Source of the DNA: a virus
DNA length: 32,254 nt
IMG/VR virus record: IMGVR_UViG_3300022693_003247
Location: 1-32,254 of that record
Strand: one strand, 5' to 3'
In this document: piece after piece, positions 1-32,254 of the stretch
Layout: each line of letters begins with the position of its first letter
Position numbering within the stretch: the first letter of the stretch is position 1
Program-made: the position numbers and the translations under genes
The notes under the pieces: model-generated
Told to the model about the DNA's origin: nothing
The model's input: only the letters and a program-made list of their open reading frames with translations
Database searches by the model: none

Positions 1-33
1 AACAAAATCCATATCTAACTTAAACCCTCCGAG

Positions 34-324
34 TCACGCTGTAAAATCTACAATATGACCTTTAAATGCTGATTTGGAGGCGTGAATAAACCTCCCCTGA
101 GCTATTTTCAGCCCTCTGAGCATACTTAACTCATTCCGTGAGTAGTAGACATCAGAATCAACGCAGTGAATCCAAATACGGTGCTTTCTGACATTCTCAC
201 CAAAAAACTCTGAATACTCACTCAGAGTTTTCCCATAAATCAATTCATCTTTCACTTTATTCAACCCAGTCGCGTTCACAAACTCAGAATCACCACTTCT
301 AATCTCTATCCAAAACATTTTCAT
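34..324 (-). CDS. Hypothetical small protein (96 aa)
   Basis: I do not recognise the family. The protein is soluble-looking, with mixed charge and several aromatic residues (MKMFWIEI at the N-terminus), and has no membrane segment. A GGAT Shine-Dalgarno-like stretch lies just before the ATG at 324; a second in-frame ATG two codons in is equally possible. A perfect TATAAT lies upstream on the minus strand (341 down to 336). The position where a -35 box would sit is occupied by the repeat at 354-369, so expression may be controlled through that repeat. The gene is the last complete one before the left edge and is separated from the helicase gene at 705 by a 380-base repeat-rich gap. Confidence 0.6.
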   Translation of the reverse strand: MKMFWIEIRSGDSEFVNATGLNKVKDELIYGKTLSEYSEFFGENVRKHRIWIHCVDSDVYYSRNELSMLRGLKIAQGRFIHASKSAFKGHIVDFTA

Positions 325-353
325 ACATCCTATCGATTATATGTTAAACCGTA

Positions 354-369
354 CCATAGTGTACCATAG
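354..369 (+). repeat. Left arm of 16-bp inverted repeat
   Basis: CCATAGTGTACCATAG; its exact reverse complement is at 476-491. It includes the 12-mer ATAGTGTACCAT (356-367), which recurs in the terminase leader at 31000-31011. It covers the -35 region of the TATAAT-type promoter candidate for the gene at 34-324. Confidence 0.8.
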
Positions 370-475
370 GGGATCCGACATTGTTTACTATTATTTTTAT
401 TTTTACCTTCATTTCGTTACACCACCTCTATTTCGTTACACATATATATTTATTATAACTATTTATAGTAAAGTA

Positions 476-491
476 CTATGGTACACTATGG
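476..491 (-). repeat. Right arm of 16-bp inverted repeat
   Basis: CTATGGTACACTATGG, the exact reverse complement of 354-369. The 106-base spacing is long for an RNA hairpin, so two protein-binding sites in opposite orientation are a more natural reading than a terminator. Confidence 0.8.
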
Positions 492-547
492 GATTGGAAT
501 ATAACCTTACGTACATAACGACTCCATTACCCACCATAAATTTTTTT

Positions 548-598
548 CACTATGGTTTTCACTATTGTTCACTATGGTCCTATTAATTTTCACTATTG
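548..598 (+). repeat. Four iteron-like direct repeats CACTATKG
   Basis: CACTATGG (548-555), CACTATTG (560-567), CACTATGG (570-577) and CACTATTG (591-598), each preceded by TT. The spacing is 12, 10 and 21 bases, about one and two helical turns, as expected for cooperative binding by a replication initiator or repressor. The unit is also half of the larger inverted repeat nearby. Confidence 0.6.
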
Positions 599-696
599 CT
601 TTTTATATTAACAATGTACAACTCGTTGAACAAACTTTCAATTGATATCATGTCCGTACCATACTAGTTACCAATAGCGGGCATTTTTTTAACATT

Positions 697-718
697 TACA
701 TAAATCAAATTTTATGTA
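697..718 (-). terminator. Weak hairpin at the end of the helicase gene
   Basis: An 8-bp perfect stem, TACATAAA (697-704) with TTTATGTA (711-718), and a 6-base loop straddle the stop codon of the helicase gene. The stem is all but one pair A-T rich and no clean U tract follows on the minus strand, so termination strength is doubtful. Confidence 0.35.
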
Positions 719-2102
719 TGCCACTTATAATCCAAGTACGTGAACTTCGATGCCCAATTCTAACAGACTTACAATAAGGAAAATGCTGGTACACTTCTTT
801 AAATAAATTAGGAGCACTGAATGGTTTAAACCCATTCTTAGAGCAATATTCTTTGTAATCATCATACATGCTGTCTTTCTCAACACTTTGACCCGGACAT
901 TCCTCATAATTATCAACCAAGAATGGAATTATAGGGTTATTTGAGTTCTTATATTCATCAAGCTCACTATCTGAGCTTATCGCCTTCGTGAATTTATTAT
1001 TACCAAACAACCTACCGAGTCCCTCAAGTGCCCATATAAATATCCCATCTAGCTCAAGTGCCAGATTTTTTTCTAAGTCCTTGTCCTTGACACCAATTAG
1101 CGGATTTTCCATATCATAACCGATCTCATTCACATCCATAAAGCGTCGTTTGAGAGGCACAATCAAGAAACGTTCATATAGAGCAAGCGTTTTATCACGA
1201 GACTTTGGTAGGTCATTCATAGCGAACACAAGCTTACAGAACGGGTTGAACGCAATGGATTGATGATATTTTCTGCATCCATCGATTTTGTCACCTGAAA
1301 CCACGGCTTTGAAGTAGCTATCTTCAAGCAAGGATTCAATAGCGGTCTCTGAACTGAAATTCACAAGTTTACCACGGATGTCAATCCTTCGAAATTCCTC
1401 ATTCAGTTGCGAAATAGTCACATTAGAGTAGTATCCATTACCCAACATGCGTTGCCAAATATTGATAATTTTAGTTTTTCCATTACGTCCCTCCCCTTTG
1501 AGCAGCAATGCCTTATCAAACTTTGTAAACGGAGTGAGACTGTACCCAAAGAATTCTTGCAACACATCGATCAAGGCTTGATCCGTAGCGCCATTATCCG
1601 TAACCAAAACTTCACTCAAAAATTTGAGCCACGCTTCACATTTCGACCCAGGTTTATAATTGACGTTCATGTGATGCGAAATATAAAATTCCTTACTGTG
1701 TTTCTTGAAATCCCCTGTCTCAATATTCATAACACCATTCTTCAAACATACATGCTTTTTATCCTCGTCCATTCTTCTAGGGTGTAACATAATGCGTTTT
1801 GTTAAAAGCTTCTGTATTTCAGAAATCTGAGACGACTTGAATATTTTTGGTCCATAATCCATCACCAAATGCGTCATCTGGATGTCTTCAAGTGGGTCCC
1901 ACACCTTACAATTCCACTTATAATACCCAATTTCGTTCTCAAAAACAAAATCATGAGGTATTTTTGAGACATACTTAGCAGGATTAAACTTGGGTTTCTC
2001 AACTTCCTGATCATTTTCAAAGATACAGCCATGTTCCGCCTCGAATCCTTGGATGAATTTAAGGGTTGAAGTGATGTCAAAATCTTTTGTTTCTTTTGCC
2101 AT
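705..2102 (-). CDS. SF3-type replicative helicase (D5/P4 primase-helicase C-terminal type)
   Basis: A 465-residue protein with the superfamily 3 helicase core. Walker A is GEGRNGKT at residues 203-210, a B-like segment is KLVNFSSE at about 245-252, motif C is KLVFAMNDLP at 290-299, and the arginine region is ERFLIVPLKRR at 310-320. In D5/P4-type proteins this module follows a primase; here the first 200 residues show no obvious primase or zinc-binding motif, so I call it a helicase only. By family knowledge it would unwind phage DNA at the fork as a ring. The ATG at 2102 has a GAGGTG Shine-Dalgarno. A terminator-like hairpin lies between this gene and the upstream one, so it may be expressed at a lower level or separately. 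It is adjacent to the repeat-rich gap at 325-704. Confidence 0.88.
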   Translation of the reverse strand: MAKETKDFDITSTLKFIQGFEAEHGCIFENDQEVEKPKFNPAKYVSKIPHDFVFENEIGYYKWNCKVWDPLEDIQMTHLVMDYGPKIFKSSQISEIQKLLTKRIMLHPRRMDEDKKHVCLKNGVMNIETGDFKKHSKEFYISHHMNVNYKPGSKCEAWLKFLSEVLVTDNGATDQALIDVLQEFFGYSLTPFTKFDKALLLKGEGRNGKTKIINIWQRMLGNGYYSNVTISQLNEEFRRIDIRGKLVNFSSETAIESLLEDSYFKAVVSGDKIDGCRKYHQSIAFNPFCKLVFAMNDLPKSRDKTLALYERFLIVPLKRRFMDVNEIGYDMENPLIGVKDKDLEKNLALELDGIFIWALEGLGRLFGNNKFTKAISSDSELDEYKNSNNPIIPFLVDNYEECPGQSVEKDSMYDDYKEYCSKNGFKPFSAPNLFKEVYQHFPYCKSVRIGHRSSRTWIISGIHKI

Positions 2103-2115
2103 TGATACACCTCAC

Positions 2116-2150
2116 AAAAAAAAAGGCTATAGAACCTCAGCTCTATCACC
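2116..2150 (-). terminator. Rho-independent terminator between early genes
   Basis: Read on the minus strand, GGTGATAGAG (2150-2141) pairs with GTTCTATAGCC (2135-2125) with one internal mismatch and two wobbles, closing a 5-base loop, and is followed directly by nine T residues (2124-2116). It lies after the gene ending at 2168 and before the helicase start at 2102, so it should reduce read-through into the helicase gene. Confidence 0.75.
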
Positions 2151-2167
2151 AATAAATTAAATTTATT

Positions 2168-2878
2168 TTAGAATTCAACATCCTCCTGATCGTCAACCTT
2201 GATATTTTTGGGTTTGAAGCGATTGAACCATTCTGTGCATTTGATTATTTCTTCCGGGGTTGAGTTTTCATCTCTAAGAACATCTAGCACAAAAAACGTG
2301 CCCTTGTCATTGGATGTTTTCTTTGAAATGAGGCAATATTTTCGGTTCCAGATGTCACCCCCAATGAACTGCAACAGTGTAGTCAGTTTCTTCCCAGATT
2401 TAAAGGACGAGTTAGAGAATGAGATCACCACAGGCATATCCACTCCATCAAAATAGCTGAAGTAATTCAAGAAGCGTGTTGCGAGCGGCTTTTCTCCATG
2501 AGGTCCGAACGTAGACTCCTCAACGACCTTTGGATCGTTTGGATCTGTCGACCTCCATATAACACTGTTCGCCTCGAAGTCATTATCGAAACCGTAATCA
2601 TTCTTGTTTCGCGGATTGAACCTAATCCAATTTGTGAACTTGAATATCGGGGAAAAATGTTCCGGCAAGATATCGCCAGTTAAAGTATTGATGATCTGCC
2701 CAGGCTTGAGTCCTGAGTTTTCCTCAATCTCAGGTGAGAGGGCTTGCATTAGCTTCGCTCTCGGAAAGAGAAGTTCCTCCATGGTGGTGCCTTCTTCAAG
2801 CCCACGACCTTGGACCTGAGTTGATGGTAGAGACGGTTCCTTTACTTCTAGCACTTTTGTTTTTGATTGGTTGGTCAT
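2168..2878 (-). CDS. Early protein, possible single-stranded DNA-binding protein (236 aa)
   Basis: The central part, with PRAKLMQALSPEI near residue 40-50 and GLKPGQIINTLTGDILP near 56-72, resembles a family common in phage replication operons, sometimes described as ssDNA-binding. I recognise it only by pattern. The C-terminus is acidic and ends in an aromatic residue (DDQEDVEF), a feature shared with many ssDNA-binding proteins that dock partners through the tail. The first 35 residues look disordered. The ATG at 2878 follows AAAGGAAC and overlaps the preceding stop by 4 bases. Neighbours (helicase, nuclease) fit a DNA-metabolism role. Function is inference. Confidence 0.55.
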   Translation of the reverse strand: MTNQSKTKVLEVKEPSLPSTQVQGRGLEEGTTMEELLFPRAKLMQALSPEIEENSGLKPGQIINTLTGDILPEHFSPIFKFTNWIRFNPRNKNDYGFDNDFEANSVIWRSTDPNDPKVVEESTFGPHGEKPLATRFLNYFSYFDGVDMPVVISFSNSSFKSGKKLTTLLQFIGGDIWNRKYCLISKKTSNDKGTFFVLDVLRDENSTPEEIIKCTEWFNRFKPKNIKVDDQEDVEF

Positions 2879-3300
2879 GTTCCTTTTCCTTTTGGGTAAA
2901 CTCTTAGGTTTGGTTTTAAGTAATAAGTAATGAATTCTGGAAATTCAAGCCCCGCTTCTATTTGACTAGTCACGTAAGACGACAACGTCCCCTTGTGAAT
3001 TGTTTCCTTGATAATTGATTCAAGCTTTTGATCTCTAAAATACTGAAATACCTCTGGCTCTTTTTGTTTCAGATAGTTCGCGTATAATGTAGGTTTCCCC
3101 AATGTGGCGTGACCCAATCCATCATATTTCGCTGTTGATTCTTTTTCATAATCGGTTAAATGTTCTATCAAACGTGCCTGTGTTTTTTGGACAGTCGTCT
3201 CGGCTATGGTCTTAGCTGCCGTAGCAATCTTGAGAGTTTCTTTCGCAATCATGAAATCCTCTAACAATTGCCGTTCTTTCAACTTTTCTAAAACACTCAT
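2875..3300 (-). CDS. Conserved-type early phage protein, function unknown (141 aa)
   Basis: The N-terminal half (about 1-55) is a charged amphipathic helix likely to form a coiled coil. The C-terminal half carries PTLYANYLKQKEPEVFQYF and a KETIHKGTLSSYV segment, a pattern I associate with small unknown proteins in phage recombination/replication operons. No catalytic motif is seen. It overlaps the start of the next gene (ATGA, 2875-2878) and the end of the previous one, so it is translationally coupled inside the operon. A role as a helper or architectural protein for DNA metabolism is only inferred from position. Confidence 0.65.
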   Translation of the reverse strand: MSVLEKLKERQLLEDFMIAKETLKIATAAKTIAETTVQKTQARLIEHLTDYEKESTAKYDGLGHATLGKPTLYANYLKQKEPEVFQYFRDQKLESIIKETIHKGTLSSYVTSQIEAGLEFPEFITYYLKPNLRVYPKGKGT

Positions 3301-3776
3301 AATTTGTGAGTCCCCTTAACTTTTCGTTCTTCACGTTCTTTTGTTCTGAATAGTAAAGTTTCTAAAGCCAATTTGAAGAAACTTTCGCTTCCCATTTTAA
3401 CGTTCATTTCACCAGGTTGATTATCAACTATCATCGTTGGTGCATAGCCTTCATCTAGATAAACTAAGTAATCTACAAGCTCGCCTTTAGTTTTGAAAGG
3501 TGGCGTAACCGGTGTGCCTTTACTGACTGTTTCGTAAACTTGAAACCAATTTTCTAAAGCATCTTTATTGTAAAAAGAATAATACTCAGGGTCCGGTAAA
3601 GGATTATTTTCTAGAAAAAGTTTAAAGTAATCTTTTGGATATTTTAAAAAAACTAGATAATGCTTCATCCAAGTTTGCATTTCATCATGAAAATTTTCTT
3701 CATGCTTTGGAATGTAATTCCCTGATTTTATAGGATGTTCATAATTTGGTGGCACTCTTCTTATTTCTATTCCCAT
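3297..3776 (-). CDS. Conserved-type early phage protein, function unknown (159 aa)
   Basis: The N-terminus MGIEIRRVPPNYEHP and the central EYYSFYNKDALENWFQVYE, followed by GTPVTPPFKTKGELVDYLV, match a recurrent pattern in unknown phage proteins of early operons, recognised from memory only. No metal-binding or nucleotide-binding motif is visible. The ATG at 3776 is preceded by GAGGG at a normal spacing and lies two bases after the stop of a 23-codon gene. The C-terminus is very basic (KEREERKVKGTHK), compatible with nucleic-acid contact. Confidence 0.65.
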   Translation of the reverse strand: MGIEIRRVPPNYEHPIKSGNYIPKHEENFHDEMQTWMKHYLVFLKYPKDYFKLFLENNPLPDPEYYSFYNKDALENWFQVYETVSKGTPVTPPFKTKGELVDYLVYLDEGYAPTMIVDNQPGEMNVKMGSESFFKLALETLLFRTKEREERKVKGTHKL

Positions 3777-3777
3777 T

Positions 3778-3849
3778 TTACTTTCCCTCGTATAGCTTAA
3801 TTTCTTTTGTCACCTGTTCCTTACAAACATCACAATAATATCTAATCAT
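3778..3849 (-). CDS. 23-residue zinc-ribbon-like micropeptide
   Basis: An ATG at 3849 with a strong AAGGAG Shine-Dalgarno seven bases upstream opens a 23-codon frame reading MIRYYCDVCKEQVTKEIKLY then EGK. The YYCDVC segment is a CxxC knuckle like one half of a zinc ribbon. A single CxxC cannot make a full zinc site, so metal binding would need a dimer or a partner. The stop of the nuclease gene is directly adjacent (TAA then ATG), and the next gene starts two bases after its stop, so it fits exactly into an otherwise unexplained 73-base gap. That fit is the main argument that it is real. Confidence 0.6.
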   Translation of the reverse strand: MIRYYCDVCKEQVTKEIKLYEGK

Positions 3850-4164
3850 TTATTTCTCCTTCGCACCTGTTAATTTTTCCATCAAATCCCGTGCTTGTTC
3901 AACGCTAGTAATGACCCATGCCGCACCTCCTTTCATATTGATTTGGTCAATGAAATGTTGTTGTAATTTTGTAGCGGTGTTCCTGCCGACTTTGAGTTCA
4001 AACCCAAAGAAGATCCCTTTCGGAGGGATGATCCCAATGATGTCGGCAATGCCAGCGGTGTATCTGTCTGAAGATTTCCAGAAGTAAAGTTTCGGAAAAT
4101 CATCACGCAGCATTTTAATGACACGTCTCTTGAGGTTTCTTTCAAGCAGCAGCGATGAACTCAT
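3850..4164 (-). CDS. VRR-NUC domain nuclease
   Basis: A 104-residue stand-alone VRR-NUC protein of the PD-(D/E)xK superfamily. The catalytic pattern is visible: AGIADIIGI with Asp41, FGFELKVGR with Glu56 and Lys58, and Gln68/Gln69 in KLQQHF. The length is typical for phage-type VRR-NUC proteins. By family knowledge these cut branched or flapped DNA, and in phages they commonly sit beside an SNF2-like helicase, as here. The ATG at 4164 has AGGAGAT directly upstream and overlaps the 3' end of the helicase gene by 23 bases, so the pair is translationally coupled. Likely role: processing of replication or recombination intermediates (inference). Confidence 0.9.
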   Translation of the reverse strand: MSSSLLLERNLKRRVIKMLRDDFPKLYFWKSSDRYTAGIADIIGIIPPKGIFFGFELKVGRNTATKLQQHFIDQINMKGGAAWVITSVEQARDLMEKLTGAKEK

Positions 4165-5524
4165 TTAATATCTCCTGTGCGTTGTGTTTGCGTTCCAAAA
4201 TCTTGAGGATTATTTCGTCTATGCTGTCTTTCACAATGAGGTGAATGTAATTTGTGGATTTAGTTTGTCCGATCCGGTGAGTTCTACCCTTGCTCTGAAA
4301 GTAAAGCTCATAGCTGTATGTCAGCGAGTAGAAAATCTGGTAATGACAATTAATGAATGTCAGCCCATGCCCAGCTGACGCTGGGTTCGCCACGAAGTAT
4401 TGACACCGACCACTTTTGAAGTCATTGATTGATTTCTGCTTATCATCGTCACCCATCTTCCCGATGTAAAAACAAGCTTTCTCACCGAGTAACTCTCTCA
4501 GGTCCGATGCTTCTTTTCGGAAGTTGACCCAAATGATCGTTTGCTTCGGTCCGAGTTCCCCAAGCAATTGCTTGGTTTCTATCAGCTTTGCGTTTGGTAA
4601 GGTAACTATTTCACCGCTCTCATCGAAGGCAAATCCACTTGTTATCTCCCTCAATTTCAGGATCTTCGTGAGTGCGATGGTTGCGGTTACTGTTGATCCG
4701 CCTATGTAGGCTATCGCATGCGCCCTGAATTCATTGTAAATCTTTCGCTGTTCTGGACCAATCTCGATTGATCTGTAGGTGTTTATTGTTTCCGGCATGT
4801 TCAGACATTCGTCAATTTTTGCAACGTACGCACACTCCTTGAGTTGTTGAGTCAATGGAGCATCTGGATTAAGTTTCAACTTGTAGCCCTGCCTGTATAA
4901 TTGAGTGAGCATTCCTCTGTTAATCCCGAGCGGTGATACCTTCCCTCTATCTTGGTGCTCTAGGGTGAAATAATTCGCTCTGAAATGGAAATGGGTCATT
5001 CCGATTATCTTTTCATCTAGAAACTGCAACTGAGAATAATACTCAAGCTCGTTGTTTGGTGCTGGCGTCGCAGATAGTATGATGCGGTATGTGAAAACGT
5101 CACGTAGGCCAACAATGACCATCGTGATTTTAGACCGTTGATTTTTGAGTTTACTACTCTCGTCGAGCACACACAGAGTTTCATTTTCCATTGTGATTTC
5201 CTTCAAGAACTTCATGTTCACAGCATTGTGCAACATTTCATAATTAAATATGAAGATATCAGCGTTCCGTTTTCTTTTGTGTTCACGCATATTCTGAACT
5301 GAAAGATTCGGGAAAAACTTTGCAGCGTCCTTGATCCATGCCTCCTCAATTAGAGCGATAGGACAAATCACAATCATCTTCGCATTGACAGTGCTCCGCA
5401 AGTGATTAAAGGCCTTCAGGGCGATGACGGTCTTCCCTAAGCCCATGTCCATGAATAGTGCACCATTGAAATCTCTGCGTTCTAGAAAATCATACGCTGT
5501 GATTTGATGAGGGTAGAGTTCCAT
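4142..5524 (-). CDS. SNF2-type DEAD/H-box helicase
   Basis: A 460-residue superfamily 2 protein with both RecA-like lobes. Motif I is MGLGKT at 27-32, motif II is DESS at 121-124 in place of DEAH, motif III is SATP at 151-154, and the second lobe has ANPASAGHGLT and the motif VI segment KGRTHRIGQT characteristic of the SNF2 group. It uses ATP to translocate on duplex DNA; in phages it is usually paired with a VRR-NUC nuclease, which is the next gene. The ATG at 5524 follows an AGAGG sequence. A promoter (-35 at 5594-5589, -10 at 5570-5565) lies just upstream, making this the first gene of the leftward replication operon. Confidence 0.92.
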   Translation of the reverse strand: MELYPHQITAYDFLERRDFNGALFMDMGLGKTVIALKAFNHLRSTVNAKMIVICPIALIEEAWIKDAAKFFPNLSVQNMREHKRKRNADIFIFNYEMLHNAVNMKFLKEITMENETLCVLDESSKLKNQRSKITMVIVGLRDVFTYRIILSATPAPNNELEYYSQLQFLDEKIIGMTHFHFRANYFTLEHQDRGKVSPLGINRGMLTQLYRQGYKLKLNPDAPLTQQLKECAYVAKIDECLNMPETINTYRSIEIGPEQRKIYNEFRAHAIAYIGGSTVTATIALTKILKLREITSGFAFDESGEIVTLPNAKLIETKQLLGELGPKQTIIWVNFRKEASDLRELLGEKACFYIGKMGDDDKQKSINDFKSGRCQYFVANPASAGHGLTFINCHYQIFYSLTYSYELYFQSKGRTHRIGQTKSTNYIHLIVKDSIDEIILKILERKHNAQEILNEFIAAA

Positions 5525-5564
5525 TTAAAAAAACCTCTGGCACTGCTTGAGATGATTAGTCTTT

Positions 5565-5594
5565 AGAATAGGCAGAAACAGGACAGCATGTCAA
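5565..5594 (-). promoter_or_regulatory. Sigma70-like promoter of the replication operon
   Basis: On the minus strand TTGACA (5594-5589) is followed by an 18-base spacer and TATTCT (5570-5565). It is 41 bases upstream of the SNF2 helicase ATG. The -35 box overlaps the stop codon of the small gene 5591-5755. The 13 bases TTATATTGACATG around the -35 are identical to those of the rightward promoter at 6090, and a palindrome ATGATATCAT (5599-5608) sits immediately upstream. Confidence 0.65.
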
Positions 5595-5755
5595 TATAAT
5601 GATATCATATCAAGAAAATGTGAGACAGGGCCAGATTCGGACTGGCTTTGCAGACTCGGCTTAACCTGCTTGGAGGCCGTTACAAAGGATTTTCTATCTA
5701 CCTTCCGGTAACGATAAATCGGGCCTATGCGTTCCCACCACACCGCCTGTCTCAT
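5591..5755 (-). CDS. Hypothetical small basic protein (54 aa)
   Basis: An ATG at 5755 preceded by AAGGAGG at ideal spacing opens a 54-codon frame starting MRQAVWWERIGPIYRYRKVD and ending HFLDMISLY. It is basic and aromatic-rich in the first half and polar in the second, with no recognised domain. The strong Shine-Dalgarno is the main support. Its first and last thirds contain complementary sequences (CCTGTCTCA 5746-5754 and TGAGACAGG 5621-5629), so the mRNA could fold back on its start codon. Its stop codon lies inside the -35 box of the downstream promoter. Confidence 0.6.
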   Translation of the reverse strand: MRQAVWWERIGPIYRYRKVDRKSFVTASKQVKPSLQSQSESGPVSHFLDMISLY

Positions 5756-5878
5756 ATAACCTCCTTAAAAGTAGAACAAGGCACTGGTGTGCAATAGCGG
5801 CAGGCGATTTCTTTGTGGGACTCAAACCTCTCCCTGCTCGTCCGCTTAATCTACTATCAGGGTACCACCCCACTTGTT
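5756..5878 (-). other. 123-base gap with no assigned gene
   Basis: On the minus strand this segment between two small genes contains GCAGG/CCTGC and GGG-TGGTA-CCC pairings and an outer AACAAG/CTTGTT pairing, so it may form a structured leader for the 54-residue protein. The only open frame begins with GTG at 5873, has no Shine-Dalgarno and overlaps the 54-codon gene out of frame. I assign nothing beyond a possible structured untranslated leader. Confidence 0.3.
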
Positions 5879-6022
5879 TTATTTCTTTTTCATGACATAA
5901 TTCAGCATGTGTTCCAAGTGTAGGAACTTCATGTCGTGTCCATTTTTTTTGGCAGCGAGCTTGAAGGCTTCACCTAACTTCTGTTCGTCTTTTGTCATAA
6001 ACTTGATGACCATTATTTTCAT
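5879..6022 (-). CDS. Hypothetical small basic protein (47 aa)
   Basis: An ATG at 6022 with AAGGAA upstream opens a 47-codon frame that begins MKIMVIKFMTKDEQKLGEAF and ends NYVMKKK. It is lysine-rich and predicted helical (KLGEAFKLAAKKNGHDM), without membrane segments, and could be a small nucleic-acid or protein-binding regulator. A good leftward promoter (TTGACA 6074-6069, 18-base spacer, TATGAT 6050-6045) lies about 25 bases upstream, which is strong support that a leftward transcript begins here. Function unknown. Confidence 0.7.
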   Translation of the reverse strand: MKIMVIKFMTKDEQKLGEAFKLAAKKNGHDMKFLHLEHMLNYVMKKK

Positions 6023-6044
6023 AATTATTCCTTTTTTATAGTTC

Positions 6045-6074
6045 ATCATAGATCACACTGATTGGTTTTGTCAA
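6045..6074 (-). promoter_or_regulatory. Leftward sigma70-like promoter of the control region
   Basis: On the minus strand TTGACA (6074-6069), an 18-base spacer and TATGAT (6050-6045), which matches consensus at 11 of 12 positions. It drives the 47-residue gene and probably the genes beyond. Its -35 box lies 15 bases from the -35 box of the rightward promoter, back to back. Confidence 0.75.
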
Positions 6075-6089
6075 TCTTTAGTTATTATA

Positions 6090-6118
6090 TTGACATGATA
6101 TCAGTATCATACTAAATT
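6090..6118 (+). promoter_or_regulatory. Rightward sigma70-like promoter with an embedded operator
   Basis: TTGACA (6090-6095), a 17-base spacer and TAAATT (6113-6118). Between them is a dyad, ATGATA (6095-6100) and TATCAT (6105-6110), placed where a repressor would block polymerase. It serves the small rightward genes at 6165-6850. Confidence 0.6.
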
Positions 6119-6164
6119 ACATCATGATTAGTCTTGAACACACAAACAAAATGCAGGATAGAGC

Positions 6165-6398
6165 ATGAATGAAAGGCCTGACCTAGTTGATGTTGAGATA
6201 GATTTCACACTCACCATAAAAGCCAACATGGAAACTCGTGACACTGTTTACATTGATGACTTCTCAATCGCACTCACTGACCAGAGTGGTGAAGAGATTT
6301 CTTTTGGGGATCATGAATTGCCAGACTTCATTCAAGAATGGGTAAACGAAAAATTAATGGAAACCTACAACGAACAAATAATATCGGATGATAACTGA
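6165..6398 (+). CDS. Hypothetical small acidic protein (77 aa)
   Basis: A very acidic, soluble protein (many Asp and Glu, few Lys or Arg), starting MNERPDLVDVEIDFTLTIKA. Alternating hydrophobic residues suggest beta structure in the first half and a C-terminal helix (FIQEWVNEKLMETY). The ATG is preceded by a modest AGGA. It lies directly behind the rightward promoter at 6090-6118, 47 bases from the -10 box, and is one of the few genes on this strand. No family is recognised. Small acidic early proteins in phages often bind host enzymes, but nothing in the sequence proves that here. Confidence 0.65.
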   Translation: MNERPDLVDVEIDFTLTIKANMETRDTVYIDDFSIALTDQSGEEISFGDHELPDFIQEWVNEKLMETYNEQIISDDN

Positions 6399-6402
6399 AG
6401 AC

Positions 6403-6495
6403 TAACCCTTAATCCCCGCTGGAAAATGACACTACAAAAATCAAAACTAATATTAACACCTATGTTGTTGATATGGTTTACACCAGTGGGGGTTA
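6403..6495 (+). promoter_or_regulatory. Long-range inverted repeat in the leader of small rightward genes
   Basis: TAACC (6403-6407) and CCCCGCTGG (6414-6422) can pair with CCAGTGGGG (6483-6491) and, sharing the junction base, GGTTA (6491-6495), with one G-U pair. The loop is about 60 bases. The right arm ends just before the Shine-Dalgarno AAGGAGGG of the 28-codon frame at 6510, so the structure could tune translation or end the upstream transcript. There is no U tract. Confidence 0.4.
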
Positions 6496-6509
6496 CTTAA
6501 GGAGGGATG

Positions 6510-6596
6510 ATGAACAAATCTGAAAACGAGAAAATGAAACTGTGTATAGCTTATAATAGTAAAAGCAAGAATATAAAAAGAAGATGGAGGAAGTAG
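6510..6596 (+). CDS. 28-residue basic leader-like peptide
   Basis: AAGGAGGG lies just upstream of tandem ATGs at 6507 and 6510. The frame reads MNKSENEKMKLCIAYNSKSK and ends NIKRRWRK. It is strongly basic at the C-terminus. The stop codon is two bases before the best start of the next gene (ATG 6599), and the Shine-Dalgarno of that gene lies inside this frame, so the arrangement looks like a translationally coupled leader peptide. Its own function is unknown. Confidence 0.5.
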   Translation: MNKSENEKMKLCIAYNSKSKNIKRRWRK

Positions 6597-6598
6597 CG

Positions 6599-6850
6599 AT
6601 GAAAAAAGTTGATAAACCAGAATTCAAAGAGATGGGAGCAGGGGGAGAGAAGAAAAACAAAATTAAATCAATTTCAACTGATTATGAAGATGATGATTAT
6701 GTAGAAGAAGATGGTTGTGCTATATTTATTTTTTATTTTTTTCTTTATTTTTTTCTTATTTTAAGAGTCGGATTATATCTTCTAGTGTTTATTGTTTTAA
6801 TTATAATATTAATTCTTTTAAATGCATATTTGATTGCAGGTTGGAGTTAG
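6599..6850 (+). CDS. Small membrane protein (83 aa), function unknown
   Basis: The first 38 residues are charged and hydrophilic (many Lys, then an acidic DYEDDDYVEEDG patch). The rest is a continuous hydrophobic stretch of about 40 residues beginning AIFIFYFFLYFF and containing one Arg, consistent with two membrane helices in a tight hairpin. I place the start at ATG 6599 because GGAGG precedes it at good spacing; an upstream in-frame ATG at 6584 lacks one. The gene converges on, and overlaps by four bases, the phospholipase-like gene on the other strand. Size and topology would suit a holin or an exclusion protein, but there is no direct evidence. The run of T-rich codons could also be non-coding DNA. 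Confidence 0.5.
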   Translation: MKKVDKPEFKEMGAGGEKKNKIKSISTDYEDDDYVEEDGCAIFIFYFFLYFFLILRVGLYLLVFIVLIIILILLNAYLIAGWS

Positions 6851-7194
6851 GATAACCTCTCCCATTTCTTCTTATAACGAATCCAACCAAATGCCCTGAC
6901 CCCAAGATAATATACCTTTGAAAGAATCGGATAACCCAACCCTTTGAGCATGCACTTGAACAACCTGTCGGCTTCTTTCCTGCTCACCACTCCTGTTGAA
7001 TACAGATAATCATGCATCACACAAGCTGGGTTCTTAACCACATTCAATGGAAGGTCAGGAACCAGAGTGCAACCATCGGACTTTTCATAATACCCATCTT
7101 CACAGGCTTCTTTGAAATACTTGAAACAATCTTTGTCTATATTCTTCTTCCGGCAGTGGCCTAAAATATAAGATTCTTCTATTGTTATTGTCAT
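6847..7194 (-). CDS. DUF1353 / phospholipase A2-like protein
   Basis: A 115-residue protein with the core ACVMHDYLYS (Cys58, His61, Asp62), then SRKEADRLFKCML with Asp76, and a closing YYLGVRAFGWIRYKKK. This order matches the DUF1353 pattern and resembles the C-x-x-H-D active-site helix of secreted phospholipase A2. Six cysteines (14, 23, 31, 42, 58, 81) would allow disulfides. The family occurs near phage tail and lysis genes, and its enzymatic activity is largely unproven. It is the last gene of the leftward virion operon, overlapping the preceding stop by four bases. A role in breaching or altering a host membrane at entry or lysis is inference. Confidence 0.7.
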   Translation of the reverse strand: MTITIEESYILGHCRKKNIDKDCFKYFKEACEDGYYEKSDGCTLVPDLPLNVVKNPACVMHDYLYSTGVVSRKEADRLFKCMLKGLGYPILSKVYYLGVRAFGWIRYKKKWERLS

Positions 7195-8846
7195 GATTCA
7201 GTCAATGTTTTTTTGAAATAGGAACCAATCGCAGAGGCCAGTATGTCCCATGCTTTAGGAGGGGTGTCTAATGACTTTGCTATTTTATTGAACAGGGTTG
7301 CAGTGGCCGGAGAGCGTTGCACTTTATTCAATGCGATAGCAGTCAAGAACAGAGGATTGAATATGGTCCCACTAGCTAGACTGCCGCCTAAAAATATTGT
7401 ATCGATTAAACCGAACGCTACATTCTTTGAGTTCTTCGCCATCTTATCCTGTAGGGCTTGCCTAACAGGAATTAAAGTACTTATTCTTTTTCTTAAGGCA
7501 TTCAACTCTGAGCCACTAGTGACTGTATTTTCAAGCAAATCTTTGGACTCACCCCAAATCATCTTTGCAACTTTTTTCTTTGCTGATTCCGATGTGCTGT
7601 CTCCAAATTTGAATGTAGCACCTTCTCCATAACTGGCTCTAATATCATCGAGGTCCATTATATTTATTTTTGAAGGACCACTCCCCACTACGGCGGCATT
7701 GGAGTTGACAGTAGAGAATCTCTTTTTTATATTTTCAACTGCTGTGTTCATAGACCTCTCAATCACTCCAGCTTCAGAAACATTGTTCTTTGATAAACTT
7801 TGTCCCTTCTTTATAATTGAAGAAATGAGATCGTCTAGGCTCGCTTGTGGTTGCCCTTCCAGTAATGGTCTTGCTTGGTCTTTGAGCTGCTTCGTCTTAT
7901 TGAGAGTGTTATTGAACATATCTCCAATAGAGCGTCCTCCAAGATCTTCATCGAAAATGGTATCAACTTTAAATCCTTCTTTTCTCAATTTGTCCGTTGC
8001 TCCTATCGCAGTTGAAAACACTTTCTTTGCGATCGGTTTTGAGAATGATGCTAACTTTGATATAGTCTGAGTCGCAACAGGGAACACGGCAGAAATTATT
8101 GACACCGCCTTCACGTTGTCATCAATCTCAGCCCTTTGTGCAGCACTGACTGTTCCGGCTGCCAACCCTTCAAGTATCGGTCTCACACCAATGTTCTTCC
8201 CGAATGTCAACAGCTTGCCAACTTTCCCAAGCTTGTCGATTGACGCCATGGCTCTATTCACTCCACCACTGGCCCCAATAAATTGCATGATGTCTGTACC
8301 TGTCTTGAATGCAGACTGCACTTTACCTTGCGGTTTTAAAATGTCTTCAAACGTTTCTAGTGCTGCGGCTGGTTCATCCAGAGACAGGCCTTCTCTCACG
8401 GAACCTTCAGGAACAACGGCCTGCAAACCACGTCTGCCAAGTTCCCCAGCTCCTAACCCTGTCTTTGCAAAACTCTGAAAGACCCCTCCGATAGCAGCGC
8501 CAAATGGATCTGTACCAAATCCGAAAGATTCTAATAATGTTTTTAATTTGCTAGGTTTCGTTCTCCTAGCGGTTTCTATCGTGGCCTGTCCACGTTCCAA
8601 TCCTTCAGGTGAGATGTTTCCAGTTGCTTTCAGTCCAAGTAATTTCTGTAATGCACTAGGTTGTTGTACTTCTGTTTGTGATATAGTACCTGAACCAAGT
8701 TGAGTCGGTGTTTCAATATCAGAAAAGCTCACACCCTCAATGGAGTTACCTCTATTGATAAATGAAGTCAGAACGTCCTTACTGGATAAGTGAGTTGGTT
8801 TCCTGGATAAGACATCTCTAAACTGATCTCTGGTCAATACAGGCAT
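7191..8846 (-). CDS. Large internal virion / DNA-ejection protein candidate (551 aa)
   Basis: Mostly helical, rich in Ala, Ser, Lys and Gly, with glycine-rich, weakly hydrophobic stretches (FGFGTDPFGAAIGGVFQS near 108-125, and GASGGVNRAMAS) and a second hydrophobic region near the C-terminus (IDTIFLGGSLASGTIFNPLF). No catalytic motif is visible. It is the largest of three consecutive structural-type genes between the tail hub region and the end of the operon, the position and composition of ejection proteins in other podoviruses (T7 gp14-16, P22 gp7/16/20). It would leave the virion and span the cell envelope. A Shine-Dalgarno AAGGA precedes the ATG. Assignment is by context. Confidence 0.55.
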   Translation of the reverse strand: MPVLTRDQFRDVLSRKPTHLSSKDVLTSFINRGNSIEGVSFSDIETPTQLGSGTISQTEVQQPSALQKLLGLKATGNISPEGLERGQATIETARRTKPSKLKTLLESFGFGTDPFGAAIGGVFQSFAKTGLGAGELGRRGLQAVVPEGSVREGLSLDEPAAALETFEDILKPQGKVQSAFKTGTDIMQFIGASGGVNRAMASIDKLGKVGKLLTFGKNIGVRPILEGLAAGTVSAAQRAEIDDNVKAVSIISAVFPVATQTISKLASFSKPIAKKVFSTAIGATDKLRKEGFKVDTIFDEDLGGRSIGDMFNNTLNKTKQLKDQARPLLEGQPQASLDDLISSIIKKGQSLSKNNVSEAGVIERSMNTAVENIKKRFSTVNSNAAVVGSGPSKINIMDLDDIRASYGEGATFKFGDSTSESAKKKVAKMIWGESKDLLENTVTSGSELNALRKRISTLIPVRQALQDKMAKNSKNVAFGLIDTIFLGGSLASGTIFNPLFLTAIALNKVQRSPATATLFNKIAKSLDTPPKAWDILASAIGSYFKKTLTES

Positions 8847-8847
8847 G

Positions 8848-10245
8848 CTAGAATCCTTCGCTACTTAGAAAATCATCCGCTGTTGTTGTTTGTTGCCCTG
8901 GTTGTTCAAACTGTGAGAACTTAGTCTCACCTATTTGAATGGCTGGAGTTGACAGTACCTCTCTCTGAAGGTCAATGATCTCCTGCTCTTCTTTTGAAGA
9001 TAATAAATTAGGGTCGTTAAATGCATCGTTGAATCTCTGCTTCTCATCAAAGGTGAGTGAGACTTGCTCAATTTGTCTGCCGTCCGGCAACATTCTTTTC
9101 CCAGAAGAGGCTCTTGATTTGAGCAATCCGAGATCAATCCCGGCAACTTCAAGGGCTTTCGATAATCTAAGCGCATTTGAAAGAGACTGTTTTATTTTTT
9201 GAATAGCTCCCGCTTCAGTGTCGGTTCCTGAAATCAAAGTGGATTCAATACGCTCTATAATTCCCTCGATCACTCTATTTTGTCCGGTCAGGATGCTGTT
9301 CAAAGCAAGGACGGTCTCTGTGACTTGGCCAGGGAAAGCCGCTGATCTAGGTGCAATATTCACAAATCCTCCAAACAACTTATCTGCGAATTGAGCCGCT
9401 CCACCAAGGGCTGCCCCAGGGAACCCACTGAATCCACCTTGCTCTTCTAGTTTGCCTTTGAATTGAGCAACCAACTGCTTAAATTGACTCACTGTTTTTT
9501 TGAAGTTTGTATCTGCCTTGAGTTGTTCTTTGAGTGCCATTGTTCTAGTGGCAGCGGTTTGTTTGACATCTTTATCAACTCTCCTAGCCGCCCTCAACAT
9601 GTCGTTGGCTTCATCTTGCGTTATATCATCTGGGATCACGACATCTGGATCAGTCTCATTAATTTTGTCCAGTGTGTCGTCAAGCTTGTTTCTTCTGTCT
9701 CTGAGAACTTTCCTACCTTCTTTGTCCAGTGTGGCGATACGCTGTTCCACCCTGCTTTTTTCTTTTTTTAATTCTTTAGCCTCCTCTTTAAAGTTGTCAG
9801 AGAATTCTGGGGCGAAAGAACTCAGCGCTGCATTTTTTGTAGCTGTTGCAATCTGTTGATTTATTGCCTCTATATTTCTACGCTGTTCCCTGATCAATCC
9901 ACCGATTTGTGAAAATTCAATATCTTCCGTAATATTACTTGGCGTGCCTCTGTCGAGAGTTTTTAACTCTTGGTTTCTCCGTGGGTTTTGTCCGGCCCCT
10001 CTAAACAGAGACGAACCAAAACCTCCTTGTCCTGTACCTGGAATGCCAGGCAGACCTGAGCCACCACTAATCAACTCTTGGATTCGTTGAGCTTTCTGAG
10101 CCTCACGTCTGTCTTTCATGTCGAGGATGCCTTCTTCCAATTGGAGTCGGTTCCTCAAGTCTTCTTTTTTATTTCTGCTCGTAAGAAATTGCTTTGAGCC
10201 ACCATCTACGGCACCACCTAAAAAATCTAATAAGTTAGAGGCCAT
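8848..10245 (-). CDS. Coiled-coil virion protein, ejection protein candidate (465 aa)
   Basis: The N-terminus MASNLLDFLGGAVDGGSKQF is followed by a charged helix and then a glycine/proline linker (about 60-95). Residues about 110-260 form long charged heptad-like helices (KEEAKELKKEKSRVEQRIA and similar). A Gly/Phe-rich segment (GGFSGFPGAALGGAAQF near 275-290) could insert in a membrane, and the C-terminus is polar. No enzyme motif. The start codon overlaps the stop of the upstream gene by one base. Together with its two neighbours it forms a three-gene set typical of podoviral internal proteins; I cannot assign it to a named homologue. Confidence 0.55.
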   Translation of the reverse strand: MASNLLDFLGGAVDGGSKQFLTSRNKKEDLRNRLQLEEGILDMKDRREAQKAQRIQELISGGSGLPGIPGTGQGGFGSSLFRGAGQNPRRNQELKTLDRGTPSNITEDIEFSQIGGLIREQRRNIEAINQQIATATKNAALSSFAPEFSDNFKEEAKELKKEKSRVEQRIATLDKEGRKVLRDRRNKLDDTLDKINETDPDVVIPDDITQDEANDMLRAARRVDKDVKQTAATRTMALKEQLKADTNFKKTVSQFKQLVAQFKGKLEEQGGFSGFPGAALGGAAQFADKLFGGFVNIAPRSAAFPGQVTETVLALNSILTGQNRVIEGIIERIESTLISGTDTEAGAIQKIKQSLSNALRLSKALEVAGIDLGLLKSRASSGKRMLPDGRQIEQVSLTFDEKQRFNDAFNDPNLLSSKEEQEIIDLQREVLSTPAIQIGETKFSQFEQPGQQTTTADDFLSSEGF

Positions 10246-11447
10246 TAGTTCAACCCCCCAAACCCACTTGCAGGATTGAATGTAAACCCTGGTTGTTGAT
10301 TTCTTTTAAACTGATTGAATAAATTTGTGTCAACATCTATAAGGCTCTGATTAGGATTGAATGAGGAGCCTCTAGAACTATTTTGAGCGTTTAAAAATTG
10401 ATTGAAATTAAACCCTCCACCGCTACCACCGCCACCTTGATTTCCGAAGAACCCCTGAGCTCCTCCTATTACAGCCCCAGGTGGTCCGCCCGTGAGGAAG
10501 CCCACACCAGCCCCAAATAAACCAGAGCCGATTCTACTTAGAGTGGCCCTCTTCTTGTCCCTCTCCGCTTGCCTTCTGGCTTCTTCCTGAGCAATTAACT
10601 GTTGATTGAACTTCAGCACATCAAGATCAAACCCTAAATCAAATTGTCTCTTTCCTTCTTCGAAACGATGAACGTCCAAACCAAACCCAAGCGTGTTGAA
10701 GAACGAACCCGTACTGAGTCCTTGAGAGAACTGGAATATGTCTTGCCCACCTTGCAGTTGACCTTGTTGTAATTGGATTGCAATGTTCTTGAGTTCTTGC
10801 TCTCTGTCTAAACGATCCTGTTCAATTGCAATATCGAGGTCCCTTGTGAATGTAGTGAATGGGTCTTCAAATGTTCTGGCTCTCGTTTCTGCAAATACTT
10901 TGGCGGCCTCACCGCTGAATGTATTTTGAGTTTCGGAAAATATTCCTCTAGCGTTTAAGTCTTCTACACCTGCTCGTAGGCTTTCATCTAAAAAGAACCC
11001 GAACTCAGACTTCGCTCTGTCTCGGAGCCGGCCTCTTTGTTCATCACTCACAGTCGATATAGGAAATGTTCCACCTAATATTTGGTCAATGAGACTCTGA
11101 ACCCGTCCTCTGTTCTCATCTAGGAAGCCTCTGTCTGCCCTGGCTTGATCTGCCAATTCTTGAAGTTGAGGAATATTCCCTATGTCTTTGAATCGATTCT
11201 TTAATGACACGCTGGTAGAACTTGATCCGCTGGTAGAACTTGATCCGCCGCCACCATCACCAAGTGGAATCAGTTTACCAGCATTGAAGAGTTGAACTTC
11301 TAGTGATCCCCTCTTCAATAACCCTCTTGCTTTTGCTTTTGCAATTGCAGACTCATCAACTCTACCATCGCCGTCTTCGTCCACGAAAAATTCAGAGGGG
11401 GATATCTTGTCAAAGAAGTTGTTTATTATTGAATCGTTAACTCCCAT
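10245..11447 (-). CDS. Virion protein with EF-hand-like loop and glycine-zipper segment (400 aa)
   Basis: Residues 22-33 (VDEDGDGRVDES) match an EF-hand/dockerin-type calcium loop, DxDGDGxxDE. After it comes a Gly/Ser linker with a duplicated GSSSTS unit (about 75-90), long glutamine- and arginine-rich helices, and a glycine-zipper hydrophobic stretch (GSGLFGAGVGFLTGGPPGAV, about 312-331). The C-terminal 70 residues are Asn, Gln, Gly and Phe rich and low in complexity. A calcium-dependent fold plus a membrane-active glycine zipper would suit a protein that moves from the capsid into the cell envelope; this is inference. AGGAAA precedes the ATG, and it overlaps the upstream gene by 11 bases. 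Confidence 0.55.
   Translation of the reverse strand: MGVNDSIINNFFDKISPSEFFVDEDGDGRVDESAIAKAKARGLLKRGSLEVQLFNAGKLIPLGDGGGGSSSTSGSSSTSVSLKNRFKDIGNIPQLQELADQARADRGFLDENRGRVQSLIDQILGGTFPISTVSDEQRGRLRDRAKSEFGFFLDESLRAGVEDLNARGIFSETQNTFSGEAAKVFAETRARTFEDPFTTFTRDLDIAIEQDRLDREQELKNIAIQLQQGQLQGGQDIFQFSQGLSTGSFFNTLGFGLDVHRFEEGKRQFDLGFDLDVLKFNQQLIAQEEARRQAERDKKRATLSRIGSGLFGAGVGFLTGGPPGAVIGGAQGFFGNQGGGGSGGGFNFNQFLNAQNSSRGSSFNPNQSLIDVDTNLFNQFKRNQQPGFTFNPASGFGGLN
11211..11246 (-). repeat. Perfect 2 x 18-bp tandem repeat
   Basis: GCTGGTAGAACTTGATCC occurs twice without interruption. It is in frame and encodes the six-residue linker unit GSSSTS twice in the calcium-loop protein. Copy number may vary between related phages by slippage. 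Confidence 0.9.
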
Positions 11448-11661
11448 CTTTCAATTTCCTAATCTCGTGCTCTATAAATGCCTTTACGGCCAAATCTACT
11501 CGGTTCGTAATTTCTGCTTCATTCACTTCCTTGAAGAGATTGTGTTTTAGTTCTTTTTCATAACGTTTCATGGTCTTGTCGAGAATGGACACTACGGTCT
11601 TCTGGTGTTTCTTTGTTAGATTCTCGTCTTTAAATATAATGTCAAATTGTCCGGCGACCAT
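11437..11661 (-). CDS. Hypothetical small protein (74 aa)
   Basis: A charged, helical protein (KKHQKTVVSILDKTMKRYEK and EITNRVDLAVKAFIEHEIRK) without membrane segments or motifs. It starts one base into the stop of the upstream gene and overlaps the next gene by 11 bases, so it is a coupled member of the virion operon. It could be a small structural accessory or chaperone for the adjacent internal proteins. No family recognised. Confidence 0.6.
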   Translation of the reverse strand: MVAGQFDIIFKDENLTKKHQKTVVSILDKTMKRYEKELKHNLFKEVNEAEITNRVDLAVKAFIEHEIRKLKDGS

Positions 11662-12011
11662 TACATTGCCTTGTATTTCAACGCTTCAACCACTTCGACT
11701 AGTTCTTCAACAATTGCTCTTAACTCAGGAACGCTATTAGACAACGCAGCATCTGATTTCATTTTTCCGTAATCTTTTCCTTTGATGATAGAATCATAAC
11801 AAACAATATTAGAAGGTGAATCATCCCAGTGCCTACCAGTTTTAAACAACTCTTCGGCTCTTGCTAAAATAGCTTCTCTTGCTAAATTATTATTGTCTGG
11901 CAGGCCACTTAGCGGGCAGAGTCTTCTATCTGTTCCACTAATAAGAAGCACTCTTACTTCACGCCCATCTTCACTTAGTTTATCCGATATTATTTTATCA
12001 ATTGTAATCAT
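11661..12011 (-). CDS. Hypothetical protein (116 aa)
   Basis: The N-terminal part has beta-like strands (MITIDKIISDKLSEDGREVR, VLLISGT), then a mixed region with three cysteines, then a C-terminal amphipathic helix (VPELRAIVEELVEVVEALKY) that could form a coiled coil. An AGGGAG Shine-Dalgarno precedes the ATG. The gene overlaps both neighbours by one base. Position between the fibre-like protein and a small helical protein suggests a virion or assembly factor, but no domain is recognised. Confidence 0.6.
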   Translation of the reverse strand: MITIDKIISDKLSEDGREVRVLLISGTDRRLCPLSGLPDNNNLAREAILARAEELFKTGRHWDDSPSNIVCYDSIIKGKDYGKMKSDAALSNSVPELRAIVEELVEVVEALKYKAM

Positions 12012-12838
12012 TATGTAAAACTCCCTTTAATTTTCCACTTATAACCATAAAATTGTGCATTAAGAAATGTTCCACCACTATTCCAAGATGCTAAAAAAGT
12101 TGTGGTTCCTATATTATCTGGCCATAAAACAGAATTTCCAGGTGCGGTGTCCTGAAATTCTGCAACCGTTTCAGGATTATTAGCTGTAGTTTTTCTACCA
12201 ATAAAAATCATCCCTGGAGCCGACATATCAACAGAATCCATGGTCACACCAAGCGTAATAGTTTCTGTCATAGTAGCTGATCCTGCACCCGTAAGGTAAC
12301 TTGTACCTTCAATTTCATCATTTCTGAAATTAACCAACTTGACACCGGTAATGTCTGTATCCGAATCACAGAAAATAGATCCAATTAATCTGACATTGGT
12401 TCCTGACGTGCCTGGATTAGATGCACCAGGTGTGGCTTGATTTGTTTGAACATCAATCGTGAAGGTGCTTGTAGTTGTGTCGGCGACAAGGTAAACATCA
12501 TTCCATTTTGAAGCAGTTAATGACGGTGTATCTGTAAGGGCTGATGTGTTTCTTCGAAGCTCACCATTGATCATTGCTGACCCTGCCCCGACAGAGAGCA
12601 CTGTATCTGAATCACGTGTCAGCCAACATCCATCTAGGAAATTCTCCTGTACATCCACAAGTTTTGCATCACTTGGAGTGGCCGTGATCTTAGACATTAG
12701 GATTTCTGCACCAGCCGCTAAGTTATCCTCATCAATATTTCCATTTAAAAGCGTCTTGATTGTTGTGAAGTTGCCGTCAACCTCAGTTGCATCCCCGTCC
12801 GTTCCGTTTGTGATTGAGTTGAGTGATATGGTTCCCAT
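12011..12838 (-). CDS. Fibre- or decoration-like virion protein (275 aa)
   Basis: The first 60 residues, with TNGTDGDATEVDGNFTTIK and LLNGNIDEDNLAAGAEI, match the repeating pattern at the start of many phage tail-fibre and head-fibre proteins, where it attaches the fibre to the particle. The rest is Thr, Ser, Gly and Asn rich with short beta strands and ends in FLNAQFYGYKWKIKGS, suggesting a beta-sandwich tip. No enzyme motif is seen. AGGAGA precedes the ATG. It lies directly after the gp10-like tail gene, a usual site for fibre genes. It may bind the host or decorate the particle. Confidence 0.65.
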   Translation of the reverse strand: MGTISLNSITNGTDGDATEVDGNFTTIKTLLNGNIDEDNLAAGAEILMSKITATPSDAKLVDVQENFLDGCWLTRDSDTVLSVGAGSAMINGELRRNTSALTDTPSLTASKWNDVYLVADTTTSTFTIDVQTNQATPGASNPGTSGTNVRLIGSIFCDSDTDITGVKLVNFRNDEIEGTSYLTGAGSATMTETITLGVTMDSVDMSAPGMIFIGRKTTANNPETVAEFQDTAPGNSVLWPDNIGTTTFLASWNSGGTFLNAQFYGYKWKIKGSFT

Positions 12839-12847
12839 TATTTTCTC

Positions 12848-14353
12848 CTATAGATCCGTTTCAATTCTTTTTTTGAGTAGTTGAGCTGTTATGGACCATC
12901 CAGCGATATTGACTCTTTTTCCTGAAGTTTTTGTCACAAATTTCAAAACAAGTGACTTCCCCATTTTTCTGATTCCAACAGAATAATTTTTAAACGTATC
13001 GAATGCCCATGTGAAGTTTCCCCAAACCATGGTACCCCACTGAGGTAACGATTGTGTGGTCACAGTCTTCAAAGAATCGAATGAGGGAAACTCACCCACT
13101 CCGTAATGGATCTCTAGTGGGGTACCGGAGGAGGTGCCCTTCATGAGTACAGTGACCGTGTGGAAACGTTTCAGAATGTCATGCGCGTCAAAGTCATATG
13201 CCTTGGTGATGATGGTCCCTGTGATCGTGTCGCCATCATCGGTTTGTGCGACATCATCGAATTTGTAAATGATTCCACCGTTTGAATCTGTTCTTGAATC
13301 TCCGAATTTAATCTGCCACTTACCAGTTGAGTCTACGCCTCTGCCATAACACGAAATCTCTCTCCCTTCGGTGAACGAGATCCCTTGAACAATTTCATTG
13401 TAGTTGAAGACAATTTCTCGATCATTTACGGTCTCGTCATTCCTTCGAACGGACCATCGAATTTCTTGTTTGTTTGGGTCAAAGGTTCCTGAAATCAAAC
13501 CGAGTGTGTCCGTTTCTAATCCATCCCAAAAAGTTTTGATCTTCTGTTGAGACAGCTTAACCGGGATGGCTCCTATGGATGCGAAGATTGCATAGATCCC
13601 ATCACGAGCAGGCCAGAACAGGGCTTCCCCGGTAGACACAATCCCGTAGTGTGAAATACATCCAACCTCAGACAGCTTGAAGAAGTCAAATTGAGACCAT
13701 GCGTAACCAACCGTTCTGATTATTTTGTTTTTGAAAAATATGAAGAGGTTGTCCTTGAGTTCCCCTATGCCTGTGATCTCACCCCACTCAAAGTCCTGGA
13801 TGTTTGCAGCGGGCCATGATGAACCAACTCCCAACGCAGAACCTTGTAACCTGTTTTTGTTGGCTGCGATTCCAGCCACAAGCAGGAAGTTATTGTACAC
13901 GAGCAGGTACTTACCAGTTGGAGGTGAGCCGGATGTGCCCCCAAAGGAACCATCCTTAGATCTCTCTACTAGAGCGTCACTCTCATTGGCTGCGTAAACC
14001 TTGTCATGGAACAGAACGAAGTCTGTTCGCTCTGCGGTCCGTCCAGTCGCAACATCGCTTGGTGTGGACTCCAATAATTTAATCGTTGTGGAAAACGCGA
14101 AGAGGGTTTCTTGCCCTCCAGAATACTCAGCGACATACAATCCCAGAATCGCACCGCTGCCGACACTAGAGGACATTGTGTCTTTCGAAGTACCTGCTCG
14201 CATTTCAAGGTTGATTCTTTTTTCTGAACTTGGGACGTAATCAAAGTTTGTCAATTCATTCAGTTCGTTGTCTGAAATCATCTTGAAGGGTGAGAGGTCG
14301 TTCACCGTTCTATGATTGTGAAAATCCTTCTCTATGAGTTCTGTTGCCATCAT
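12848..14353 (-). CDS. P22 gp10-like tail / packaged-DNA stabilisation protein
   Basis: A 501-residue, beta-rich protein with repeated blade-like segments (FVLFHDKVYAANES, KYLLVYNNFLLVAG, LFIFFKNKIIRTVG, LFWPARDGIYAI). This matches the P22 gp10 type of podoviral tail-hub protein, which has a beta-propeller-like architecture, closes the portal channel after packaging and joins the adaptor to the distal tail. It directly follows the tail-adaptor gene, as in P22-like phages. The ATG at 14353 sits very close to GAGG, so the second Met (14350) may be the true start. Four-base overlap with the upstream gene. The family call is by pattern, not alignment. Confidence 0.75.
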   Translation of the reverse strand: MMATELIEKDFHNHRTVNDLSPFKMISDNELNELTNFDYVPSSEKRINLEMRAGTSKDTMSSSVGSGAILGLYVAEYSGGQETLFAFSTTIKLLESTPSDVATGRTAERTDFVLFHDKVYAANESDALVERSKDGSFGGTSGSPPTGKYLLVYNNFLLVAGIAANKNRLQGSALGVGSSWPAANIQDFEWGEITGIGELKDNLFIFFKNKIIRTVGYAWSQFDFFKLSEVGCISHYGIVSTGEALFWPARDGIYAIFASIGAIPVKLSQQKIKTFWDGLETDTLGLISGTFDPNKQEIRWSVRRNDETVNDREIVFNYNEIVQGISFTEGREISCYGRGVDSTGKWQIKFGDSRTDSNGGIIYKFDDVAQTDDGDTITGTIITKAYDFDAHDILKRFHTVTVLMKGTSSGTPLEIHYGVGEFPSFDSLKTVTTQSLPQWGTMVWGNFTWAFDTFKNYSVGIRKMGKSLVLKFVTKTSGKRVNIAGWSITAQLLKKRIETDL

Positions 14354-15054
14354 GTACCTCTACTAAACGGCCAAGGAGTGATCGGACGCCTCAATTTAAT
14401 TTGTTTCCAATTCTTAATGATTGAACCTTCAGGACTTCGATTGAAGTCAAGTCTTACCCAACGCCTGAATTGATCCAGCCCTTTGTTGAAGTCCCTATCA
14501 CTTTTTTGAATCATCTGTCCATCATGACCAAGGTAGTCGTAAATGCGTGACTTTCCTCCTAGGATTATAAGACGCTCCCATCTAATGTAATGCTCTGTTA
14601 AAGAACGGATGTCTGAATTTGCAGTCATCTCAGCGTCAAGTGCGTAGTAGTCTAGACGACCTGTGTACGCAGCACTCGAAGGCGGTCCAATATGAATGAC
14701 CCCGTCAAATTCAGAATAATAGGCTGGGCATCCATTCCCGATATCGTATAGTTTACGGATTCTCCACTCGTTCCAAGGAAGCCAGATAAGAGGATTAAAG
14801 TCTTTCCCTTCCGAATTCTGAAGTTGTATGTTTAGAATTCTGCTTTGGTCACTTGATGGAACACCAGTCAGTGCAGAGTCTCCAACAGTAGTGGTGAATG
14901 TTGTTGTCTTCTCAAGGTGTTGTGCTTTTGGGACTGTGTCATTTATTTCTGCAATCACATCATTGATTGCGTTCTTGACTTCCGTCCTCAATTCATCATC
15001 ATTTCCACTAAAATGATTGAGTATTTTATTTTGTATTTCCTGAAAGCTGGACAA
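14350..15054 (-). CDS. Head-to-tail adaptor protein (P22 gp4-type)
   Basis: The first 60 residues are helical (VKNAINDVIAEINDTVPKAQ). The middle has beta strands with LTGVPSSDQSRILNIQLQN and DGVIHIGPPSSAAYTGRLDYY, then a helical ring-forming C-terminal part (LTEHYIRWERLIILGGKSRI). This layout matches podoviral adaptor proteins that bind beneath the portal and start the tail. The start appears to be TTG at 15054, since no ATG lies in frame nearby, and it overlaps the glycosyltransferase gene by 29 bases. So it is tightly coupled to the glycan island rather than to the portal, which lies 14 kb away. Confidence 0.75.
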   Translation of the reverse strand: MSSFQEIQNKILNHFSGNDDELRTEVKNAINDVIAEINDTVPKAQHLEKTTTFTTTVGDSALTGVPSSDQSRILNIQLQNSEGKDFNPLIWLPWNEWRIRKLYDIGNGCPAYYSEFDGVIHIGPPSSAAYTGRLDYYALDAEMTANSDIRSLTEHYIRWERLIILGGKSRIYDYLGHDGQMIQKSDRDFNKGLDQFRRWVRLDFNRSPEGSIIKNWKQIKLRRPITPWPFSRGT

Positions 15055-16165
15055 TTTTCTTACGGCCTCTTTTGTTGTTTAAATCCAAAAGAAGGTCCGC
15101 ATAGCTACGCACAACCTTTCTAGCATCGTAATGAAGTTCTACCTTCTTACGCGCATTAGATGCTATTTCAGTTCTTAACTTTATATTATCCACTAACAAA
15201 GATATTTTGTCAACCCATTCCTGTGTTGTTGAAGCGAAATATCCGTCCACCCCATCTTCCACCGTTTTTTCGTAAGGCTCTACTTTGGAACACACTGTGG
15301 GCAATTTAAGTGCAGAGTATTCTAGATACTTCAGGTTTGATTTACATCGATTGAACTGATTGTCCCAGAGTGGGGCGATAGTGATATCAACCTTCCATTT
15401 CATCATTACCTTGTGCCACTTAGAAGGGTGGTGCCAAGTCAAACGATTCTTGAATTGTTTGTGTTTCATCAACCCATCTGCACCATGGATGCAATGGAAG
15501 TGTAAGTTTGGGTATTTATCAAATAAAATCTCGAAAGCTCCCTTCACCAGTTTGAGATCCTTGCCATGGCCACCTCCTCCAGCCCATCCGACAATCACCT
15601 TCCCATCCGGTAACCTGTCTCTTCTAATGTCCCATAAATTCAGATCTATGGCATTGGGCACAACGTGAACACTGTCATGGATAGAACTAAGCTCTGATTT
15701 CAGCCATTCTGTAGACACAATAATATGGTCGGAAGCCTTTATTTGCTGATATGAAGTCTGTTCAAGTTCGCTGCCGACACCAATGAACTCTTGATTTTCA
15801 TGCGTCCCACTCACTCCAAACACTGTATCATCAACCTCTGTGATGATCATGCAGTTGTGGCTGTCCGCCAAGGCCTGTACCGTTGCCAAAAAGTAAAGAT
15901 TATGGATTTTTGAAATGACAACAACATCAGCCATATTAAACAATTGATTTAGATATTCAATATTCTTGTCCGGGTTCACCTCATAATCCCTTGCGTATTT
16001 GTCGTGAAGTTCCTCGTCAAAATTTGGGTAGATCGGAACAATCCCGTCAATATCACACATCAAGTTTGCAGGCTGAATCATGCGGTACCACGATATGCCA
16101 GAGTTCCCAAGATGGAGGAATAATACTTTAAGTCCTGTCTGAGAAACGAGTTCAGATGGTTTCAT
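15026..16165 (-). CDS. GT4-like glycosyltransferase (GT-B fold)
   Basis: A 379-residue GT-B enzyme. It has an N-terminal domain with LKVLFLHLGNSGISWYRM near 12-29, the junction VHVVPNAID at 167-174 typical of GT4, and the donor-binding part IAPLWDN at 263-269 followed by NRCKSNLKYLEYSALKLPTV (Lys275 to about 291), which stands where GT4 enzymes have their E(x7)E-type donor motif. It would transfer a sugar from a nucleotide-sugar donor. It overlaps the tail adaptor by 29 bases and the methyltransferase by 14, linking glycan genes physically to virion genes. GGGGAAA precedes the ATG. The acceptor is unknown: virion protein, lipid carrier or host polysaccharide. Confidence 0.85.
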   Translation of the reverse strand: MKPSELVSQTGLKVLFLHLGNSGISWYRMIQPANLMCDIDGIVPIYPNFDEELHDKYARDYEVNPDKNIEYLNQLFNMADVVVISKIHNLYFLATVQALADSHNCMIITEVDDTVFGVSGTHENQEFIGVGSELEQTSYQQIKASDHIIVSTEWLKSELSSIHDSVHVVPNAIDLNLWDIRRDRLPDGKVIVGWAGGGGHGKDLKLVKGAFEILFDKYPNLHFHCIHGADGLMKHKQFKNRLTWHHPSKWHKVMMKWKVDITIAPLWDNQFNRCKSNLKYLEYSALKLPTVCSKVEPYEKTVEDGVDGYFASTTQEWVDKISLLVDNIKLRTEIASNARKKVELHYDARKVVRSYADLLLDLNNKRGRKKIVQLSGNTK

Positions 16166-16829
16166 GTTTCCCCTTGCAAACGAAATTGTTCCACTGTGGA
16201 ACGTCTGTATTGATATTATTGCGTAGACACCAACTCTTCAAATAAGGGGTGCCCTTGATTTCCACATCCTTGAAAAATATGGATAACTTCGATTCAAGCT
16301 CATCCGTTTGAAATAAGGATTGATGAAAGTCTGCGTATTTATGATGCTCTCCGCCCATGCCCCCGCCAGGGTGAGGAACTGAACCCGAAAAAACACCTCC
16401 AGGTTTCAATACTCTGTGGATTTCCTTGAGCGCATCATACGGATCATAGCAATGTTCAAGAACTTCACCCATGACTACAGCATCAAAGAATGAATCCTTG
16501 AATTCCAGGTTCTCAACATTTTGAACTCTCGCAATTATGCCGCGTAAATTTGCTCGGACAACTAATTCTCCGACCACATCAATACCGAATACGGTACATC
16601 TGTTTTTGGTTTGAAGAAGAAGACCCATTGAACCATCATTACACCCGACATCCAGGACAATGGCCCCGTCTGGAACTGCACCTCTGATTCTGTCGATGCG
16701 TAGACGATCTGGTCCATACGGGTCGAACTTACCTTTTGCATATCCTTCGCTTCTATAGTTAGATTTGTGATCATTGATTGCTTCCTCTTTACTAGCATAC
16801 TTTAAGCTCTCCTCAACCTTTGTGTCCAT
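16152..16829 (-). CDS. Class I SAM-dependent methyltransferase
   Basis: A 225-residue Rossmann-fold methyltransferase. Motif I is VLDVGCNDGSMG at 58-69, an acidic motif II region is FGIDVVG at 81-87, and there is AVVMGEVLEHCYDP at 117-130 followed by LKPGGVFSGSVPHPGGG (141-157), the Methyltransf_11/25 layout. The long acceptor insert with His residues (GGEHHKYADFHQ) is typical of enzymes acting on sugars, lipids or small molecules rather than DNA; no DNA-methylase motif is present. Within the glycan island, methylation of a sugar is the natural inference. GAGGAGG precedes the ATG. Confidence 0.85.
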   Translation of the reverse strand: MDTKVEESLKYASKEEAINDHKSNYRSEGYAKGKFDPYGPDRLRIDRIRGAVPDGAIVLDVGCNDGSMGLLLQTKNRCTVFGIDVVGELVVRANLRGIIARVQNVENLEFKDSFFDAVVMGEVLEHCYDPYDALKEIHRVLKPGGVFSGSVPHPGGGMGGEHHKYADFHQSLFQTDELESKLSIFFKDVEIKGTPYLKSWCLRNNINTDVPQWNNFVCKGKHETI

Positions 16830-17634
16830 CTAAAACCTCCTCATGTGAAACTGAATTAATTGGGAACTTGTTGATTCTCTTGATCCATTTTTTTCTTTGA
16901 ATATCAAAACTCTTTTGAGCTAAAGTAAAAAACGAAGACCTCACGTCTTCAGGAACGAGTTCAATCAACTTTGTTCTATAGTCATCCTGGTTCATGTCTG
17001 GCCACGAATTGTAAAGCATTTTATCTGGAATGTTCATTGCTGCAAAACCCATGTTATAATAGGAGAGCAACTCTTTCATCGACGAGTAATTTAAGCCTGA
17101 ATTTTCAAACATTTTACCAATCTCAAATGTAATGGCTCTACTTGCCATACCATAGAGCCCAATGCACAAATCAGAAAATTCCGTGTTCTCAGAACCCGCG
17201 ACAAGCGCCGTGTTGTAACATGGCTTCAAATGAATGTCTGCTTTTGTCGCAGTCAATGCGTCATCAAAGCCGATCATCTTTTTGAAAAAATGTGAACTTT
17301 TATAATCCGTGTCCTTGAATATAATCGGACTGTGAACAACGTTTATGCCCTTCTCTGACAGAGCCTTGGTTGTTCCTGGTTTTACTGTGGAGTGGATGAT
17401 GATGAACTTCGATTTATAATGCTGATTGTAATCCGAAACAATCATTTCAAATTTATCTGAATAAGGAATGCAAACATGCATGATCATGTTCTGTGCAAAA
17501 GCAGGTTCTACTGTGTACTCTGCTTTTTCTATATCATGTCTCAATACATTGTAAGTCTTCCATAAGGCATTCTGTACAGAACGTCCAACAGCACCTCGTG
17601 ATCCCACGATGATGCACTTCTCTTTATGAATCAT
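16813..17634 (-). CDS. NAD-dependent sugar-nucleotide dehydrogenase-like protein, shortened
   Basis: The N-terminal Rossmann motif is CIIVGSRGAVGRSV (GxxGxxG at 11-17), followed by HVCIPYSD (53-60) and IIIHSTVKPGTT (78-89), the characteristic series of UDP-glucose/GDP-mannose 6-dehydrogenases. The middle part (ENTEFSDLCIGLYGMASRAI) is the helical dimerisation region. Family members are usually over 400 residues and carry a catalytic Cys in a C-terminal domain. This protein has 273 residues, and I see no C-terminal domain or obvious catalytic Cys. It may be a binding or regulatory relative, or it may catalyse only a partial reaction. It overlaps both neighbours, and the island context supports a sugar role. 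Confidence 0.75.
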   Translation of the reverse strand: MIHKEKCIIVGSRGAVGRSVQNALWKTYNVLRHDIEKAEYTVEPAFAQNMIMHVCIPYSDKFEMIVSDYNQHYKSKFIIIHSTVKPGTTKALSEKGINVVHSPIIFKDTDYKSSHFFKKMIGFDDALTATKADIHLKPCYNTALVAGSENTEFSDLCIGLYGMASRAITFEIGKMFENSGLNYSSMKELLSYYNMGFAAMNIPDKMLYNSWPDMNQDDYRTKLIELVPEDVRSSFFTLAQKSFDIQRKKWIKRINKFPINSVSHEEVLDGHKG

Positions 17635-18338
17635 ACAAATTCTATCTCCCTGCTGATGTTGTACTTTTTATATTTTTCTTCTTTTAATTCGTTTGCTAAT
17701 ATCACATTTCGATAATTAGACAACTCAGATAAATCTTTTTTGACGCACAGTATTTTCTCAATGAAACCAAATTTGTAACCTGCTCGATGAGCATCGATCA
17801 TGAAGAATTCATAAAAATCTGTGTCGAATGATCCTTCATGGTATTTAATACGGCGTCGCGAATAGCTGGCAACAACATCTTTTCTATAAGCCACTGTTGG
17901 GTGACTGATCGGAGGTTTACTTTCACCATCCCAATCAACCGCATTTTGCGTGAATATGGGCTCATCAAATGGAGTGTTGATTTGAACGTGTGAATAAACA
18001 ATGTCCTTATCTGGATTTTTATTGAAGTAATCTAAAACTTTCTTGGTTCTTGAATGAACATAAAAATCACCCGCATCACACACAAAAATGATGTCCCCAT
18101 TTGAAATTGTGTTTGCGAAATTCCTGCAATATGCCGCCCCTTTCCTAACTGGATTTCTAACCCATCTGATTTTTTTGTTTTTAGTGTAGTGTTCCTTTAA
18201 CGGAGCGATCTCGTCTGTAGAATAATCGTCAATCACAATCAATTCAAAATCTTTGTGCTTCTGGCTTAGTAAAGATTCTATTGTGTCCGCTAGGAAACTG
18301 AAACTATTGTAAACTGGAAGGACGTAACTTATTTTCAT
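17631..18338 (-). CDS. GT2 family glycosyltransferase
   Basis: A 235-residue GT-A enzyme. It begins ISYVLPVYNSFSFLADTIES, then ELIVIDDYSTDE (Asp37/Asp38) and RKGAAYCRNFA, and has the metal-binding motif DAGD at 88-91 in place of a strict DxD. HPTVAYRKDVV follows, as in many GT2 enzymes. It lacks membrane helices, so it is a soluble or peripheral single-sugar transferase. It shares the four-base overlap arrangement with the dehydrogenase-like gene, and abuts the small membrane protein gene 18339-18605, which may provide membrane recruitment (inference). Confidence 0.88.
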   Translation of the reverse strand: MKISYVLPVYNSFSFLADTIESLLSQKHKDFELIVIDDYSTDEIAPLKEHYTKNKKIRWVRNPVRKGAAYCRNFANTISNGDIIFVCDAGDFYVHSRTKKVLDYFNKNPDKDIVYSHVQINTPFDEPIFTQNAVDWDGESKPPISHPTVAYRKDVVASYSRRRIKYHEGSFDTDFYEFFMIDAHRAGYKFGFIEKILCVKKDLSELSNYRNVILANELKEEKYKKYNISREIEFV

Positions 18339-18605
18339 TTAGGACCCTTCGATCCTATCAACAGTTTCTTTGAGATATTTTACTTCATTTGAAAGAGCAT
18401 AATGAATCCTCGGGTCCGTAAGATGATCTAATAATCTTTTTTCAACTTTAGACATGTGTTTTTCTTGTTTTTCAATTAAATCATGCATCCTGTTCATTGT
18501 TGATTGATTCAAAGTTGCCATCATACTTAAAAAACATAAAAGTATTGGAGTCAATATTCCCCAGGTTATTCCATTATCTTTTTTCATATCAGGATTCCCT
18601 TTCAT
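18339..18605 (-). CDS. Small membrane protein with cytoplasmic-type coiled coil (88 aa)
   Basis: One hydrophobic segment (GITWGILTPILLCFLSMMAT, about 13-32) is followed by a charged helical tail (MHDLIEKQEKHMSKVEKRLL, then EVKYLKETVDRIEG) of coiled-coil character. There is a second ATG at codon 7 with an AGGGA before it, which could be the true start. One membrane helix plus coiled coil is seen in some holins, spanins and small scaffold proteins. It is immediately upstream of a GT2 gene with no spacer, so it might anchor the enzyme. Neither role is proven. Confidence 0.6.
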   Translation of the reverse strand: MKGNPDMKKDNGITWGILTPILLCFLSMMATLNQSTMNRMHDLIEKQEKHMSKVEKRLLDHLTDPRIHYALSNEVKYLKETVDRIEGS

Positions 18606-18741
18606 CTTCTCTATTTCCTTTTACTGCGTTTTTTATTTTTTGATAAACCCAATCTATGATGGGTGTCTTCTACAGTGTGCCGTCATCTCTTGGTTAATTT
18701 AGTTCGACCTCTTTTTTTTGATTTTCCATCTGAAGACATAA
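18606..18741 (-). other. 136-base spacer with an 18-codon frame
   Basis: This is one of the few real spacers in the island. It contains the 18-residue frame 18683-18739. The rest, before the ATG of the 88-residue protein, is A/T-rich and includes a GGAAATAGAG stretch that may be that gene's ribosome site. I see no promoter consensus or terminator. Confidence 0.4.
18683..18739 (-). CDS. Very small basic peptide (18 aa)
   Basis: The end of the upstream membrane-protein gene carries AGAGGAGAATAATT directly before an ATG at 18739, giving MSSDGKSKKRGRTKLTKR. The Shine-Dalgarno is one of the strongest in the window, which is the only support. It may be a real basic micropeptide or only a ribosome-loading site in the mRNA. 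Confidence 0.35.
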   Translation of the reverse strand: MSSDGKSKKRGRTKLTKR

Positions 18742-18966
18742 TTATTCTCCTCTAACGTTTCTTACGGGTTGCAATGGTACAAGTTCTTCTAATGTTCCTA
18801 TTTTCTCAGTATGAACACCCGCAGTGTACGCGATATCATACATACGACTAGCAAGATCACTCATCAAATCTGAAATATTATTCATATGAATTACCAGAAA
18901 AACATTAAATATCAAAAGCCCTATCACAAGGATTAAAGTTAATTTATCAGATGTGTTTTTATCCAT
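18742..18966 (-). CDS. Small single-pass membrane protein (74 aa)
   Basis: A short hydrophilic start (MDKNTSDK) is followed by one hydrophobic helix (LTLILVIGLLIFNVFLVIHM, 9-28) and a mostly acidic, helical tail with a conserved-looking LEELVPLQP segment. Topology is probably N-in, C-out by the charge distribution. AGGGT precedes the ATG. Like the 88-residue neighbour, it may be part of a lysis set or an anchor for exported glycan proteins. No family is recognised. Confidence 0.6.
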   Translation of the reverse strand: MDKNTSDKLTLILVIGLLIFNVFLVIHMNNISDLMSDLASRMYDIAYTAGVHTEKIGTLEELVPLQPVRNVRGE

Positions 18967-18969
18967 ACC

Positions 18970-19326
18970 CTACAAACCATTATTCGTTTTTATAGTAGAC
19001 TTCAAGCCGAAATCTGTCACAATGCCTTGAGAGATGAGAGCCTGAATCAAATCGCTTAAACTGATATCGAGAACATCGATCTCTGCTATTCTAATATCCT
19101 TATCATTCTGAATAATTTTAGCATCCTTGGAATCTTTTTCTTCCGTAGTCATTTCAACAATAGATCCGCCTTTATGCGTCAAATGTTCAATAGAAACATC
19201 TGATAAAGACTCTAAGTCTGGATTGATAATGACATCTGTCCTGGATGCATAATCCGGTGTATGAACACTCAATTTAATCTCTAAAACGTCATTGGTTGAT
19301 TTATCAAAGATAACCACTGTAGCCAT
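18970..19326 (-). CDS. Hypothetical protein (118 aa)
   Basis: The N-terminal half is beta-like (MATVVIFDKSTNDVLEIKLS) with a segment DVIINPDLESLSDVSIEHL, and the C-terminal half is charged and helical (EEKDSKDAKIIQNDKDIRIA). This layout, a short beta part followed by a helix and a short tail, occurs in small phage accessory proteins encoded after fibre or lectin genes. AGGAGG precedes the ATG, which overlaps the stop of the LamG gene by one base. No signal peptide, unlike the four genes upstream. Confidence 0.6.
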   Translation of the reverse strand: MATVVIFDKSTNDVLEIKLSVHTPDYASRTDVIINPDLESLSDVSIEHLTHKGGSIVEMTTEEKDSKDAKIIQNDKDIRIAEIDVLDISLSDLIQALISQGIVTDFGLKSTIKTNNGL

Positions 19327-20063
19327 TATGAACCTCCTGTGAAAAATACTGGTGGAGCCGAATCAGAATTCAATCCATTGGTAACACTCCCCGTATTTGA
19401 ATTAGCACTTAAATCAGGCTCAGGGGAATCTCCCCGCAACGGTGAGAACAACGCTAACCCATCTACTATACTTCCAGGTTTCCACATTGCATGGTTAATC
19501 TCTGCCACACTGATAGCCCTGTTCCACAGTTGGAGATGTGCAATTTCACCATCAAATTGTCTTATACTATCTTCTCTGACTCCGACGAAGAGATCATTTA
19601 ATGCACCATTCTCAAAAGACCCTGTTGGGACGAAAGTGTCATTCACACCGACTGAAACTCCGTCTATATAAATGGTCGGATCATTGGTGATGGTATCATC
19701 ATCATGGATAACACAAATATTCACCCAAGTATTTAAAGATAAAACGCTGTTGTCAGCTGTCCACCGACCATTTGTACCTGTTGCGCTTTGACGAAATTCA
19801 ACTGTATCTGTAACGATAAGTAATAAACTCCAACCGTCTAAACTTTTCTTATCAAAAATTCTTCCACGACTAAATTGGCCTAGATTATCTGCATTGATCC
19901 AAGCCATGCACGTTCCGCCTCCAGCCCAGATATCATTAATGCTAGAATCACTGTCGATGGTAATTCTACGATTAGGTGTAAAATTACTAAATTCTCTACT
20001 CCCAATAGGAAAAATATTGAAAGTGAAAATGCATATTAAAATTAATGTGAATAACTTTCTCAT
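19326..20063 (-). CDS. Exported LamG/concanavalin-like lectin domain protein
   Basis: Residues 1-20 are a clear Sec-type signal (MRKLFTLILICIFTFNIFPI). Residues about 30-205 form a LamG/pentraxin-type beta-sandwich: CMAWINADNLGQFSRGRIFD, WSLLLIVTDTVEFRQ, LNTWVNICVIHDDDT, IYIDGVSVGV, then the family hallmark FDGEIAHLQLWNRAISVAEI. Such domains bind glycans or proteins, sometimes with calcium. The C-terminal 40 residues are Ser, Asn and Gly rich. It is one of four consecutive exported proteins in the island. If the signal is used, it acts in the periplasm or on the cell surface rather than only on the virion. Confidence 0.78.
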   Translation of the reverse strand: MRKLFTLILICIFTFNIFPIGSREFSNFTPNRRITIDSDSSINDIWAGGGTCMAWINADNLGQFSRGRIFDKKSLDGWSLLLIVTDTVEFRQSATGTNGRWTADNSVLSLNTWVNICVIHDDDTITNDPTIYIDGVSVGVNDTFVPTGSFENGALNDLFVGVREDSIRQFDGEIAHLQLWNRAISVAEINHAMWKPGSIVDGLALFSPLRGDSPEPDLSANSNTGSVTNGLNSDSAPPVFFTGGS

Positions 20064-20710
20064 GTTCTTGGTATCTCCACTGAAAATCCGGTCATAATAA
20101 AGTCACCCGATAAACCATCATTTGTTGCATGATCACCATCCCTACCAATGTATAAGAAAACCTCATCATTCGCCACCCAACCGAGTGTTGAAACTGTTTC
20201 AGTAATGACAAGCGTGTCTAAAGCATCCTGTGTATTGGTTAAAGTTGTGGTTCCGGTTTCTTCGGTTAACGCACCATCCCAATCCTCTGCATCGCCAACC
20301 TCATGCCATGCAACAAGCATAGCAATGTCTTGGGCCGCTGCGGTTGCTGCATATCCACGGATTCTAAACGTTACAGTTCCAGAAGTATCAACATCACTTG
20401 GAACTTTAAATTTCACCATCGTATACTCATCAGCAGTATCGTCGAAAGCAGCCCCAAGAATATCACTATTGGTTCCAGTGTCCGAACTAATCGAAGCAAT
20501 GCCATCAGCCGTACCAGAAGTAGGAACTGTCACTGGTTTCTTTGGTATCGTCGATTCACCCATCCAATAATATTCTTTAACGGAATTGGTATCAGAGCCA
20601 TCACCTCCACCCGAAAAAAAAGTACCCGGACCGGCATAAGAAGATGAACACAATTGAAATAGTAATAATAAAATGATTAAAACTAATTTATCTGATTTTA
20701 CTATATCCAT
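20060..20710 (-). CDS. Exported beta-sandwich protein with AGxGxFF start (216 aa)
   Basis: There is a signal peptide with a long hydrophobic core (LVLIILLLLFQLCSSSYA, about 9-26) and a likely cleavage after SYA. The mature protein begins GPGTFFSGGGDG, a motif shared with the upstream deacetylase-like protein. The remainder (TMVKFKVPSDVDTSGTVTFR, GDFIMTGFSVEIP) is beta-rich and resembles a carbohydrate-binding or virion jelly-roll domain. No catalytic residues are recognised. It overlaps the LamG gene by four bases. Function is unknown; glycan binding is inference from fold and context. Confidence 0.65.
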   Translation of the reverse strand: MDIVKSDKLVLIILLLLFQLCSSSYAGPGTFFSGGGDGSDTNSVKEYYWMGESTIPKKPVTVPTSGTADGIASISSDTGTNSDILGAAFDDTADEYTMVKFKVPSDVDTSGTVTFRIRGYAATAAAQDIAMLVAWHEVGDAEDWDGALTEETGTTTLTNTQDALDTLVITETVSTLGWVANDEVFLYIGRDGDHATNDGLSGDFIMTGFSVEIPRT

Positions 20711-20712
20711 TA

Positions 20713-22794
20713 TTAAAGCCTCATAAAATAAATAGTGAAATTTCTAATAGTTATATTTCGGGACGAGTCTTCATTGCTAAATGCAAAAGATAATTTATCA
20801 CCTGAAGCAACAGTCATTATTCCACCACCACTTATTGCAGCAAATATACCTGCGTTTTTTGACTGTTCTCTTACTTTTGACCCAGTGACAATCGTAACGC
20901 CATTACATACTTGAAAATCAAACGCACCAACATACGCAGAATCAGACAAGTTGGCTTGACTGATAATATCTCCAATGGCCAATCCGTGAGTGCCTGTTGT
21001 GGCGACTATGATCTTCCCGCCTGTCCAATCAGAAATTGACGCAATAGGAAATGAAGTCCCAGCACCACCTGCATCAAATGTCCAATCTGCTATATCTCCA
21101 CCAACCAATCCATTTGTATGATACGATTGGAAATCCGCTCCGGCATCCACTATCACAAAAGCATCCGTGTTGTCCTGATCATGCATTTCTGCATGGATGA
21201 TTTCAGTCGTGCTTTCTTTTGCCCAAAAAGTATTCTTATGAGATGAAAATGTTACAGTCTCGTTCAATTCGAGTTCTTCACTCAAGTTGACTCCTAAACC
21301 TAAGTTGTCCCCTAAAGCAGGAAATATTTGAAGAGTGTTTGACCCGTTATTTATAACTTCGATCTTCATTCTTACAAACGCGGGTGAAAGGGTCACTACG
21401 TCATCATTGTTTGCCACGACAGATATTTCATTAATATCAGATGTTAAAGGGCCTTGTCCCTGAGTCTGAGTTGTCGATGCTGTGATCCCTGAAGTCGCAC
21501 TAAAGATCATAAAGTTTCCACCTGTCAAACCATTGTTGATTATATCTGAGACTGTTCTGACTGGAATTCCATCTGATTGAATGTCATCAATAATGGTCCC
21601 GAAATTTGCAATTGAATATTCACTTGAGACACTCGGACTCACGACAAGTTTATGAAATAATAATATCAACCACTCTTTATCTACACTGGCCTTATCCACA
21701 GCGGTTGCTACATCTGAGGTTGAAGTCGTATTAAGTACTTGCATGACTCGGAGTCTGTGATAATCGGCAGGGGCAATCGTCTCTGCATAATTTGCAATAG
21801 TTCGAGCCGTTCTGAAGTATCTCTTGACTGTAGGCAAGACAATTGTTTCGTCATAAGCTCCATTTGGATATGCAAATTCCCCAGCTCCACGGATCAATCC
21901 ATTATCTAATAAATAATTCTTCACCGTAATCAATTCGGATGTGACTTGGGCTTGGGTCAATGTTGTTAAATTTGTTGCGTGATGCCATGATATGTCCCAA
22001 CCACTTATATCTTGTAGAGATTTCAATTGAGCCAGTGTCATATAATTTGACGTCCCAATCAAATCAGGGATTATATAGGCCGTTCCAGCAAAACCATATT
22101 CGTCCATTTTCAAACGCCCTTGATCGAACTGACTGTCCCAGCCATCATCGAAGGCAATCGTTACAGCCCCAGATTGAGGCTCAGGGACTAAGGCAATTGC
22201 GCCTAGATTTGCAGTGAGTGCGGTTTCCGCGTCATCCTTTATCCTCCACCGAAACGAATTCAATGCCGATCTATTAGGTGAACCCGTAACAACCGCTTCA
22301 CCAAAACTTAAAGTGATAGGCACCCAAGTGTTATCATTTTTTATCTGAGAAAAATCATCTGATAGTTTCCAAGTGTGAAATGCAGAGGAAAGGTTATCCG
22401 ATGATGCAAAAAACCAATACTCGGTTACAATACTGACATCATCAACTCTGACCCAAAGCTTGATATATTTTGAGGAAGCGTCAATGGTTGGAAAGATCGA
22501 AGTCTTTCGAGTGAATATCACATCGCCTGCGCCATCGGTTACAAGCTTGAGGGATTGCAAACCTTTAACGAAATTCACAGTGTCATCGCTTTGAGTACCC
22601 TCTGATGATTGCTTCGTCCATCCATGCCCTGACGCAAATGTGGTTACGATTGTTTCGGCAGGGTAAGCCAAGACACTCCCTCCAGGACCATCATTAGGCT
22701 GAGAATAAATACCATGGAAAAAACTACCAGATCCAGCATCTAAATGTAAACAAACTTGAAATAACAATAAAAATATTACAATAAATTTATTCAT
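20713..22794 (-). CDS. Exported polysaccharide deacetylase-like (NodB) multidomain protein
   Basis: A 693-residue protein. A signal peptide (1-20, MNKFIVIFLLLFQVCLHLDA) is followed by GSGSFFHG, an N-terminal beta-sandwich (about 45-205) of carbohydrate-binding type, a NodB domain (about 210-425) and a C-terminal beta-rich region (430-693). NodB motifs are AFDDGWDS at 214-221, WDISWHHATNLTTL at 267-279, FAYPNGAYDE at 307-316 and LILLFHKL at 376-383. The usual second metal His of motif 2 appears as Asn275, so activity is uncertain. Family members remove acetyl groups from glycans such as peptidoglycan, chitin or exopolysaccharide. Likely targets are host cell wall or capsule (inference). It overlaps the upstream gene by four bases. 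Confidence 0.8.
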   Translation of the reverse strand: MNKFIVIFLLLFQVCLHLDAGSGSFFHGIYSQPNDGPGGSVLAYPAETIVTTFASGHGWTKQSSEGTQSDDTVNFVKGLQSLKLVTDGAGDVIFTRKTSIFPTIDASSKYIKLWVRVDDVSIVTEYWFFASSDNLSSAFHTWKLSDDFSQIKNDNTWVPITLSFGEAVVTGSPNRSALNSFRWRIKDDAETALTANLGAIALVPEPQSGAVTIAFDDGWDSQFDQGRLKMDEYGFAGTAYIIPDLIGTSNYMTLAQLKSLQDISGWDISWHHATNLTTLTQAQVTSELITVKNYLLDNGLIRGAGEFAYPNGAYDETIVLPTVKRYFRTARTIANYAETIAPADYHRLRVMQVLNTTSTSDVATAVDKASVDKEWLILLFHKLVVSPSVSSEYSIANFGTIIDDIQSDGIPVRTVSDIINNGLTGGNFMIFSATSGITASTTQTQGQGPLTSDINEISVVANNDDVVTLSPAFVRMKIEVINNGSNTLQIFPALGDNLGLGVNLSEELELNETVTFSSHKNTFWAKESTTEIIHAEMHDQDNTDAFVIVDAGADFQSYHTNGLVGGDIADWTFDAGGAGTSFPIASISDWTGGKIIVATTGTHGLAIGDIISQANLSDSAYVGAFDFQVCNGVTIVTGSKVREQSKNAGIFAAISGGGIMTVASGDKLSFAFSNEDSSRNITIRNFTIYFMRL

Positions 22795-23171
22795 GGAAAA
22801 CTAACCTTAGTTGCTATGTAAGTTGCTTCACTGCCTGGGTCCGTACTGAACCATATTTTCAATGCCTGGCCTGGTGGAACCACCAATCCAAAGTCTTCCT
22901 TGTCCCATCCTCCATTTGCCCCAAAATAGTAGGTACCTGTTATTTTAGTCAAGGTTTCGTCCGGTCCATAAGCAAAATACATGTTGCACGCATTCTGCAT
23001 GGTCATGATGAAATGCTTTAAAATAATACATTGTCCTGCTGTGCCAGCCAAAATTGTTGTTGCGCCCGCCCCTGGATCTACAATTTGCCAGTCTCTATCA
23101 AAATTTCCAGCGCAAATGGACCCTACGGTTAATGCGATTATACCTACAATTAATAACAATTTATTTTTCAT
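22791..23171 (-). CDS. Small exported protein (126 aa)
   Basis: An N-terminal signal (MKNKLLLIVGIIALTVGSIC, cleavage near ICA-GN) is followed by a compact, beta-rich domain of about 100 residues (TILAGTAGQCIILKHFIMTM and KIWFSTDPGSEATYIATKV). The mature part has two or three cysteines and a Gly/Pro-rich turn (VVPPGQALKIWF). The Cys at the signal end lacks a canonical lipobox, so I do not call a lipoprotein. GAGGAATT precedes the ATG. It is the first of four exported-protein genes. The domain resembles small beta-sandwich decoration modules, but no family is recognised. Confidence 0.65.
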   Translation of the reverse strand: MKNKLLLIVGIIALTVGSICAGNFDRDWQIVDPGAGATTILAGTAGQCIILKHFIMTMQNACNMYFAYGPDETLTKITGTYYFGANGGWDKEDFGLVVPPGQALKIWFSTDPGSEATYIATKVSFP

Positions 23172-23185
23172 TTTAATTCCTCAAT

Positions 23186-23944
23186 TTAAGCTGCGGCCTT
23201 GTTAAAATAAGTCTCCATTATTTTACTTTTTTTATCGAAAATTCTCTTTTGATTCTCAGGGTCATTTTCGGTTTTTAAAGTTTCTTCTCTTACCCTATAT
23301 ACAACTAACATTTTTGACAAGTGTGTGAACACCCTTCCTTTTGAAAAAAAGTTCCACAACATAGACCAATCGTCCTTATCTCTATCATTAGAATAAGGTT
23401 CTTCAAGTATGGCCTTCTTTCTGTACGCTACGGTGGAGTGGCATATTCCGAAAGTTCCCGCTGCCTTCAGTACTTTTCTATCAATCGAGTCTGCTCCAAA
23501 ATGGCCCTCCTTATTGGAATAAATATGATGACCAATGAATCCAGAATAAAAAATGTCCGCTTCCAGTTTATTTTTAAATGCATCTAAAATATATCGACTG
23601 CGATCTGTAAAATTCCAATCATCAGCATCTAGAACCGCGATGATGTCTGCTTCCGCAAGTTTATTGCCTTCATTCCTAGCAATACCCTTACCCATGTTGG
23701 CTCTTAATCCAATTATTCTAACATTCTTAGGAAACTCATCCCTCAAATATCTCATGATATCCCACGTTGCATCCGTAGAACCGTCATCAACCAACACAAT
23801 CTGTATTTGATCCCAGAAGTCATCCACCTTTTTCATTTTACTGTAGGATAGATGAGTCTCATAAATGCTCCTGAACGTGTCCATTAAGTTCACTTCAGCA
23901 TTGTAACATGGAATCACATAAGAGATGAGTGGTTTATCCGACAT
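23186..23944 (-). CDS. GT2 family glycosyltransferase
   Basis: A 252-residue GT-A enzyme. It begins PLISYVIPCYNAEVNLMDTF, then IQIVLVDDGSTDAT (Asp53/Asp54), RANMGKGIARNEGNKLAEAD, and the metal-binding IIAVLDADDW with DADD at 106-109. This is the full set of GT2 core motifs, and no membrane helix is present. I choose the Met at 23944, five codons inside the longest frame, because GAGGTG lies at normal spacing before it. The end of the upstream glycosyltransferase overlaps its start, so the two are coupled. The mature sugar product is unknown. Confidence 0.9.
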   Translation of the reverse strand: MSDKPLISYVIPCYNAEVNLMDTFRSIYETHLSYSKMKKVDDFWDQIQIVLVDDGSTDATWDIMRYLRDEFPKNVRIIGLRANMGKGIARNEGNKLAEADIIAVLDADDWNFTDRSRYILDAFKNKLEADIFYSGFIGHHIYSNKEGHFGADSIDRKVLKAAGTFGICHSTVAYRKKAILEEPYSNDRDKDDWSMLWNFFSKGRVFTHLSKMLVVYRVREETLKTENDPENQKRIFDKKSKIMETYFNKAAA

Positions 23945-25640
23945 CTGCAAGCACCTCAATATTTTCTGGTTTTGAATCTTCCACCTCGTTAATGGCCCTT
24001 AAAATTTCTAGTCTGTATTTTTCAGGGTCGAGTAAATCCGAATAATGATCTCTGGCTTCTTTAAGATCTCTATCAGAAATTTTTCTGATTCCTCTTTGAC
24101 ATTCCCGAATTGCAGTTATGACATTTTCCTTGTCTTTAATCATACTTCCCTCTTCCAATTCAACAGAGACAGGGAAATTGTTATACGGCATTTCATCGTT
24201 ATTGAAGATGAACGCCCTTCCACTCAGTACCCACTCTGCGACTGATGCAGGAAAGCCGTCGTGTTTCGTGATTCTCAATATGCACGATGTCCTTGAGATA
24301 AATTCCGGCATGTCTTCCGATTTAATATCACCCATGAACCAAATGTTTTTCGGAACATTTCCTTGACGCCTTGGTTTTATACCGCCGAAGAACCGCCATT
24401 GGATATCGGGGCACGCCCTTGCAATATCAAAATAAAACGAATTCATTGGAGAATGAATTGCATGGCCTTTCGGACAATAAACCGCAACAGTGAATTCCTT
24501 TGGAAGTCTCTTTATTGAATACTTCGAAGAATCGATCGGGCAATACAGCAGCTCCGATTCCAACCCCATTTCATCCAATTCTTTCACAAGCCATGGTGCG
24601 TTTGCATAGATTTTATCCACTCTATGGGGCAACTTCTTACGAAGATAAATTCCTTCACGAACCGAACAGCCTAACAATTGCCACACATCTGTTCCAATGA
24701 AGTGAATTATTTTCTTAGCGTCCCCTGCATTCATGAACACTGAGTAAGCGCCCATAGGAGACTCAATGAAATATCCCATTGAGATGATTGCCTTGTAATT
24801 ATGAGGCTTCATTAATATCTGAGGGTCCAAAAAATCAGCGTCCAAAAATTGAGCCCGTTTTAGAGACTGACTAGGAGCCCCTGTCGTTGTGACTACAATG
24901 TCCCTCGTTCCAAGTCCAACACTTTTCAACGCATGCTTGCGACACTCAATCCAATTCTTCGCAGTGTAAACTGAGATATTTGATTCCCTCTCTGAAGGCT
25001 CTGTAACGGTGCACCATTCTGGGACCATCACTCCCTTTAGCTGTAACTGGATCACAACGTTCAACCAAAAAGCCCAATCCTGCAACCCTTTTAGTGTCTC
25101 ATTCCAACGTGGGCATTTTCCCAATTTAATCGGATTCATCGTTGAGATGTAGTTGTTACATGTCAGTAAATACGTATCAAATGGCATAGACGGAATAACA
25201 GAGCCATAAGACTCCCTCATAGAATAACGATAACCGCCATAGACGAAATCGCAATCAGGGTTCTCTTCAAACCCAATGAGCCAATCTCTTATAGCTCCAG
25301 GTTGAAGAACGCAATCGCAATCATAAAAAACAATGTAGTCTGATTCGTTCTGCTCTTTTACATAATCCAGTCCCGTGTTTCGGGCAGCACTCGCACCAAC
25401 GTTGTTTTCTAATTCTATAAAATTAATTCGTTCATCATCTTTAAAATTCTCACGAGCAATCAAAGCCGAACCCATTTGTTTTTTTTCTTCCATACCATCA
25501 TAAACAACAGTCACTTTTTTATGTGGATAGTCTTGACCCTCCAGGATACTAAGGATGCACCTCTGTAAGTAAAGCCCAGACTCTCCACGAACAGGAACCA
25601 CAAAGTGAATTTTTTTATCGTCCACTGTCACCTGCCTCAT
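23934..25640 (-). CDS. Bifunctional glycosyltransferase: GT2 (GT-A) fused to GT4-like (GT-B)
   Basis: 568 residues in two enzyme parts. Residues 10-240 are GT2: IHFVVPVRGESGLYLQRCIL, VVYDGMEE, NNVGASAARNTGLDYV and the DxD-type YDCDC at 106-110. Residues about 265-545 are a GT-B domain: FLDADFLDPQILMKPHN, FTVAVYCPKGHAIHSPMNS, IWFMGDIKSEDMPEF and GFPASVAEWVLSGRAFI, which includes the donor-site Glu region. Two transferases in one chain would add two sugars in sequence. The start is uncertain: ATG at 25640 has no Shine-Dalgarno, and a GTG two codons later has GAGG before it. The frame overlaps the upstream gene by 26 bases. Confidence 0.82.
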   Translation of the reverse strand: MRQVTVDDKKIHFVVPVRGESGLYLQRCILSILEGQDYPHKKVTVVYDGMEEKKQMGSALIARENFKDDERINFIELENNVGASAARNTGLDYVKEQNESDYIVFYDCDCVLQPGAIRDWLIGFEENPDCDFVYGGYRYSMRESYGSVIPSMPFDTYLLTCNNYISTMNPIKLGKCPRWNETLKGLQDWAFWLNVVIQLQLKGVMVPEWCTVTEPSERESNISVYTAKNWIECRKHALKSVGLGTRDIVVTTTGAPSQSLKRAQFLDADFLDPQILMKPHNYKAIISMGYFIESPMGAYSVFMNAGDAKKIIHFIGTDVWQLLGCSVREGIYLRKKLPHRVDKIYANAPWLVKELDEMGLESELLYCPIDSSKYSIKRLPKEFTVAVYCPKGHAIHSPMNSFYFDIARACPDIQWRFFGGIKPRRQGNVPKNIWFMGDIKSEDMPEFISRTSCILRITKHDGFPASVAEWVLSGRAFIFNNDEMPYNNFPVSVELEEGSMIKDKENVITAIRECQRGIRKISDRDLKEARDHYSDLLDPEKYRLEILRAINEVEDSKPENIEVLADVG

Positions 25641-26109
25641 TTTTATCTAGAAAACTTTTGATTTGGTCTTTCTGAGTTTTAGGACTCGTTTTTTTCGTTC
25701 GCTCTGTATTTGTAGGTTTTTCTTCGGTCTTTTTTTCAACTCGTTTATTCACATAAACTTGAAAATTTAAATTGCTCTTAAAGTAAATATCAAATACGCC
25801 CTCACCGCTCTGAGATTCAGAATGTTTGAAAGCAAATTCATCAACGACACTCTTTGGAATCTTTGGTTCAAATCGTATGATTTTGTACTTGCTGTTTATT
25901 TGATCTTTAAGCTGGGCATATTTGGCCGTGTCTGCGAATCGCCATCCTTCTATCTTAAAGATTTCTTTTTTCTTTTTTCCCTGGATTTCATCATGAATCT
26001 TACTCATGTCTTCTTTTGTGAACCCGTATTCGTAAAAGTACTTATCCATGTATTTGCCATACTTTTTGCAAAGACCTTCTTTTACGAGTTTGACTGATAA
26101 ATTTGACAT
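25615..26109 (-). CDS. Hypothetical basic protein, first gene of the glycan island (164 aa)
   Basis: I place the start at ATG 26109 because AAGGAG lies eight bases before it; a longer in-frame extension would run through a terminator hairpin. The protein is lysine-rich, with a helical N-terminal half (LVKEGLCKKYGKYMDKYFYE), a beta-rich middle (YKIIRFEPKIPKSVV) and a Thr/Lys-rich, probably disordered C-terminal tail (KKTEEKPTNTERTKKTSPKT). Its closest context is the start of the island, directly behind the terminator of the capsid operon. A small structural or nucleic-acid binding role is possible; no family is recognised. Confidence 0.6.
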   Translation of the reverse strand: MSNLSVKLVKEGLCKKYGKYMDKYFYEYGFTKEDMSKIHDEIQGKKKKEIFKIEGWRFADTAKYAQLKDQINSKYKIIRFEPKIPKSVVDEFAFKHSESQSGEGVFDIYFKSNLNFQVYVNKRVEKKTEEKPTNTERTKKTSPKTQKDQIKSFLDKNEAGDSGR

Positions 26110-26127
26110 GCGATCTCCTTTTTTAAA

Positions 26128-26158
26128 ATGAGTGACGCCATTCCTAGGCGTCACTCAT
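26128..26158 (-). terminator. Strong hairpin at the end of the capsid operon
   Basis: A perfect 12-bp stem, ATGAGTGACGCC (26128-26139) with GGCGTCACTCAT (26147-26158), encloses a 7-base loop. Read leftwards it ends in a short TTT run rather than a long U tract, so it may be a partial terminator or a transcript-processing hairpin. It separates the capsid block from the glycan island. Confidence 0.65.
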
Positions 26159-26167
26159 AAAAATAAA

Positions 26168-26458
26168 TTATTTGAAAACTCTAATATTCCCATTGTTCAT
26201 TTCGATAGCCTTCGCTCCTTTTCTAGAAGCAATAGCTGCCAAAATGATTTTATTGATAGTCAATCCGGAAATTTCATCGATCTCGTTCTTTAAATCAGAC
26301 AGGTCCGATTCTAACTTCTTCTTTTTTAAGATCAACTCATTCTTCTTCAGACTATCCTCAGTATAAACCAAGTCCTCAAACATGACTTTTTTACCATCAA
26401 TTTCGACATGGCCTATTTTCTCTTTTCCTTGTTTGTCTTTAGCAATTTTAAAACTCAT
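26168..26458 (-). CDS. Small coiled-coil protein after the capsid gene (96 aa)
   Basis: I start at ATG 26458 because AGGAG precedes it; the longer frame upstream reads through a hairpin. The protein has a short beta N-terminal part (MSFKIAKDKQGKEKIGHVEI), a long charged helix (KKNELILKKKKLESDLSDLK) of coiled-coil character, and a C-terminal helix. Its position right after the major capsid gene suggests a head-decoration, cement or assembly protein. Hairpins flank it on both sides, so its expression level is probably set separately from the capsid gene. No family is recognised. Confidence 0.65.
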   Translation of the reverse strand: MSFKIAKDKQGKEKIGHVEIDGKKVMFEDLVYTEDSLKKNELILKKKKLESDLSDLKNEIDEISGLTINKIILAAIASRKGAKAIEMNNGNIRVFK

Positions 26459-26476
26459 AATATTCTCCTTACAAAG

Positions 26477-26522
26477 TAGGGCGAGGGTGGAGGCCAAAAC
26501 CATTACACACTTCCTCGCCCTA
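26477..26522 (-). terminator. Hairpin between capsid and small coiled-coil gene
   Basis: A perfect 10-bp stem, TAGGGCGAGG (26477-26486) with CCTCGCCCTA (26513-26522), encloses a 26-base loop. No U tract follows, so attenuation or mRNA stabilisation of the capsid message is more likely than full termination. Confidence 0.5.
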
Positions 26523-26530
26523 TGTTGTAA

Positions 26531-27649
26531 TTAAGTACCTGAAGTGGCCACTCTATCAGTTGTAGCAATTACACACGCAGCACTCTTATTAAGAATTGCA
26601 GCTGCCATAACCATTTTACCACCCACTGTGGAAAACAGATCCACCGGTTGATCAGTACTATGTGGTCCAGGTCTCTTCACGAAAATCTCGAAACCTTGAT
26701 CGTTACCCATTTGAGGAGTCAATCGAGTCACACCAAACGCTCTCGTGTTTCCACCCTTCCCGATTAAGAAAGAATAGTTCATCGCACCAGATGCAGTCGT
26801 TAAAGGTGCAGCCGAGTAAACATATCGCAGGGACATGTTCGAAGTCACAACTCGTGCTCCAAAAATATGCCCAACTTCACCACGGAACATCTTCTCGACA
26901 TGGTTGTACTTATTCCATGTTGCCCATTTTGGATCTTGCATAATCACATCCGCAACCCAAGTGTGGCAATAAAGCACAAACAAATCTCCGTCCAACCCTT
27001 CAGCGTTTCTTGACTTCAAGTAGGATACGCCATGACGGATCTGATTCACTGTCATTGCGGAACCTGCAATATTCGCCGCTAACTCCGCGCCTGAAGATGA
27101 AAGTCGCTGTTTGTTATGTAGGATTGGATAAGGGGAATAAAAATGATGCGTCCGTTGTGAACTGATGGTCGTAAACATACCATCCGTGTCAACATTGGTC
27201 GTGTCAGTGTTGTACCCTAGATTATTGATTGAAGAACGCTTCGCGTTTCCCAATCTCCCGATGACGTTCTGTCGAAGGTAATCTTCAACAGTTTTCGCCA
27301 ACTGATCCGAGATGACTCCAACGGCACCTTTAACATTCTTGTCAATCATTGTGTCTATGACAAGTGTTGAAAGTTTCGCGTAGCCATGTCTCAAAATCAA
27401 CGTGGCGTTGATTTTGTAGGACGATAGGTAAACTTGATTCTGAGTCAACTCAGAACCGTTCGCCATTATTGGTTTGTTCGGTCTCCAACCCGTCCACTCA
27501 GCTTGAGTTCCTTCGTTAGCAGGAATATCCGCTGCTTCTCCGAACTGGACGAGTCGTGTCTTTGGTTCTAGTCGGTCAATCATCAAGCGATTATAATAAA
27601 TCTTAATCGCCGGTGTGATCGCCGCATCTGTTGTTTTTTGATCTGCCAT
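26531..27649 (-). CDS. Major capsid protein, N4-gp56-like
   Basis: A 372-residue HK97-fold-type capsid protein. The N-terminal segment has RLEPKTRLVQFGEAADIPAN, EWTGWRPNKPIMANGSELTQ and ILRHGYAKLSTLVIDTM, which resemble the N4-gp56 family pattern of a tryptophan-centred beta segment followed by a long spine helix. The middle contains the Asn/Gln-rich flexible loop and the C-terminal part returns to beta structure (GHIFGARVVTSNMSLRYVYS, GKGGNTRAFGVTRLTPQMG). GGAG precedes the ATG. It sits directly behind the scaffold-like gene, as expected. I rate the family call as likely but based on pattern only. Confidence 0.85.
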   Translation of the reverse strand: MADQKTTDAAITPAIKIYYNRLMIDRLEPKTRLVQFGEAADIPANEGTQAEWTGWRPNKPIMANGSELTQNQVYLSSYKINATLILRHGYAKLSTLVIDTMIDKNVKGAVGVISDQLAKTVEDYLRQNVIGRLGNAKRSSINNLGYNTDTTNVDTDGMFTTISSQRTHHFYSPYPILHNKQRLSSSGAELAANIAGSAMTVNQIRHGVSYLKSRNAEGLDGDLFVLYCHTWVADVIMQDPKWATWNKYNHVEKMFRGEVGHIFGARVVTSNMSLRYVYSAAPLTTASGAMNYSFLIGKGGNTRAFGVTRLTPQMGNDQGFEIFVKRPGPHSTDQPVDLFSTVGGKMVMAAAILNKSAACVIATTDRVATSGT

Positions 27650-27669
27650 TCTCTACTCCATTTTTTTGA

Positions 27670-28572
27670 TCACAACACGCCTTTGTTTATCGCTCTTTCT
27701 AGATCCTTGAGAGATGAAGTCATTGGGTTAACTTTCCCGCTTCCTGACTTACTGGACACACCCGGTTTTTGTCTTGGAGTTGATGCAGCTTTCTTTTTCA
27801 ACTCAGTTCGTTTCTCCTGAACCTTGCTGTCTTTTTTATTCTGCGCTCTCTGCTTATGGAGAGCCTCCAATCCTTTGACCATGAGATAAGCCGCTTCTAA
27901 ATTCTCGACCTCAGAGGCATTGTTACCTTGCTGATTTCGACCCATGTTAAAATTGGGATACCGTTCAAGCACCTTCTTAACAGAGGATTCTATCCGTGTG
28001 AAATCTGGATTTCCTCTCGCTGTTTCAAAAGCCTGATCGGTACGGATGGCTTTCATTTCCACCACATTCTTCTCACGATCTTTCTGGATGATTTTGTCAG
28101 CGTACTTTCTAACGTACTCCAACGGTCCAATCTTCCCCATTTCAACAATTTGTTCATCTACTGAGGGAAACACTTCTTCTGGTTCTGGTCTAGCAATCGA
28201 CTCAGGGGTGTCATTAGGTTTATTTCGTTGAACAACTAGACTCTTTATAATGTCCAGCAGTTCTCGATTAGTTTCAGTTTTTTGTCGAGGTTCTGGTTCA
28301 GAATCCGTTTCAACTGGCTCCTTCTCTTCGTCCTCTTCCCCTGGGTCCACATTTACGGAATCGTCTGAATTATCTTCAGGGGCATCTTCTGGATCATCCG
28401 TATTGGGTTTTTTAATATCTTCTGGAGATTCTTCAATCGGTTGTTGTTCTTCAGGATCTCCTAAGGAAACTCCTTGAATCAACTTCTCCATATCATCTGA
28501 TGACATTTCAGGTGTGAGTTGACTCAGTAGAGTTTCTCCCTCACCATCTAATTGTGCTAACGGTTCTGGCAT
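27670..28572 (-). CDS. Scaffold-like capsid assembly protein
   Basis: A 300-residue, highly charged protein. The first 110 residues are acidic and low in complexity (DDPEDAPEDNSDDSVNVDPG, EEDEEKEPVETDSEPEPRQ). The middle is helical, and the C-terminal part is basic (KKDSKVQEKRTELKKKAAST and later LKDLERAINKGVL), the pole that contacts capsid in known scaffolds. A gene between portal and capsid with an acidic body and basic C-terminal helix is the standard scaffold signature. AGGAGG precedes the ATG. No protease domain is visible, so any scaffold proteolysis would need another gene. Confidence 0.78.
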   Translation of the reverse strand: MPEPLAQLDGEGETLLSQLTPEMSSDDMEKLIQGVSLGDPEEQQPIEESPEDIKKPNTDDPEDAPEDNSDDSVNVDPGEEDEEKEPVETDSEPEPRQKTETNRELLDIIKSLVVQRNKPNDTPESIARPEPEEVFPSVDEQIVEMGKIGPLEYVRKYADKIIQKDREKNVVEMKAIRTDQAFETARGNPDFTRIESSVKKVLERYPNFNMGRNQQGNNASEVENLEAAYLMVKGLEALHKQRAQNKKDSKVQEKRTELKKKAASTPRQKPGVSSKSGSGKVNPMTSSLKDLERAINKGVL

Positions 28573-28580
28573 AGTACCTC

Positions 28581-28919
28581 CTATGCTTTTATTTTTTCCT
28601 TGAGTTCATCTGTCATTTTTTCTTTGCTCAGATTACCCTTACCTTGTTTCAATTCTCTTATCTTAAATATCGATTCGATCTCTTTTATGGCTCCGCCCGC
28701 TATGAGGTTTTTTAACTGAATAAGATGTATCACAGCCTCCCTAGCTCCTTCAGCCGGTATTTCAGAATCCTTTATCGTCTCTGTGATTCTTATTTCAATT
28801 TCATTGAGAAAAAAACTAACCAGAATGTTGTTCCTCTTTAATTCAGACAGTGCCGCCTTCAGGTTGGATAAATGGTCAGACCCAGTCGTGGTGAGGTTCA
28901 GATATATTTCTTTTCTCAT
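28581..28919 (-). CDS. Hypothetical head-region protein (112 aa)
   Basis: A helical, charged protein (NLKAALSELKRNNILVSFFL and IIKEIESIFKIRELKQG-like segments) without membrane helices or motifs. It overlaps the portal stop by four bases (ATGA) and lies eight bases before the scaffold gene, so it is coupled to both. Candidate roles are a portal-associated or assembly factor. It is not an obvious small terminase, because no helix-turn-helix is visible, but that option is open since no other small terminase is found in this window. Confidence 0.6.
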   Translation of the reverse strand: MRKEIYLNLTTTGSDHLSNLKAALSELKRNNILVSFFLNEIEIRITETIKDSEIPAEGAREAVIHLIQLKNLIAGGAIKEIESIFKIRELKQGKGNLSKEKMTDELKEKIKA

Positions 28920-30931
28920 TTTATTGGGCCCAACGCTCCTTCAGCTTTACGGTCAATTTCTGTTTTGGTCTCAGGATTCGTAGGATGGGTGTCCGCCCCA
29001 GGTGGAACCTGTCCCGTTGCTTGAGCCAATGGGTCCTTTTTCGGATCATAATGAAACTTCTCTGGGAACTCAAACTGGTTTGCTTCTAGCAATTTGTCCC
29101 CTAGCTTTTGCATGTCATACAGTGTACTTCCTCCAGGTCCTTTTACTTGCGACAATACTTGAATTAAATTCTGTATGGAAAGCTGCTCGAATTCTCTAGA
29201 TGCCGACACAGAATCCGCCCGAATTTCAATGTCATAAAAGCCTTGAATGTCCTCGTTGAGCACATCTTCAAATTTAAATTCTTCCTCTATATCTGTAATC
29301 TTGGGTATCTCGGTTTTATCCAGGAACAGTTGAGATTCCATTAGAATCATTTCAAACATATCCTTAAGGAATGTTTCTTGAGAAACTTGCGAATACGAAT
29401 CAATCCTTCGGCTCGTCTCACGCAAAATGTTTGCTAAACCATGCGCAGTCTGGTTGTTCACAATGTTGCCTTGCCCTCCCAATGTGAAATCATTTATTCC
29501 AAGTGACTTTTGGATGAAGCCCTCAACAAACTGAACCATTGCAATCATGGATGGTTTGATGTCTGGCAAATTCAAAACCTTGAATCCTTCAGGATTGTCC
29601 GTTGGCCAGTTTTGTGCTGGACCGAATATGGCGTGCTCTGGGTCCCAATCTCCGTCAAGGGGTGTTATAATTGGAGGTGAAGTGGTCCAATCTTGGTGAT
29701 TGAGAATATTATTCACTAAATGATTCAACAACGCATTTTGTGAGTCGAGCAGTTCTCCTATTCCAATTCCGTAGAAACGGTGAGGCATTGTTATGAATCG
29801 GTCAGCCAGTAGAGGCCTGAATGTCTTCCCTCTAATTTTGAATGGAGTCCTTGCCATCCGCAAAACGAAAGTCTTACCCGCTATAATCGTAATGGTTTCT
29901 TCCTCGTAACCTTTTCCTAAATCGTGCCTGCCATAACAGATCCAGATCCGAATTCCTCTAGCAACGTTTTTATTCGAAAACAAACCATCCAGAGCGTCCC
30001 TTGCGTCCTGGGATTTATTTGAATCTTCATGATGATTGTTTTTCTCAAATTCAATGGTACGCTCACTATCGGATATGGAATCTTTCAACTTTTTGACTTG
30101 TTCTGAGTCATACTTGTTGTCACGCACTTTATGCATGATCTCGTCCATCGTTTCACTCGTCTCAATAATACTGTATGCGTGTTTCTGAATGTCAGTTCCA
30201 CCGGACGGGTCGGTCTTAAACCCAAAAATGTCAAGAACTTCAAGTTCTGGTTGATCCTTAATCATCTGATCTACTTCCAGCGCCTTAACCTCATAATCCT
30301 CAAAAGACTCTAAGATTGGCTCGATCTCTACTTGAGAAAAGTCTTTCGGTGCTGGTGCTTCGCCTTCTACTTGAGATTCCTCTAAACTTTCTCTCACCCA
30401 ATCATCAACGCTCTTGTCAAAAAGATATTTCCCCTCTAGGTCATCCTTCACAATGTCAATTTCCCATGGCATTGAACAAATCACAGTCCCATAAATGTTT
30501 TTTTGCCTTCGGGTGTCATTGAGCTTCACAAAGCCGCGCATCTTTTTTTCAAACATGTAACGCAAATAAAGTTCAACAGTCTTCGCCTTCTGGTCGTCAT
30601 CCCTACCAGTTGGCAACACCGTTACAAGGTGATGGGCTCCGCGTAACGTTCCCATTTCTCTGGTGGTGTAATTTTCGACGTTGATGTTCGTCGCTGGCAT
30701 AAAATATTCGTTGGCTTCGTCCCAAGGCTTAACAGCCCTGGTTGAAATTCCTCTATAATTCGCTAGGTAGGTGAGGAATGAATCCTCGTAATTTGAACGG
30801 AAATGATTTTCTGATTCAGTGTAGGCGGTCTGATAATATTTTAGAATGTCAGGTATTTGAGATCTCTTGAGGACTATAGGCTTATCACCGTAAAGCCTAA
30901 ATGAACGTTCACTCTGGAATGTATTCGTCAT
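28916..30931 (-). CDS. Portal protein (podovirus type)
   Basis: A 671-residue portal protein. Landmarks are AVKPWDEANEYFMPATN near 62-78, the FRPLLADRF segment, HRFYGIGIGELLDSQNALLN in the wing/stem, and FVEGFIQKSLGINDFTLGGQ, the pattern around the long helix that lines the tunnel. Size and landmarks fit the P22-type portal of podoviruses. The acidic segment near residues 185-240 is a likely external loop. It makes the dodecameric DNA gate on which the capsid and the adaptor assemble. AAGG precedes the ATG at 30931. It begins the leftward head operon from the symmetric promoter at 30946-30980. Confidence 0.85.
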   Translation of the reverse strand: MTNTFQSERSFRLYGDKPIVLKRSQIPDILKYYQTAYTESENHFRSNYEDSFLTYLANYRGISTRAVKPWDEANEYFMPATNINVENYTTREMGTLRGAHHLVTVLPTGRDDDQKAKTVELYLRYMFEKKMRGFVKLNDTRRQKNIYGTVICSMPWEIDIVKDDLEGKYLFDKSVDDWVRESLEESQVEGEAPAPKDFSQVEIEPILESFEDYEVKALEVDQMIKDQPELEVLDIFGFKTDPSGGTDIQKHAYSIIETSETMDEIMHKVRDNKYDSEQVKKLKDSISDSERTIEFEKNNHHEDSNKSQDARDALDGLFSNKNVARGIRIWICYGRHDLGKGYEEETITIIAGKTFVLRMARTPFKIRGKTFRPLLADRFITMPHRFYGIGIGELLDSQNALLNHLVNNILNHQDWTTSPPIITPLDGDWDPEHAIFGPAQNWPTDNPEGFKVLNLPDIKPSMIAMVQFVEGFIQKSLGINDFTLGGQGNIVNNQTAHGLANILRETSRRIDSYSQVSQETFLKDMFEMILMESQLFLDKTEIPKITDIEEEFKFEDVLNEDIQGFYDIEIRADSVSASREFEQLSIQNLIQVLSQVKGPGGSTLYDMQKLGDKLLEANQFEFPEKFHYDPKKDPLAQATGQVPPGADTHPTNPETKTEIDRKAEGALGPIK

Positions 30932-30945
30932 TTCTTACCTTTTAA

Positions 30946-30980
30946 GTTAACTATAGGTTAACTTTCGACATATAGTTAAC
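30946..30980. promoter_or_regulatory. Symmetric bidirectional promoter and operator
   Basis: A perfect 10-bp inverted repeat, GTTAACTATA (30946-30955) and TATAGTTAAC (30971-30980). Read rightwards it gives TTAACT (30947-30952), an 18-base spacer and TATAGT (30971-30976). Read leftwards it gives exactly the same boxes: -35 at 30979-30974, -10 at 30955-30950. The rightward transcript would lead to the terminase, the leftward one to the portal operon. Each -10 differs from TATAAT at one base; each -35 matches TTGACA at four of six. A third GTTAAC (30957-30962) lies inside. Confidence 0.65.
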
Positions 30981-30999
30981 AGTTGTCAACCTTTTTTTT

Positions 31000-31011
31000 A
31001 TAGTGTACCAT
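31000..31011 (+). repeat. Third copy of the 12-mer ATAGTGTACCAT
   Basis: It is identical to 356-367 and to the reverse complement of 478-489. It lies in the terminase leader, about 10 bases before the start codon and 20 bases downstream of the rightward -10 box, where a bound protein could block or antiterminate transcription. Confidence 0.7.
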
Positions 31012-31019
31012 GTAAAATA

Positions 31020-32254
31020 ATGAAAATGAAACGTGAACAGTTATTCACCATCCTAGCGGATGAGTACGCAAAGTGTTACAAAGACCCGTTTTACTTCATA
31101 CAAACGTATTGTAAACTCAAGGACCAGAGAACTGGACAGGCCATCCCTTTCACAATGTGGCCTTGTCAAGTTGAGCAGGTTGAACTTTGGGTTAACAACA
31201 AATTCTGTATTACACTCAAAACGAGACAAATCGGAATCTCATGGTTGTCCGCTGCAATTCTACTTTGGTGGTCCATTTTCAGAAAATACCACAAGTCAAT
31301 GATTATTTCCAAAAAAGAAGACGACGCCGCTGTCTACCTTGACAAAGTAAAATTCATGTACAACAACCTTCCTCAAGAATGGAAAACCTACATCTGTCCA
31401 CTTGCTCGAGAGCCCACAAAACTCAACATGGAATTCGCTCAGAGTGGTTCCGAAATCTTGGCTGAATCCTCAAACCCAGAGGCGGGTCGATCACACACCC
31501 TAAACGTAATCGTCCTGGACGAGGCAGCATTCATACCTGATGCCGGTTCTATATGGACCGCAGCACGTCCGGCTCTCATCACAACCAAGGGCAAGGCCAT
31601 CTTCATTTCGACAGCCAATGGTTATGAGAATTTCTTCCGGCCAATCTACATGGGAGCCAAAGACAACATCAATGGATTCAAGGCGAAGTTCATCGCGTGG
31701 GACGGAGATCCAGTGCGCGATCAGGCGTGGTACGAACGAGAGAAACAATATTACAATTCCCTTGGCAAGCAACGTGAGTTTCGTCAAGAATTCCCAAAGA
31801 ACGATATCGAAGCTTTCATTGTTTCGGGGCTCACTTTTTATGACCCAGACCTCATTCAAAAATACATCGACAAACCAAAAGACCCACTCCAAGCGCGTGG
31901 GAACCTCAAATGCGTACCAGCTGCGGTCGGTCAATCACCTTACAGACTCGAATGGCATAGCGATGGTTATCTTAAAGTTTGGCAGGAACCGCAAACTGGC
32001 GTAAAATATTGTGGTGGCATCGATGTCGCGGAGGGTGTAGCCGATGGGGATTTCTCCATTGCGGCATTTTACGACAGGGAAACCCGGAAGCAAGTTGCGG
32101 AATACGCCGCTAGGGTTGATACCGATACCTTCGCTAAGGACGTTTATCTCATCGGGAAATGGTACAACACGGCACTCCTCAATGTGGAAATCAATTCCGT
32201 TGGGGAATCTATGATGAATTACCTCTCCAAACAAAAACACTACCCCTCCTTATA
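31020..32254 (+). CDS. Terminase large subunit, 3'-truncated by the window edge
   Basis: The open frame starts at ATG 31020 (or ATG 31026; neither has a good Shine-Dalgarno) and continues without stop for 411 codons to the edge. It has the packaging ATPase: a deviant Walker A, KTRQIGIS at 67-74, lacking the lysine before Ser/Thr; Walker B VIVLDEAAF at 163-171; and the coupling motif STAN at 197-200. The nuclease domain begins with GGIDVAEG (Asp335), with Glu390 in NVEINSVG as second metal ligand; the third acidic residue lies outside. It cuts and drives DNA into the procapsid with the portal. It is the only large rightward gene and is divergent from the portal. Confidence 0.92.
   Translation, partial: MKMKREQLFTILADEYAKCYKDPFYFIQTYCKLKDQRTGQAIPFTMWPCQVEQVELWVNNKFCITLKTRQIGISWLSAAILLWWSIFRKYHKSMIISKKEDDAAVYLDKVKFMYNNLPQEWKTYICPLAREPTKLNMEFAQSGSEILAESSNPEAGRSHTLNVIVLDEAAFIPDAGSIWTAARPALITTKGKAIFISTANGYENFFRPIYMGAKDNINGFKAKFIAWDGDPVRDQAWYEREKQYYNSLGKQREFRQEFPKNDIEAFIVSGLTFYDPDLIQKYIDKPKDPLQARGNLKCVPAAVGQSPYRLEWHSDGYLKVWQEPQTGVKYCGGIDVAEGVADGDFSIAAFYDRETRKQVAEYAARVDTDTFAKDVYLIGKWYNTALLNVEINSVGESMMNYLSKQKHYPSL

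Follow-up and report, generated by a model that had tools for sequence, protein, structure and literature searches.

Tailed phages are taken to assemble their surface proteins in the cytoplasm, and SAR endolysins and spanins are phage proteins which use Sec before lysis. In Haloferax tailed virus 1 (HFTV1), gp31 forms a trimer on the capsid turrets, which stand on gp30 hexamers, and its proposed role is binding and deacetylation of glycans of the host (PMC12494034). In phage lambda, lom adjoins the tail-fibre gene stf and is not needed for plaques to form (PMC10695390), and a signal peptide has been predicted on an internal virion protein of a Klebsiella phage (PMC10194101). In the literature searched, most subscription journals lying outside the search, we found no description of a turret or tail-fibre protein of a tailed phage with a Sec signal. 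Here we describe a phage locus in which a homologue of the HFTV1 turret head protein is one of four consecutive gene products, P1 to P4, each with a signal-like N-terminus.

The window, by which we mean the whole stretch of DNA analysed, is the complete IMG/VR record IMGVR_UViG_3300022693_003247 (32,254 bases) of an uncultured tailed phage. Nearly every gene is carried on the minus strand, and replication genes are also present besides the structural genes listed in Table 1. Neither a terminase nor an integrase was identified in the window, and since a recognisable terminase is missing, the record is probably incomplete. P1-P4 occupy the middle of a cassette that is located between the head and adaptor genes and otherwise comprises glycosyltransferases, a methyltransferase and a dehydrogenase-like gene. 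The four minus-strand genes lie close together, P1 and P2 overlapping by 4 nt, P2 and P3 being separated by 2 nt, and P3 and P4 overlapping by 4 nt. A recent foreign origin was rejected by base composition, with the GC content of P1-P4 (0.39-0.42) being similar to that of the rest. A prokaryote genome scan with the neighbouring glycosyltransferase gave one match, at a distant Clostridium MAG locus.

Table 1. Genes and protein segments discussed in the text, with their positions in the window.
Feature	Position	Strand	Basis or remark
Portal	28916-30931	minus	phrog_1216
Major head protein	26531-27649	minus	phrog_1357
Two GT2 glycosyltransferases, upstream of P1	23186..25640	minus	PF00535; kept in sister phage
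P1, 126 aa: predicted signal peptide and jelly-roll domain	22791..23171	minus	AF2 model; fold matches; syntenic homologue
P1 predicted signal peptide, residues 1-21	23109..23171	minus	rule scan score 10.0
P2, 693 aa: predicted signal peptide, galactose-binding-like domain, CE4/NodB polysaccharide deacetylase, beta-rich C-terminus	20713..22794	minus	
P2 predicted signal peptide, residues 1-20	22735..22794	minus	rule scan score 9.3
P2 carbohydrate-binding-like beta domain, residues 45-204	22183..22662	minus	pLDDT 60-93; aligned to HFTV1 THP N-terminal domain
P2 deacetylase domain, residues 205-423	21526..22182	minus	alignment, model, fold match
P2 beta-rich C-terminus, no confident fold, residues 424-693	20716..21525	minus	pLDDT under 50
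P3, 216 aa: predicted signal peptide and phrog_34856 domain	20060..20710	minus	phrog_34856 E 2.2e-45, residues 39-212
P3 predicted signal peptide, residues 1-26	20633..20710	minus	rule scan with relaxed charge rule
P4, 245 aa: predicted signal peptide and Laminin_G_3 (concanavalin-like lectin) domain	19326..20063	minus	PF13385 E 2.8e-18
P4 predicted signal peptide, residues 1-22	19998..20063	minus	rule scan score 8.43
118-aa gene directly downstream of P4, without signal	18970..19326	minus	no Pfam match; PHROG matches weak
Two small single-TM proteins, 74 and 88 aa	18339..18966	minus	88-aa protein: weak holin match, phrog_1296 E 0.0056
GT2, dehydrogenase-like, methyltransferase and GT1-like genes, downstream of P4	15026..18338	minus	gene order kept in sister phage
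SU10-type adaptor	14350-15054	minus	PF24175
Large ejection-protein-like proteins	7191-11447		appearance as ejection proteins

The initial annotation had noted that four consecutive genes at 19326-23171 begin with Sec-type signals, and this is borne out by the open reading frames, which are in place, by a rule scan and by the background in related phages. Sec/signal peptidase I substrates are recognised by a positive n-region, an uncharged hydrophobic core of 8-15 residues and small residues at -3 and -1. The rule scan, which looks for a basic n-region, an uncharged core with a mean hydropathy of at least 2 and agreement with the -3/-1 rule, was calibrated on an E. coli stretch, where all six known exported proteins were recovered and the false calls were three inner-membrane proteins and one cytosolic protein. 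In the window, P1, P2 and P4 were picked directly and P3 only under a relaxed charge rule (net charge +1). The best predicted cleavage sites are between MKNKLLLIVGIIALTVGSICA and GNFDRDW in P1, between MNKFIVIFLLLFQVCLHLDA and GSGSFFHG in P2, between MDIVKSDKLVLIILLLLFQLCSSSYA and GPGTFFSGG in P3, and between MRKLFTLILICIFTFNIFPIGS and REF in P4, the last being the weakest site of the four. All four N-termini thus have the sequence features of Sec/signal peptidase I substrates, with a charge of only +1 in P3 and a weak site in P4, and translocation and cleavage are predicted. Their hydrophobic cores of 13-15 residues are short for ordinary membrane helices. The lipobox [LVI][ASTVI][GAS]C is absent from the N-termini of P1-P4, where the residue preceding the N-terminal Cys is Ile, Val, Leu and Ile, respectively, and they are not signal peptidase II lipoproteins.

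Among 253 open reading frames of at least 100 aa from related phage contigs, only five (2.0%), which include membrane proteins and a lipoprotein, score as high, and the chance of four signal-like N-termini in a row at this rate is about 6e-6. The run is therefore not due to chance. Mis-called starts were rejected for P1, P3 and P4, since no ATG, GTG or TTG with a Shine-Dalgarno-like sequence occurs just before their mature parts; in P2 a single TTG, preceded by GGAGGG, is found at codon 42, and a protein starting there would begin just before the conserved domain. The N-termini of P2 and P3 have 24 gapless residues in common (score 67; 0 of 2000 shuffles), comprising the signal and the following AGxGxFFxG, so that the P3 signal plus AGPGTFFSGG resembles the P2 N-terminus. 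At the DNA level only 47 of 72 bases are identical, by which a recent duplication was rejected; if a single N-terminal module has been placed on both cargoes, the copying took place long ago. A DNA pattern scan of IMG/VR for this module gave four matches, none of which is such a module.

The closest relative found is the sister phage IMGVR_UViG_3300030103_004598 (L001/G001), with 42% identity in the head protein and 43% in the portal. Its glycosyltransferase cassette corresponds in content and gene order to that of the window, the 568-aa GT2 upstream of P1 being 50% identical to its counterpart. At the position of P1 it encodes a 106-aa homologue without a signal (L001:13815-14135; 35% identity, E 4e-21), the start of which aligns exactly with the mature N-terminus of P1. 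Thus about 20 signal codons sit on an intact P1 domain in the window's phage, either as a lineage-specific addition or because the signals were lost in the sister. The next genes in the sister phage, none of which has a signal, include one for a 432-aa tail-spike/virion-structural-like protein (phrog_4636, phrog_6002). With this gene and the P1 homologue in it, the slot is one for surface proteins.

The AF2 model of P1, built on a two-sequence alignment, is an eight-stranded jelly roll with a mean pLDDT of 75.9 (about 86 for the mature part), residues 1-24 being unfolded with pLDDT under 50. Its best fold matches are phage proteins of about 110 aa, some of them named virion proteins, and the PDB matches are a mixed list including phage cement proteins and the HFTV1 turret chain TD. 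On this model, P1 has a small jelly-roll fold of the kind found in phage decoration proteins. The match to the turret chain (8qpg_TD; Z 8.1, rmsd 6.4) is tied in score with unrelated proteins, sequence comparison found no similarity between P1 and the turret base gp30, and hhalign found no relation to other small beta proteins of the relatives. The size and position of P1 fit a turret base, a protein of about 115 aa, but such a role is a lead only.

P2 is homologous to the turret head protein of the HFTV1 capsid and to minor tail proteins of Gordonia phages. The model of residues 35-422 matches the turret head (8qpg_TA) at Z 25.5 across 353 residues, far more strongly than the CE4 enzymes (Z 18 and lower), and hhalign of P2 against gp31 gives 97.6% and E 4e-12. 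The deacetylase domain is recognised by PF01522 (E 3.5e-5). CE4/NodB enzymes have an Asp pair, a metal His, a YPxG motif and a final His, which in P2 are D216/D217, H271, Y309-P310-G312 and H381; all these residues together with R331 are invariant in the ten aligned sequences. The second metal His is off the usual H-x3-H spacing, and hence the predicted deacetylase activity is less than certain. In a turret head of the HFTV1 type an N-terminal stalk inserts in the hexamer of the base; residues 1-44 of P2 have no confident structure in the model, and no convincing PDB relative was found for the C-terminal region (424-693).

Signals are absent from most relatives of P2. Only one of the ten inspected, nine phage proteins and HFTV1 gp31, has a signal, namely a 917-aa fibre-like protein of IMGVR_UViG_3300025009_000250 (G003), in which the deacetylase domain shares 58% identity with that of P2 and groups with it as sister in the tree (support 0.95). 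Its signal is unrelated to that of P2 and is followed by fibre-type sequence before the domain, so the two signals were probably gained separately; judged by these sequences, signals have probably been added at least twice. In G003, the fibre-like 917-aa protein and two others of 333 and 222 aa begin with hydrophobic stretches; this parallel makes clear that the pattern is not confined to the window, and it does not decide between the readings discussed below. The N-terminus of the 917-aa protein used as a query matched itself only. Further P2 relatives were found in IMG/VR.

P4 matches Laminin_G_3 with 67 bits, above the gathering score of 27.6, as well as phrog_31148 (E 2.3e-18) and, more weakly, the virion structural protein family phrog_8510 (E 9.6e-9). 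Single-sequence searches with P3 and P4 in IMG/VR, and with P1, P3 and P4 in phage records, gave no matches.

Two facts about this locus pull apart: P1-P4 have the N-termini of exported proteins, and they have the cargo of virion-surface proteins. The simplest reading, to which we assign a probability of roughly 0.4, is that P1-P4 are adsorption or decoration proteins of the virion-surface type which have been re-routed via Sec and act on surface or cell-wall glycans outside the cytoplasm. In such a case, the lineage of the window's phage would have gained functional Sec signal peptides on a jelly roll, a turret-head-like glycan-binding deacetylase and two further beta proteins, one of them lectin-like. 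During infection the Sec machinery and signal peptidase I of the host would take the four proteins out of the cytoplasm, away from where capsids are assembled. They would then collect in the periplasm or at the cell surface, where they may bind and deacetylate surface or cell-wall glycans, with lysis then releasing them. The likely benefit would be that glycan receptors on the infected cell and on debris are edited or masked, and that the progeny are spared re-adsorption or loss by superinfection. This reading is supported by the four signals in a row, the intact P1 domain and unfolded P1 N-terminus, the deacetylase residues of P2, the lack of signals in all but one of the P2 relatives inspected and the lectin-like domain of P4, and the signal and AGxGxFFxG common to P2 and P3 are what the copying of an export module from one cargo to another would produce. 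Against it, the homologues of P2 are virion components and the sister slot holds a tail-spike-like gene, so P1-P4 may be virion parts; the common N-terminus of P2 and P3 continues beyond the cleavage site and might serve as a module for docking; and the cleavage site of P4 is weak.

The initial annotation had proposed release to the periplasm or surface before lysis, with blocking of superinfection among the suggested uses, on the premise that a signal marks a protein as non-virion. Release outside the cytoplasm is still a prediction, but four Sec-type signals are naturally read in this way, and we found nothing to contradict it. The premise has been weakened, both by P2, whose homologues are the HFTV1 turret head and Gordonia minor tail proteins, and by P1, with its virion-decoration-type fold, its signal-less sister homologue and the tail-spike-like gene in the sister slot. 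Editing of the envelope, which would suit the deacetylase and lectin-like domains, and coating of exiting particles both remain live.

One alternative, which we regard as rather unlikely, is that the signals are real and cleaved and the mature proteins wait in the periplasm, bind capsids (with P1 as the base and P2 as the head) or tails on exit, and end up in the virion. Decoration proteins bind the outside of finished capsids, which makes assembly outside the cytoplasm possible; the homology of P2 to the turret head, the P1 gene directly upstream of P2 as gp30 precedes gp31, and the turret and cement proteins among the fold matches of P1 all fit. However, the lack of sequence similarity between P1 and the turret base and the tie of its turret match with unrelated proteins speak against it, and we know of no tailed phage that assembles by post-lysis decoration from the periplasm. 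More generally, we consider it doubtful that a tailed phage's own decoration proteins, of capsid or tail, are exported via Sec and attached only after capsid assembly, with part of the virion surface being built in the periplasm or at lysis.

It is also unlikely that the N-termini stay uncleaved and serve virion proteins as docking or anchoring segments, in a capsid or tail socket or in the membrane on infection. Tail-fibre docking modules are known as a common N-terminus on different cargoes, which is the situation of P2 and P3, whose common residues run on through AGxGxFFxG beyond the supposed cleavage site, and hydrophobic N-termini are found on several fibre-like proteins of G003 (917, 333 and 222 aa). 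Yet the positive n-region, the short core and the small residues at -1 and -3 closely fit Sec signals, and the N-termini of P1, P4 and the 917-aa protein are unrelated, so there is no common docking sequence. That the phage acquired P1-P4 from a host as a moron cassette of surface-protein genes, such as lysogenic-conversion-like ones, without a part in the particle, is improbable. P1, P3 and P4 have their matches among phage proteins or phage families, the two-domain form of P2 occurs in phages and HFTV1, and no integrase was identified in the window. In favour of this reading, bacterial secreted proteins often have signals, lectin-like domains and deacetylase domains, and lambda offers a precedent in lom.

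If Sec-exported action on glycans is the right reading of P1-P4, signal-bearing turret-head and fibre-type proteins would be adsorption proteins newly used as exported effectors; otherwise they may point to a split assembly of virion surfaces. The annotation rule that a signal peptide means a non-virion protein would need care.

Compared with the phage proteins known to use Sec, P1-P4 have no muralytic Pfam or PHROG match and are not SAR endolysins, nor do they match spanin families. Lambda Lom and Bor resemble them in being exported envelope proteins encoded by a phage; unlike them, Lom is a beta-barrel and Bor a lipoprotein, whereas P1-P4 lack a lipobox and are of jelly-roll, deacetylase and lectin types. 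The minor tail proteins or 'glucosaminyl deacetylases' of Gordonia phages (e.g. Lton gp25) and CQ476_49 of a TM7 phage share both domains with P2, being about 30% identical over its residues 39-423, but have other N-terminal regions in place of the signal peptide. The 917-aa protein of G003 is similar to P2 in combining a signal peptide with a closely related deacetylase domain, and different in that its signal is unrelated and separated from this domain by about 200 residues of fibre-type sequence. HFTV1 gp31 lacks a signal peptide, ends after the deacetylase where P2 has a 270-residue C-terminal extension, and carries a stalk region of about 56 residues at its N-terminus, compared with only about 25 residues before the domain in P2; the turret head has been seen in the capsid, while P2 is known from its gene and predicted fold. 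What the two have in common is a galactose-binding-like domain followed by a deacetylase (PDB 8QPG; residues 35-422 of P2) and a small beta protein encoded directly upstream with a 4-nt overlap, gp30 before gp31 as P1 before P2.

The glycosyltransferase cassette of the window is shared with the sister phage (G001, IMGVR_UViG_3300030103_004598), its closest relative found, in which the gene order of the cassette is the same and the central genes differ from those of the window. A possible role of the cassette is to modify glycans of the virion or of the host surface. The small phospholipase-like protein also matches a tail assembly chaperone PHROG.

No terminase gene was recognised in the window record (noted at 31000-32254), whereas a terminase-sized gene adjoins the portal in the sister phage, and the window record is therefore probably a fragment.

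G001 encodes a protein that, judged by eye from its sequence, resembles band-7/stomatin proteins and has a hydrophobic segment at its N-terminus. In a second phage contig (G003), a collagen-like fibre protein whose gene lies near the head genes also begins with a hydrophobic stretch.

Coordinates of the features described
Sequence	Positions	Strand	Feature
Window	15026-18338 and 23186-25640		cassette of glycosyltransferase, methyltransferase and dehydrogenase-like genes
Window	6847-7194	minus	DUF1353/phospholipase-A2-like small protein
G001	2911-3978	minus	putative band-7/stomatin-like protein
G003 (L028)	14598-15266	minus	collagen-like fibre protein
HFTV1 (L041)	14712-15059		gp30

In Haloferax tailed virus 1 (HFTV1), the deposited start of the turret base gene, gp30, is placed too far downstream. 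Translation from an earlier ATG, at 14712, yields a protein of 115 aa, a length that agrees with the HFTV1 cryo-EM paper.
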